DNA of 64,000 bases from Isoetes taiwanensis (lineage: Eukaryota; Streptophyta; Lycopodiopsida; Isoetales; Isoetaceae), in the NCBI GenBank assembly GCA_021234155.1, contig JAJEKV010000001.1:18867382-18931381 (forward strand). Reading direction: 5' to 3'. Both the position numbers and the translations under genes were made by a program. This document shows positions 1 to 64,000 of this stretch, piece by piece (positions within the stretch are counted from its first letter, which is position 1; every line of letters begins with the position of its first letter). A model generated the notes under the pieces. That model was given only the letters and a program-made list of their open reading frames with translations, was not told the DNA's origin and searched no databases.

Positions 1-2431
1 AAAAGAGAAGTCAAAGAGAGAAGACCCCTAGTCAAAGATTGGAAGACCTCCAAAGAGTATGATATTTTGTCACCTTTTGAGATTTTGGGATTATCTTAAA
101 GTTCTTGGCTCGAGAAGGCATTGTTCACATCCATACTCACACCTCATATCCTTTCTTCATCCCATTCATCCTATTTCCTTAGCTCAAAGTTTTTTTTCCT
201 AGGTCAAATCTCACACACTCCATATTTCATGCTCATGCACCATGTGAACACATCCATCACACATACACTTCATAATCCATCACCATGCACATGAGAAGCT
301 TGAAAAGGCTACTCCAAAAAGGTCAATCACAAGCCAATTTCGTCATTCTCTCTCTAAAAAAGAAAAAAGAAGAGGAGAGAAGGTCAAAAGATTCATCACA
401 TCATTAGTTCAAGACCAAAGTAATGGTCAAAAACCAAGTGTCAAAGAGCCTAAGTTGGCTACCTCGAAAAAAGGCTAGGTCAAGGTCGAAAAGTCACCAT
501 TTAATGCCACCTTACAATCAAAATCATTTACACCATCCACATCATCACCAAGTCACCTAACACGTGTCATTCACACTTTTGTACACTTCATCAAGATTCG
601 ACCTAGGGAAACTTTCTTTGACACCCTGCCTTCCACATCACCATGCCACATCATCACCATTGCCAAGTCATCACCCTCATGCCACTTCATCTTGTATACC
701 ATGGAAAATGGGCCAAAAAATAAAGTTGGCTATTTTCAAATTTTGTTTTTTCCACCTGAAAGCTCGCAAAAAAGTATACAAAAAGGTGGTCAAAACTCCT
801 CATTTTGACCACATCTAACCCTTGATTTAGGCATTCTTGGAATTCACGCCACACTTCATTTCTGCAAAAAATTGGCTTGGTTGCCCCCCCAAATCCACAT
901 CATTTTTCTGGCCAACCCTACCTCGCCATGTGGAAATCCGCCGAGCCCATTTTTTCCTGTAAGCCTGTGGGATATACATTTTGGTTTTTTTCAAGAACCC
1001 TAAGGAATTTATGGCAAGATCCGAAACTCTAGCCTAACTAACAGGGAAATCATGACCAAACCGGCCCGATTTAATCTTTTTTATGCCAAGAACCTCACTA
1101 AGAACGGTAAAAACTCCATTTGTTACTGTCAGACAAGATTGGAGCCATGCAAAGGGGGTTTATTCGAAAAGGGGACATCAGTTAGTAAGGTAATCATGGC
1201 TACAACACCTCAACTGACTATTCTACAGGTCAAGAAAAATTCTAGCAGGCAGAGAAGGCCAGATCCAATCCATTTCATCAAGAACCGACCAGAAATTGTC
1301 GGGTTTAAGGGAACGATCAGGCTTCAGGGATTCTTCGAGCACCACAGCGCCTTGAGTGATCAAATCCAGCATCCTAATGATTGGAATGACCTCTGTCTGC
1401 CCTGCATTGCCTCCTTGTGTTAGATTTCTTGAAGATCTGATGCAATAAAGTCTTATATTATCCTTTGAAGTTATGTATTACCTTTGATTCATACATTTCG
1501 TGAATTTTCCTATGCCAAATTGCTGGGAAATTCATTCATTGTAAACCTTGGAAGCTCCTTTGAATGAAAATTTGAAGTTGGTGAAGAATGTGCATTGTGT
1601 TGATCCAAAGTTCGAGTATTGGAAGCACCATCTATGCCAACAACAAAACTATCTGTGGTTTGTATGAGTTATCTTAGTTTAAATTTTAATCTAGAGTGTA
1701 CATTTCAATATTGCATTGTTTAGTTACTAGGAATTCCTTCTAAAATCCAAATAATTAGCCGAACAACATTTTGTGTCAGGTCTTCTTCACCTACAGCCTG
1801 TACCCATCTCCAGCAAGCTGTTTCCTTTTTATAAAAGTAAAAAAATTATGTTAAGCCTTATCTCAAAACTTGTTTTCTAGTTCTGTCTCAGACTGTCACA
1901 AAAAAATATGCAAAAAATTGCATTTTTGCACACACTAGCAATCTTTCTGTTGTTTTAAGTTGATGCACATGTCCTATAGGTTATGCAGAGGGTATCAAAG
2001 AAAGAAATTCTAAAAGAATCCTCACACTCTCTCATTTGCAAATTTGAGCTCTCTGCCAGTTCTATTGACCAAAAATTGACCCAGTCAGAAGGCGTATTTT
2101 CACCTAGTTCTGGTCAACCATTTGCCTTTGACTTTTGCAAAAATCTTCCAGAGTCTTCTGAGGACTTATTGCAAGTGGGTAAAAGCATGAAAGGGTGTCT
2201 ATAAATGTAGCCCTTTTTGTACATATACATATGTACCGAATGCACATTTTTGGAATAACTGTCATCATGACCAGCTAGTAACTGCCATGATTAATGGCTA
2301 TCCACTACTCTGAACCCGCAATTATCGGATTTTGAAATTCTTTCCCAAATTCTTTCTTGGTTTGCCTCTCGTTCACTATCCCGCCCCTGCCTTCTCTGCT
2401 TGGATTCCGATCACGAATTCTTCATCTAGCT
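1..2431. other. No recognisable gene
   Basis: I see no domain, splice-consistent exon set or terminal repeat in this AT-rich stretch. The open frames at 564-818, 1052-1423 and 1983-2204 are short, lack family motifs and have no supporting neighbours. The right part may be the upstream flank of the gene that begins near 2432. It could equally be an eroded LTR or other repeat, but no partner copy lies in this window. Confidence 0.5.
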
Positions 2432-2782
2432 ATGGCCCCAAAACGCCCCCAGATGAGTGCTTGCTCATCACCACAGCCCAAGCAAGATGCCGGTGCTTCC
2501 GGCGTGGGAATTTTACCTCCAAGGAGTTTACGTTTGGGTTCCGAGGTGATCCAAGCCAAAGACCTCCGCGGAGAAACATCAGAGGCCCACATACCCAACC
2601 TAGAGATGGTTATGAGCGAGGTATGGGGTGAAGCTCCAAAAAAGCGACGAGGATTCAAGGAAGGGAGAATCCGAACGCATGGAAAGATGATTTTTAAATA
2701 TTATGAATTGGTTTATGGCAAGAAACGGGTTACAAACCATTATATTTCAACCTATTTTGCCGAGCATTTGCTCTTCACTTGA
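2432..2782 (+). CDS. Unrecognised N-terminal ORF of the gene later split by the gypsy element
   Basis: The frame opens at an ATG giving MAPKRPQMSACSSP and runs about 116 residues. It has a Ser/Pro/Gln-rich start and then a basic stretch (EAPKKRRGFKEGRIRTHGKM) that could act as a nuclear signal. I do not recognise a domain. A longer upstream ATG at 2357 is in frame but adds a hydrophobic segment with no clear role. I take it as the first exon of the plus-strand gene that resumes at 4284-5195 and 18799-19600, from orientation and spacing only. It could be an unrelated fragment. Confidence 0.35.
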   Translation: MAPKRPQMSACSSPQPKQDAGASGVGILPPRSLRLGSEVIQAKDLRGETSEAHIPNLEMVMSEVWGEAPKKRRGFKEGRIRTHGKMIFKYYELVYGKKRVTNHYISTYFAEHLLFT

Positions 2783-3522
2783 AGGGACGGCTTGTTGATT
2801 GGATGGGCGTGGCTAGGACCGCCAAAGATCTTGCCAAAACCCTCGATTCAGGCGTTCTGAGAGGACCCTACACGGGTAAATCCTCAACTATCAAACGGGA
2901 CATCGTATTGCGGTGAGAATATTAGAGCCCGGCTTATTCTAGATCGGATGTTGACACAATAAAGCGATTACTTAAGCATGGGTTGGAGGAGAAAACTAAC
3001 CTATTGAATGAAGTAGAAGCCTTGGGAAGAAAAAAGGAGGGATGCATTGAAGGTCATCACCGGATTGAGGGTAGAAAGGATATGCTATCCAGAAGATCTG
3101 CAGCAGATCTGCCGAAAAATAGATGAGACAAAACAGAATTTGACAAATTGTCCCGGGATCCTGCTTTGGAAATGCTTTGTTATGTTTGAGTGTTGAAGTA
3201 CAAGTTGGAAGACTTGGTTATGAGTAGACATGATAAAGAACAACACTCTTCTAAGCTAGAAATTGGTTTGCGGGGAAGCAACTAAAGACATTGAAAGGCA
3301 TGAAATCTCAATTGAACAAGCAAAGGAAAAACTTAATTGCATTGAATTGGTTCGGGAAAGGCATTCACAGATTTTGGATTTCATGGGGAGAGCAGGACCT
3401 ATTGTTACGCACCCGAGGCCCCTACCCTGTAGAGGAGCTACTTCTATAGAGCAGTTCATCACATTAGGTTCATGTATACTGTTGTGGCCAAGGCTTTGGC
3501 AAAACCGGTTTGTTCTTTGCTA
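2761..3522 (+). pseudogene. Frame-shifted continuation of the unrecognised gene
   Basis: From 2761 another frame carries a protein-like stretch (ALHLKGRLVDWMGVARTAKD, then a K/T/S-rich part) up to a TGA at 2914-2916. That TGA overlaps a plausible splice donor (TTGCG|GTGAGA). Further pieces, such as a charged coiled segment near 2960-3060 and ORF 3263-3523, lie in other frames. The series looks like exons of one protein with indels or unseen introns. I cannot name it. Protein-like composition across three frames argues for real but decayed coding sequence. Confidence 0.3.
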
Positions 3523-3689
3523 GCTCCATGCAGAGATGCTTATTGCCTCTTACGCTTGTGTTATCCGGTCCATGAAAGACGAGAATTGCATAAAAGGTTG
3601 CATCCGGGATGAGGGCATTGAATTCAGCTTGGTTTCCGGGCTTTGTGAAAGGTATGCATTGCTCTCAACTAATTTAAACTTATATTTCT

Positions 3690-4180
3690 CTTCATTCATA
3701 TTTGTTATTGTACCGCATAGTTCTACATGTATGGCTTTTGATTGCATTGCTATTCCTTGTACATGTATAACTTTTTAGTGTACATCGTAGCAGAGGTACA
3801 TAGGCATATATTTGCTTGTTTATTGATGCTTTTATTTTTGAGCTTGGATTTGCAGGTTGTATCAGGTTGTACATGTCTCTAATGGAGTCTACATCCGCAA
3901 ATAGATGTACATGCATTTATCTTTAGAGTGCATCGTAGATGGATTCATAAGTATGTGCATTTTTACATATATGTGTTTTTTTTTTGGCATAGATCTACAT
4001 TCCCTAACTGGATACACGGGTACATCTCGGGTACATCATTGTACATCTGGGTACATTGATGTACCTTTATGTACATTGAGGAACATGTACATGTACATTT
4101 GGCTATAGTTAAATGTAGTTACTTACATTTGGTACATTCTATGTACATGAAATGTACATGCTTGGCCGAGGATGTACCAT
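3690..4180. repeat. GTACAT-rich low-complexity region
   Basis: About 15 copies of GTACAT occur within 490 bp, many as TGTACAT, often spaced 9-12 bp in the 4010-4100 part. The motif core TGTACA is its own reverse complement. It lies between coding pieces of the split gene, so it may sit in an intron. The same motif clusters at 21539-21605 and 27175-27700. Confidence 0.7.
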
Positions 4181-4283
4181 ATATTTCTCATTAGTTACGT
4201 TTTCATGTTCTTTTATGTCTATTGAAATTTAGATCATTTGTTTGTTTGCGGATGAGGTCGTTCCTATCCCGTAAGCAGCTTTA

Positions 4284-4858
4284 ATGGCTGATGTTCTTGA
4301 GCCATCTGCAGATCGACTCTCTTTTCGCGATTTTCTCGAGCATAATAAGCGGGGCCAGATCCGTAGACCCTCTACCTTCGACTCCGGATCACCAATGACA
4401 TTTTCGATTGCGATAATAGAACAATGCGCCTTGGTGCCTTTCGAACATGGCAAAGTGAAGTTGAGGAAATTGAGAGGATGGCACTTGAGAAAGCTAAAAG
4501 CGGTGCGGTCGCGAGAGCCTTCAATGGCTGGCGCAAGTAGAAAATCTTTCATCACCAAGTGCTAAATTAGTAATTGGAGAAGCTAAGAAAGATTCACACG
4601 TCTCGGCATCATCTGCGGGTCCCGATTACGGACTGTTACGGAAAAAGCTACAAAGGACCACAGATCCAGATTTTAACCCGGAGATACCGGGGAAGAGGAA
4701 GCCGAGTTGGTAGTTGAGTCCACTCAAAGAGGAGGCAAAAGAATCTTTGGTGATGGCACTCCAAAAGGAAAAAAACAGCAAAATCTCCAAAGCAACAAAA
4801 AATGTCCTCCGAAAAGAAAATCTCCGGGCAAAAAAGTGCCACCACCACCTAGAAAGAG
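4284..4858 (+). CDS. Internal coding pieces of the split gene, ending at a splice donor
   Basis: The frame from 4284 (MADVLEPSADRLSFRDFLEH...) runs to 4565. A second frame (about 4707-4858) is Lys/Pro-rich and ends at AAAGAG|GTATGT, a strong plant donor at 4858/4859. The Lys/Pro-rich part looks like a disordered basic linker. The two frames differ by an indel or an unseen intron near 4570-4700. No catalytic motif is visible. Placement upstream of the Ulp1-like exons suggests the N-terminal regulatory half of that protein, which is inference. Confidence 0.4.
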
Positions 4859-4930
4859 GTATGTCCAAGATGAACTAATTTTGTTAAACATCTCGCATTT
4901 ATGGTAATTAACCACATTTTTTGTGCATAG

Positions 4931-5078
4931 GACACGATCACGGCCGTGAAGGAAGGCGATCCCGATCCTTCCGAAGTCGGAAGGAAGAGGAAGAGGATCT
5001 ACAAGCAACTATTGATGTGATAACAAATAAGGTGCAGCAGTCCTCAGAAGATGCTGAAACAGGTGATGAATTTACAAG
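4931..5078 (+). CDS. Exon of the split gene
   Basis: The exon is bounded by an acceptor (tttttgtgcatag) before 4931 and a donor (TTTACAAG|GTGAGT) after 5078. It encodes an acidic/basic, Ser-rich segment ending SSEDAETGDEFT. Its phase fits the next exon at 5145, giving DEFT-S-LVNRLKRL without a stop. No domain is recognised. Confidence 0.5.
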
Positions 5079-5144
5079 GTGAGTAATATACAATTGATTA
5101 CAATAGATATATTCTTTTGCTAATGCTGTTGTTTCCTTGTACAG

Positions 5145-5195
5145 TTTAGTGAACCGACTGAAAAGGTTGGTTCCATTCACTCCTTATAGGGACTG
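5145..5195 (+). CDS. Exon of the split gene, 5' part, cut by the gypsy insertion
   Basis: The acceptor ttccttgtacag ends at 5144. The exon reads SLVNRLKRLVPFTPYRDC and is interrupted at 5195/5196 by the LTR element. The same codon phase continues at 18799 (CPPKPAPSIFQSDVDEF...). The join is seamless when one copy of the 5 bp duplication GACTG is kept. This shows directly that the retrotransposon landed in an exon in antisense orientation. Confidence 0.6.
5191..5195. repeat. Target-site duplication GACTG, left copy
   Basis: GACTG directly precedes TGTGACGTCCCC (left LTR start). The same five bases follow the right LTR end (GGAACGTCACA). A 5 bp duplication is usual for LTR retrotransposons. 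Confidence 0.85.
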
Positions 5196-7001
5196 TGTGA
5201 CGTCCCCTACTCGTATACGGTGCCCTCACCGTATACAAACAGGAGTTCATCCCCCATACCAGCTCCATGCTAATACAGGGCCCTCCACATGACACTGCAA
5301 CCGTGACGGGTTCCAGTGGGAAGAGTGGAAGGGTCATTGCACCCCGTCTCCCTCAGGGCCTACCTAGCTGCGGAAGCGTAAACATACATGTCAGTAGCAC
5401 ATACATCAATATCATATGACCATCACGAAGGATGGCCCTCCACATATCTGCATAGACAAGGATCAGCACATCACATAGGGAATCCTACCCAAGGCTCAGA
5501 CTCAAAGGAATGACTGACGGCTTGGGTCTCCAGAGCTCATTGCAGACAGAATTCATGGCAATGGATTTGGCTGGCACATGAACATGGCTTAGGGTTGTCC
5601 ACTCCATCCGCCCCTCCTGCGTACACTTTGCAGATAGGTTGAAGAACTTCGGGGTTGGACCGTAGGCTCACGGGATCATAGCCAAAGGGGCTATAGCCGT
5701 GTTACATCTCCCTGCACTCGATGAGGCGTGTAGGGAGGTTTCTCTCCCACCGATGATCAATGCCATAGCAGGCGCACTAGAGGACACCAACCGTCTGCAT
5801 TCGATTTTAACCCACTTGAAGGGAACTACCACCACGCGACCGGTCCGACCCTCGTGCAAGACAACCACCGCATTAATGGGGACCTCGGGCTGAAACCCCG
5901 GTGGCACCGCCGCCTGTGCACGGGCTCTTATCCCCAACGGTAAAGTCGAACTCATACTGTGGTGCACGCAGCCCCCGAGTATTAAGCTTAAATGGCAAAG
6001 TGCTCTCGGGTAGACTTTACATCCCGAGAGCAACCGCTATGGACACGCGACCACCCTTATCAACCGGTTCGACCCCTAAGAACACAACACAAAGTGGGCT
6101 ATTGCACGCAGCCGCAAGTAATCTGCAGCTAGAGAGGCTACTCTAGGAGCATCAACTACAAAGCTTTAGGTCTCTACCCCCTTCCCAATACAAGGAGTTC
6201 ACAGAGATACATCATCCATGTACATCACGGAAGAACTAAAGAACAAGATCTAATCTATATCATAGAGTTAGGTTCTTTAGTTAGAATCTGCTATCTAGAG
6301 TTCTAGAGGGCTTCTATGGGCAACTTAATAGGCTAAACCTCTTGATTCAATGACTAAAAGCAGGGGTTTAGACTATCTAATTGGCCAAATACGATCCTTG
6401 AGAGACTCCTCCCGACTGAGCTCGACCATCCCTGGAAACGCTTCGAATCTAGAGAAACTAAGGTTGCGATTCTCCCGGTCAGTTCGGGATGCGGTTTTGG
6501 CCGTTGAGGCGACCAAAGCAGAAGAGTTCGAAACCCTAAAATCGAAAATTAGGTTAGTTAGGGTTTCCAACCCTATATAGACAAGGGGTGGCTAGGGTTT
6601 CCAATTATCCCCTTTTGGCATGTGGGATAATTGGTAATGGGCCCACTTGCCTTTAAAGGGCTAGGTGGCCAAATGCCCACATGGAAATGTGTGTACCCAA
6701 ATGTGCTCACATGGAAATGTGTGCACATTAATGAATGTGTACATTGGAAAATGTGCACATTACTTGCACCTATGGGTATGGCCCACTTGGCATCAAGTGG
6801 CCACATGGAAATGTGTGCCCACATTAATGTGTACATTGGAAAATGTGCACATTAATACTAATGCACATTCTTAGCAAGTTGCCCCCTAGGGCTACCCACT
6901 TGGCTATACGTTGGCGTACCGTCAATGAGGGGTGGCGTGTGCGGCGACGCGGGCGATTACAATATACGCCCTGAGCGATATCGTGGCTTTGGAACGTCAC
7001 A
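5196..7001 (-). repeat. 3' LTR of the gypsy chromovirus
   Basis: 1806 bp, starting TGTGACGTC and ending ACGTCACA, alike along its full length to 16980-18798. The termini are complementary (TGTGACGT/ACGTCACA). It contains the palindromic TATA-like CTATATAG at 6573-6580 and a patch of short repeats at 6680-6870. A purine tract on the minus strand abuts its inner end. Many one-base differences from the other LTR point to age or sequence error. Confidence 0.9.
6675..6875. repeat. Short repeats inside the LTR (left copy)
   Basis: Units of the type ACATGGAAATGTGT and ACATTGGAAAATGTGCACATT recur several times. Both contain self-complementary cores (ACATNNAAATGT, GTGCAC). The same patch is present at 18470-18665 in the other LTR with very few differences, so it was part of the element when it inserted. 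An enhancer-like role in U3 is inference. Confidence 0.75.
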
Positions 7002-7012
7002 TTCTCCCCACC
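7002..7012 (-). other. Polypurine tract of the gypsy element
   Basis: On the minus strand GGTGGGGAGAA directly precedes the 3' LTR start TGTGACGTT. Position, strand and composition fit the primer site for plus-strand DNA synthesis. Confidence 0.75.
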
Positions 7013-7877
7013 TTGAAATGATCTTTGTCCGCGACATCGTGGTTTCCCCACCTTGGAATCTTCCTAACTTTGCAATCAACCGATGCATATGATATACTCC
7101 TATAATACTTACACATTTATTACAATTACCTCAAGGTAATATTTTTTTATGACATTATTACATCATTATATTATGAAATAACTTATCAATTCACGATATT
7201 ACTAGACAATTTACTCCAAACTTCACTTAACATTACGATTAAGTTTATCAAAATTTAAAATTAACGTTCGAGGCACTCTTCATTCCTTGCAACACATTCC
7301 AACAAAATTTGTGTTGCAAGTCTTCGTAGCTCGACCTCCTTGCCCTCCGGAGCGCTCTACTGGCCTGCAGGTCGACACTACGTTAGTACCATTTAATTAT
7401 TAATTAAAATTTTTGGTTATATGGTGACCACCCCACCTATCTACATGGATGCATGGCTAATCTCCCGGCATAGGAAGAGGGTGAATCTTCCATTATGGCC
7501 GCGGAGACAGCGCCTACATGCCTATATGCCGCTCATGCCTACACCTCTAGTTGCCCAGCGTGGAGGATATCCTTCTCGCGTGGGGGGCGCGAAGGATAGA
7601 TTCCTCCTATCAAAGCATATATGGGGCTAAAGGTGCTTTTCCTATGAATGCATTCCTCAATGACCTCCTTTCTCTCGAGGGTCGCCTACTCGCGTGGAAG
7701 CAGTAGACTTTCTAATCTACCTCCCACTTCGCCTAAAGCGCCGGAAACGCGGTCATGCCTACATTGACATTACACCACGCCCTAGAGATCACCATAGTGG
7801 TCCCATCATCGGTAACACGCATGCGACCCATACTAAGCGCAGGTGGCATGCGTAGATTAATCTTAATTATACAAGAA
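7013..7877 (-). other. 3' untranslated part of the gypsy element
   Basis: This lies between the end of the chromodomain frame and the polypurine tract. It is AT-rich near 7080-7300 and GC-richer near 7320-7850. I see no domain. It is long for a 3' UTR and may hold decayed coding sequence. Confidence 0.4.
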
Positions 7878-8420
7878 TTAACCTACACAAATCGACATGC
7901 CTGAGCCGATTTCTTCGGAGATGACCTTGCCGTCCCATTGCTCCATAAAGCGTGGGTGCTTTGCTTTTACTAAATCTTTCTTAAGTACCCACGTGGCGTC
8001 TTCCATCGGTAAGTGTTTCCACTTGACCAAATCTTGGAGGAATTCGATCTCCTCGTTTTTCTTGAAAGCTTTATCAAGAATCAATTGCGGAACTATTTCC
8101 GGTTGTTTCCTCCGCTCATTTCCAACAATGGCATAATCCAAGACGTGCGGATTTGGGGTATGCCTCTTCAAAGCAAACTCACGTGGAAGACCTTATGAAT
8201 CTTTAGGTGTGGCGGCAAGTCTAGCTTGTAGGCTTGATTGCCTAGTTTCTCGACTATTCGAAGGTCCGCCCACCTTGGAGCAAGCTTCTTGCAATTGCCG
8301 ATCCCGAAGCTTTCGCCGCTTCACCTTAATCTTGAGCCAAACATTATCTCCAACTTGAACTCTCTTCTCGTTTCGATGCTTGTCGGCGATGCTCTTTTGG
8401 CGACTTCTTGCTGCTAGCAA
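7878..8420 (-). pseudogene. Integrase C-terminal region with chromodomain
   Basis: The minus-strand frame at 7878-8171 carries a chromodomain-like block: EEIEFLQDLVKWKHLPMEDATWV followed by acidic/aromatic residues and HPRFMEQW (here split by description). The aromatic W of VKWK and the ATW of the second strand match the cage-forming positions of chromodomains. The adjoining frame 8193-8420 carries the GPY-like linker region (VGDNVWLKIKVKRRKLRD). A frameshift separates them. In chromoviruses this module binds modified histones and guides integration. That matters here because the element also encodes an H3-like protein. Confidence 0.7.
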
Positions 8421-9017
8421 ATAGCCACGAACTTCCTCTACAAGGCTGCCGCATATCGGCCAACATCTGGCTGCGAAACTTCCACTTTTTGACGGGGTTG
8501 TGCCAAAGTGTGCGAGTTAAACAGCGATAGCCGTAATTGATCATAAACGGCGACATTTGGGATGATTCCTGCTTGGTGCTATTGTATGCAAACTCCACCA
8601 AGTGAATAAATTCTTCCCACATACCTTGCTTATTCGGACATAGTTTGTGAGTAGCATGTCCTCTAAAATCCTCTGTTGGTCCGCTGCAATGCGGCCATCC
8701 GTGCGAGGATGATATGCCGTGCTCATGGATAGCTTAAAATGCGGATCGTCGCGAAAGAGGTCTTGCCAAAAGGCACTCATGAACCGGATCCACGGGTGGG
8801 AGATGATCTCCCTTGGCATGCCATGAAGCCCGAAGATCTCTTTGGTGAAGAGCTTTCTCGCTGTATCCATGGTCAGTATCGTGGTTACGCAAGGCACAAA
8901 ATGTGCCATCTTCGACAACTTGTCGACCACTACCATTAAGGCATCCTTGCCTCTCACTGTCCTTGGGAGTCCTGTGATGAAATCCATGCTGATTACCTCC
9001 CACTTAGCGTTTGGCAC
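8421..9017 (-). pseudogene. Integrase catalytic core (rve)
   Basis: The frame reads WEVISMDFITGLPRT (first Asp), then VVVDKLSKMAHFVP. The usual SDRD segment is changed to SHPWIRFMSAFWQ, so the second catalytic Asp appears lost. It then reads YHPRTDGR with an altered NQ-LE region (ADQQRILED), where the third acidic residue sits. About 158 residues are continuous, followed by a shifted frame (8344-8622) reading IHLVEFAYNSTKQESS. The order and spacing fit a gypsy integrase, but the catalytic triad is damaged. Confidence 0.8.
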
Positions 9018-9207
9018 CGCTAATGGCTCTAATGCCCCCGGAATTGCTGCTGCTTTCGCCGTGGCGGCATAGCCGACATTCCTTGATGTAGCGAGCTATT
9101 TGCTTCTTCATTCCCGGCCAATAATAGCTGCTGCGCGCACTTTGAAATATGTTTTCATGAATCGCATGGCCGGCTATTGGGCTGTTGTGCGTGTCGTGGA
9201 GGATCAA
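9004..9207 (-). pseudogene. Integrase zinc-binding domain (H2C2)
   Basis: The frame carries H-(x)-HDTHNSPIAGHAIHENIFQ, then YYWPGMKKQIARYIKECRLC, matching the HHCC domain before gypsy integrase. The last cysteine pair is CRLC. It overlaps the core frame start by a few bases because of a frame change. It normally helps bind element ends. Confidence 0.75.
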
Positions 9208-9212
9208 CTTCC

Positions 9213-9741
9213 TTACACGATGATGATTGTTTCACACAACTTGTTCTTATGGTATAACAGGTTGCCTTCCTTCTTATAATGCTTGAAGGCCTCCCCGCTC
9301 TTTATCCGTTCTAGCCTCCTTAGAAAGGCTTGCCCATACCTCCTTGAAATCCACGTCCGTTGGCAAGGACTCTTCAATCCTCTTACCAAAGTTGCTGGAG
9401 AGCGTCGAAATTGCATTGCAATGCACTCTAGTTGTCAGGGGATGCCTTGAAAGCGATCTGCTACCACATTGAGCTTCCCGGCTTGTAAGCTATATGAAAG
9501 TCATATTCCTCAAGGAACTCCATCCATCTCCATTTTGCCTCAGTTAAGGTGTGTGTTTGCGTGAATACATATTGGAGGCTCGATGGTGGGTATCCAATTG
9601 GAACTTCCTTCCCAAGAGATAATGCCTCCATATTCTTAATGCCCCGACAACCAAGCAACTCTTGATGCGTGCGTTGGGTAGCAGCGTCTCGGCGTCGTTC
9701 ATCTTCACGGAATCATATGCTACTACGCGCTCTTCTTGCAT
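9213..9741 (-). pseudogene. RNase H region
   Basis: Minus frames hold VVAYDSVKMNDAET, ALRIWRHYLLGRKFQL and, in a neighbouring frame, WRWMEFLEEYDFHIAYKPGS. These are standard landmarks of gypsy RNase H (YDSRKLN, W-x-HYL-G, W-x-E-L-x-EYDF-I-Y-PG). At least two frameshifts split the domain. In an active element it degrades the RNA of the RNA-DNA hybrid. Confidence 0.75.
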
Positions 9742-9847
9742 AAGCCGCGCCCGTAGCTATCTTACTCGCATCTGTTTGCTACCGGCTTATCTTTCTCGGG
9801 TCCGCGGGGTTAAGGCTGGGGCTATTGTTAAAGCTTCCTTCAGCAGT

Positions 9848-10532
9848 TCAAACCCCTTTTGGGCTTTCTTGTGCCAATGCTCTACCCAATCTTTCACCTT
9901 CTGCCCTCGTCGAGTGCATTAATGGGGCTGCTATCTTAGCAAAGTTCTTCACGAACTTCTGTAGTACCCTGCTAGGCGAAGAAGCTTCGACTTCATGCAC
10001 ATTCTTCGGTGACCCTTTGATAGCCGGCCTCAATCTTGGCGAGGGTGTCTGTTGAGATGCCTTGCCTGGGAGATCACATGACCTAGATACTCCACCTTTC
10101 TTTGCGAAGTGGCACCCGACAACTTGCATTATAGCCCCGGTGCCTCTTCAACTTCTCTAGCACTCTTCTCAAGTGTTGTGCGTGCTCTTCAAGGGATCCG
10201 CTATACACCAAAATGTCGCCAAAGAAAACAATCACAAAGGTGTCCAAGAACTCCCTCGAAGATATCGTTCATGAGCCTCATGAACGTTATGGGGCATTTG
10301 ATAAGCCGAAAGGCATTCGCGGAACTCATAATGCCCATACCGGCGTTCTGAAGGCGGTCTTATGGATATCTTCTTCCTTTATCCCGATCGATGATATCCC
10401 GACCTTAAGTCGATTTTGGAGAAGATCTTTTGCACCTTGGAGCTGATCCATCAAGTCGCCCGATCTTGGGAGCGCGCATTTGTTCTTAATGGTGTGCTTA
10501 TTCAACTGTCTATAGTCTATGCACATCCTCAA
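9848..10532 (-). pseudogene. Reverse transcriptase palm and fingers
   Basis: The frame at 10326-10532 gives [20 protein letters not shown] and then [13 protein letters not shown], the classical gypsy RT blocks. Near 10205-10235 another frame gives FFGDILVYS in place of F-x-DDILVYS, so one catalytic aspartate is changed. The thumb/connection follows (FVKNFAKIAAPL). The frame changes several times and the domain is inactive in this copy. Confidence 0.8.
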
Positions 10533-10652
10533 GGATCCATCCTTCTTCTTGACAAAAAGAATGGGCGCTCCAAGCGAGAGACACTAGGTCTAATGAAACC
10601 TAGGTCAAGCAGCTCCGCCGCGCTTCTTCAGCCCGACAACTCCCCGTGGTTG

Positions 10653-11270
10653 TCATTCTATATGGAGCCTTGCTTGTTGGTTTTGTTCCGTGTTCGAAAG
10701 TGCTATTTCGCTTTTCGACTCTATAAGGAGGGAGCTGCTTGATCTCATCCGAAAGAGATCATGGAACTCCGTGATTAGCTGAGATACTTGCCCGGCAACT
10801 TGCTGGGCGTTGTCTTCCTTGCTTCCTCCGATTCGGCTCACTAATCTCAAGCTTGAAGATGTATGCCACTTGCTCACTCTTGATGCACTTGGACGGCCGT
10901 TTAGAAGACATGCATCGCATGATGGGAACAACAATTTTTGTTATCTCAATGATCTTGCCGTCGGGCGTTGGAAAGGTCACCTTCCGCTTTCCCGATCGAT
11001 AATGGCCCCGGCTGGCCCAAGGTATTCCATTCCTATGATCAAGTCATACTTTCCAATGCCCATTACCTCTGCTCCCATCCGGATATTAATCCTCGGCAAG
11101 TCGATGTCGGTTAATTCTCTTTTTGCCCGTCGCTTTTACTTGCACCACTTGCTAAAATAACGGGTCTTGGCTTTGACTTTAGCGGCTTCAACTTCAACAT
11201 CCGAACCATTACGGGGATGCAAAGTTATGGCTACTTCCCGAGTCTATCAAGACTATGAATGACTTAGCTT
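10653..11270 (-). pseudogene. Aspartic protease and protease-RT linker
   Basis: At about 11221-11260 the minus strand encodes SFIVLIDSGSSHNFASP, with the D-S/T-G active-site triad of retroviral-type proteases. Downstream frames give GKVTFPTPDGK and ITEFHDLFR, typical of the protease end and the linker before RT. Stops and shifts separate these blocks. The protease would cut the Gag-Pol polyprotein. Confidence 0.7.
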
Positions 11271-11454
11271 TAGCCTTCCCCTCGTGGAAATTACCTTATC
11301 TTGGCTCTCGCTTGCTCACGTATCTATTGCGGCAAAGATATGACACTCACCCCTGAATATAGTCGCGGGCCTCTTCCGCCGCCGTCCGGGCGGGGCTTCC
11401 CAATCTCCCAACTCCGCTAGAGCTGCACTCATGGCGTAGGGGCGGTTTTTTGTT

Positions 11455-12620
11455 CTATGGCCCTACTGGAAGCACCCGGCTTCTGGCTTTTCTATGCACT
11501 CCTGCCGCCTCTTTTCCTTGGGCATCGCTTGCAAAAGGATTGCACCGCTTTGGAGTAGTTTGACTTCTCTGCTTGTCCTTAAAGGACACCTGCTTCTTTC
11601 TCCCGCCGCTTCCCCAGCGGTTCCCACCATATGGGGCTCTATTTGGACTGGGATAGGGTGCCAGGGCTATAGCTTCTGTCGCCTTGCCTTTCTCCCGGAA
11701 ATGCTGCTGCTTGTGCCCGCTATTCGAGGTCCGCCCCGCAAGCTTATAGCCTTGGATTACGCCCGATCTCGTCCTAGGGTTTATTGCTCTCACAAACTTA
11801 CGGATCTCCTCATTCAAAACCCCTCGATATAGCTTTCTCGCATGCTTGCTCTCTCCCAACCCGGCACATACTGACCTTAGCCTCATGAATTCCTCTCGTA
11901 TATTTCTGAACTGATTTGTTGCCTTGCTGTAACGGTAAAAGCTGCGCATCATCTTTGGACTTATGTTCCCTTGGGGCGTAATGGCGCTTTGAAGGCTTTA
12001 GCAAACTTTCTAAACTTACAAGCATCCCTGCTTAAGCCGTGTGCCTTTGCATACCCCTTCCACCAAATCCGGCGGCTCCTTTCAAGTTGGCTGTTGCAAC
12101 TCGCCCTTGTCCTTATCCTTCATACCATAAGCATTTCCATTATTTCGCTCATTTAGTCCAGCCATGCCTCTGCTTCCAAGCGACGCTGTTTCTCCCCGAG
12201 AGCTGTTCGATTCGGGCCTTCCATACATTGCCGGTCGGAATCTACCTTCTTACCGTAGTCGGAGGCCCTGGTATCTCTTTTGTCGTCCCTCGGGGTGTTC
12301 CTCACGCCTTCCCTCTGTTGGTTCACAGGCGCTCTTCCTCCTCCCTCAGTGGGTCACGAGTGCGAACTTGAGTCGGAAGATTCGGTTGGGGGATCTCCTT
12401 CTCTTGCTCCTCTTCCTGTCCCTTCCTTCCCTCAGGAGCTGATGCTTGCGGCATCGAGCATTGCCCACCGAACCTACTCCCTTGCCGCGGACGGTAATGC
12501 CTTTATATCTGCTCGATCCGTCCTCATCCGGGCTATCTCCTTTCTGGGGTCATGGGTTCCCTATCTTCAAATAGGTTCCTTCTTGCGGGGTGGTGCTGGG
12601 CGGGGGTTTGTTCCTCTATA
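11455..12620 (-). pseudogene. Gag of the gypsy element
   Basis: Two minus frames overlap at 11810-12025 and 11455-11952. They give LLPLQQGNKSVQKYTR joined by a frame change to IREEFMRLRSVCAGLG and LNEEIRKFVRAINP, the hallmark core of retrotransposon Gag (L-x-QG-x-SV-x-Y, EF-x-L). A basic tail with NRWGSGGRKKQVSFKDK follows. I see no CCHC knuckle, unlike many chromoviruses, though it may lie in lost sequence. Upstream to about 12620 is a Glu/Pro/Arg-rich N-terminal part. Confidence 0.65.
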
Positions 12621-12629
12621 AGGTCTCGC

Positions 12630-12915
12630 ATGGTTGTCGTTCCCCAGCAAGCTTAGCCCTCTAGCTGCATCCACAAGTGATTAATGGCTATATGGTTAGT
12701 TCCATTTGTTCTCTTGCATTGTTTATGTTTGTTGGTATAATTGTGGGGCAACATACATCAATAAAACATTTAAAGTACAAATGTAATTGTATTTATATAT
12801 CATATAATATTTTAGGTACAAAAGGTCTCAGGGATCAAGAGTCTAACTAGTCTTGAAATCGCGGGGTAAGGCGGGTTGTCTTCAAGAAACTTCTTAACTT
12901 GGGCCGTCCCTACTT
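12630..12915. other. AT-rich spacer between gag and ORF X
   Basis: This stretch is markedly AT-richer than its GC-rich neighbours (12750-12820 is nearly all A/T) and has no protein-like frame. It may be the natural leader in front of gag or an old small insertion. No terminal repeats are evident. Confidence 0.4.
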
Positions 12916-12919
12916 GTGT

Positions 12920-14365
12920 GACCCAAGTTCGATGATGCTTGCCGGCGGCGTCCCCGGATGGCTCTCACAGGTCTTCTACCCTCATTGGGTCGGATGTAAG
13001 GGCCGCGATCCACGCTAATCTCCCCGGCGTCGGGGTGGGGATGGCGGAATCAAAGAGGTCAAGTGCCATTGCCCTCTTGACTAAGACAAGCATAGTCGAC
13101 ATTTGCTGCTATTCGAGCATGCCCGGCCAAGCCCGAGAGTGCAATCAGCATAAACACTCCTTCTTAGCCTCACGGGGCTGAACTTGCGGTGGATTACGCT
13201 ATTCTCCCATCCATCAGCAGTGGTAAGTAGTAGTGCGGCGACGTCGATTATTATTAAGCGAAGTTTCTCCGCTTGTTTGGCCTCCAGCTCTGTGGCGCCC
13301 GGTACTGCTTCGTCGACCTCTACTTCAGTGAGCTCCTGTAGTCTTCAATTGTGCGGTCAAGCCTCCTAAGGTCGATTCCTTCTCCTTTTGGCAAGGGTGA
13401 TATTGGAGGACCGGCATTAGGATACTGCGGTGGTCTTCCCACGGATCCCCATCGCTCTTGGAGGGCGAGGAACTCCTCCTACGTTGGCGGCTCCCGCTCG
13501 TCCATCAATTGCCCGATCTTTAGCCAGAGGCTGGATGCCAGGAGGTCTCCCCCATGTGTAGGTGTCAGACTCCCTCACTTGGGAGCGGGAAGTCTGATGC
13601 TCCGGACGATGAAGTCGCCCGAGTCGGTCTGCCGCAGCTGGTGGAGCCTTTCGTCCCAACTCCGAAAGCTCCCTCTCCCTACATTGGGGAGGTTGGATGT
13701 CGCCGAGGAGTAGATACTCCTCCGCCGATGATGATTGGGGCTAGGCTTGTGATGCCTAGCCCAAGCGGGGAGCAACTCGTGCCCTGGCGGCTCTCGCCGA
13801 AGTTGATCAGCCACCTCTCCTTGGCCGTTCTTCGGGTCCGGAATTCGAAGCTCCGGAGTGTATCCTTCGCCGTCCGACTCTTCTTCGATCTTCTCTTGCT
13901 TCCCGTTCTTGTTGATACCGCAGCAAAGATTTGCCCTTCATTCCTTTCGTTTATGGGGTCTACCTCCATCGGAGGGATAGAGGTTGCCCCATCGGGTTCG
14001 CGGTGGGGATAAGAAGATGGCTAGAGGCGTGATAATGCGAAGTACTTGGTCTGTTGGCTGTCCGGGACCATGTAGTCGGGTAGCCTTTGCGCCTTGTTGG
14101 TCAAGTACTTGGCGATGTTGGGGACATCGCCAAGGCTGTACGAGAAGGGACGGTGGGGGAGAAGTATCCTATGCAAGGGGGACTTGGACAAGGGAGGGTC
14201 CTACCCTAGCCCGAAATTCGCTAGCACCCGCCTATATCTTTGGGGTTGCGTCAGTATTAACTTGATGTCAATTTCTTTCACAAAGACTTGGAAGATGTCA
14301 TTGACATCCGCCTTCGATGGCATGGGCACCGGCCAACACCATCGCCCGAAATCAGCAGTGGCCAT
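12920..14365 (-). pseudogene. ORF X: unrecognised extra ORF upstream of gag
   Basis: The minus strand opens with ATG at 14365 (MATADFGRWCWPVPMPSKAD, then a segment with LILTQPQRYRRVLANFGLG). After a TAG and frame changes it continues as SLGDVPNIAKYLTNKAQRLP and, at 13679-13969, MEVDPINERNEGQIF followed by a basic region. The composition is protein-like over about 1.4 kb. I do not recognise any family. Its place between the H3-like ORF and gag, behind a second pair of palindromes, suggests an accessory gene of this element. It could instead be an extended N-terminal part of gag. Confidence 0.4.
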
Positions 14366-14663
14366 TGATCTAGCAAGGAAGGGAGTATCAAACGGATGCA
14401 GAAGCGCCTCAGGGAGCTGAAAGATCGCCTAAGCAGTGGGGAGCAAATTTGCAGGGTGCCAATTGAGAAATGGGGAACTTATTTATAGAAAGGGGAAAAC
14501 CCTAATTTTTGGATGACCTAGATTTTACTGAGATTAGTTAATTCTGATCTATTAAGGGATGCAATTGCAAGTTTGAAGACTATTTCTAGAGTTTGAGCAT
14601 GCTAAGGAGAGCTACTGAACCTATTGTGCAATTTGGAGATCATTTGGTGATGACATGGTACGG

Positions 14664-14734
14664 GGTCTCATACGTTGCGCCCAGCCCGATTTCTAAAATG
14701 TAGAAATCTGTCCCGCGGCGCTGACGGTGAGATA
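14664..14734. repeat. Long palindrome, copy 1
   Basis: An imperfect inverted repeat of about 70 bp. The outer arms are GGTCTCA and TGAGAT(A), the middle arms are GCGCC-like/GGCGC-like, and the centre is GATTTCTAAAATGTAGAAATC. Three further copies lie at 14866-14933, 16521-16590 and 16708-16780, and nothing else in the window resembles them. This copy lies upstream of ORF X in the element's sense. Confidence 0.8.
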
Positions 14735-14865
14735 TGGGTCCTAATTGGGCTAGGATTACTCAATTTAGGTGATCTAAGGTCTGTAATTCTACTAAACTCA
14801 TCGAAGTTAGCGAAATTGACCCCTTACTTGGTCGATTTGGAGCTGTTTTGGGCATTTTTGGGCAT

Positions 14866-14933
14866 GGTCTCATCGCGTTGCATGGCAGATTTCTAAAATG
14901 TAGAAATCTGTCCTGGCGCGACGTGTGAGACAT
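14866..14933. repeat. Long palindrome, copy 2
   Basis: Same design as the copy at 14664, with outer arms GGTCTCA/TGTGAGAC and the same centre GATTTCTAAAATGTAGAAATC. The ACGTG beside the right arm is shared with copies 3 and 4. It lies between the stop of the H3-like ORF and ORF X. Confidence 0.8.
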
Positions 14934-15074
14934 CGTCTCAATTTTGCTCAAAACTCCAATTTAATTAAAACGAAGGCTAGGGATCGATATCTTGACCTAT
15001 TTAAACAGGTTTGGACACTTTATTTACACAAAATTTTCTTTATATTAACAAAATTTTACAGTCATTTACAAGGT

Positions 15075-16337
15075 TCAAGGGCGTTCTCCCTTGATGTGTC
15101 TGGCAAGATACATATCCTGCCTCATGAGGGTGACCCTCTTCGCGTGCACTGTGCAGGCCGTTGAATCTTCAAAATGTTTCACCAAGTGGGCTTCGGCCGC
15201 CTCTTGCAAACCAAACAACATCTAAATCACGCCACGGCGCATGTCCGTGTTGTATTCTTGGATGACTTAGCGGACGGGGGCTGAACGGGCGCCGTGGAAT
15301 CGAGTCCAGTAACTTTTCTGGAAGTGGCGGATCTCCTTGAGTGCCCTGTCTTCCTCCTGTTTCTTCTTGCTCCTCTTCTTCCCGGGTGCTCGTGGGGCCT
15401 TGGGTTTTGGTGGAGGGGGCTTTAGTGTCTGGCTCTTCGTCGGGTGCCCGCCTTCGATCGTTCTCACCCGGTGCTCCTGGTAATAGGTGTTGTAGGCCTC
15501 CCACTTCGCCATATATGCGTTGTGCTCCCTCATTCTCTTCTCATAGACCTTTAAGGGGTCTATCACGTAGGCTTCCCGCGGTAGTGGGGCCTTGACCTAT
15601 CCCACGCCGGAATGGTGGGGCTTTCGCCACCTGCCCGGCCTCCTCTCGCTCTTGGGCCGTGCTTGCGTGCACCTCTTCCTCTACAACCGGGGGCTTTGAA
15701 GAGCTCGCCCCATCTGCGCCCGCACGTAGTCTTGGTCCGAATGTCGTCGGTAGTGGCGGGTCTCTCCCCTCGGCTTGGCTCGTTGATGCCGGACCAGCCG
15801 GCTCTCTTCCCAACCTTCACCAGCTTCCTCTTGCCCGCCTTGATGGCCTTGGCCCTCCTCTTCTTAGGTCCTCCGTCTTCACGATCCTTTGATCTACGCT
15901 CCGGGGCTCTTTTGACCGTACTTTTATGGGCTGGCGGGCTAGGTCGGCCTCTTCCTCGGGGTGAGTTAGGCTGTGGCGCTCCTCTCTCCTACCTGCTCCT
16001 CCCGAGGTGGATCTCATCTGGGGTTGTTCTTGGCCTATGGGTGGGTTCACAATTCCCTCTGCTCCTCACGTGGGTTGGCGTCCCCCACGGTGTTGCTCCC
16101 TCTTTGCTGCGCTTTACGCCTCCTGCCGTTCAATTTCATTGAGGATCTCGCCATGACGCCTGGCCGTCGTCCTCCAAGATCTCTGTATGGTCGGCTCTGT
16201 CCCGCCACGATTCCTCGCTTGACGAAGATCCGCCGACGGAGAAGGCGTTCCCGAAGAATCCTATGAACAAGGCGGGCCGGGTATTGGAGGATCCGGCTCG
16301 TCACGAGGCTTCTGGCAGTCCGCTTTGTGCGGGCCAT
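15075..16337 (-). pseudogene. Histone H3/CENH3-like ORF inside the gypsy element
   Basis: At the C-terminus the minus strand encodes a full H3 fold in one frame. Helix N is ALKEIRHFQKS (15344-15312), then a degraded loop, then VIQEYNTDMRRG. Helix 2 is [18 protein letters not shown], then [20 protein letters not shown] and a final GERP before the stop at 15075-15077. Only two in-frame stops break it (TAA 15267-15269, TAG 15222-15224), each one substitution from the residue expected in H3. HFQK and TLMR-D are the forms usual in plant CENH3, where canonical H3 has KYQK and TIMPKD. At the N-terminus (16337) the frame reads MARTKRTAR, like the H3 tail. The roughly 300 residues between are charged and Pro/Lys-rich, with a shift near 15600 and others upstream. 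In a cell it could enter nucleosomes or mimic H3, which is inference. Confidence 0.8.
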
Positions 16338-16520
16338 CATTTTTCGTTCGTCGATTGGAGCTCGCGCCCGGAAGATCGCCTTTGACAATACTGGCGAAGT
16401 TCTCGTGAAGAACGAGAAAAATGGGAGGGGGGTCGGTTCTATTTATAAGGCCAATTTTAGGTCAACTTTTAAACTACCTTTTGGGTTGTCTAAGGCATCT
16501 AAAACACCTATTTAAGCAAA

Positions 16521-16590
16521 GGTCTCACCGTTCGCCCAGCCCCATTCCTAGAATCTAGAAACGCCCCTGGCGCCGACGTGTGTGAGACAT
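16521..16590. repeat. Long palindrome, copy 3
   Basis: Outer arms GGTCTCAC/GTGAGAC, inner GCGCC-type arms, and a diverged centre CCTAGAATCTAGAAACG. It has the same layout and length as the other copies and lies upstream of the H3-like ORF in the element's sense. Confidence 0.75.
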
Positions 16591-16707
16591 GGTGGGGCCC
16601 ACTATCAAATTAACATGTAACATGCTAAATCTACTAATTCTTAGCTTAAATTTAGAATTATCAAGATATTTTAATTGTAATTTACAACTTTTTTTGGTGT
16701 CAAAAGT

Positions 16708-16780
16708 CGATGTTCAGACGTTGTTTCCAGCCCGATTTCTAAAATGTAGAAATCTGTCACGGGCGGCGACGTGTGAGACC
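16708..16780. repeat. Long palindrome, copy 4
   Basis: The centre is GATTTCTAAAATGTAGAAATC as in copies 1 and 2, with right arm GACGTGTGAGACC. The left arm is eroded (GATGTTCAGACGTTG). It is the copy nearest the PBS. Confidence 0.75.
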
Positions 16781-16967
16781 ACCCTACTTTTGATGTTGGC
16801 TCATCAATTTTAGTCTTTTTACGTTTCTATTCTTTTTAATCGTTACTAGCTTTAGCATAAGCTACAAAAATGAAAAAAAATTTCTCATTTTTCGAGGTTT
16901 GAGGATCCTATCAAGTTAGTGCTACGGGAACATGGCGATTGCTTTGCTCTTGGTCTCCAAGAACATA

Positions 16968-16978
16968 GCTCGATACCA
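16968..16978 (-). other. Primer-binding site (initiator tRNA-Met type)
   Basis: On the minus strand TGGTATCGAGC starts 1 base after the 5' LTR end. It matches the initiator tRNA-Met complement TGGTATCAGAGC except for one missing A. Position and sequence define the start of minus-strand DNA synthesis and confirm that the right LTR is the 5' LTR. Confidence 0.8.
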
Positions 16979-16979
16979 C

Positions 16980-18798
16980 TGTGGACGTCCCCTACTGTGA
17001 TTATCACGGTGCCCTCACCGATACAAACAGGAGTTCATCCCCATACCAGCTCCATGCTAATACGGGGCCCTCCACATGACACCGCGAACCGCGGGGCGGG
17101 TTCCAATTGGGAAGAGTGGAAGGGTCATTGCACCCGCCTCCCTCGGGGCCTACCTAGCTGCGAAGCGTAAACATACATGTCGGTAGCACATACATCAATA
17201 TCATATGACCATCACGAAGGATGGCCCTCCACATATCTGCATAGACAAGGATCAAAGACATCACATAGGGAATCCTACCCAAGGGCTCGACTCAAAGGAA
17301 TGACCGACGCTTTGGGTCTCCGTGAGCTCATTGCGCACAAGAATTCATGGCAATGGATTTGGCTGGCACATGAACATGGCTTAGGGTTGTCCACTCCATC
17401 CGCCCCTCCTGCGTACACTTTGCGAGATAGGTTGAAGAACTTGAGGGGGTTGGACCGTAGCTTTCCCGGGGATCATAGCCAAAGGGGCTATAGCCAAAGT
17501 TACATCTCCCCTGCACCGATGAGGCGGGTAGGGAGGTTTCTCTCCCACCGGATGATCAATGCCATAGCAGGCACTAGAGGACACCAACCGTCAGGTACTT
17601 CGACTTTAACCCACTTGAAGGGAACTACCACCACGACCAGGTCCAGACCCACATTACAAAGACAACCCGCACCTGGGACCTCATTTGAAACCCCGGTGGC
17701 ACCGTTAAGCCAGCACTTCTTATCCCCAACGGTGTCGAACTCATACTCGGTGCACGCAGTCCGAAAGTATTAAGCGCCTTAGTCTGCGGTGCTCTCGGGT
17801 AGACTTTACATCCCGAGAGAGCAACCGCTATGGACACACGACCACCCTTATCAACCGGTCCCACCCCTAAGAACACAACACAAAGGGCTATTGCAGCGGG
17901 CGCAAAGTACAAGTGCTAGAGAGGCTACTCTAGGAGCATCAACTACAAAGCTTTTAGGTCTCTACCCCCTTCCCAATACAAGGAGTTCTGAGAGATACAT
18001 CATCCATGTACATCACGAGTAAGAACTAAAGAACAAGATCTAATCTATATCATAGAGTTAGGTTCTTTAGTTAGAATCGCTATCTAGAGTTCTAGAGGGC
18101 TGCTATGGGCAACTTAATAGGCTAAACCCATTGATTCAATGACTAAAGCGGGGGTTTAGACTATCTAATTGGCCAAATACCCGATCCTTGAGAGACTCCT
18201 CCCCGACTCGAGCTCGACCATCCCACACTTATTTCGAATCTAGAGAAACTAAGGTTCCGATTCTCCCAAATGAAGTTCGGGATGCGGTTTTGGCTGTTGA
18301 GGCAGCCAAAACAGAATTTCAAACCCTAAAATCCGAAAATTAGGTTAGTTAGGGTTTCCAACCCTATATAGACAAGGGGGTGGCTAGGGTTTCCAATTAT
18401 CCCCTTTTTGGCATGTGGGATAATTGGTAATGGGCCCACTTGCCTTTAAGGGCTAGGTGGCCAAATGCGCCCACATGGAAATGTGTGTACCCAAATGTGC
18501 TCACATGGAAATGTGTGCACATTAATGAATGTGTACATTGGAAAATGTGCACATTACTTGCACCTATGGGTATGGCCCACTTGGCATCAAGTGGCCACAT
18601 GGAAATGTGTGCCCACATTAATGTGTACATTGGAAAATGTGCACATTAATACTAATGCACATTCTTAGCAAGTTGCCCCCTAGGGCTACCCACTTGGCTA
18701 TACGTTGGCGTACACGTCAATCGGGGTGGCGTGGTATCGCTGGCGTGGCAAAGCATAAATATACGCCCCGGGAGCGATAATGCGGTCGGAACGTCACA
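16980..18798 (-). repeat. 5' LTR of the gypsy chromovirus
   Basis: 1819 bp, TGTGGACGTCC...GGAACGTCACA, matching 5196-7001 along its length. It carries the same short-repeat patch (18470-18665) and TATA-like site. In the element's direction it drives the transcript to the left. It ends at the 5 bp target duplication. Confidence 0.9.
18364..18371 (-). promoter_or_regulatory. TATA-like box in the 5' LTR
   Basis: CTATATAG sits in a G/C-poor setting (CTTGTCTATATAGGGTTGG on the minus strand). It is its own reverse complement, so it reads as TATA on both strands. The copy at 6573-6580 is conserved in the other LTR. The role is inferred from sequence alone. Confidence 0.4.
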
Positions 18799-18803
18799 GA
18801 CTG
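18799..18803. repeat. Target-site duplication GACTG, right copy
   Basis: GACTG directly follows the 5' LTR end (ACGTCACA) and equals 5191-5195. Confidence 0.85.
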
Positions 18804-18899
18804 TCCTCCTAAGCCTGCACCCTCTATCTTTCAAAGTGATGTTGACGAGTTCTGCTGGAAGCTGGACTTGACCTCTAAGATGGTAGATGTCTATGGGAG
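18799..18899 (+). CDS. Exon of the split gene, 3' part
   Basis: This continues the exon begun at 5145 in the same phase and reads PPKPAPSIFQSDVDEFCWKL, then LTSKMVDVYGR. The donor GGGAG|GTAGGC follows at 18899/18900. The next exon opens at 18988 after tttgtgtgcag, and the join gives VDVYGR-YLCSSLPSDWK without a stop. Splice signals and phase both support true exons. Confidence 0.55.
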
Positions 18900-18987
18900 G
18901 TAGGCTAGCATTTCAACATATTTATGTTATTTCATTCCCTAAGTCACTCATCTTATGTATTAATATGTAATCTGGATTTGTGTGCAG

Positions 18988-19306
18988 GTACCTTTGTAGC
19001 AGTCTTCCATCTGATTGGAAACACAAGTTTTTACGGTTCGACGGGGACACCTTCCGTAATTTTGTGAATTCCCTCAAGAGGGGGGGGATGCATGTAACAC
19101 TAACATAAAGGAAGGGCTGGATGGCATTTTGATTTGCAAGATGCCAATACATATTTGTTCCAATTCGCAAGGCCCAAATGTGGCATTGGCAATACTTTGT
19201 GCTTGCTGGTCCAATGAAAAGCTCTTTTCCATCTATAGCTAGCCCAAGTATACGCATCCTCTCTCTCTGTCAAAGGCTATGTACCGATGCTGCTAAAGTG
19301 GTCCGA
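18988..19306 (+). pseudogene. Ulp1-like (C48) protease region, first half, of the split gene
   Basis: The exon reads YLCSSLPSDWKHKFLRFDGD and then TFRNFVNSLKRGG. After a TAA and a TGA the frame continues QYIFVPIRKAQMWHWQYFVL and GPMKSS. The pattern I-F-V-P-I-x-K-x-x-HW-x-x-F-V-L resembles the segment with the catalytic His in Ulp1/SENP-type cysteine proteases, which are often carried by plant transposons. A possible donor (CCGAA|GTAAGT) ends it. Stops suggest decay or sequence error. The assignment is tentative. Confidence 0.4.
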
Positions 19307-19398
19307 AGTAAGTATGAGTTTGTTTTGTTTTATGATTTGATTATTCTCATATTGCAATTTCTTATGCTTGATTTATTCTCACATTGCAATTTTGCAGG

Positions 19399-19600
19399 GT
19401 TTCATAAGCTTGTGATCAATAACATGATGCTCGGATCCAACAGCTTAAGCCATGGTAGGAAGAACTTTGATGCTCCCGTGTTCTCGGTCCTAAAATGCCT
19501 TAAACTAGTACCAAAGAACCCTTGCATGTACATTGTGGCTTACATGCACAAATTCATAGATGCCGTGGTTGATGCAGCCAAGCTCCATTTTTGTAAGTAG
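19399..19600 (+). pseudogene. Ulp1-like protease region, C-terminal half
   Basis: After an acceptor (attttgcag) the exon reads GFHKLVINNMMLGSNSLSHG, LKCLKLVPKNP and CMYIVAYMHKFIDAVVDAAK. The last part fits the end of the Ulp1 fold, where P-x-Q-x(2-4)-DCG-x-Y-V-x-Y-M-x-F is usual. The Gln and the DCG of the active site are replaced by PKNP-CM, so the nucleophile context looks damaged. A donor-like GTAAGT-type site follows (TTTTTGTAAGTA). Confidence 0.4.
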
Positions 19601-20180
19601 AACATGTTATTTTCCTATTAGTTATTTGTTGGTATAGTCCTCTAATACTTGTGCACCATGCGGGAGATGACACCCGGGTTGGTTCATCGATGCCTATGCC
19701 AAGTCAACGGAGGGATCATCTAATGGAGGCATTAATTGTAGAAGAGATGAATATACAAGCGGTTGTTCCTACACAGGGGTAGATAGTCCCTTTGACTTGT
19801 TTGTAAATTCTGGTTTTGTATGAGCCATGCTCTCAGAGCTTCTTTTGTACTCAATAAGTAATGAAAAATTAATTTATTTGTCTCACTTACACTGCAGCAA
19901 ATAACAATCGTAATTATCAATGTGTTTTCTCAATTGTGTGTCCGAAATGTAATTATAAATTGTGAATCTCAAGTGTTTTCTTGTCGACAGTGAATCATCT
20001 AATTCAGGAGAAAGCTCGTTATCTTTGACTTAAATTCGCGTGTTGGGCAAGAGTGTGCACAAGAATGAAAATATTAACTCAAGATACCAAACAGATCCGA
20101 AAAGATGAGCTTCAATTTAATATAGGAACAGTTTTTTTACTTGCAGCCGTGGTTAGCATCATCCGTTAGCATTTGTAAGA
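19601..20180. other. AT-rich intergenic or intronic stretch
   Basis: A possible last short coding segment of the split gene lies near 19640-19780 (ETTPGLVHRCLC or the frame with VVPTQG). Otherwise no feature can be supported. A stretch resembling an intron end (tttttttacttgcag) lies at about 20135-20149, just before the phosphatase-like fragment. Confidence 0.35.
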
Positions 20181-20183
20181 GAA

Positions 20184-20492
20184 GGGTTTGATGTTGCCAT
20201 CTGGTCTTCACTCACTTCTAAAAATCTTCAACCAATTGTGGAACATATTTGTGATGCTTTTTTCCATAAAGTTGAAGTTTGTTTGACAAAGAGCAAAGCG
20301 TTGTTGGACTCGCCACACAAACACCCTCTTGAACCTCAAAAGGGGTTGTTTGTGAAACCATTAGTGTGGTATGGAAAGAGTACCCCTGAGTACTATGGAC
20401 ATACGGTTCGATCGACGACGAAAAGATACAAATCCACTTTTGAATCCTGTAGGGAAGCTACATATGTCCTTTCTCTTGACAATCGATATTAG
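20184..20492 (+). pseudogene. FCP1/NIF-like phosphatase fragment (HAD family)
   Basis: The frame reads FVREGFDVAIWSSLTSKNLQ and PIVEHICDAFF, matching the FCP1 homology region (FDVGIWSSxTxxNxxPIV). It continues LFVKPLVWYGKSTPEYYG, and in a shifted frame IDDEK and NPLLNPVGK, like the ..L-I-DDSPxK..NP.. motif III of these phosphatases. The catalytic DxDxT is not seen upstream, so only the C-terminal half is present. A frameshift lies near 20400. These enzymes dephosphorylate the RNA polymerase II tail or other proteins, but this copy is a fragment. Resemblance judged by eye. Confidence 0.45.
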
Positions 20493-20993
20493 CTAGTGTG
20501 ATTGCTTGTCATGGAGCTCATTCCATGGCTTAATGGATTCAAAATGGCCAAGATGGTATAGTTTATGTGAAAGAGCATCCAATGACTAATGCGGCCAGAT
20601 GGCATATCGAAAGCGGTGTGGAACAGATTTTGTCGGGCAAACTATGGCAAGCAACTTGGGTGCTCACTGCCTAAATTTAGTCAATATCTGAGCAAGAAAT
20701 GGAGAAACGCCATCATGTTATTGGCCTCTCGAGTGGCCCATTGTTGGTACAAGACTTTGGTGATGTACAAATTCAAATGTTATGAATATATGTATCAAAG
20801 TTTTTGTTCATTGCACTTGAGTACTCTATTCTTCTTGTCTTTCTTATTGGTACAATTATGAGTGTGTATACATAATTAAGTGATCTTCATTTGCTTTGTA
20901 GATGAATGGACTGAAACACAAAAAGACTATTAAGAAACTAAGAGATAGAGTTCTACTGCTTGCACCCGTGAGGTAATACAAACCAACACAAGT

Positions 20994-21293
20994 TTGCAAG
21001 TACATAGGGTTGGGGACCGATTATCGCTTCTATATCGCTTTGTTCTCGGACTTTGGGAAAAGGTTGAGCAAATTGAAAATTATGAGGAACGAGCAACCAT
21101 GAAAGGTATATTGGCAGACAAATCACTTGTTGCACAACCCTTGGGGAAGGCACGCGTCCCGGAAGATGCAAAAGGCTATGTAGGATGGAAAGGTTTGCCA
21201 TTGGCACGTGCTATAGAAACCGCATGGACTATTGCTTTTAGAGGATATCTCTTCGAAAGCCTCTCGGGCGGGCTGGAAGACATGATGCAATAG
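20994..21293 (+). CDS. Unrecognised ORF next to the phosphatase fragment
   Basis: About 95 residues, VGDRLSLLYRFVLGLWEKVE and later VAQPLGKARVPEDAKGYVGW, ending LESLSGG-type and TAG. The composition is protein-like and it follows a possible acceptor (gctttgtag before 20902). It may be a further exon of the phosphatase-like gene or the start of another. No motif is known to me. Confidence 0.3.
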   Translation: MQVHRVGDRLSLLYRFVLGLWEKVEQIENYEERATMKGILADKSLVAQPLGKARVPEDAKGYVGWKGLPLARAIETAWTIAFRGYLFESLSGGLEDMMQ

Positions 21294-21682
21294 TCATAAG
21301 ATATCAGGGGCTCCTAATGACATTTTGAAGCTTGGTCATGAATTATGAGCCATGCTCATTTTTGGGTGTGTTATATTTATGTCCACAATATAAATAAATC
21401 AACCATTTGTACATGAAAACCTGCCCATTTCTTATCTTTGCCATGATCAAACCATTTTAGTGTTTATGCAATTCAACTTTCTTGTGTTCAATTCTAATCA
21501 ACTTACACTTAACAAATTTTTATAAGATTTGAACGGAATGTACAGCGGATGTACATAAGATGTACATCTGTTGTACATCTTATGTACATTGATGTACATA
21601 ATGCACTTCCTCAAGTAGTCCAGCTTCTTGAGTTCTTATAACAAAGTATTACAATATTTCGGAAAGTACTACGTAGGTCGAC
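21294..21682. other. Spacer with a small GTACAT cluster
   Basis: No coding potential. Positions 21539-21605 hold five GTACAT motifs (TGTACATAAGATGTACATC and similar), the same motif that is dense at 3690-4180 and 27175-27700. Confidence 0.6.
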
Positions 21683-23295
21683 TTAGTCCATGTCATCTAC
21701 AATTCTTTGGAAGTTGTGATAACAATGTCTCATGGACTTCATCCGCAAGTGAAATGTCGTGGCTTGCCCCTTCAAATTGTGTTTTACTTTTCTTGAATGG
21801 GATTGAACCCCAATCACAGATTCTCGCGGTACCAAAAACATTCTTAGTAGGAAGCGGTTTATACTTATTGTGGCAGCCCAGGGGATTAGTTCATAATATT
21901 GTCCTTCAATGACACTAGTGCCAGCAGAGTATTCATTTCCATAGTCATCAATTGAATCTTCTTCCAATGCATGCTTTTCCCCTCGTGCACATGAGAACAT
22001 AGTATGAAACACCTTCCACATTGTCCGGTGCTGCAAAAAGACACAAATACATCTGAAACAACATTTACATGTCATCTAAACCAGCCTCGTCCTCTCAGAT
22101 ACAAAACTTCCACATCATTTTCAGCTTCAACACTAGAGGCAATATGATCTGGTGGGCTCCAAACTTTTAGAGACCATTCTCCACAATGTTTAATGTTCTC
22201 ACAATTCAACCAATTGAAGTTAATGCAAGCATCACAAAAGCACGAGAGTGGTCTCGTGCATAGCAACTTTGTTGGATCTGGCCGGGTTTATAGTTGACAC
22301 GTAATGTATCCGGCGAAAGTACCGTGTAAAGTCTTGCAATTGAATGCTTGTCGCCTGTTCACATCCTGCTTTTCCAACCTCCCAAAACACCCTTTCACAA
22401 CCGATTCCTTGGCCCTTAAAACCGCACAAGCCGTTTTTACGACTGCCACGGCATGCCATTTTGTTTTCTCCGCCGCTCTCAAGCCACAACTTTGCTATAC
22501 CAGCCTCGCCATCATGTGTGCCTTTCCCATGGCCGATCCAAAGAAATTCCATATCACTCGAATTTTATTTTCAACATGGTATCTACAGATTCCATACCAT
22601 GCACGCGTGATTTGAATTGAGATGCACAACCATCCGACCACACATAATGAAGGTTTATGTGTCCACCTCCATTATTCTTAAGCCACCCCAAATGTAATTT
22701 AAAACCATGTTGCACAAAATGAGTGTCATGCTTCTGTCATCCAAAAAAACATAGAAATGCACTTTTTTTTAAGCTTACCTTCTATTTTCATCATTGAAAT
22801 ATGGACCAAAATACTAATTTGATCAGGATTCCAATGCTCGGATTCGGCACTCGTCATCCCGGGTTTCAATGTGTAGTTCTCTCGCAAAAGTCAACAAATG
22901 GACAACACACTATTATCAGGGAGTTTCTCAACACATCTTTTAAACTGCTTGCTCTGCCAGTGTCAGTCAGAAAGTTATGATCTCAGAACTTAGCAAGCTG
23001 ATTTTTCATGTTCTTTAACAAAACGGATGCTTTGTCATTCGGATCAACTAATCTAAGCCTTACGGATGTACCTTTTTTGATGGCTCATTGACATATGCAT
23101 ATACTTGCCAGTCCACATTCTCAATTCCATCTTCCTCTCGTTTGGACAGATGTCTAATTTCTTCACTCCACATTCATCACATTCGCTTTTGATGCATTTT
23201 AGTTTATGCCATTCATCCGCTACATATTTCTCGCAAAACTGCTGACCTCCACAAGATACTAACATTATCAAAAAGTTTTCTTGTTTGCTTGACAT
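21683..23295 (-). pseudogene. Degenerate transposon protein with FFGS-HGKG motif and Cys-rich segments
   Basis: Reading the minus strand from 23295: ECDECGVKKLDICPNERKME, then frame-changing pieces near 22760 (FFWMTEA in one frame, FLDDRSMT in the next). Next comes NFFGSAMGK in one frame and GHGKGTHDGEAG in the next (22560-22530), then KTKWHAVAVVKTACAVLRAK and RPLSCFCDACINFNWLNCEN, and a tail to 21683. The order Cys-cluster, acidic block, [NFFGSGHGKG-x-HDG], CFC-x-C matches what I remember of a family of transposon-linked proteins in plants and animals with no agreed name. I cannot name the superfamily. Many stops and shifts show a dead copy. Confidence 0.4.
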
Positions 23296-23511
23296 ACTCC
23301 ATTGTTTTGCCGGGATGCACGTATTACACTACAGCCGCAGTAAGTGCAATTAACATGTAGGATCTCCTCATATCATTGAAGGCCTTTCATGCAGACTGCT
23401 TGCTCATGTTTGACACAACAACATGTGTTTCTCTCCTTCAATTTCCTTATGCAATCAGGTTTCGTGGATACTGAACCGGTCGGCTAATTTTGGTATCGTG
23501 GATTCTCGATA
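23296..23511. other. Short spacer before the first Helitron
   Basis: No coding signal. It ends with ..GATTCTCGATA just before the Helitron 5' end TCTTATATTATAATG. Confidence 0.4.
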
Positions 23512-25441
23512 TCTTATATTATAATGTTGTGTAATGGACCGCTGACCCAAATCGATCCGCCGAGGATTTGATTGACCAATGGTGGAGATGATGTGTGCGT
23601 GTCTTCAACTAAAATTTCATCTTGACTATGGCTTCAATATGAAAGGGAAAAGGAAAAAGGAAAAGGAAAAGGAAAAGGAAAAGGAAAAGGAAAAGGAAAA
23701 GGGAAAAGGGAAAAGGGAAAAGGGGAAGGGGAAGGGGAGGGAAAAGGAAAAACGATGAAAGGGAAAAAGGGAAAAGGGAAACGGAAAAGGGAAAAGGGAA
23801 AAGGAAAAACGATGAAAGGGAAAAGGAAAAGGAAAAAGATGAAAGGGAAAAGGGAAAACGGAAAAGGAAAACGGAAAAGGAAAAGGAAAAGGGAAAAGGA
23901 AAAGGGAAGGAAAAAGGAAAAACGATGAAAGGGAAAAGGGAAAAGGGAAACGGAAAAGGGGAAGGGAAAAGGAAAAAAGATGAAAGGGAAAAAGGAAAAG
24001 GAAAAGGAAAAGGAAAAGGGAAGGGAAAAGGAAAAACGATGAAAAGGGAAAAGGGAAAAGGGAAAAGGGAAAAGGAAAAAGGAAAAGGGGAAGGGGAAAG
24101 GAAAAATGATGAAAGGGAAAAGGGAAAAGGAAGAGGGGAAGGGAAAAGGAAAAACGATGAAAGGGAAAAGGGAAAAGGGAAAAGGAAGAGGGGAAGGGAA
24201 AAGGAAAAACGATGAAAGGGAAAAGGGAAAAGGGAAAAGGAATAAAAGAAAGGTAAGAGGAAAAAGGAAAGAGAAGGAGAAAAGGAAAATGGAAAGATAA
24301 AAGAAAATAGAAAAAGGAATAGAATAGGCGAGGGGGAAAGGGAACGGAAAAAGAGCACCGCGAGAAGGGTAAGAAGTAAAGGTGAGAAAAGGAGAAAAAG
24401 GTAAGGGAAAATAAGAAAAGGTTGCAAAGTCTATGGGAAAAAGAAAAGTAAAAAGGAAAAGAGAGGGGGAAAAGGGAAAAAGAGAACTTGGGAAAAGGGA
24501 ACGAGAAAAAGAGAAAAAAGGAAAGGGCGTGAAAAAAAGGGAAAAGAGAAAGGGTGAAGAAAGAGAAAAAGGAAAGCAAAAAGAGCATCGAGAAAAAGGA
24601 AGAGGGAAAGGATGGAAAAAAATGAGGAAAAAGATGGGGGAAAGTAGAATAGACAAAGGGTAGGGAGCAAGGAATAGGAAAAGAGGAAAAGAGGAAGGAG
24701 AAAAGGGCACGAGAAAAAAGGGAAGAGGGAAAGGGTGAGGAAATGGAAAAAAGAAAGGAAAAAAGAGTATGGGAAAAGGGAAAAAAAAAAAAAGAAACAA
24801 GAAAGGAGAAAGTGGAAAGGGGAAAAAGGGGAAGAGGATGGGGAAAGAAGGAAAAAGGGTACATAAAAAAGGTTGAGAAAAGGGAATGGAAAGAGGCATA
24901 TGAAAAGCTTAAAGGGAAATGTGAAAGGGAAAATGTAAAGGAAGGGAAAGAGAAAGGAAAGGGAAAAGGGAACATCGCGAAAGCAAAAGGGTGGGGAAAG
25001 TATGAAAAGGAATGGAAAGTTGAAAGGAAAAGGGAAGCTTAAAAAGGAGAAGGGAAAGCAAAAGAGCATGAGGAAAAGAGGAGAGAGAAATGGGAAAAGA
25101 GATGGGGGAAAAGGGCACGTGATCAAGAGGAAGAGGGTGGGGAAAGGAAGAAAAGGGCACATGAAAAGTTAAAGAGAACGAAAAAAATGCATGAGAAACG
25201 GGAAAGAGAAAAGGAAAAGGAAAAGGAAGAGGAAGGGGAAAAGGAAAGGGAAAGAGAGTAGTGGAAAAATGGGAAGAGCGGGGAAAGATAAAAAGGAAGG
25301 GAAAAAGCTGATAAGAAAAAGAGAAAGAAAAAAAGGGGAAGGGGAAGGGAGAAGGGGGTTAGAAAAAAAAAAGGGAGAATAAAAAAAGAAAGAAATTAAA
25401 GGTTCCTAATTTATGCCCAGCAAGGCTGGGTACCATTACTA
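23512..25441 (+). mobile_element. Helitron A (non-autonomous, polypurine cargo)
   Basis: The 5' end A|TCTTATATTATAATGTTG is followed by a conserved subterminal block (GTAATGGACC... CCGCCGAGGATTTGA). The 3' end has hairpin GCCCAGCAAGGCTGGG at 25415-25430 and then TACCATTACTA, where CTAG is cut short by the next element. It shares both ends with the Helitrons at 25442, 38369, 40593, 40893 and 50919. Between the ends there is almost only purine-rich repeat. No Rep or helicase is present, so it needs proteins from elsewhere. Confidence 0.75.
23638..25390 (+). repeat. Polypurine array in Helitron A
   Basis: About 1.75 kb in which the plus strand is nearly all A and G. The left part (to about 24240) is built of GGGAAAAGGAAAA-like units with a recurring AAAACGATGAAAGGGAAAAGG at uneven intervals. 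The right part has units with GGGCACGAGAAAAAAGGGAA and AAAGGGTGGGGAA. Long open frames on both strands (for example 449 residues of F/S/P on the minus strand) come from the biased composition and are not genes. Confidence 0.95.
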
Positions 25442-27063
25442 TAATATAGGATGTTATACCATAAGTGCGTAGTGCATCGAGCCCTAATTTGAATGGCCGA
25501 GATCATCTGGATGCATTCGAAGGCCTAGATTTATTGCATGACTTACCAACACTGTGATTGGTCATGCGTCGATCTCTTAAGGGGAAAGGGTAAATGAAAA
25601 GGGGGAAAAGGAAAAGGGAAGTGGAAAGAGAGAATGTGAAGGGCAAAAAGGCATGGGGAAAAGGGAAAAGGGTAAAAGGAAAAGGGAAAAAAGAAAAAAG
25701 GGAAAAGAAAAGGAAAAAGAGAAAGGGTGGGGAAAAGAAAAAAGCATGGGGAAAAGGAAAAAGGCAAAAAGGAAAAGGGAAAAAAAAAAGGGAAAAAAGG
25801 AAAAGGGAAAAAAAAAGGAAAAGGGAAGTGGAAAGAGAGAATGTGAAGGGCAAGGCATGGGGAAAAGGGAAAAGGGTAAAAGGAAAAAAGAAAAAAAAAA
25901 AAAAAAAAAGGGAAAGGAAAAGGGAAAAGAAAAGGGAAAAAGGAAAAATGAAGTGGAAAGAGAGACCGTGGAAGGGCAAAAAGGCATGGGGAAAAGGGAA
26001 AGGGTAAAAGGAAAAGGGAAAAAGGAAAAAAGAGAAAAGAAAAGGAAAAAGAGAAAGGGTGGTGAAAGGAAAAAAACATGTGGAAAAGGGAAAAGGGTAA
26101 AAGGCATGGGTAAAAGGAAAAAGGGAAAAAAGAAAAGGTAAAAAAGAAAAAAGGGGAAAAAAGAAAAAGGGAAAAGAAAAGGGAAAAAAGGAAAAGGGAA
26201 GTGGAAAGAGAGAATGTGAAGGGCAAAAAGGCATGGGGAAAAGGGAAAAGGGTAAAAAAAAAGGCAAAAAAAAAAAAAAAGAGGGAAAGGAAAAGGGAAA
26301 AAAGGAAAAGAAAAGGGAAGTGGAAAGAGAGAGTGTGAAGGGCAAAAAGGCATGGGGAAAAGGGAAAAGGGTGGGAAAAAGGGCATGGGAAAAGGGAAAT
26401 AGAAAAGAAAAAAGAATGGAAAAGGGGGGAAAGAGAGAGAGGCACGGGGAAAAGGAAATGAGGAAAATGGAAAAGGGGAAGAGACAAAGGGAACATGGAA
26501 AAGGGAAAGAGGGAAAGGGTGAGGAGATGGAAAAGGGATGGTACGGAAGGGAGAAAAGAAAAATGAAAGGGAAAAGGTTACACAGAAAAAAGAGGAAAAG
26601 AGTGGGAAAAGGAGGAAAAGAGAAGGGAAAATAGGCGAGGAAAAGAGAAGGGAAAATAGGCATGAAAAAGGGCGAAAGAGAAAAAGGTTAAGAAAAAGGG
26701 AGGACATGGAAAAAGGGTGGGGAAAAGAGAAGGCATAAAAAAAAAAGAGAAAGGGGAAGGGAAAAGGGCAAAAGAAAAAAAAAGAGAAGAGGGAAAAAGG
26801 TGGAGAAAGGAGCAAAAAGGAAAGGGAAAAAAGATTATCGAACAGGGAAGGGGAAGGAAAGGGATGGGAAAACAAGGAAACATGTGAGAAAGACAAAAAA
26901 AAAAAAAAAAAAAGAAAAGAAAAAAAAAAAAGTAGAGAAAATAAGAAAACTGAAATGCGGGGATAGAGCAAAAGGAAAGGGAAAGGGATAGGGCTTTTCT
27001 CATCGCATCCCAAAGCATTTACAGTTCTCAACTTATGCCAGCAACGCTGGGCACCATTACTAG
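25442..27063 (+). mobile_element. Helitron B, head-to-tail behind Helitron A
   Basis: It opens with TAATATAGGATGTTATACC and the conserved subterminal pattern (GTGCATCGAGCCCTAATTTG, GGCCGAGATCAT). The usual TC start is missing at the junction. It ends with hairpin CCAGCAACGCTGG and ACCATTACTAG at 27060-27063, followed by T as expected for insertion between A and T. The interior is a second polypurine array. Confidence 0.7.
25575..26995 (+). repeat. Polypurine array in Helitron B
   Basis: Purines on the plus strand again. A higher-order unit GTGGAAAGAGAGAATGTGAAG followed by GGCAAAAAGGCATGGGG recurs near 25620, 25828, 25951, 26202 and 26318, that is, every 115-250 bp. This unit is absent from Helitron A, so the two arrays grew separately. 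No gene is present. Confidence 0.95.
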
Positions 27064-27169
27064 TACAAACCGCTGATAAAGCTCGCATCGCAATAACAAA
27101 AGCATTAAAGACCATGTTAGCAAAATGATATGGCAACCAGATGCCAAAAGAGTATTGAACTATACTATT

Positions 27170-27700
27170 GTACAATTAATGTATGTTCTATGTACATAAA
27201 ATGTCCATCCACTTGATTCCTAACCGACTGTTATCTTGACATCTAATGTACATCTAATGTACAGCAAGACATCTAATGTGTACACCCAACAGCCTAATTG
27301 AACATCCAATGTACATCCAATGTACATCCAATGTACATCCAATGTACATCTAATTAATGTTCCAATATTAGTACATCACATTAATGTTACAATATTAGTA
27401 CAACTAATGTACATATGTCCGATTTGTTTGGCTTCATTACACGAAAGTACACTAAAATGTAGAATGATGTAATTTTGATATTCAAGTACATGTAAATGCA
27501 AAATGCATGGACATGTAACTGTTAATGGATGTACATCTAAAAGTACCTAATAGCACATCACCGCAAGATTTACGCTACTATGTAAACAATGTAAAATGCA
27601 ATACATTTCATGAGAACCATGTGTATTCATTAACAGGTCACTTTCGAACGAGAACTAGAATGTACGAGAATGTACTAGAATGTACTGAGAATGTACTAGA
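27170..27700. repeat. GTACAT-rich region with an 11 bp tandem repeat
   Basis: Dense GTACAT motifs. At about 27304-27355 the unit AATGTACATCC repeats five times in tandem. Farther right, GAATGTACTAGAATGTACT-type units occur. Related to 3690-4180. Confidence 0.75.
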
Positions 27701-27750
27701 ATGTCATGAAAGAATTTTGGAAGAAAACATAAACTCCAAGATGAATTGAT

Positions 27751-28577
27751 TCAATTACAAGAGCAAACCTGTGAGATATCAAGGTATTGTATTGCTTGTG
27801 TTCTCCTCTTCATGACATCTCTAACCTTTGGTGAAACTTTGGTATTGTCAAGCCAAAATTCAAACACGACATTTGATTGAATCATCGATTCTATTTGATC
27901 TTGGCATCCTTTCGCCAAAGCCCATACATTTGCTCCACTTAATGACATTATCTTCCTTCTTGCTGCAGCTTTGGATAAATTTCTTGTCTGTATCTTTTAG
28001 CAATTTTGAAGAAACATTCTTGTTTATATCTCCTTTTTTTTCCAACAATCATTGATAACGATTGAATGTTTTGCAGCCAATTTATCTTTGCTATTAGCGG
28101 ACTTTACTTTTGAAGTCCATCTTTCAAGTTTCGATCATTGATTTCATAACAATAACTTCGGAAGGATTTCCAATTCGTGGTTGAAAACAGAAAAAAGCTC
28201 GTCATCTTGCAACAAACGATCACAAAAACTAATCTTTGATCCGGGCGAAGCGTTTGCCAAAGAAGCGAGGATGCAACACCGATTGCCAACACGCTTCTTT
28301 ATTTATTTTGTGGCATAACTGCGGCCAATGTCGGCATACTTGCGCTTTTAGAACCATCACTTCCATTGGAATTCTCACCCTCCATGAACAGATTGACATG
28401 TGTTTGCTTCTGAAATTCCTTCGGTGTTCTTCCTGTGAAAGGGGGGAATTTCGGAAAGGGAGGGACGGATCCATTCAATTTGGTTCGGTGGTTCGGTGGT
28501 TAACCAAGAATTTCGGGGGGAATGTCAGGGATGATCTTGCAATCATTGCATATCTGACACAAAACGACAAACCATAG
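27751..28577 (-). pseudogene. Unrecognised minus-strand coding remnant
   Basis: Overlapping minus frames have protein-like composition: DPSLPFRNSPLSQEEHRRNF at 28229-28474, DKKFIQSCSKKEDNVIKWSK at 27860-28048, and VVFEFWLDNTKVSPKVRDVM with KRRTQAIQYLDIS at 27751-27948. They may be pieces of one protein with frameshifts. I know no family. Short GTACAT groups lie on both sides (27170-27700 and 28584-28650). Confidence 0.3.
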
Positions 28578-28781
28578 TATCTTGATGTACATCTAAAATG
28601 TACCCCAAAAAAGCACAAATTCGTCCTTCAATTCAGTACGATGTACGTACACCCTTTCATGCTTTTACCCAAGTGTTCCCATCAAAAAACAATCTTCCTA
28701 TCTCATTTGGCAATCAAAGTTTGGTGAACAGTTTTTTCTTGTTTAGGGATAACTTGTTCACAAACAAATTTGACCTGATTT

Positions 28782-30176
28782 GTGCAGGGATTTAGCCACA
28801 AATTGGTTGCCTTAAGCAACCTGGAGGTTACAACTACTGAGGTTGAAGGTTTGCCAGGAATACCTTCAACATCTTGGAGGTCCTACCGAGATCTTACCTG
28901 GATCTTGGAACTCATGGCTCCTAGGAGAATTGTTGATGCTACTGAACATGCTGAGCCACCTGAAAATCCTGAGTCATTTTCAATACCGCATGTTACCCTG
29001 CCAAATGGTTCAGGCATGCCTTGCACATATTTTGAGCTCAATATTCCTACTCCTATTCCTACTTTGGACCCAAGCATCAATGCCAATAACTTTCTAAAAA
29101 CCTTTGAAGAATACTACCAATAATGTGGCTACAAGAAGGGAAGTAAGTTTGTTGAATTCAAGAAATGCTTTAAGAATGAAGAGGTTAGAGCTTGGTTAGA
29201 ATATGTGATTAGTGATGGTGCTAAAACCTGGGAGGAGATTGTCAAGAAGTTCTTAGCTAGGTTTGGTAGACTTCTTGAACCTCAAGATTTGGTCTTTGAA
29301 CTGCAGAACTTTCATATTAAAAATGGTGAAACAATTCACCAATATGTTGAAAGGTTTAATTGCTATCTCACAAGTGCCAAGTGCACAAGGTGCGTAACCA
29401 TACTTTACATTTGGTTGCCTCTTTTATCAGGGGATTAAGCAGCAGACCTTGAGTTTACAGAAAAATGATGAAGCTGCAGAAGCAAGAAGGTTTTGACACC
29501 ATACACAAGGCTTTTACAAGATCTATTGAAGAAATGATAGCCTACCTCCCTGATGGCTTGCAAGCTTCCAATGATCCTTTTTTCCCTGATTATGACCAAG
29601 AATACATGGGCTCTGCGCCTGTACCTGTCTATGCCCATCCAAAAAGAAAAAAAGAAGCCTAAGACTGATGATGCAAACTGTTCTGAGTCAGATATGAGAT
29701 CAGACCTCAACAAAGTCACTGAGGCCTTGGCTGAGGTCACCAAACAACTCATGGAAATGAAGGCCAGCCAACTAGAGAGGACAGTTTATCCAGCCTGTGC
29801 TCACTGCACCAGAAACACCCATTCTTCAGACTACTGCTGGTATAGGACGTGTCTAAAATGTGGTAAGAAGGGGCACTATGGTAAAGAATGTCCCATTTGT
29901 GCTTTCTGCAAAGCTATAGGACACTATGAAGATAAATGTAGTGTCAAAGAATATTTTGCTAGGCAAGAAAAAGCTAAGGCCAGTGAGCCAAGTGCCTCTG
30001 TTAAGTTTTTGCAGGAAGAAAAATATTTTTCAAGACCTGAGTCTTCTTCCTCCATTAGATACTTGCAAGAAGAAAACTATTCACTGCACCAGGAAGCTAA
30101 AAACTTTGAAAAAGAAGAAGAAATCATGGTTGTGCACACAAGAGGAGCCCTCAGTGCCAAAGGCAAGGAGGCAGAG
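28782..30176 (+). pseudogene. Gag of a plus-strand gypsy-type element
   Basis: The frame from 28782 continues past a TAA at about 29121 (CAA TAA TGT) to a classical Gag core, SDGAKTWEEIVKKFLARFG, QNFHIKNGETIHQYVERFN. After a shift it continues VTKQLMEMKASQLERTVYP and three Cys/His clusters (CAHCTRNTHSSDYC, CLKCGKKGHYGKEC, CAFCKAIGHYEDKC) that bind nucleic acid. A Glu/Ser-rich tail repeats FLQEEKYFSRPESSSSIR-like units. The frame stops at the LTR-like sequence at 30177, so no pol follows. The 5' LTR is not seen. Confidence 0.7.
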
Positions 30177-31021
30177 TGTTACGAACCAAATTTTTAGTAC
30201 CAAAAATTTCGATTTGTATTCACATCAAACCATCAGAGTACACAGAACAAGTACTGCCTCCCACGAGGATATATACATGAAAGCCACGTATACAAATAAC
30301 AAGATGACAACACAAGATAACTAAATGCACACATACGCCCCGCCAGCTATCAAACAGCCTGCACAAGCTTCCACGTGTTAACAACATGCATAAGAGTTAT
30401 CCAATAGTGTCAGTATGAAGCCACGACTGACGAACTGCAAGAACACACATATGGAATCCACCACACGCACCATAGCATCTGCCAAGCAGACACACCCCGC
30501 CATATCCAGACAGTACGTCATCTAGAACCCCCGCGCTGGTGGTCCAATGTCGGGGAGAAACTGTAGGCATCATAAGGTCTCAGGCTACTAGACTGTTGGT
30601 TCCGCATGCCACTGTCCCATACCAGTGACAAGCTTTACCTCACAAGCACCTTTGTCCCTATTCAGACAAGCCACGCTTATCAATAACTATGCCATGCACA
30701 AAACCCCCCTGTGATAAACATTAAATGCCTATCCGCTCTACAACATAGCCCATCACGCTACGCATCCAAAGATGCGCGTGCCAGGCATTAGGGACCACCC
30801 ACTGCTACTAGTCTGTTGGCAAGTATGCGGCAATGTCCCATACCATTGCCCCGTACCGCCTCATTAATATAATAATGGTGCCTCTATAATGTTCTAAGCA
30901 TTAATGGGGTCATTCACAGCAGCACACATAGCCTGAGTATAAGGTAATTCTACAATTACCATTGCTGGAATTAGTACACTAAATCATCATCCTTGAGTTA
31001 AGAGTATAATTTCCTGTAACA
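30177..31021 (+). repeat. Probable LTR
   Basis: 845 bp beginning TGTTACGAACC and ending TTCCTGTAACA, with complementary ends TGTTAC/GTAACA. It is preceded by a purine-rich AAGGCAAGGAGGCAGAG, which suits a plus-strand 3' LTR of the element whose gag is at 28782. It contains two related internal blocks (about 30570-30620 and 30800-30860, CTGTTGG...CCCATACCA). No second copy is in the window, so the call rests on ends and position. It could belong to the minus-strand gypsy at 31491 instead. Confidence 0.45.
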
Positions 31022-31490
31022 GTCGGGCTTAGCATCTAGGGAGCAAGCATAAGGGCAGAACTGGAATTTAATTATCAAGACTGGGTTATGCAAGCCTGCC
31101 TCCTTCTCCAGAAGGATCGTTTACCCATTTACCATTATATAATACAAGGGGTTACGGCTTATGCCATAATTCCATCAGGCTGGTGACACCACCACCCAAT
31201 CATGGCAGATCAATTTCTTACCAAAACTCACACGAAGTAATTCCTTGTATTACGAAATAGTTTGTGGGCAATTCGGCCTGCTCCAGCTTGGTTCAAATTC
31301 CGTTCTTCCTTCTCCTCTTACTCTGCTGCTTGTGTTGTTTCTCTGACCCCCTTTCCTCTATCTGTTGTAACCAGCTCCCCTTTTCCAACTCGAGGCCCTG
31401 CCCATCATGGCTTAACCACGTGGCACTGCCCTCACAGGGCAGGTGAGTTGCTTGGCCGTTGGCCCATTTTTCGACCTGGGATTCTTGTCC
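31022..31490. other. Spacer, probably 3' untranslated part of the minus-strand gypsy
   Basis: No coding signal on the minus strand. A pyrimidine-rich stretch on plus (TTCTTCCTTCTCCTCTTACTC, 31302-31322) would be a purine tract on minus, so a polypurine tract may lie here. Confidence 0.35.
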
Positions 31491-31805
31491 TCAAGAATCG
31501 GCTCCAGACCATTGAGCCATAACATCCGGATATTGAGTCATGAAACGACGACTCTCCCACGTCGCCTCTGAGACAGGTCTACGTTTCCATTTCACCAGAA
31601 ATTCCATCTGGTCTCTTTGGTGGATCCGCACTATCCGAGAATTCAATATTCTTTCAGGGGTGAGGATTCTATCCAACTCCACCATGTGTTCCTGAGAAGG
31701 CACAACATTCGCAACTTTCCCCAGAGCTGGTCGCAACTGGCTCACATAGAAAACTGGATGAAATGTCCACATTCGATGGAAGTTGCAACTTGAAGGCAAC
31801 ATCAC
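31491..31805 (-). CDS. Chromodomain end of gypsy integrase (second gypsy element)
   Basis: The frame reads FHPVFYVSQLRPALG, the SH3-like end of integrase, then MVELDRILTPERILNSRIVR and QMEFLVKWKRRPVSEATWES with MTQYPDVM. The VKW-x(6-8)-ATWE pattern is the chromodomain signature. Stop at 31491. It is in another frame from the core integrase at 31940, with the overlapping frame 31669-32022 in between. Confidence 0.8.
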   Translation of the reverse strand: MMLPSSCNFHRMWTFHPVFYVSQLRPALGKVANVVPSQEHMVELDRILTPERILNSRIVRIHQRDQMEFLVKWKRRPVSEATWESRRFMTQYPDVMAQWSGADS

Positions 31806-32866
31806 TATATTTCTTTAAAATCTTGTAAGGACCACTGTATCTTGGGGAGAGCTTTGGTTTCTTTCCTGCAAGCAATGGCAATATTGCTTTTCTTTTCAGA
31901 TTTGCAGGGAAGACCACATGAAGGTACACCATCTGACCCTCATGCAGCTCGATCGGGGCTCTCGACAAATTGGCACGTGCCCTTGCCTGATCCTGGCCCT
32001 GTCTGATTTGCAATTGACACAACCCAAGTCACATCCATGCCTTCAAGCATACTTATAGCAGCATCAGTTTTCAGCCCTTCAAAACCAAGTGATACAGGTC
32101 CTCTGGGATTTCTCCCAAACATAGCCACAAACGGGCTAGTCTTGATGCTCTGTTGGAACCCATTATTGTAAGCAAACTCTACAATTGGCAAATAGTCCTC
32201 CCATCTGGATTGCTGAGTGGCCACATAAGATCTCAGCATATCCTCCAGAATCTGATTCACTCTTTCAGTTTGCCCATCCGTTTCCGGATGATCTCCACTA
32301 GAGAACTGAAGAGTGCATTTTAATGCAAAGAACAATTCACGCCGAAAATTCCCAGTGAATTTCACATCTCGATCGCTTACAATAGCCTTGGGTAATCCAA
32401 AAATAGGAAATACATGCTGCATATAAGCCTTGGCCACCGCCAAGCCACCAGCATTCTTTGTCAGAGGTATAAAGCGTGCATACTTCGTCAACCTATCAAC
32501 AATGATAAGTATCTGGGTATAGTGATGCACAGTACGAGGCAACTTCACAATGAAATCCATAGAGATTTCACTCCATCGTTCCTCTGGCACAGGCAGAGGT
32601 TGCAATAGCCCTGGAGTCTTGCCTCGACTCGCTTTAACCTGCTGACAAGTCTCACAGACTTTCACATATTCCTGCACATCCTCTTTCAAGCTAGGCCAAT
32701 AAAACATTCTTTTGAGCGATTCATATGTTTTCCATTCACCCCCATGCCCATAGGGTGCATCATGAAATTCGCTCAATACCTGCTTTCTCAAAGTGTCCAC
32801 AGCAGGAACATAAATACGTCCCTTATGATACCAGAGTCCATTCTGGATATCCCAAGCATATTTCAT
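31806..32866 (-). CDS. Integrase of the second gypsy element
   Basis: The frame 31940-32866 holds the zinc-binding part (FHDAPYGHGGEWKTYESLKR, FYWPSLKEDVQEYVKVCETC). The catalytic core has Asp residues in EISMDFIVKLPRT and AIVSDRDVKFTGNF and the Glu in QTERVNQILEDMLR. The triad is present. After a frame change near 31960 the linker (GQMVYLHVVF, KPKLSPRYSGPYKILKKYSD) follows. It joins element DNA into the genome. One or two frameshifts make this copy inactive. Confidence 0.85.
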
Positions 32867-32907
32867 ATTGAACCATCACATTTACTTCCCGAACCCTAGA
32901 AAGAGCA

Positions 32908-33174
32908 TCAGCAACAGGATTCTTTTTCCTGGGAAGGATGTTCAACATGAAAATGAAGTTGAGAAAGAATGTCCAACCATCTTGCTTGCCTTGGACTTAC
33001 CTCGGCCTGGCTTTGCAGGAATTTTAAGGGCTTATGATCAGTATAGACCACAAATTCACATTTGTTGCGGAGATAATGTTTCCATTTGAGCGCATGAACC
33101 ATGGCCAGTAACTCCTGCTCATAGGTGGAATAGTTCTTTTCAGCAGCATTGAGTTGGCGACTTTCATACGCCAC
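32908..33174 (-). CDS. RNase H of the second gypsy element
   Basis: Reads MAYESRQLNAAEKNYSTYEQ, ELLAMVHALKWKHYLRN, VYTDHKPLKFL and WLDILSQLHFHVEH, the full set of gypsy RNase H landmarks including the acidic E and D positions. It is separated from RT by a stop at about 33180. Confidence 0.85.
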   Translation of the reverse strand: MAYESRQLNAAEKNYSTYEQELLAMVHALKWKHYLRNKCEFVVYTDHKPLKFLQSQAEVSPRQARWLDILSQLHFHVEHPSQEKESCC

Positions 33175-33186
33175 TACTCTACCATC

Positions 33187-33885
33187 CTACATGAGAACAA
33201 CACCAATGGCATAACCACAAGCATCTGTGTAAACCTCATAAGGCTTACTTATGTGTGGATTCAACAGAATAGGCGCCGAGGTTAGCAACCTCTTCAGCAT
33301 ATCCATTGCATGCTGCTGCTTCGCCGTCCATTGCCACTGGACATTAGTTTTCAACAACATGGTCAAAGCAGCTGCAATCTTGGCAAACTTCCAGACAAAT
33401 CTGCGATAATAACTGGCCAATCCCAAGAAACTACGTAACTCCGATACATTCCTTGGCACAGGCCAAGACTGAATTGCTTCCGTCTTCTTGGGATCCACAG
33501 CTACACCTTCAGGAGATACAATGTGGCCCAAATATTCCACCTGTGCTTTCAAAAATTCGCACTTTGACATTTTTGCATATAACTTATGTTGTCTGAGCAG
33601 AGTTAACACAGAACGCAAATGATTCAAATGCTCATCCAAGGTTTTGCTATAAACCAGGATATCATCTAAAAATACTTCAAGAAAAGTATCAAGACATCCT
33701 GCAAAAACCTCATTCATCATTTTGGAAAAAGTAGCAGGAGCATTTATTAGTCCAAAAGGCATCACCAAAAATTCAAAATGACCAAAGGTGGTCCTGAAGG
33801 CAGTCTTATGTACATCTGACTCCTTCACCCTTATTTGGTGATAACCACTGCGCAAATCCAACTTAATGGCATTTACCTTCGTTTC
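33187..33885 (-). CDS. Reverse transcriptase (5'-truncated) of the second gypsy element
   Basis: Continuous from LDLRSGYHQIRVKESDVHKT through FGHFEFLVMPFGLINAPATF, the catalytic EVFLDDILVYSKTLDEH, and the thumb (KIAAALTMLLKTNVQWQW) to RNase H start VYTDACGYAIGVVLM. The catalytic DD is intact. The N-terminal fingers, protease and gag are missing. Homology stops near 33885, where plus sequence shows the small inverted repeat TTACCTT/AAGGTAA, so the element is truncated there. Confidence 0.9.
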   Translation of the reverse strand, partial: ETKVNAIKLDLRSGYHQIRVKESDVHKTAFRTTFGHFEFLVMPFGLINAPATFSKMMNEVFAGCLDTFLEVFLDDILVYSKTLDEHLNHLRSVLTLLRQHKLYAKMSKCEFLKAQVEYLGHIVSPEGVAVDPKKTEAIQSWPVPRNVSELRSFLGLASYYRRFVWKFAKIAAALTMLLKTNVQWQWTAKQQHAMDMLKRLLTSAPILLNPHISKPYEVYTDACGYAIGVVLM

Positions 33886-34255
33886 ATTGAATAGAAGGTA
33901 AATGAGGTTCTAGAACTACGGAGGTAGTTAGTTAGTTAGTTTGTCTTTTTCCTTGTGCTTTGCTATTTAGCATTTTTCACGCTTTCATGCTCTTTATCAG
34001 CTCCTCATTTAGCATCTCCTTTCTAGTGTTCGGTCCCATTTCCTTACTTCTATCTATTGTTTCCACGCCCTATTCATTTTGTCACTCCGGCAAAATTTCA
34101 AGGCATTATTGCTTGCCCAGTTTACTGACGAGTTTATTTGCCTTTTGTTATACTTAGGGTCTTCACGGTAGAAGCAAGGCGGTGATGGCTTCCCTTGTTA
34201 CTTCATTGGACCTTTGATGCCTCCGAACTTTTGTGCGGAAGGCTAAGAAAAGCTC
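33886..34255. other. Unassigned stretch between gypsy truncation and copia LTR
   Basis: T-rich on plus, no coding signal. It may be older flanking sequence or an extension of the copia LTR if the LTR start at 34256 is wrong. Confidence 0.35.
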
Positions 34256-35837
34256 TGTGAATAGGGGCTGAATTGAGAGATGAGGATTACCAGACGATCC
34301 AGGCAGGATCTTCAACGCGATATGGAATTTCTCTTACCTGTATTTTCTTTTCTTTGTCTTGTATATCTCTGTGGAGATTAAAGCCATGCATCACAATCAT
34401 AAGAAACGAAACTGCAATTCGAGTGTGGATGTAGAAAGAAGTGGGCTGGTAACCCTCAAGATCTGCTTCAACTTCCCATCAAAAAAATTCATGGCTGCGA
34501 AGATCCAACGACAAGACTGTCTTCTGGTTTGTATTTAGCCCTATTTTCTTTTTTCTTTTCTTTGTTTTCAATCTCTTTGCTCTGTCTGTGTCTATGCGAG
34601 CTATGAATTATTGCACATTGATGGCCGTAGGAAATGATCCTATGTTGAGAAGCACTTGGTTTTAGTATGAGCTGTTATTCTAATTTGATTTGGGTACCTT
34701 GGTCCTAGTTGGGTGTTGCAATTTCCATAATAGCTATATAAATCGATAGCCTTCATGATTAAACCGTGAGCTTCTGGCTTTTCATAATAGCAAAATCATA
34801 TTTCTATAATTGGTTTTTATCCTTCTGATAACCGTTATCCGATATAAACTGTTTAATTGCACTACTTCTGCTTGTAGCTACAGTCTTCTTTCGGGAGCCA
34901 ATCCTTCAGTCGAATAACTGTTTATGTAACTTAGTCTATCTCCTTCAGCAATCAGCCACCAATTCTCCCGATCACCTGCCAAATCGGCACCTATAGGAGC
35001 GTCTGGCTCCCTCTCTGATTCAGATTCTGCGGTTGCCCAAAAAGGCTCTGTTCTTTCAGCTGTTCTTTCTCCCTAAAATATATCCTATGTTAATCACCAC
35101 CGCCTTCTCCTTGTTTGCCTCATAAAATATATTTGGGTCACGCAATTCATATTGTAAGGCTAAAAGTTAAAACTAACATATCCCATTTCACAACTTCTAA
35201 TTTAACCTTGAACCAGCAAGTACTTGGCTTTGCCGCTACTTTAGCTTGTCCGTTTTGTTGGAATTTGTTATTGCATAATCCTCTTGGAAGATTGCTCAGA
35301 GGAGAAAACCTAATTTCCACAATACACAACTCAGAATTCACAGGTTGAATAATGGGGTTGCACCATTGATCATTATAGTTCATATAAACCTAAAGTTAAC
35401 TGGTTATAAGTTGATAAGGTTCAATGATTGTGGGTTGATTTAAAGATTCGGGGCAAAGGTCAGCATAACTATTCATGTAATGGTGAGGTGGAAACGAATT
35501 TGGAGGCAAACTAAATAAAAAAAGAAACATTGCTACAAGGCCGGGCTAAACCGTTGAAGATCACAATTAAATTATGAGCAGATGTTGATAGCCGTATGCA
35601 CTGTAGAGGGAACCCTTCAAACAAAGATGTGAGCTTGGTCTTCGATCTGTATAATTGGAATAACATTGGTCACTATTGTATTGCTACAGTGACAAAGGTT
35701 AAATGTGATTATTTTCATGTATTACATTCACATTGCCTTATGGTTTAGAGAATTATCAATGTATCAATTGCTCATTGCGTAGTTCATTGCATAACTCTAC
35801 AATTGATTTTGTGTAACAATTTGCTCTAATATTCACA
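34256..35837 (+). repeat. 5' LTR of the copia element (boundaries inferred)
   Basis: It ends ..AATATTCACA at 35837, two bases before the PBS. A start TGTGAATAGGGG at 34256 gives complementary ends TGTGAAT/ATTCACA. No second LTR is available for comparison, so the left boundary is inferred from the terminal inverted repeat only. Confidence 0.5.
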
Positions 35838-35839
35838 TC

Positions 35840-35851
35840 TGGTATCAGAGC
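35840..35851 (+). other. Primer-binding site of the copia element
   Basis: TGGTATCAGAGC is exactly the complement of the 3' end of initiator tRNA-Met, the usual primer of plant copia elements, two bases after the LTR end. Confidence 0.9.
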
Positions 35852-35884
35852 AGGCTAAGTGGAAGTTGTGAAGTTTTGTGCAGA

Positions 35885-36463
35885 ATGTCGAGTAGGTTTG
35901 GAGCAAGCCTCTTAAATGCTGTAGATGTGTATAAAAGGGGTCCTAGTTTCCAAGTCTGGAAGGACTCAATTATACACATTCTAGAAGTGGAGGAGCTATG
36001 GGATCTGGTCAATCCCTTAGGAGAAACTTTATCCAGTAATGGCATAAGGTCCAATGCTAGTGTTGTTGCAAGATCTGGAGGAGGAACAAGTGCTAATGAA
36101 TCTGAAAGTTCAGGAGAAGTGAACTCTGCAGAATCTGCTGAAGGTATCAAAGGGTCAAAAACAGAATATGCAAGGCTGAAGGAGGCACAAGGAATCATCT
36201 CTTCCAAGGTAAGTCCTACTATAAGATTGAAATTGAGAAATAAGACTCCAAGAGAGATGTGGATGTATTTGATTAAGCATTTTGAGGAGAAGACATCCTC
36301 TCAAATAGAACTGCTTGACAAAGAACTAAGAAACTTAAAGTTACATGATGAGGATGATTTGTCTGACTTCTTTAACAAATTTGACAATATTGTGGCTGAT
36401 TTGGCGCTGCTGGAGTTGACTTATCTGAAAGATTTCAAGTGCTTACCATTGCTAGAGCAGTAA
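35885..36463 (+). CDS. Gag N-terminal part of the copia element
   Basis: Starts MSSRFGASLLNAVDVYKRGP, with SFQVWKDSIIHILEVEELWD (the UBN2/DUF4219-like gag start) and ARLKEAQGIISSKVSPTIRL, MWMYLIKHFEEKTSSQIELL and DLSDFFNKFDNIVADL. I place the start at 35885, the ATG after the PBS, in frame with an ATG at 35876. The frame closes at 36463 while the next frame (36439) continues the protein, so one frameshift is present. Confidence 0.8.
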   Translation: MSSRFGASLLNAVDVYKRGPSFQVWKDSIIHILEVEELWDLVNPLGETLSSNGIRSNASVVARSGGGTSANESESSGEVNSAESAEGIKGSKTEYARLKEAQGIISSKVSPTIRLKLRNKTPREMWMYLIKHFEEKTSSQIELLDKELRNLKLHDEDDLSDFFNKFDNIVADLALLELTYLKDFKCLPLLEQ

Positions 36464-38368
36464 TAGAAAATGAGCAATTGGGGCTCTTTATAAGGAATGT
36501 GGCCAAAAATAGAGATGAGGCAGAGAGCATCTTGAGGACTGAGGTTGAACAAAAAAAGGTTGCCAGAGACAATGATGATGAAGGAGCAGAAATCCTGTAT
36601 GCTGGAAAAAAGGGGAAAGGATCAGCAAGGAAAATAATTTGCTATAATTGCAATGAGGAAGGGCATATAAAGAATAATTGCCCCAAATTGAAAAGGGAAT
36701 TTATATATTATAATTGTGGAGGAAGGGGTCATCTGGCTGCTAAATTCCCAACTCCAAGAGACTATAAAGGGAAAAGCAATGCTGGTAGAAAAATAGATAC
36801 AAGGGGAAAAGGAGGAAGAAAACCTGCAGGAACTTTCATTGCAAAAGAACATGAACAAGAAGAAAAAGAGTGCACCGAAGATGAGGAAGAGGTAAGTGGT
36901 GAATTTGCCATACTTGATGGAAAGATTGCTAACAAAAACTCTCATTCTCTTGTAGTTGATAGTGGAGCTGAAAGATCAGTAGTACAAACTACTGATCTGC
37001 TCAAGAAAATTTCCAAGAATCATACAAGGAGTGTTCAAGTAGGGAATGGAGCATTGCAAACTATTGAAGCAAGAGGACTGCTGCAGCTATCAGACTTAGA
37101 AGGAAATATAGTTGACATTGAAAATGTTTTATGTGTGCCTAGCATTATTAAGAACTTGATTTCTGTTAGTCAATTAGTGGATCTTGGCTATAGAGTCAAC
37201 TTCGACTCTCAAGGATGTAATATCTTTATGGGAAATGAAAAAAAGTTTGTTGCAAAGCGTGTTGGCAATCTCTTCCAGTTGGATAATTCAGTGTACAATG
37301 AAATTAATGCTGTGAGTGCTTCAGATTTTAAACTATGGCACAGCAGGTTAGCACATACTCATTTTAACAATGTCAAGAGCTTAGCACAAAAGGGTTTGAT
37401 TGAATGCAATAGTTCAGATTCAGGAAAACTAGTTTGTGAAGGATGTGCTCTGGGAAAACTCAACAGGTTGCCTTTTAAGAGAAGCAAGAAACGAGCTGGA
37501 GAAATATTGGAGCTTGTACACACTGACTTGTGTGGGCCATTGAATGTGAGAGGAAAATCAAACAAAAGGTATTTTATTTCTTTCATATATGATCATTCAA
37601 GGAAATGTAAATGCTACTGTTTAGAAAGAAAATCACAAGCACTGAATGCCTTCAAGCATCATGTGACTGAAATGGAAAGGCAAACTGGAAAAAAAGTGGA
37701 GTGCATTCGATCAGATAGGGGAGGAGAATACTTGTCCTCAAAATTCAGACTTTTTTGCATTACTAATGGGATAAAAAGGCAATTGACTTATAGGTACAGT
37801 CCTCAGCAAAATGGTGTTGCAGAAAGAAGAAATAGGACACTGATGGATGCTGTCAGATCAATGATTAAGGCCAGTGGACTACCTAACTATTTGTGGAAAG
37901 AAGCATTGAAGACTGCTGTAACTATACAAAATAGGCTGCCATCTTCGAGCATACAAGGTAACATCCCTGAACTTGTTTGGTCAAATAATAAATCTAGTCT
38001 AGATTATGATGTGTTTAGGGTGTATGGGTGCCTGGCATATACTCATATTCCCTCAGAGCTAAGGAAAAAACTAGACAACAAAGCTGAAATAGGCTTCTTG
38101 GTTGGATATGATGAAGAAAGTAAAGGATTTAGAATTTTTGTTCCGAGTTCAAAATCAGTAATAGTCAGCAGAGATGTTTTGTTTGATGAAACTCTTGTAT
38201 ATAAAGATAGACAACATAAAAAAGTAGCTGAACAAAACAGGGACAAAGTTGTAGACTCTTGTGAAAGACCAATGGATGCTATTCTAGAGTCTGATAATGA
38301 TGCAGCAGACCATGTAGAAAACATATCAGCAATTGAAAAGGGCCAACAAGAGAACAACATTGAAGAAA
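36439..38368 (+). CDS. Copia Gag-Pol: zinc knuckles, protease, integrase
   Basis: From 36439: gag end, CCHC knuckle CYNCNEEGHIKNNCPKL, and a second knuckle missing its first Cys (YYNCGGRGHLAAKFP). Protease is at SLVVDSGAERSVV (D-S-G). Integrase carries the HHCC domain (LWHSRLAHTHFNN ... CEGCALGK) and catalytic D, D, E in LVHTDLCGPLN, IRSDRGGEYLS and QQNGVAERRNRT, followed by GYDEESKGFRIF. About 640 residues are open without a stop. At 38369 a Helitron end cuts in and adds a few foreign residues before a stop at 38400. Confidence 0.9.
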
Positions 38369-40592
38369 CTAGTAATGGTGCCCAGCGTTGTTGGGCATAA
38401 GTTGAAAACCTATATGGAAGAAAACATGTTCAGCTCAACTCCTTTTCATAAATCTTAGATAATAGAATTTAAGCTCAAGAGATTTTTGTGCACTCGAGTA
38501 TCGTTTCCCTTTCTCTTTACCTTTTGCTCTATCCCGCATTTCCATTTTTTCTTTTTCTTTTTTTCCCATTTTCCTACACACTTTTCTTTTTCTTTTTCCC
38601 TACACATTTTCTATTTTTTTCCTTTTTCCTTTTCCCCTTTTCTTTTTATCCCGCTTTTCCCTTCCCTTCCCTTTCCCTTTCCACTTCCTGTTTTCCTTTT
38701 TCCCTTTCCCCTTTTTCTGACAGATTTTTTTTCCTTGCCTTTCATCCTTTCCTAGCCCTTCCTCTTTTTCCTGTACCCTTTTTCCCTTTCCTTCCCCCCT
38801 TCCTTTTCCTTTTCTATTTCCCTTCCCACCTTTTTTCATGTCCATTTTCTTCTTTTCTGCACCCTCCCCTTTTTTCTCGTGCCCCTTCTCCCTACCATTT
38901 CTTTTTTATTTTCCATTGTCCCGTGCTCTTTTTTCCTTCACTTTTTCCTTTTTTTCTCACCCTTCCTCTCTTCCTCTTTTCATGCCCTTCTCCTCCTCTC
39001 TTTTTTCATTTCCCTCTTCCCCATTCCTCGTGCCCTTTTTCCCCCTTTTTCATGTGCCCCTTTTCTTCTTTTTCACACCTTCTTCCCGTTTTCCTCATGC
39101 CCTTTCTCCCTCTATTTTCTTTTTTTTTTTCCCTTGTCCCATGCTTTTTTTCCCTTCACTTTTTCATTTTTCTCACCCTTTCTCTCTTCCTTTTTTCATG
39201 CCATTTCCCCCTCTCTTTTCTCATTTCCCTCTTTCGTATTCCTCGTGCCCATTTTTCCTTCATTTTTTTCCTTTCCACCTCCTTTTTTTTCTTTTTCTTT
39301 TTTCCCTTCCCTTTTCATCCTTTCCTCTCTTCCGGTGTCCTTTTTCATTTTCTTCCCCCTTTTCCCTTTCCTTTTCCCTTTTCCAATGCGGCGTTCCCTT
39401 TTCCCCGACTTTTTTCGCCTTTCTCCATCCTCTTTCTCTTTTCCCTGCGCCCGTCCCTCCTCCTTTTTTTTTTTGCTTTCGTTTTTTCCCTTCCGTTTTC
39501 CCATATTATCATCTTTTCCCTTTTCCCCGTGCCCTTTTTCCCTTCCCCTTCCCATTTTCCATTTCCCTCTCCCCTTTTCCTCGTGCTCATTTTCCCTTCC
39601 CGTTTCCCCTTTCTGCATTCCTTTTTTTCCCTCCTCTTTCTCTTTTTGAATGCCCTTCTTCCCTTCACTTCTCTACATCATTGTCCTCTTCCCCTTTTTC
39701 GTTTCAATTTTCCTCCTTTCCATACCCTTTCCTCTTCCCCTTTCCCATTGCCTTTTTTTCCTTCCCTTTCCTCCCTCCTCCCTTTCTTTTTCTCCTTTCC
39801 CATGCCACTTATCCCTTCCTCGCCACTTCATTCCTTCCCTTTTTCCCTCTTCCCCTTTTCCTCATGTCTCTTTGCCTTCTCCTTTTCATCTTTCCACCTC
39901 CCTTTTTCTTTTTCCTTTCCCTAACCTCCCCCCTTTTCCCGTGCCCTTTTTCTCTTTTCTCCCCTCCTTTCTTTTCCTTTTCTCTTTCCCTTTTCCATTA
40001 CGTCGTTCCCTTTTCCCCACCTTTTTCATGCACTCCTTTTCCTCCTTTCTCTATCCTCTTCTTCTTTTCCCTTTGAGCATTCTCCCTCCCTTTTTTTTCT
40101 TTTTACTTTTTCCATGCTCCTTTTTCCCCTTTTCTCAACCTTTCCCTTTTGCCATTTTTCCCGTGCCCTTTTCCCATCCTCCTCTCCCCTTTTCCAAATG
40201 CCCATTTTCCCTTCCCTTTTTCCCTTTCCGCATTTCTTTTTTACTTCCCCTTTTGCTTTTCCAATACCCCTTTCCTTTCCCCACTCTTTCCTCATTGCCC
40301 TTTCTCGCTTCCCATTCCTCTCTCCCCTCTTTGTTTTCTCTTTCTTTTTCCCTTTTCCCATGCCACTTTTTCCTTTCCTCACCATTTCCTTCTTTCCCCT
40401 TTTCCCATGCCCTTTTCCCCTCTTCCCCTTTTCCCTCGTGCCTTTTTCCCTTCACTTTTCCTTTTTCATTCTCCCTTTTCCTTAATCTTCGATATTGCAA
40501 TAAAATCATCACCGTCCGATTAAGCCAATCAAATCTACACCATTAGATTTAGGGCTTGATGGAAAACGGACACACGCTAAAACATTATAATA
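38369..40592 (-). mobile_element. Helitron C (minus strand, polypurine cargo)
   Basis: The 3' end is on the left. On the minus strand GCCCAACAACGCTGGGC is followed by ACCATTACTAG and the host T. On the right, TATTATAATGTTTTAGCGTG and the conserved CCCTAAATCTAATGGTG block mark the 5' end, which lacks its first bases and abuts the 3' end of Helitron D. The interior is an array that is purine on the Helitron's own strand. No protein gene is present. Confidence 0.75.
38500..40490 (-). repeat. Polypurine array in Helitron C (pyrimidine on the plus strand)
   Basis: About 2 kb of C/T on the plus strand, built of units such as CCTTTTTCCCTTTTCC with recurring TCGTGCCCTTTTTCCC, the reverse complement of the GGGCACGA-type units seen in Helitron A. 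The long F/S/P-rich open frames here are artefacts of composition. Confidence 0.95.
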
Positions 40593-41589
40593 CTAGTTAT
40601 GGTGCCCATCGTTGATGGGCTGGGTTGTTAGATGTATAGGGTTAGCTATCTAATCATTCACCTTTATAAACAAACAATCAAGTCCACGGGTGTTATAGGG
40701 GGTTGGTTTTTGGATATATTATTATAGGTTTTGCTTGGTATGATGTTCAACCACATTAGTTACAGTTAGTTATGGTTGCTGGGAATAAGTTCAGAACTTG
40801 TAAATTGTGTTATCTCTCTTTCTTTCTTTTTTTTCTTTTTTAAAATGGATTTAGTAAACATTGTTTGGGTTTGCTTTTTGCATGTTGCTAAATCTTCTTA
40901 TATTATAATGTTTTAGTGCAAGTAATGGACCACGCCCTAAATTAGACGGCCGAGATTTTATGATCCAATCTTAGGGCTAAAAAATGGCATAAAAAAAAAA
41001 AGGCTAAAAATTGACGTCCAAAAAAAAAAAGGGCACGTCAACCCTAAGGATAGCCGATTTCAAGAAGAAGAAGGCAGATTTAGGTGCTTGATCGAGGATC
41101 GAAGGAGCGAGAAGTGGAGGAGGCAGCAGCTGCCAGACCTGCCTGCTTTACCATAATCTTCTAAAACATGAATGCTTTGGCGGCCTAGCTCCATTTTTTC
41201 TCAAGACTTATGGTGACCAAGCTTCCGCCAATAGATCCTTGGAGCAGATTCGGCGATGCTTCATGTGATGCTCCATCTGTATGTGGAGCCTCTTCTCGCC
41301 ACACCTTTGGCCGGATGGCAGAGCAGGTAATGTCCCAACATGTGAGCAGAGCCGAAGTTCTAAGTCGGCAGCTTTGTTATACAGGAGGGATCTGCTGCTT
41401 TAAATGGTACTTTCTTTGCATATGAAGCCGTTGTTTTGGGGCTCCTCTGTTTTTTAGGTCTTTTGTTCGTTCATTGTTCTTTTGATTCAGTCCATTTCTT
41501 TTGAATCGTCAGGTCAGGAGCAGATCTTCTCGGCTACTGATAGTTGATGTTTTGATTCTAGCTCTGATGATGCATCTGCTGCGAAGAGC

Positions 41590-41881
41590 CTGAATTCTGG
41601 CGTAAAATGCAGCAACAAAAAATCCAGATTCATTGGTGTTAGACAGAGAAGATCTGGCAAATGGGTTGCATGGATTAGAGACCGGTTTCAGAAAACCAGA
41701 GATTGGTTGGGATCTTCCAAGACTGCAGAAGAAGTTGCCCATGCTTATGATGCAGAAGTTAAGCGGATTAGAGGTAAAAAAAGCCAAGCTTAATTTTGCT
41801 GAAGAGGCCCCTCTTGATCATACACAAGTTACAGAGTTAATAATGATCTCAAATATGATGAGAAGCATGATTTTACTTTGA
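41590..41881 (+). pseudogene. AP2/ERF DNA-binding domain fragment in Helitron E
   Basis: From 41620 the frame reads KSRFIGVRQRRSGKWVAWIR, then DWLGSSKTAEEVAHAYDAEV and KRIRG. After a +1 shift in the A-run near 41775-41785 it reads KKAKLNFAEEAPLD. This is a complete AP2 domain: the GV-RQR-sGkWVA strand region, W-L-G, the TAEE-x-A-x-AYD helix and KLNF end. It binds GCC-box-like DNA in plant transcription factors. The position after WIRD (usually D-P) is extended. The rest of the protein is not recognised. Capture by the surrounding Helitron is the simplest reading. Confidence 0.75.
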
Positions 41882-42020
41882 ATCAAATAGGGGATGATTA
41901 TACTGATCTTAGACACAAAAAACGTTGCAACGATGGTTTCACTCAAGATTCAACAAGATTCAAGGTGTCAAGACCGTATTTATGAGCAGACTAAGCAATT
42001 TCCTAACATCAAGTTTGTCC

Positions 42021-42247
42021 TAGAGTAGGAGGCAAGACGTGATGCTTTAAACTGCGCAAAGCGCCATGTACATGCTTTTTCAATTCGATTCAACAGCTTC
42101 AAGGTTGCCAGTCATAGCTTGCTCAGGATATTTTCTTGGGAAGCAATTGGGCCTTCATCAGATCCCAATATCTCTTTAAGTATAACAAGATTAGTACTGG
42201 CATTCCAGTTTGCTGCGTGAATGCTTGATGTAAGAAATTGCATAGTG
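42021..42247 (+). repeat. Direct repeat in Helitron E, left copy
   Basis: Starts TAGAGTAGGAGGCAAGACGT and ends GTAAGAAATTGCATAGTG. The same block, also 227 bp, is at 44054-44280 with scattered changes. Function unknown. The copies lie 2 kb apart, so part of the captured gene region was duplicated. Confidence 0.8.
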
Positions 42248-44053
42248 GCTATGGCTATGGTCATCTACATAACTCTTTTTCCCTCAGAAACGGTTATGGT
42301 TGTGGCCATCTATGTAATTCTTCTGAGTTACATTCAGATTCTTTTATTCTGAAAATTTTGGTCTTTCCATTGCAGATAATTGCAAGATATTTATCACATC
42401 ATTTGAAGCCTTCCACATGGATACTTTGTGAGCAAGGTAACAATTGCAATATGATGTTGTATTGCAAAATGTAAATAGAGAAATCCAACAACAAGGTATT
42501 GAAATAATTTGTATTATTACTTTAGAACATGTTTTTATCTTGCCAAAATGTGTACAGATTTTGCAGACAGAAGCAAAACTTGGAAGTAACGTGAATGGCT
42601 TAATTTCTTCTGGATTAGAAATAGGGAAATGGCGGTGCTTCTAATGGCAGTTAAGAACACATATGCTTCGTTCAATAACCTTTGGAATGCCTACTTTATC
42701 CTTCATGGGACCCAATGTTATTGTAATCTAATCAATAACAGCGGCTAATTTACACTCATGCCAACCAGGTCCTTCTGTATGCTCCATAGTTTATTTTAAA
42801 ATTAAGTTGTTTATGATTATATTTGCACATTCATATGACATAGACTGCTGTGATTCATTGACAGTGGAGATGCCTTTGTATCATTTCTATTTGGTGGCAG
42901 TTATAGAGCGAAGGATTCTTGCTGTAAAGGTTTAACATTGAGAAATATGCTTCAGCTTACACAAAATCAGCAATTATTAGTGCTGTCTTTATAGCAATAA
43001 TGGTAGAGGAGGAGACCACATTGGATGATCAGATGTGCGGCTATTGTTAGATGAAGATCATTCTCTTTATTTCTCATGTAATACCTTTCCCAGTTACTCG
43101 GACAAAATAAATTGGATTCATATAATTCTGAGCACCATGGCGAAGAAAGCAAGACATCTACTAAGAAACCACAGGCAGCCAGTTGGAACTGGATGATGAT
43201 CTTGATTTGGATTCAAAGTTGTGTTGGTAAAGGGAGGCTGAGGAATCTCTGATAATGGAAGACAAGACTTGCTTTTATATTTTCCTTTGTAGCAGTTGCT
43301 ATATCAGATGCTTCCATCTGAGAAAATTGTTTATGACATATATGTTATAACAGACGGATATTCATGCTTGTGATTAAAAAGGCAAATTGCTCAAGGATAG
43401 ATACTACTTTATATTCTTTCTGTTGGACTCATGATGCCTGCATAAGAAATTTACTTGCTTCCGAATAATTCTAACAACTTCTTGACATTCATTTACAGGA
43501 CGTTGAACACAAACTATACCAAACTGAATTGAGCAAGACAACATGGAAATCCAAAGTGTTCCAGTTAAATATGCTTGGGACGATGTATATGAATCAAAAA
43601 AGATGCAGAACAACTATTTGAGAAGTAATTCCACTGAATTGGCACGGAGAATGTAAACTCCTGCTGCAACAAATAATAAATCTTGCACAAACCAATGAAG
43701 CATGTACTTAATATCTAATATTTCTTCTCTTCATGCTAAGGGTGCTTCTAACAGTTTATCTGAATGGAAATCTTTGTTATTTTACAAAAAAGTTTAATAT
43801 CTTTAAACGTCACTGAAAATCATAGCACTTCACATTCTAAGGTATTAGTAATTTGCAATGCAACAGACGGAGACGCTGTAGATGCGCTGTCGGAGATGCC
43901 TAGATGTTATAGCGTTCAGCTATGGCAGTAGCTAGATGTAGCCAGACGGGGTCTTCTTTACTCTGCTCCACAACGCCGCTTTTTGCATTCCTTTTACAAA
44001 CTTCTAAGTCTGGGCGGCGTACACAGTGCATGTTCTTCGGTTACTTTGGAAGC

Positions 44054-44280
44054 TAGAGTAGGAGGCAAAAGGTGATGCATTAAGCTGCGCAAAGCGCCAT
44101 GTACATGTTTTTTTTTATTCCATTCAACACCTTCAAGGTTTCCTATCATAGCTTGCTCAGGAGATTTGCTTGGGAGGCAATTGAGCCTTCATCAGATCCT
44201 AATATCTCTTAACTGTAACAAGATTAGTACTGGCATTCCCGTTTGCTGCATGAATGCTTGATGTAAAAAATTGCATAGTG
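44054..44280 (+). repeat. Direct repeat in Helitron E, right copy
   Basis: Second copy of 42021-42247, ending GTAAAAAATTGCATAGTG. It lies close to the Helitron 3' end. Confidence 0.8.
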
Positions 44281-45351
44281 ATTTTGCAATGGGAGTTCGT
44301 AACTGTGTTCTACATGCAAAACAAAAGTAGGAAACGAGAAGTAGGGAGACATAACATTTCTTTACTGTACTATCTAAAGGAACTTGGTGATATGAATGCA
44401 CGATAAGAAAGAAAAAATTGTCACTTCAAATATATAATGTCATCAAGCAAATCCTTTTTAGCTAATTCTAGAATTGTCAAAACCATTAAATCCATTAAAC
44501 TAATTTTGGGGCTTTGTGCTTTTGGCATAAAAGCCATGAAATCAATTTTGAGACTATGCGAGTGGGTACATAGATGAAGCTCAAAAGTGAATCTCTAAAC
44601 AAGAGTATAGTTGCAATAGGCAAAGAAGATTGTCCGTGTCATGATGCCATCTCTACACATGGTTCCAACTTATGCCCAGCAACGCTGGGCACCAATACTA
44701 GTTGTTGTTTATATTGTTATAGGCTTTGCTTGGCAGAATGTTTAACCCCATTATAAATAATTAGTGCCCATTGTTGCTTAAGTTCAAAACTTATAGTTTT
44801 GTGTTGCTTTTAAATTTTTCTTTTTCAAAATGGAATTGTTGTCTAAGTTCAAAACTTATAGTTTCTGTTGCCCGTTTAATTTTCCTTTTACAAAATAGAT
44901 TTAGTGAACTTCATCGTTGACTGTAAGAACATGTCTGCTTGCTTGTTCGCTTGTCACACATAGTGCTCAGGTTGTCAATATGCATATATGTATTATAACT
45001 ATTACACACAATACTATAGATGTGTTGTTATATACCATGTAGCAACATTTGCATGATATAGATCTTTCAATAAAAGATATAGAAAGGGCAAAGCAAATGA
45101 GGCCTACATTGTTTTTCCTAAAAGATCATATGTTGCAAATATGCAGCTTTGAGTTTTCATTAGGACCACAAGCAAACCACAATTAACCTCCAGGACATAT
45201 AAATTGAAGTTCATCTTGAGTGAAATAATCCATGAATAGAACACCACAGCCATCTCCGCTTACCATTTCGGTTACCGCAACAATAGAAAATTAACAGGCA
45301 AACAATGTCCCGCTTTTGGATGTTGCGTTAATGCAGCCAAGAGTGCAGGCC

Positions 45352-45840
45352 TTGCAGACTTTATGCATAGCCACCGTTAATATTTAATCCAGAATCATGG
45401 CTTTAGACTCGCACAAACTGCAGAAAGGAAGTTTTTAAGGTAATCGATCTGGGCCAAACATAATATGATGTGCAACTCAATTTTAGCATATACACATAGC
45501 ACTAAGCACTTTCTTACCTTGCCCAGAACATTCAGGTCAATAAAAATACTCCAGGCTTAACCTAAATGGTTTTTGCAGACCTTATGCATAGCCATCGTTA
45601 ATGTTTAATCCAGAATCATGGCTTTAAGATGAAGGACAACACAAAATTCATCCTTGTGAGCTGTAAAGACTCGCATAAACTGCAGGAAACCTTAATCTAA
45701 ATCAAAAAGAAGAAAAAATAGAGTTTTTAATGTAATCAATCTGGGCCCAACATAATCTGATGTGCAACTCAATTTTAGCATCTACATAGCATTGAGCACT
45801 TTCTTCCCTTGATAATCTACTTTCCAATACATTCGGTCAA
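45352..45840. repeat. Direct repeat pair in Helitron D
   Basis: Copies at 45352-45540 and 45573-45840 share TTGCAGAC(C)TTATGCATAGCC, AATCCAGAATCATGGCTTTA, GACTCGCAxAAACTGCAG, GGCC(C)AACATAAT and CATTCxGGTCAA. The second copy has an extra 70-80 bp. They look like a tandem duplication of Helitron D interior. Confidence 0.75.
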
Positions 45841-46710
45841 CAACTAAAAGGAGAATTTCTCGCATTAAATCTGTCATAATGTACATATAGCAAATCTTCT
45901 ATGTGATGAAAGACCTGCATACTGCACAATTTGGGAAGGAAATAATGTACAATTTTTTGATACCTGACACAGATATCCGACTCCAGACCTTTTGAGAGCC
46001 AATGTTTGCCGTTTTGAAGAAGCCCTTTAGGCATCAGAGTTGCTGTAAATAAGCAGTGCTAAAATTTCTTGTTAGATCTCCAACCTGTTTAAGCTGAACG
46101 CTTCTTGGTCGTCCGCACACATGCTCAAGCTTGACAAAGAAAAACAAAATTCATATCAAACAAAGACAAAGAAACAAAATTCTGAAATATCAAACATACC
46201 TTGATTAACTGATGACAATTTAAAGTTCTCATCCACAACTGAAAATGGCATAAAGTTTACTACCAGCTTCCAATAATGGCTTTGCAGCAGCCGAAATCCA
46301 TAGCGTGCAGCTCAAAATGCAAGCTATACATTACCAATTTGATCGGTTTACTATATGAAGCGCCAATCTTGGTTGCAGCCATATGCATTTGTGCTTCTCT
46401 GCTCTGCAGCGAGTCATGTAAGAGAGGTTTTATCTAACGACGAAGAACCAAATCAACAACAAACCAAGAAAAAAATACCCAAACATAAGGAGGTTCGAAT
46501 CTGTGGTCAACACAAACCAACGGAATGAAGCTATGGAGATGAAGCTGGGCCGCACTACCAAGATTTACCGAGTTTTGATGCTTTGCCGCTCGAGAGCTAA
46601 AACCCTAAAGAAGCCTATTCGTTCGATCTAGACCAAACTGATCTGAGCCGTCCACTTTAGGGCGCGATGCATAACGGACACATGGTAAAACATTATAATA
46701 TAGGATAGGA

Positions 46711-47411
46711 TAGGGGTAAAAGGCAAAAGGAAATCACAAGCTGAAAAGTTAGTGGAGGAAGCAAATGTGGACAGGAAAATTTATGGAAGAAATGAGACTG
46801 GCAGAAGCAAAAGGCTTGAAGTCTTAGGGCATGACTATGATCAAATCATGGCATTGGTAGCAGATGAAGATATTCCAAGGACAGTAGAAGAGGCACTAAC
46901 TTGTCCAGACAAAGCCAAGTGGGAGGAAGCCATGAAAGATGAACGTTCTTCTTTTGATGAAACAGAAACCTATCAGCTTGTAGATCATCCAGCAGATCAC
47001 AATGTAATTGGAAGCAAATGGATATTTAAAATCAAAGAAGGCGTGGATGGTTTAAGAAAATACAAGGCTCACCTTGTTGCTCAAGGGTTTACACAAAAGA
47101 AGGGGAAAGACTTTGAAGAAACCTACTCACCTATTGTAAAACTTACAAGTATAAGAGTTTTATTGGGATTAGCAAATGCCTTGAATTTAGAATTACATCA
47201 CATGGATGTGAAAACAGCTTTTTTGAATGCAAGATTGGATGAAAAGGTTTATATGAAGCAGGCCCCAGGATATGAACAAGGCAAGGATAAAGTCTGGAGA
47301 TTAAATAGGGCAGTCTATGGGATGGAACAGGCTCCAAGGGAATGGTACATGTGTATAAACAACTATTTCAGGGATCAGGGTTTTGAAAAAATGCCAAAAC
47401 ACTTCATATAG
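46711..47411 (+). CDS. Copia reverse transcriptase, 5' half
   Basis: The frame continues the ORF cut at 38368 (codon A|TA, then GVKGKRKSQAEKLVEEANVD). RT_2 blocks follow: KWEEAMKDERSSFDETETYQ, VIGSKWIFKIKEG, YKAHLVAQGFTQKKG, DFEETYSPIVKLTSIRVLLG, HHMDVKTAFLNARLDEKVYM and LNRAVYGMEQAPREWYMCIN. The first catalytic Asp (HMDVKTAF) is present. YVDD is missing because the sequence departs from copia after QGFEKMPK. Confidence 0.85.
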
Positions 47412-48402
47412 ATTCCCATAGCGAAAAATTCATGACTATACAGGTGTGAATAAGCTTTACATGGCCATTCACATGGTTCTACATGGAATTCCTTGTTGCT
47501 CTTATTGTATTCGAGACTATGGAGCAATAAGGTAGGCCTTCCTCACGTGCTATTGCGTTCACAAAAATAACATTCCAAATACGAACCCTTCTCATTTGTT
47601 TATCAAGGATATTTTGACAATCCAACGATGTCGCATCAAAAGCGTAAAAGGTCTTCTCTAAGTTCTTTTTATAAGGTTTTGGATATGCTGGCATATAAAT
47701 GTACTGGAAATGACATTGAGTTATCAATGGTTTAGAGGGCAATACAGACATCTTGAGAATAATAAAATTAACAACCAAGACGGCAGGGGAATTGAAACCG
47801 GTCTACATATTACCTTACCTGAATATCTGATCAAACAATAAAATGTCCTGAGAGAGAACCCCCTGAAACAATGTCCTTATAATGGTTGACCATTATTGTT
47901 CAGTAGTTAGGTGGACATGGAAGGCAATTATGTCAACTTGTTGAGAGGTCATTTGGTTACATTCTAGTATATTCCAACCATGAATATACAACAATATATT
48001 GGAGCATAATAGAATATTGAAACCCCAGTGACTTGTTCAGAGGGTCATTTGCCTAGTGCCACTTGAGAATGCAATTGTGCCTCCTTGTTTAATGAGAATA
48101 CCGTAACTCCCTTGAATCGTATATTCTATGAATATGCCAAAATATGCTAGAATAGCCCATCCCACACCTTCCCACCGCATGTCCCTAATCCAACTTAAAA
48201 CAAGCATTGAGTTTGTTAAAAGACACAACCACATATTCCTTCATTATCCACAATCCTTGAACCTTGTAATATCAACCAAACCCTTAAAACTCCAAGGCTT
48301 GCCTTAAGGTAAAATTATACCTATACCCTTAAAACTTACAAGTATTACAAAAATAGATGAGGAAATGGAGTTCGGGCTCAAATAGCAATAACAGTTTTGT
48401 AA
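47412..48402. other. No recognisable gene
   Basis: AT-rich sequence after the copia truncation. Nothing can be supported. Confidence 0.45.
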
Positions 48403-48978
48403 TCAACTAAATAAGAAAATATTCTTTGCAAACACATGTCCACCTGTGTCTTCTAATGGCCCTCTCTCATCAATCATGTAAGGCCATTGTGAACCAAATA
48501 TGCAAGGTGGCAAAGTTGGCCGAAATGGCCTTCTCTCATCAACCATGACAGGCTTCTGTGGACCAAAGAGAGAAGGCGGTAAGTTCGGACGCTCATCTAG
48601 AGATGCATGTATTGCTTTATCCACTATGTCACATTGCACATGTTCCTTAGTTTGTACCAAAATATTACTAGGACCATTCATAACAGTGGAACTGGCATCC
48701 AATTTGATAAATCTATCTTGGAGATCGATAGCCTGCATTATGCTTAAAAGTAAGATCTGATTTGTTGGCGACATTTTTGAAAGCGTTGCCTTTTGAATGC
48801 CTCTCAAGTGCATAAGTAGATCAGGAATGTCCTTGTAGGGATCAGTCGGCTGTACATCTTGCATCATGGTTATGTAATCTCCACCTTGATCTAGAACTGG
48901 TAAAATAGGTTTGATGCCTAGATTATTAGTATTATCATGCATTGTGTCCTCATGATGGAGTACCACATTGTCCACCAT
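48403..48978 (-). CDS. Unrecognised ORF with a repeated DER-LPP-FG-Q motif
   Basis: 191 residues are open on the minus strand. The first part has LLMHLRGIQKATLSKMSPTN and AIDLQDRFIKLDASS. The C-terminal part repeats a unit: DERPNLPPSLFGPQKPVMV, DERRPFRPTLPPCIFGSQWP, then DERGPL. The DNA shows the same duplication (about 48455-48600). No family is known to me. It may be a decayed retrotransposon gag or a small gene. Confidence 0.35.
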   Translation of the reverse strand: MVDNVVLHHEDTMHDNTNNLGIKPILPVLDQGGDYITMMQDVQPTDPYKDIPDLLMHLRGIQKATLSKMSPTNQILLLSIMQAIDLQDRFIKLDASSTVMNGPSNILVQTKEHVQCDIVDKAIHASLDERPNLPPSLFGPQKPVMVDERRPFRPTLPPCIFGSQWPYMIDERGPLEDTGGHVFAKNIFLFS

Positions 48979-49782
48979 CTATGATATTGTATGTTGTCCC
49001 AAGGACTCTTTAGCACATTCGGCCTTCTTTTTTTCTTCTGAATTTTTGTGCTTGCCTCCCTATCTCTAGTGCCAACTGAATATCTTATTCCGATATGAAA
49101 GCAATATCGCCCCAATATTGCTTGTAGCTAGCATGGTTTGAGTTTGATCTGAATACACTATAACAAGCATGTATATACAAGTGGCATGTAAGGCAAAATG
49201 GGACCCTAAATTTCAAACGGATCCAATTGTGGTTTGAGCCTTCCTATGAACCAATTATTTTTACAAATCATCCTGTCAACTAAATACTATGCCATGTACA
49301 TTGAATAATGTTGAGCATAATAAAACTAGCTTTTAGACTATGCCATAAGTCATTGAGTAGTTTTATCAAACCATTACTAGTTTTATTGAACTACTATAGT
49401 ATGCATGAAACAGTCTCATAAACTATAACTGGTTTTAACAAACCACTATCACATTTAAAACCAACACGTATAACTACTATCAATTCTAACGAATCACTAT
49501 GATATGAGGTTTTCTTCTATTGAAAAAAATCATGCATAAAAAACCACATTTATCATGGTTTTTAGATGATCTGACATTGGTTGAACATAGTAGTTGACTT
49601 TTGGGTTCCTTATCTCCGTCTGATTGATTTGACAATGCAGCAAAGGAGCTCTTTGTTATTTTTGCAGCTGATCGATCATAGCTATGATGAAAACGAGACC
49701 TGCTGCCTCTAAAGATCGCACGGCTCATCAGCTCCGGTGATCAAATTCTTAGTCTGTAGATGGGTGCAGAATTAATTGCCCT
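48979..49782. other. No recognisable gene
   Basis: AT-rich. Short frames have no domain. Some short related words (ACTACTATAG, AACCACTATCA, ACGAATCACTATGA) recur at 49370-49510, possibly a decayed repeat. Confidence 0.4.
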
Positions 49783-50064
49783 TGTTGTATGGGGGGAAGC
49801 AAATCGGGACCCCCTTCCGCAGTGGACAGGGGGAGCCTCGCGACCGAGTCCCCTGCCCACTGCGGAAGGGGGGACCGATTTGCTTCCCCCCACAACATGG
49901 AAGATGGGAGCTGCCTTTTTTTTACCGATTCTTGTTCCTGATTGCACCGGCTTGATCTTGATCTTCACCGGCTGAGCGGAATGGCAGCCCCTCTTTCCAT
50001 TCCGGAGTGTAGGGGACTGCCACATGGCAGCACCAGGATGATTCCGGCGACCCATCTTCCATGT
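49783..50064. repeat. Fold-back: two nested inverted repeats with a 50 bp hairpin
   Basis: 49783-49833 and 49849-49897 are near-complementary arms (TGTTGTATGGGGGGAAGC pairs with GCTTCCCCCCACAACA) around a loop of about 15 bp. An outer pair ACATGGAAGATGGG (49895-49908) and CCCATCTTCCATGT (50051-50064) is perfect over 14 bp. Between them TGGCAGCCCCT and AGGGGACTGCCA pair again. The GC-rich arms stand out from the AT-rich surroundings. It could be an MITE-like foldback or a small-RNA hairpin precursor. Confidence 0.75.
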
Positions 50065-50445
50065 TGGTATTGCGAAAGGGACACAGACACGAAATGTTTT
50101 CTTTTCTTGGATTCAGCTAAAACCTCCCTCACATAACTATCGAAATTTTTGGAGCCTATCTGAACAATAGAAAGCCTCGTTCCAGCTCGTACGCTCAATT
50201 AGAGCCTCCCAATTTTGCTCCAGACGTTTGATCCATGTGGGTATTGCTAAAGAAAGGCAACAAGAGCAGCAGAAGGAAAGGGCAGAAAAAAAAAAAAATA
50301 GTGCAGTCTTCTTCGGCATGCACTCTGTTTCCGGAAACATACCAGGCCTTTTCAAATCAATGGCTTAAGGAAGAGAGGGATCGGCATGGCAGAAATTGGA
50401 ACCGAAAATGAAAAGGCCAAGCTCAAACACGAGGGAACTGGCGTT

Positions 50446-50715
50446 TCAGACATGATGGGTTATTTGGTACACCAAAGAAGAATATGGACGGACTTCTTCT
50501 AGGCCGACATGGCCTGATTTTAGGTTTAAGCTAAGTAGGGTAGCCAAAACCACCGGATTAACCTTGGCTATGGCGTCTCGGCTGGCAGTTTTGTGATCAA
50601 AGGCACAATTATGTTTATCTGAGTAGCAATCGAGGGAGCATAATACGTCCCCACATTTGCATGCCTCGCATCGGATCAGAAAAAGATGTGGAAGAAGATG
50701 CAGCATAGGGTACAA
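50446..50715 (-). pseudogene. AN1-type zinc-finger fragment (SAP family)
   Basis: The minus frame reads [42 protein letters not shown]. Plant stress-associated proteins end with C-RCG-x-x-FC-x-x-HRYSDxHxCxFDYK-x-x-x-xDAIAKxNPVV, so the family is clear. The zinc-binding His of HRY is replaced (LDCY), which would weaken the finger, and the usual C-terminal KAEKLDKI is replaced by other residues. The A20 half is not seen upstream on the minus strand. It ends 200 bp from the 5' end of Helitron F. Confidence 0.65.
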
Positions 50716-50918
50716 CAGCGGCAGGGAGTCCGGTCGCTCAAGCTATAGCAGCGGATTCAGATGCCAGCAACAGAAAGAAGATGGCCCTGAGGATTAAGCC
50801 GTTTTCAAGAGATGATGAATGCGACGACAATTTCTTCCATCTTTGCAAGGCTGAGTTCTGTAGTGAGCACGAGCAGGTGAAGCCAGCATTCAAAAATCCA
50901 TGAGCATATTCATAAGCA

Positions 50919-53900
50919 TCTTATCTTATATTATAATGTTATTGTGTAAGTGTTGGACCCAGCCCTAATTTTAACGGCCCAGATTTGACCAAAACAATGG
51001 CGATGATGATGCCACGTCACAATTTTTTGAGTTTTTTTTAGGGTTCGCGAGGGCGCCAATTCACTCCAATTCATTCCAATCCGGGATTCGAGTTAGGATT
51101 CGATCTGGAGCAGTTTGTTTTGGAGCGGTTCTTCTGTGCTTATTTCGACTTCGTTCAATTATTGAACAGGAGGCAAACGAGATGGCTAGAATCAATTTAG
51201 CAAATGTTGATGCCGAGATTTGCCCTCGGAAGACTTCAACGATCTTAAACTACTTAATCTTTGCTTTTGCTATGCCAGCCAACTCCTCAATTTGTTTTAT
51301 CTCTTTTTCCAGATAACACTGCATAACAGTAGTCGAAGGTAAGCAATGAATTCAGTTAAGCTGCTGGAGGGCAAAAGGTAATTTATTTTTTGGGTGAAGC
51401 CATCAGACATGGTATTGTTGCTTCGATCATAGCTATGGGAAGAGGAGAATTTTGAACATCTATTTTTTGATCTATTTGATGAAATGAGCATTCTTGATGC
51501 TTAGCTGCAACTTTTACCAGGATTAAGCAATGAGGAATTCTTCCATGGAAGGGCATTGCAGATGCCACGTGTTAAATAGTATTGAATGCTTGCAAAGTGT
51601 AGGCCAGGTTCTATAGGAGCAAGAGGGGGATGATTTTGAGATAAATTGGAAATATTCTCTGGGTTTACTGTAAGTGTGGAATGAAGGAAGAGGGGTACCA
51701 GGCTTTCCATGCTTTCCATGCAAGATATGCCCAAATAGTGTTTGTGACTAATCTGACAGGAGAGTATGTAAAAGAGGGCAGGTACATGATTTTCCCTGTC
51801 TTTGCAGACATTGAGATATTATGAATGGAAGATCGGTTGGCAGCTTTTGGGTTATTGGATGGGACATTACGTGAAAAGATCATGCAAGAGATGTGATAAC
51901 ATGGAAGGCTGTTACATATGACGAATCAATCTATGATAACAAGTTTTTCTAATTTTGACAAATATGTTACACGATATTGTTATATGCATCTTCTTATTGT
52001 AAGCAAGTGTACTTGACTATAAGAGGTATGCAGTAGTAGAGGCAAGTGAGGTTGCATCTCTATCAGAAGGTAGCTATACCAGAAGGTATCGAGTGAGGAG
52101 ATGATTTGATGTGAAATTGCTAAGTCGAGTGCTAGAGACTATCCTACATAATCATTATCCGCTTTCAAAGATGAACTCCTATTGTATAGAGATGCATTTT
52201 AGAAAATGTTTCTGGTTAGGTCAATAAATCACAAGTAGTAATGGATGGCAACCTCGCTTTTACTAGGTTGACCTCGGAAAGTGAGCCCCCGTGTAAATTC
52301 TCAAGCATTTTGTATGGAGCCGGACCTTTCTTCAATTTGCGCATTGGAATGGAGTGAAACGTTTAAACTCATTATGAGATCAATTTGAAATATAAGATTA
52401 AAATATCTTGGGGATACTTTTGGGCTTCTCTAAATCCATGTCGGATCACCTCTGTACATGTGGTCTCAAAATTTCAAGCAACTCTTTAACCTCTCATCTT
52501 CTATAACCCGATACTCGGGAAAACGGTCTCGATGGCTCTTACAAGATATGTATATGAGATTTAATAGCTATTTCTTTTTCTATCGTGGCGTGGGTAAAAC
52601 ACGGTCATCGCATAAGATACTTTAGACTTATTATACCCGCATATAAGTATTACGATATAGTCAATTAAATGCATGCGATTATTGAGTTGGAGGAGCGGTG
52701 ATGAGAAGTTATGGAAGTTGCAACATGAATATAAAGAAGTTGTGCAATGAAGGAAAACTAAAAGAAGCATTGGGTATTTTGCGGCTTGTAGATAGGAATG
52801 AAGGTGAAATATTTACGGATGCCCGTGATTCATGTCTTCGTGAGGATGTACCAAGTCAAATATCTTGGCGAGGAAGGAAAGAAAGTGCATGCCATGCTTA
52901 TGATTGCCTTCCTAAGACCAACCATATTGTTGTCTAATACAATGATTGACATGTATAGCAAATGCGGAAGCCTAATCCATGGATGTGGCTTATTTTGATG
53001 TAATGCAAGAACGTAATGTGTACTCATGGACCATGTTGATTGCGGGATATACTCAAACGGTGATGGGCGGAAGAGCCTTAAGCTTTTTAGACATATGCAG
53101 CAAGAAGGTGTCAAGCCGGACAAGGTCACCTTTGTGAATGTTTCTATCAAAGATGTGCTTCTATACAATCTCGTGGAACAAGGAAAGAGATTTCATGCTT
53201 ATGTTCTGAATTTGGGTCATGCGCTTGATGTCTTTGTTGGCACTTCACTCATAGATCTGTATGCAAATTGTGGGAGCATATTTGATGCTCGGCATGTATT
53301 TGACAGACTCCCAGCCCATAACGTTTTCACGTGGTCAACAATGATATCAAAGTATTCTCAGATTGCAGATGCAGAAGAAGCTCTTAGACTTTTTGATCAA
53401 ATGGTGCTGAGGAACATCAAACCAAATTTAGTTTCATTTGTTAGCGCCTTTGGTGCATGTGCAAGTTTAGCAGCCCTGTCCTTAGGCAAGAAGCTACACT
53501 CAGATATTACAATAGCTGGATACGATCTGGATATGGTTGTAGAAAGTGCTATAGTTGGTATGTACGTAAGGTGTGCATGCATGAATCATGCATGCCAAGT
53601 GTTTAATATGATGTTGGTTCGAAATATCGGCGATCATTCCTTGCATTTTGAGTATTATATAATTATGTAAATCAGCATAAATGTAGTTACCAAAGTGATG
53701 TTCATGATGTTCATTACAATCCCGACAATTGTGATGACATCAATGTCATTTGACATCTCAAAGATTATTTGTTGGCACAAACAAGTTTATTTTGGAACCA
53801 TTTGAAGTCCCAAGTAGTATAAAGCTATAAAATATACAAGCTTAAATGCATCTTTAACGACCATTGTCCTTAATAAGTTCAACAATCGATAGATAGCATT

Positions 53901-54678
53901 CTGTCTATAGATAAAATAGCATTTTTCTTAGAAGCTAAAATGGCATTCACAAATCTATCTACCATGATGGATATTTTCAACTAAGTACCACTAATGTGTA
54001 TCTTATAATTTCATACACTTTGCATTCAAAAGACGTAATTCACTTTGCCCCGGAAAGATACTAATCTAATCATTTGCATATGTTTATCATTCCATTCTCT
54101 AATTTTTAAAGAACCTTATAGAGTGGATTTTTGTTTAGACCACCATATGTTTGTTGATTATGCATTTGATGGAATTGCCACTTCTATTGGGAACAAACAC
54201 TCCTATCCATATAGACACCATATCCGTACATACACATACCCCTACATATGTTATGTGTTGCCAGGGATATGTTTAAAATCTCCTCCTCCTCTTAAAAAAA
54301 AAGAGAGAAAAAAAAAACAAAAAGAAAAAAACACACACACAAGAGAACATGACAACAAATTATGTTTTTTTATGTTGGAACCATACACACAGAGAGGTTC
54401 CGTGGAGGGACATGGCCAAAACTAATTAGTCAAAAATTTTGTACGCTCTATAGGGTATCAACTCCATATAAACATACCTATTAATGCATGGATACTCCAG
54501 GCACATGTTTACTATTGAGCTTAGATATTAAATATTAGAACAATGGTGATTTAAAACATTTTGGATATTATTAGGCTACCTTATGATTTACACGCTTTCA
54601 AACTCTCCCCAATAACACAAGGTAGTGTAATTTTACAAATTCCAACCTATGCCCAGCAACGCTGGGCATCTTAACTAG
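50919..54678 (+). mobile_element. Helitron F carrying a PPR gene fragment
   Basis: 5' end A|TCTTATCTTATATTATAATG followed by GTGTTGGACCCAGCCCTAAT and AACGGCCCAGATTTG. 3' hairpin GCCCAGCAACGCTGGGC at 54651-54667, ATCTTAACTAG to 54678, then T. The ends match Helitrons D and E closely. The interior holds PPR coding sequence at 52698-53670. No Rep/helicase. Confidence 0.8.
52698..53670 (+). pseudogene. PLS-type PPR protein fragment inside Helitron F
   Basis: Frames in succession give IKKLCNEGKLKEALGILRLV, then (shifted) LLSNTMIDMYSKCGSLIHG and GYTQ-like NGDGRKSLKLFRHMQQEGVK, then SLIDLYANCGSIFDARHVFD, HNVFTWSTMISKYSQ, ALRLFDQMVLRNIKPN and VVESAIVGMYVRCACMNHAC. The repeating 31-36 residue units with LxDMYxKCG and F-x-x-M-x-x-x-G/N-x-KP are PLS-class PPR repeats, about seven here. 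The family binds organelle RNA for editing or processing. No E/DYW end and no organelle signal are seen. Two frameshifts (near 52860 and 53000) show a fragment that no longer works. Confidence 0.75.
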
Positions 54679-55810
54679 TATTCATTAACAAAAAAGTTAA
54701 TTACTTTTGCTTTTAAATAAAATAAATAAAAACAACTTTTTTATTTTGGACCCTCTCATTTTCCCTTTTTTGGCCTCTGATTCCATTCCGTCCATATGGT
54801 CGAATAAGGCACGCCACCACAACCCATATGTTGAAATTTGGAAAAAGATGTCAAGTCATCATCAAATATACAATGCTACACAGGACCATCTTGTATGAAA
54901 TGTTTATGAAAGTTTTTGCTACATCAAAACATTGCTTTTTTTTCTTTATAGGATCTCATTATCTTCGCCAAGAACTTTTTGTTCTAAGGAAGTATCCTGC
55001 TGAGATGTCGTATTTATTTCAAAACTAAAAGGATTTTTGTTTACCTCATTTTTCATAAAATTTTGAACCCTGCTCACAGCTCACAGCTCCTTCCTTTGCA
55101 TAGCAATAACAATGCAGAGGGACACTGATGCCATATCAGGCCATCACAGTCAGCCATCACAGTCAGTAGAGATGACGAATGATAGACGTCAAATTGAAAG
55201 CTGTTGCAGAGCTGTTTGAGTGAGTTGGTTCGGTAAATTCCCCGGAACCCTTGTAAGCTACCGTGTAAATCTGAAAATTCACACTACGGTTTTGAGATAG
55301 CAGGAAAATTTCCTGCTAAAAATAGTGATTTCTTCGGTTAGTTCCGGCAGGAATTGAGTGGGAGCACATAGGTGGTAGATTGGGCTAGATTCAGCAGGAA
55401 ATTTGACTTTTATGCTTAAAAAATTTCCCGAACCCAACGGCTCAGCCTGTCGGAAGGAAATGGACGGGGCTGTTTGGGCCTTCTGGCTTGCCAAGTCATG
55501 TTTTGGTTTCAAAATCGAAGAACCTAGATGAAGGTCTTGATTCATGGCTTAAGTACCGGAATGCAACATTTTCCTTTTCTTTCCATGACATGAGTTTAAC
55601 CCCAAGGGTTTTCTTTGCGGCAAATCTGCTTAAACCAAGTAGAATCTTTGCTGGATTGAAGGACCTAATGCATTGTCGGACTGTAACCATCATATTCAGA
55701 CATGTTTTCTTAGACTGATTCTGTTTCCTTTGATTTTTATGCTTGGAAAACTATTTCGAGTTTATGCTTTACATTCTAATCTAGAATATTTTGTCAGTAA
55801 CATGTCTGTT
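54679..55810. other. Intergenic sequence
   Basis: AT-rich at first. The frame 55488-55718 has some protein-like residues (SWLKYRNATFSFSFHDMSLT) but no family. Nothing else can be supported. Confidence 0.4.
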
Positions 55811-55818
55811 TCTATCAA

Positions 55819-57009
55819 GTGATGACACGGATATTACTGGTATTATATGATATAAGGCTTGATCAGATAGAGAGAACTGGCACTTGCAGAGGCGTCAACA
55901 ATTGGAAGCCATTTTGTTGCATGGTGCGTGCTTGGTCTTCAGAGTGGTACACTAGTTGCATGCAAAATGGGAGTATTGATTACAGTGCTACTCAAAGGAA
56001 GCACAGTTTATGGCCACTGATGTGCTTTTGGAAGAATCCATTTTGGTTTGCTATATTCATCACCAGTTGGGCATTCTCACATTTCAGCTTCAGTATATTT
56101 ATAGCTAGAGTTAGCTCTGAAGGTTACATGACTAAAATCGTCATATATGATGTTTTCAGATGGTTATGAGTGCACATGCAGTGGCAGTATATTATAGTTT
56201 CATGAACATATATCTTGTTTTCAGATATATTTGGTGGTTAGGAGTGCGCATGCAGTGGCAATATAATGTAGATCCCAATGACAAATAGACTAAGTGCTCT
56301 TTGCATGTTATTGTGGACTGACTGCAAATTTAACTGCTATTTCCAGGTTCTATTGGCGATCTACATGCTTTTTATGCCCAACCTTATGATTCTGCAGCCC
56401 CTATTTGACCATGATCAGATTTTAAGAGAGGAGGACAGATGGCTTGCAAAATGGTTAATAATGCTTGCAGAGATTGACTACAAGAAGCCTAAGCATTATA
56501 TTTATTGCAGAGTTTTGATGGAGATCGTCCTGATCTAAGGGACTGAAAGTGCAGGTCTATGTCTGTTTTAGCAAATGCTAATAACACTACACTTTTTTGC
56601 AATTTTTGGAGTTTCATGGTTCCGCTAATGGATGGCTGCATGGCGATGGGAGGTAAAAAGGGGTTAGAACTTCTCCAGAATCTTCCGGAACCCCAAGGTA
56701 TTTTGCTTCTTCATCTTTTCTCCCATTTAAGCTTATTGTCGATTAACTATTCTGTTTTAGTTGAAATGCAGGTCGCTGCTTATGCAATTATAGTATAATG
56801 AACAAAGTGACATGCAGCATGATGCTGCCTTGGGTGATGCATCTGCTCTAGTTCTAGAAGATGGAAGGAGAAAAAAGAGGAGAAAACAGGATGATGAGAT
56901 TGAAGCCTCAGCAATGCAGGTTGAGAGTGGATGTATGCCATGTGGAAGGCTGGTGGAAATTTCTTCAGTAGACATTTCATCAATTAATAAAGGTAAAGTT
57001 CCATTTTAA
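55819..57009 (+). pseudogene. Upstream exons or remnants of an unrecognised multi-exon gene
   Basis: Protein-like segments in plus order: TGTCRGVNNWKPFCCMVRAW (55870-55930), QILREEDRWLAKWLIMLAEI then DYKKPKHYIYCRV (56418-56520), and QHDAALGDASALVLEDGRRK followed by KRRKQDDEIEASAMQVESG (56812-56990). The last ends near AATAAAG|GTAAAG, a possible donor. The basic KKRRK could be a nuclear signal. I do not recognise the family. Confidence 0.35.
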
Positions 57010-57069
57010 TGTTTCTTTGTTGAACACAGTGTTTAGAGGTGCATATTTGTGTCCTCATTCTTTATGCAG

Positions 57070-57202
57070 AGCCAAATTTGGCCTCAATGCTATAAACGGC
57101 AGCCTAGATGCAGAGTTCCGTGAGCCTAAATATGCTGGAGCTTATGGCAATAGATTGATTGCCCGTTTACTCCATGCCGAACCCACCAGCAGGATTACAA
57201 CA
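57070..57202 (+). CDS. Exon of an unrecognised gene
   Basis: Acceptor ctttatgcag before 57070 and donor ACAACA|GTAAGT after 57202. It reads AKFGLNAINGSLDAEFREPK and YAGAYGNRLIARLLHAEPTS. The next exon (57282) continues in the same phase. Two clean splice sites and a phase-0 join make this a genuine exon pair. Confidence 0.55.
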
Positions 57203-57281
57203 GTAAGTGCTTATAATTTGATAAGCTTAAATCAGTAGAAGAGTTGTAGTATATTTGCATTATATTTAAATTCATTTGCAG

Positions 57282-57375
57282 GATGATCCGCGAACAGGAA
57301 GATTTTTGGATTACATGATAAGATCGTTTTTAAGCTCTCAAGGACAAGAGTGTTTGCTCTTAATACCCTTGGACA
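57282..57375 (+). CDS. Next exon of the same unrecognised gene
   Basis: Acceptor tcatttgcag before 57282 and donor GACAC|GTAGGT after 57375. It reads DDPRTGRFLDYMIRSFLSSQ and GQECLLLIPLD. Joined to the preceding exon it gives about 75 residues without a stop. A later candidate exon begins after cttgcag at 57560 (VAATIIHQISI), but its phase does not fit without an indel. Confidence 0.5.
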
Positions 57376-57554
57376 CGTAGGTATAAACACATTCTTACAC
57401 TACGTGCTCGTGACGGTTGTGTGTTCATCAATATCAAATAGAGTTGTATTCAATTCAGAGTTTTTCGCTGAATCCCCCATTTTAGATTGCCATTTGCTGC
57501 ATAGCAAAGGCATTAAGCTCTTGCATACTCTGCCGGATGAAGAATTGATATATC

Positions 57555-57962
57555 TTGCAGGTAGCAGCGACAATAATTCATCAAATCTCAATATTGCATT
57601 TATGTGAGCAATTTTTGCCCGGCAATGAGGCCCTGTTCAATATCTACATTCATTCCGACCCTTTCTTCCTTCACAGCCCTTTCGATCCAAGAAGCCCTTT
57701 TTGGGGCAGATTGATCCCCAGCAATACAGGTTTTTCTCAAATTCGGCCGTGCCCTCGTGTATTTTGCAGATTTAAATTATGCGAAGGTTTTGGTGCAAAA
57801 TGTATGCAAAAATGCAAGCTCTTTGTTAACTTTTTTTCACCGTCTGCAGGTTCTATCCGGTTTGCAGGCTATATTATTTGGGGCATAAGTGGAAGAGCAT
57901 TCAACAAAACGGCCACAAAGGACCTCACGTTACTATAAGAGCTCCCTTGGAGTCAAATTTGA
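57555..57962 (+). pseudogene. Possible last exons of the unrecognised gene
   Basis: The frame from 57561 reads VAATIIHQISILHLCEQFLP and on to a stop at 57936. Another acceptor (gtctgcag, 57849) precedes VLSGLQAILFG. The true exon limits cannot be fixed by eye. No domain is recognised. Confidence 0.3.
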
Positions 57963-58750
57963 TGATCTGAAGCCAGGACTTTTATGAAGTCAGACTAGGT
58001 ATTGCTTGGAATTGGGCTAAGTGATTTAATTATGAAGGGAAGTTCTTTTCAATATAAATGAATAAATGAATTAACATCTTTCAATGGATAAACAGGAATT
58101 GGACCCACTGCCTTGGCTAGATTAGATGTGCAAGGATTGCTATGCACTTGGGTCATCGGTCTATTCTGAAAACTTTGTGTCAAACATTAAAAAGAATTGT
58201 TAGATTTTTATGGTATTGAGACATTTTGTGTTCCTTATACGATTTTAGGCCAATCCCATTTGCATGATAAACATCTTTGTGAAAAAAAGAAATGTGTTGA
58301 GCCAATGAAATTCAATAAATACATATCGTTCTAATATGTTAATATTTCTTTTTTATTCCTTAACATTTCGGCTTTTAAAAATCAAATTCCGTTATTTTAA
58401 TCCAGTCATTGGCTAGGTTTTCAAACGTTCCTTTGCAAAAACATTATATCTATGCACATAAAATAGTATAATGTTTCATATATGTGTACCCTTAATGCTT
58501 CTTCTGTCTAACCTTAATGCTTCTAGCTCGAAGGGGAATGCCAAATTTATAGCTTTGGATTAAAGCATGTGAGGATCATGTGTGACAAGGATAAGTAAAA
58601 CTGTCTTAGCTTGAAATTGAAATTGGTTGATCTTATGCACGCAATTTAGACATTAGCATTAAAACGTTATCCATGTAAAATTTGATTGTGACAAGAGCAT
58701 TGTATGCCTCGTCTTCCCCACGTTATGTCAACATCACAAAATTAATTACG
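57963..58750. other. No recognisable gene
   Basis: AT-rich intergenic sequence. Confidence 0.45.
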
Positions 58751-58764
58751 TGCTTCTCAAAAGA

Positions 58765-59480
58765 TGATATAAGATTCTCCTAGATTTCTAAAGGTTTTCT
58801 TGGATTCTTAATGTTCTACAAAGATTCCCCTAGATTCTTAAGATTCTATAGAGATTCCCCTAGATTTTATTAAGATTCCCAAAGATTCTCTAAAGATTCC
58901 CCTAGATTCCAAAAAAAAACCCTAAGATTCCTCTAGATTCTCCAAGATTCTATCAAGATTCTCCTAGATTATATAAGATTCTCCTAGATTCTTCAAGATT
59001 CCATTAAGATTCCCATAGATTCTTAAAGATTTTATGAAGATTCCTTTAGATTCTCCTAGATTCCCAAAGATTCAATTGAGACTCCCTAAGATTCTGTAAA
59101 GATTCCCTTAGATTCTAAAAGAATACCCCAAGATTCTATCAAGATTCTTATAGATTCTCTAAGATTCCATTAAGATTCCTTTAGGTTCTTAACGATTTTA
59201 TCAAGATTCCCCTAGATTCCCAAAGAAGTGCTTGAGATTCCTATAGATTCTCTTGAGATTCCTCTAGTTCCCATAGATTCTATGAAGATTCCCCTAGACT
59301 CCCCAAGATTCCATCAAGTTTCCTTTAGGTTCTTAAAGATTTTATCAAGATTCCCTTAGATTCCCTTACATTCTCAAAGATGCTCCCTTGAGATTCCCAT
59401 AGATTCTCTAAGATTCTCATGACATTCCTCTGGATTCCCTAAGATTCTATAAAGATTCTCCTAGATTCCGTCAACTTACC
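58765..59480. repeat. Degenerate short tandem array (AGATTCCCCTAGATTCT type)
   Basis: About 700 bp are built from AGATTC words 8-20 bp apart, commonly AAGATTCCCCTAGATTCT and CTAAGATTCTATNAAGATTC. It is neither a clean microsatellite nor coding. Most copies differ, so the array is old or made by repeated slippage. Confidence 0.85.
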
Positions 59481-59660
59481 AAAGATTCCTTGAAACTCGA
59501 ACATTCCAAAAAAATTCTTAATGTTTGATCGTGTTGGCTCCAACTGCGACAAAATAGTGTCAAAGCACCACTCATTGGAAAGCTCTCGACGAGAGGAATC
59601 CATTGGTGTGGGCCCCACCTTAGCCAAGGACAACACAGGTAACCTCGAGTGTTACCTCGA

Positions 59661-59772
59661 GGCACACTCATAAGTGACGGTGGCAACATGTGCTATTATA
59701 ATTCAAGAGTTTAGCAGGCACACTCATAAGTGACGGTGGCAACATGTGCTATTATAATTCAAGAGTTTAGCG
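59661..59772. repeat. Perfect 56 bp tandem duplication
   Basis: 59661-59716 and 59717-59772 are the same, starting GGCACACTCATAAGTGACGG. The lack of differences suggests a recent event or an assembly artefact. Confidence 0.85.
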
Positions 59773-61388
59773 CTAGCTTTTCTACCTATAAACATATAGC
59801 ATGATCTATAGGTAAAGTCTTTAACATGCACACTTAGAAAGTGTCAATTTCATGGGATTACGCACAAATATTGCAATTATAATTTCCAAAGAATTCTATC
59901 TAGTTAAAGAGATCACAAGACCTGTTATGTTATCACGTTCCCTTTTCCTCATTCCGCGAAGTATTAAAGGGCATCACATTATGCCTATAAGAGTTTGTCG
60001 CTTCACAAGAAAAGTGTTTCACATTCTGGAAGCATGAAACAGAAAAGCTTGCTAACTTATTTCGGGTGTCAACTTTCTTAAAAGCAAAGCATTCAAAAGA
60101 AGCGCGGCTTTACATGGCATTTTCTGAGCGAGTTTTAACTCCAAGATATTCCTCTAGCTACCATCTAACATCTAACAAGTCCAAAATCCCCAATGTGCTA
60201 CAAAAAAATTGTGAAACATACAACTACTTAGCATGATCGACCTTCTATGATGCCATCTGTTTCCCAATGTTCAAGCAAAGCCAAAATGATTTTGAGAAAT
60301 GTGATTAAAATAAATTGACTAGAGAGAATTTTTTTGCAATACCGGATAAAAATTTGTTGCCACACTCTCGATCATCGGGCCCGATCATAATGCACTAAAT
60401 GCTTTGAATCCTTTGACCAGGCACTAAGGATGCATTTTGAACTTGTTAAGCCCCAGGTAGAACTGTTCCTGTAAACTACTAAACTCTAAGGTTTAAGTTT
60501 TGCACAACCAAAATATATCAGCCTTTGTATCAACTTCTGCAACGGATGCCATGTACATATAATTGTTTGAACTCAGAATGCCTGATTAAGCTTTCATTCC
60601 AGGTGGCTACTTGTATTGCAGAACCAAGACTTAGAACATCAACTCCATCAATATATGTACTCCAATTGGCAAACAATTATGCCATACCTGCACATATTAC
60701 AACTTCCTTATTAAATATTGTTAGGATGTAAAAAAATCATCAACTAAAAACCATTTCAAGATACAACCATCTCCGCAACTTCCCACCATTAAACCATGAT
60801 TACAATAGATTGTGAACAAACCACAGTACAATCTTAAAGCCATCGCATTTATAAGGAATCATAGCATATCTCTTGCCTTATTCCATCATCGGAAAATTAA
60901 TTGTCAAGTCCTTCAGAACTTTTGCTACAGAAATCTTGTTCATGAAGAGTATTCTTGGTTCAAAATCTTCACTAAAGCAGACTGCCATAAGCAATGAGTG
61001 GAGACTTGGATATCTCTGCAGAAGGTGACACAGCCCCTGCTCAAGGTACTGCGCCTTGTGAAGGGCAATGAACCTTGTGTAGATGAGGTTTAAGAACAGG
61101 AGATGTCTAAGCCAGCAGTAAGGTGGATGATGACTGATGCCTTATAAGGGAGGGTGCCCACCTACGGTTTGCCAGTGGCTAAATCGTAATTACCAGGGTC
61201 TGAAGCATGCCAAACCTGAGATTTTTTTTATGAAATTGCTTCTCTAGATCCTAATGCACATAATCACTTTTTTTTTCCTCAGAAAATCAGTGGCATCAGC
61301 ATGCAATTTGGAATCAAAACAAGGTAGGTTTTTGCCCTTTATGGTGATATGCTGGCCCTCATGGTGATAGGAGTTTGGTGACGTCCCT
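59773..61388. other. No recognisable gene
   Basis: Short frames only (59852-60037, 60525-60731, 60812-60997), without family motifs. Confidence 0.45.
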
Positions 61389-61517
61389 GCCTTATGTGGT
61401 GAGCTGCAAGATCTGAATGGTGCAGCCCAGTGCCTTATGTGGTGAGCTGCAAAACCTGAATGGTGCAGCCCAGTGCCTTATGTGGTGAGCTGCAAGGCCT
61501 GAATGGTGCAGCCCAGT
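61389..61517. repeat. 43 bp unit repeated three times
   Basis: Unit GCCTTATGTGGTGAGCTGCA followed by RNNCTGAATGGTGCAGCCCAGT, with copies at 61389, 61432 and 61475. Only three or four bases vary, at the centre (AGATC, AAACC, AGGCC). A decayed partial unit may follow (GCCATCATGG...). Confidence 0.9.
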
Positions 61518-62288
61518 GCCATCATGGTTTATGACTTGCCTAAAGATGGTTTGCAACTTGCCTAAAGATGGTGCACTTATTATCAGAATGGTGCAACATT
61601 GTCCAACACGGCATGGCAGCAGACTTGCATGGTGATCCAATTACCTACAACAGTTAACAATTTTTCCAAATCAGTGCATGTTCAAACTATGAACTTATAT
61701 TAAATTACACATGTAGCAGAGCATTTACCTTCTAAGTTATTGCATTCCAATTCTGCAAGTGCTGGATTCTGTTACCTTGTTTTGCATTCGTTAGCTCATT
61801 CAAGTGCTGCGACTTGTGTATCCTAAGGCCAAGATTACCCCTTTGGGACGAGGGGAATTGAACCCCTGTAGCATTGGCGGCCACTTCCAAACATCCCGGC
61901 TGCAAAATCAGCAAACATATTAGTGGGGAATGGGCAGAGGATCACCTCTGCCCATGGAAAAATCGGGATAGGAGGGTAACTAGTGCAAACCTGATAAATT
62001 GCTTACTTTTATCAACAAATTCTACTTGCAGCAACAAAACTTGTGTACCACTGTCATTACCATCAAATTATTACACCAATTAACACTTCAAATTCCAATG
62101 CACATCAATAATAGCAAATTAGTTTACCTTATGCATTTAATTTATCATTTGTCAAGCCATAAACGTGCTGCTCCAAACAGAACAGTTCATTCTAATAATT
62201 ATAATGCAGCACATTCATTAGATTTCAGCCTTTACATGGATACAAAATTGGCTTCAGTTCAAAAAACAAAACTTAAAGCAATGCATGC
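61518..62288. other. Downstream flank of the transposase gene
   Basis: AT-rich and non-coding. A terminal inverted repeat of the DDE element would be expected here, but no partner is inside the window, so it cannot be identified. Confidence 0.4.
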
Positions 62289-63971
62289 TTACATTCCCAA
62301 CTTCTTCAAGTGAGCCTCCGCCTCCTCCCTATAAAGGTCATCTAGACATTTGGTTTTCTTTGCTATTCCAACATCTTCAGAATCATCATCAAAAATAGGG
62401 GTGGTGGGACCACGTGTGTTAATATTGTCCCCAACATACCTACCATGGCAGGCATCAGGCTCAGTCCAAAAATCAGATGTGTTCTCACCAAGTTTATGAT
62501 GTTGTACCTTTTGTTTCTTTTGGCATCTCTGATCCCATGAACAAATATGTGTCTCCTCAAGGCTACATGGCAAGCAAGTTTCATCCTCCTCATAATCCTC
62601 ATATGGATCTTGACTATCTATGAAGTTGCTTGGAGGAAGATCAGTGCCTCCATAGTGGATGTGGCAGCCAACAGCCAATTGAACATCATTCACATGATCA
62701 TGATCAGCCTGCTCCACAACATTAGCAATCTGATCATGACCACAATGGTTCATTGCATCAATATCTAACTTTTTGGGGTCATAACCCCTTCTGACCATGA
62801 GTTTCATTCTTGCCCTCCTCCTAGCCTGAATTGTCTCATTTGAGAAAGGCCTAGAAGGGCCAAATATCTGTTCAACTGATAGCTGCCTCTTTCCATCCGC
62901 ATTGAACAACATACTTCTCATTTTCATGGCATTGGCTTCACATATTTTTTCTGCATTTTTTTCTGCCTCTTTCAAGGCCTTGGCCTCAGCCCTTAGCCTC
63001 AATTGTATCTCCTTGATTCTTTTTTTCTCAGCTTGATTCTTTTTCTTTTCGGCCAGCTTTTCTTGCCTAAGTCTGCTGGCCTCCACTTGCCTATTGTGCT
63101 CATCTAATTTTGCCTTGATCATCTCATCCGAAGTGACCATGAGCCTATGAGCCAATTCAATTGGCAACTTGCTTCTCTTAGCCCTAACACAATCTATATT
63201 AGAATTGGCTGCCACCTTTGCTGTAGCAGAACCGGAACCATTCACATGATTGCATGGCATTGTTGCAGCAGCAACATCATTACAAACAGCAGCATCAATT
63301 GGATCAGGAACAACAGCATTAGGGGGAGCAGCAATATCAATTGGATCAGGAACAGCAGCATTAGGAGCAGCATTAGGAATGGGAGCAGCAATATCAATTG
63401 GATCAGGAACATCAGCAATATCAAGATTGTCTCCAACTTGCTGGACATCAATAGAAACATTCTGATAATTAGGAGCAGCATTTGGATCATCCTCTTCATC
63501 TTCACTATCTCTTACAATCTGACTTTCAGCAATGGGATCAGGCTGCACAGCCAACATTTTCCATGGCCATATACCTGTCTTAGCAAAGCCTGCTTTGATG
63601 TTATGAACGGTCAATGATTGTCTAAGTGATGCTGAGACTAATGCTGCCATGTCTTCTTTGGAAGGCTCAAGAAGCTCATGGTCTCGCATGTATTTAGATC
63701 TTAGACTCTTGAAGGCTCCTTTCATGGGGCCAAAACATGACACATCAAGTGGCTGGAGCCTATGAGAAGTGTGGGCTGGCAATTGATAGATATGCAAACC
63801 CATTTCCTTAGCATGTTGGATCACTTTCAGATTTACATGTGATCCGTGGCCATCACAAATCAGTAGGTGAGGATTTTCTGGACTAATACCCCCTGGCACA
63901 TTAGTTTTGAAGTGTTCAAGCCATGCATCAAATAGCTCATGGGTAATCCATGCCTTTTTTTGATAGCACAT
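62289..63971 (-). CDS. Pogo/Tigger-type DDE transposase, C-terminal part (gene runs past the right edge)
   Basis: 560 residues are open on the minus strand to a stop at 62289. The start shown is only the first Met in the window, and the frame probably continues beyond 64000 (upstream bases still encode LLAGCEPRAAM). The DDE_1 catalytic part reads PHLLICDGHGSHVNLKVIQH (second acidic residue), then YQLPAHTSHRLQPLDVSCFG with PMKGAFKS (third), and AGFAKTGIWPW. The first acidic residue lies outside the window. Next come an acidic stretch, repeats of PDPIDIAAP, a Lys/Glu-rich coiled coil (RQEKLAEKKKNQAEKKRIKE) and a Cys/His-rich tail. It would cut and paste its own element. The long tail is unusual for the family. 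Confidence 0.8.
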   Translation of the reverse strand: MCYQKKAWITHELFDAWLEHFKTNVPGGISPENPHLLICDGHGSHVNLKVIQHAKEMGLHIYQLPAHTSHRLQPLDVSCFGPMKGAFKSLRSKYMRDHELLEPSKEDMAALVSASLRQSLTVHNIKAGFAKTGIWPWKMLAVQPDPIAESQIVRDSEDEEDDPNAAPNYQNVSIDVQQVGDNLDIADVPDPIDIAAPIPNAAPNAAVPDPIDIAAPPNAVVPDPIDAAVCNDVAAATMPCNHVNGSGSATAKVAANSNIDCVRAKRSKLPIELAHRLMVTSDEMIKAKLDEHNRQVEASRLRQEKLAEKKKNQAEKKRIKEIQLRLRAEAKALKEAEKNAEKICEANAMKMRSMLFNADGKRQLSVEQIFGPSRPFSNETIQARRRARMKLMVRRGYDPKKLDIDAMNHCGHDQIANVVEQADHDHVNDVQLAVGCHIHYGGTDLPPSNFIDSQDPYEDYEEDETCLPCSLEETHICSWDQRCQKKQKVQHHKLGENTSDFWTEPDACHGRYVGDNINTRGPTTPIFDDDSEDVGIAKKTKCLDDLYREEAEAHLKKLGM

Positions 63972-64000
63972 GGCAGCCCTTGGCTCACATCCAGCAAGCA

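Follow-up and report, generated by a model that had tools for sequence, protein, structure and literature searches.

The minus strand of the window, by which we mean the whole 64,000-nucleotide stretch of the Isoetes taiwanensis genome analyzed here, carries a full-length LTR retrotransposon of 13.6 kb at positions 5196 to 18798; all features of the element described below lie on that strand. Its LTR pair, boundaries and flanks were read directly from the sequence. The two LTRs, each about 1.8 kb, are 90.5% identical (5′ LTR, 16980 to 18798; 3′ LTR, 5196 to 7001) and a 5-bp target duplication, GACTG, borders the element on either side (5191 to 5195 and 18799 to 18803). The primer binding site (PBS), TGGTATCGAGCTA (16966 to 16978), resembles the initiator-tRNA-Met consensus, and a polypurine tract read as AAGGTGGGGAGAA (7002 to 7014) adjoins the 3′ LTR. 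The gag-pol region (protease, RT, RNase H and integrase; 7881 to 12620, start approximate) is broken in the window, with RT, RNase H and integrase motifs, in frames read by eye, following the order PR-RT-RH-IN. Pfam searches with the pol pieces matched Integrase_H2C2 (E 1.8e-15) and RVT_1 (E 0.0017, below its cut-off), and the integrase C terminus carries a chromodomain at 7932 to 8087 (PF00385, E 1.3e-6, 28.7 bits against a cut-off of 25.1, residues 36 to 87 of the piece). By its LTRs and target duplication, its pol order and its integrase chromodomain, the element is a chromovirus.

It shares with other chromoviruses (Ty3/Gypsy elements with an integrase chromodomain) the LTR, PBS, gag, RT, integrase, chromodomain, polypurine tract and 5-bp duplication. 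Unlike them, it adds two sense ORFs with TATA-like boxes between the PBS and gag, one of which encodes a histone; no chromovirus with such extra ORFs was found in the literature searched. The PBS-gag interval consists of two units, each with palindromic repeats and a TATA-like box upstream of the ORF. ORF1, the histone H3-like gene (15075 to 16337), is a separate ORF, unfused to gag, and is preceded by two palindromic repeats of about 65 to 75 nt (16521 to 16778) and by the TATA-like box TATAAATA (16440 to 16447), some 110 nt upstream of the histone ATG. ORF2 (MATADFG..., about 500 codons; 12847 to 14365, end approximate) is broken in the window and is preceded by two further palindromic repeats related to the first pair (14668 to 14931) and by a second box of the same sequence (14480 to 14487). 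The two upstream regions are themselves related, at about 65% over 279 aligned positions. Among the 40 scored copies of the histone unit described below, window included, the box lies upstream of the histone gene in 37 and after the fold in 39. The palindromes have a stem around TTTCTA...TAGAAA, and two to three core palindromes are present in 37 of the 40 copies. Common boxes and palindromes are expected from shared descent and so do not prove that these regions are promoters. ORF2 is conserved among copies and runs for 507 codons in one uninterrupted copy; it matched nothing in Pfam and had a single PDB match at E 1.8, and scans of IMG/VR with ORF1 and ORF2 returned no relative.

Several other features lie in the window. 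Another Ty3 element, its RT and integrase pieces open, occupies 31940 to 33909 on the minus strand, and the plus strand carries a piece of Ty1/copia gag-pol in which a frame of 666 codons stays open (36400 to 38400), an RVT_2 piece (46704 to 47411) and a pentatricopeptide-repeat coding sequence (53017 to 53670; Pfam PPR_2, E 5e-23). Kilobase-long polypyrimidine/polypurine arrays at 23609 to 26690 and 38470 to 40540, the latter adjoining copia-type coding sequence, are 73% mutually complementary over 100 nt. Direct repeats at 58876 to 59489, several at 31-nt spacing, are minisatellite-like. At gathering thresholds, no Rfam family was matched in the window.

ORF1 encodes a histone H3 fold

An earlier note on this DNA, made from the sequence alone, had placed a complete H3 core in one frame between the PBS and gag, broken only by a TAA and a TAG. 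The location is correct, and the gene is in the same sense orientation as gag-pol. The translation of 15345 to 15075 is indeed an H3 core, ending in GERP and a stop and interrupted by one TAA and one TAG, and the histone assignment of the block is significant with profile and structure searches alike (Pfam PF00125, E 1.4e-13; PDB H3 chains, E about 8e-20). A frameshift-aware alignment scored 200, where the best of 60 shuffles reached 46, with identity at 55 of 129 aligned positions. The same alignment corrects the claim of a single frame: about a dozen residues past ALKEIRHFQKS match H3 better in another frame. The coding block is also far longer than the note had it, with a MARTK start at 16337 in the same phase as the H3 core and 420 codons to the stop. 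As assembled in the window, ORF1 is broken, its tail by stops and changes of frame.

The complete protein can be read from two copies elsewhere in the genome, in which ORF1 is uninterrupted. In both, the protein opens with the H3 start ARTKQTARK and closes with the H3 fold; the roughly 320-residue linker between them is unrelated to the H3 tail and contains acidic as well as basic stretches. The uninterrupted fold matches Pfam at E 7e-27 and PDB H3 chains at E 4e-29, gap-free over the fold; judged from its sequence, the predicted H3 fold is complete. It is identical to canonical H3 at 51 of 90 positions, and H3 residues 110, 113, 115 to 118, 120, 123, 126 and 128 are retained, several of which form the H3-H3′ interface. 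Unlike the H3 and plant CENH3 rows compared, the fold has no RPGT-type stretch ahead of helix N, so a nucleosome containing ORF1 would differ at the DNA entry. The element's chromodomain retains one of the three aromatic cage positions in the register that we assumed for it, which leaves self-reading of methylated K9 unsupported.

LTR differences in the window copy cluster at CpG sites

The stops in the window copy were considered as simple decay, a reading rejected because the LTR differences concentrate at CpGs and include indels and transversions. Between the two LTRs, 36% of CpG columns differ, the rate falling to 2.6% (20 of 783) for columns lying over 8 nt from a CpG, and none of 2,000 circular shifts gave clustering as strong. 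The pair differs by 79 transitions and 98 transversions, plus gaps, with a raw K2P distance of 0.107. The histone unit has a weaker pattern between copies (22% differing on CpG versus 6% far away). According to the accessible text of the genome paper (PMC8566536), version 1 of the I. taiwanensis assembly (1658.30 Mb) is based on nanopore R9.4.1 reads, with racon and pilon used for polishing. Given the clustering of LTR differences at CpGs in a nanopore assembly, basecall or polishing error at methylated CpGs likely lies behind many of the breaks, a view drawn from the assembled sequence. Such error would make the raw LTR distance overstate the age of the element.

The histone gene is a regular part of a multicopy family

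The genome (1,658,258,908 bases in 1110 contigs) was searched with a 501-base histone query, which gave 40 scored matches, window included, from 1857 first-look candidates. These are 88 to 100% identical, and 38 of the 40 span the full 501 bases. We retrieved the unit from the 39 copies outside the window. An uninterrupted 427-codon ORF1, from MARTKQTARK to GERP, is present in two of them, and the last 164 codons are open in eight. In 16 of the 39 (the eight open copies and eight others) 10 kb onward was read, and all 16 have the same arrangement: histone, second promoter unit, ORF2, spacer, gag, PR-RT, RNase H, integrase, chromodomain and LTR, one copy having about 1.3 kb extra ahead of the spacer. 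The possibility that the block is a lone pseudogene in one copy is rejected, since other copies carry it. Histone ORF1 is a regular part of a multicopy chromovirus family.

An exact histone 24-mer occurs at 103 places genome-wide and a degenerate codon pattern for KHFEDSTA at 252, with no match for the reversed controls of either, whereas an integrase 24-mer occurs at 1128 places. Among 40 scored pol matches, window included, at least 25 have a histone match about 6.6 to 7.2 kb upstream, one of these lying about 2 kb further off; among the first 100 listed integrase places, at least 12 have a histone match at such a distance (one at 5.4 kb). These pairings were read from coordinates, with the first 100 places listed for each histone pattern. 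Four of the other 88 integrase places comprised two with a diverged or damaged histone, one with only the adjoining promoter unit and one with nothing. Part of the gap between integrase and histone counts is thus divergence, since two of these four pattern-less sites hold a diverged or damaged histone. Histone-less relatives of the element may exist; every copy found with the histone query carries the block, although some distant relatives on the integrase side may lack it.

Some histone matches lie 11.4 to 14.6 kb apart on the same strand, as at C1056:24550781 and 24562551 and at C601:436030, 447609 and 459040, with similar same-strand spacing on C35, C907, C1034, C501 and C910. This spacing is near the element length minus one LTR, which suggests tandem elements with common LTRs.

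The fold is under strong purifying selection

We compared one reference copy with 38 others over ungapped in-frame blocks. Over the fold, pN/pS is 0.033 (2127 codons, with no stops in the compared blocks), and the differences number 27, 15 and 277 at codon positions 1, 2 and 3; frame-shifted controls gave pN/pS of 3.4 and 2.0. In the same comparison the linker part scored 0.198 and the tail 0.292. A count of the same kind for the other element genes, one copy against 15 others, gave 0.203 for ORF2, 0.395 for gag, 0.161 for PR-RT, 0.220 for RNase H, 0.130 for integrase and 0.182 for the integrase C terminus with the chromodomain. Among the eight copies with open last 164 codons (28 pairs), the value for the fold is 0.031, with zero second-position differences. 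Picking open or ungapped stretches drops damaged sequence and cannot alone produce a third-position bias; the copy pairs are nonindependent, so no p-value is given. The fold is under strong purifying selection, the tightest of the stretches measured, and its near constancy between copies suggests that the element uses the histone.

This bears directly on whether the gene is a passenger, that is, a captured host gene useless to the element or a retropseudogene confined to one copy. LTR retrotransposons often carry captured host genes, according to the accessible parts of two sources (PMC13317346, PMC7264820), and the window copy is broken. A passenger should show pN/pS near 1, however, whereas the fold is constrained more tightly than RT or integrase, and the gene occupies the same place in all 16 copies read. 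A passenger without use is rejected on the fold constraint, and we consider passenger status in any form highly improbable. Conversely, we regard it as practically certain that this is an H3-type gene, present across the family, under purifying selection on its fold, in gag-pol orientation and with a TATA-like box upstream.

The fold is not firmly a CENH3

The earlier note went further and proposed that the element had captured a CENH3-like gene and might use it to enter or mimic centromeric nucleosomes. The first part stands, on firmer ground than the note had claimed, insofar as an H3-type gene is a regular, selected component of the family; the CENH3 identity and the service at centromeres find no support. 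Like plant CENH3, the fold has HFQK, LLIP and TLMR-D. It differs from plant CENH3 in its canonical loop-1 length (rice CENH3 has one additional residue and Arabidopsis CENH3 two), the missing RPGT before helix N, the ARTKQTARK start and its ungrouped position in the tree. Identity of the fold with canonical H3 is 57%, as against 61% with the CENH3 of rice and 53% with that of Arabidopsis, and the closest protein rows are a mixture of H3 and CENH3. TLMRQD is also found in protein rows P0050 and P0054, which group by themselves in the tree. The protein alignment search scored 8000 candidates; most of the 17 inspected among the best 120 are tandem H3 fusions or angiosperm CENH3. A search for proteins of long length gave nothing among 121 candidates, a result that is not evidence of absence, as the search missed a known 275-residue H3 protein.

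In the larger tree, the element sits on a long branch whose placement is not firm, and in the smaller tree its neighbors are rows P0005 and P0010, at moderate support values of 87/74 and 87/90. Neither groups it with CENH3; a single clade with angiosperm CENH3, in a tree without lycophyte CENH3, was neither found nor rejected (p-AU 0.37). A search with rice CENH3 (150 scored of 8071 candidates) did not single out the host CENH3 among many long open H3-like frames.

Chromosomal positions were examined for 50 of the 103 exact histone matches, on 20 scaffolds of known length. The mean within-scaffold distance is 0.287, versus 0.333 for a uniform spread, with 0.117 of simulations as low; pooled positions depart slightly from uniform (KS p 0.096), and the 12 positions on one scaffold give p 0.43. 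The copies are spread along scaffolds and not clearly clustered, which is a weak argument against centromere targeting and against the concentration in centromeres that marks CRM-like centromeric retrotransposons. Thus, motif resemblance and the tolerated joint clade speak for a captured host CENH3 that enters or targets centromeric nucleosomes; the H3-length loop 1, the lack of tree support, the mixed closest rows and the spread of copies speak against it, and we consider it unlikely.

The rice CENH3 search also turned up a second H3 set in the genome, with dozens of open frames longer than 400 codons among the 150 scored. Two members, at C1061:1000189-1000530 and C985:18281028-18281345 (frames of 451 and 459 codons), show 85% and 82% fold identity to H3; against the element fold the values are 58% and 54%. 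A search with the first yielded 40 scored matches from 1485 candidates, at 92 to 100% identity and counting the query itself. To judge by these sequences, this is a second multicopy set of near-canonical H3 folds, apparently recently amplified. A single clade of this set with the element fold is rejected (p-AU 0.009, with caution over long branches).

DISCUSSION

We propose, with a probability of about 0.6, that the element encodes an H3 variant that enters host nucleosomes and alters chromatin to the element's benefit; expression, entry and benefit are what we infer. ORF1 would be expressed apart from gag-pol as an H3 variant of about 427 residues, its ARTKQTARK N terminus joined to a complete H3 fold by the linker of some 320 residues. 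Its product would pair with host H4 and then enter host nucleosomes, a step that we judge reasonably probable in itself and that is favored because, among all stretches measured, constraint is strongest on the fold, the part touching H4 and DNA. The altered chromatin might weaken silencing or mark sites preferred by the integrase, and we make no firm choice between the two. The ARTKQTARK start could recruit K4 or K9 enzymes, and a loop in which the element reads its own mark is speculative.

Two other uses of the histone would keep it out of host nucleosomes. Instead of entering host chromatin, it might package the element's RNA or cDNA, in the particle or as unintegrated DNA, in the style of giant viruses, whose histones package viral genomes (as described in the available part of PMC8015243); the conserved fold and the basic stretches would suit such a role. 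We think it improbable: ORF1 is separate from gag, the H3 tail start is retained, and no other core histone matched in the element pieces scanned, so packaging would still need host H4. Slightly less likely still, ORF1 might act as a decoy or dominant negative that blocks a host chromatin pathway without forming nucleosomes, for instance one that runs through an H3 chaperone or methyltransferase binding the ARTKQTARK tail. Both uninterrupted copies pair an almost perfect H3 tail start with a long foreign linker, as a decoy of this kind might, yet it is the fold and not the tail that is most constrained (0.033 versus 0.292). A broader version of the nucleosome-entry reading is tentative, and we would not bet on it: the lineage may make its own nucleosome component, a long-tailed H3 in host chromatin serving as anti-silencing agent or integrase guide, and repeats may have acquired H3 more than once in this genome.

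As far as the accessible parts of the sources go, the nearest parallel is a Gypsy family of orchids that has retained an additional enzyme ORF, one resembling an m6A demethylase (PMC9289625; PMC7264820). Plant LTR retrotransposons with additional ORFs are alike in keeping a host-like extra gene over many rounds of replication; the present element differs in that its gene is a core histone and lies upstream of gag. No retrotransposon-encoded core histone was found in the literature searched, which leaves out most subscription papers and bioRxiv. The word "histone" occurs zero times in the review of additional ORFs (PMC7264820) and is absent from the Isoetes genome paper (PMC8566536), and "retrotranspos" occurs zero times in the main text of a viral histone review (PMC9145170). 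In the available part of the latter, bracovirus H4 and other single viral histones resemble ORF1 in that a mobile or viral genome supplies one core-histone-like protein whose tail is extended. As an analogy of function only, the element shares with them the trait of a single core histone encoded by a mobile genome. In contrast to bracovirus H4, ORF1 is an H3, belongs to a retrotransposon and not a polydnavirus, and has the linker of about 320 residues.

The Selaginella elements Tcn1, Galahad, Diluvium and Cranky are likewise lycophyte Gypsy elements with a chromodomain; the accessible text on them mentions no histone ORF, whereas the present element has one (PMC3350952). According to the same text, the interacting factor of plant group-II retroelement chromodomains had not been found (PMC3350952). 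The co-encoded histone is a candidate for the chromodomain-interacting factor of elements of this kind.

The case also suggests how assembly errors linked to methylation could give living element genes the look of dead ones. Mobile elements read host chromatin through chromodomains, and one that brings a histone of its own could write chromatin and not only read it. If its product does enter nucleosomes, ORF1 would be a natural long-tailed H3 variant selected for a parasite's benefit, and it would offer a direct test of how H3 variants affect silencing and integration.
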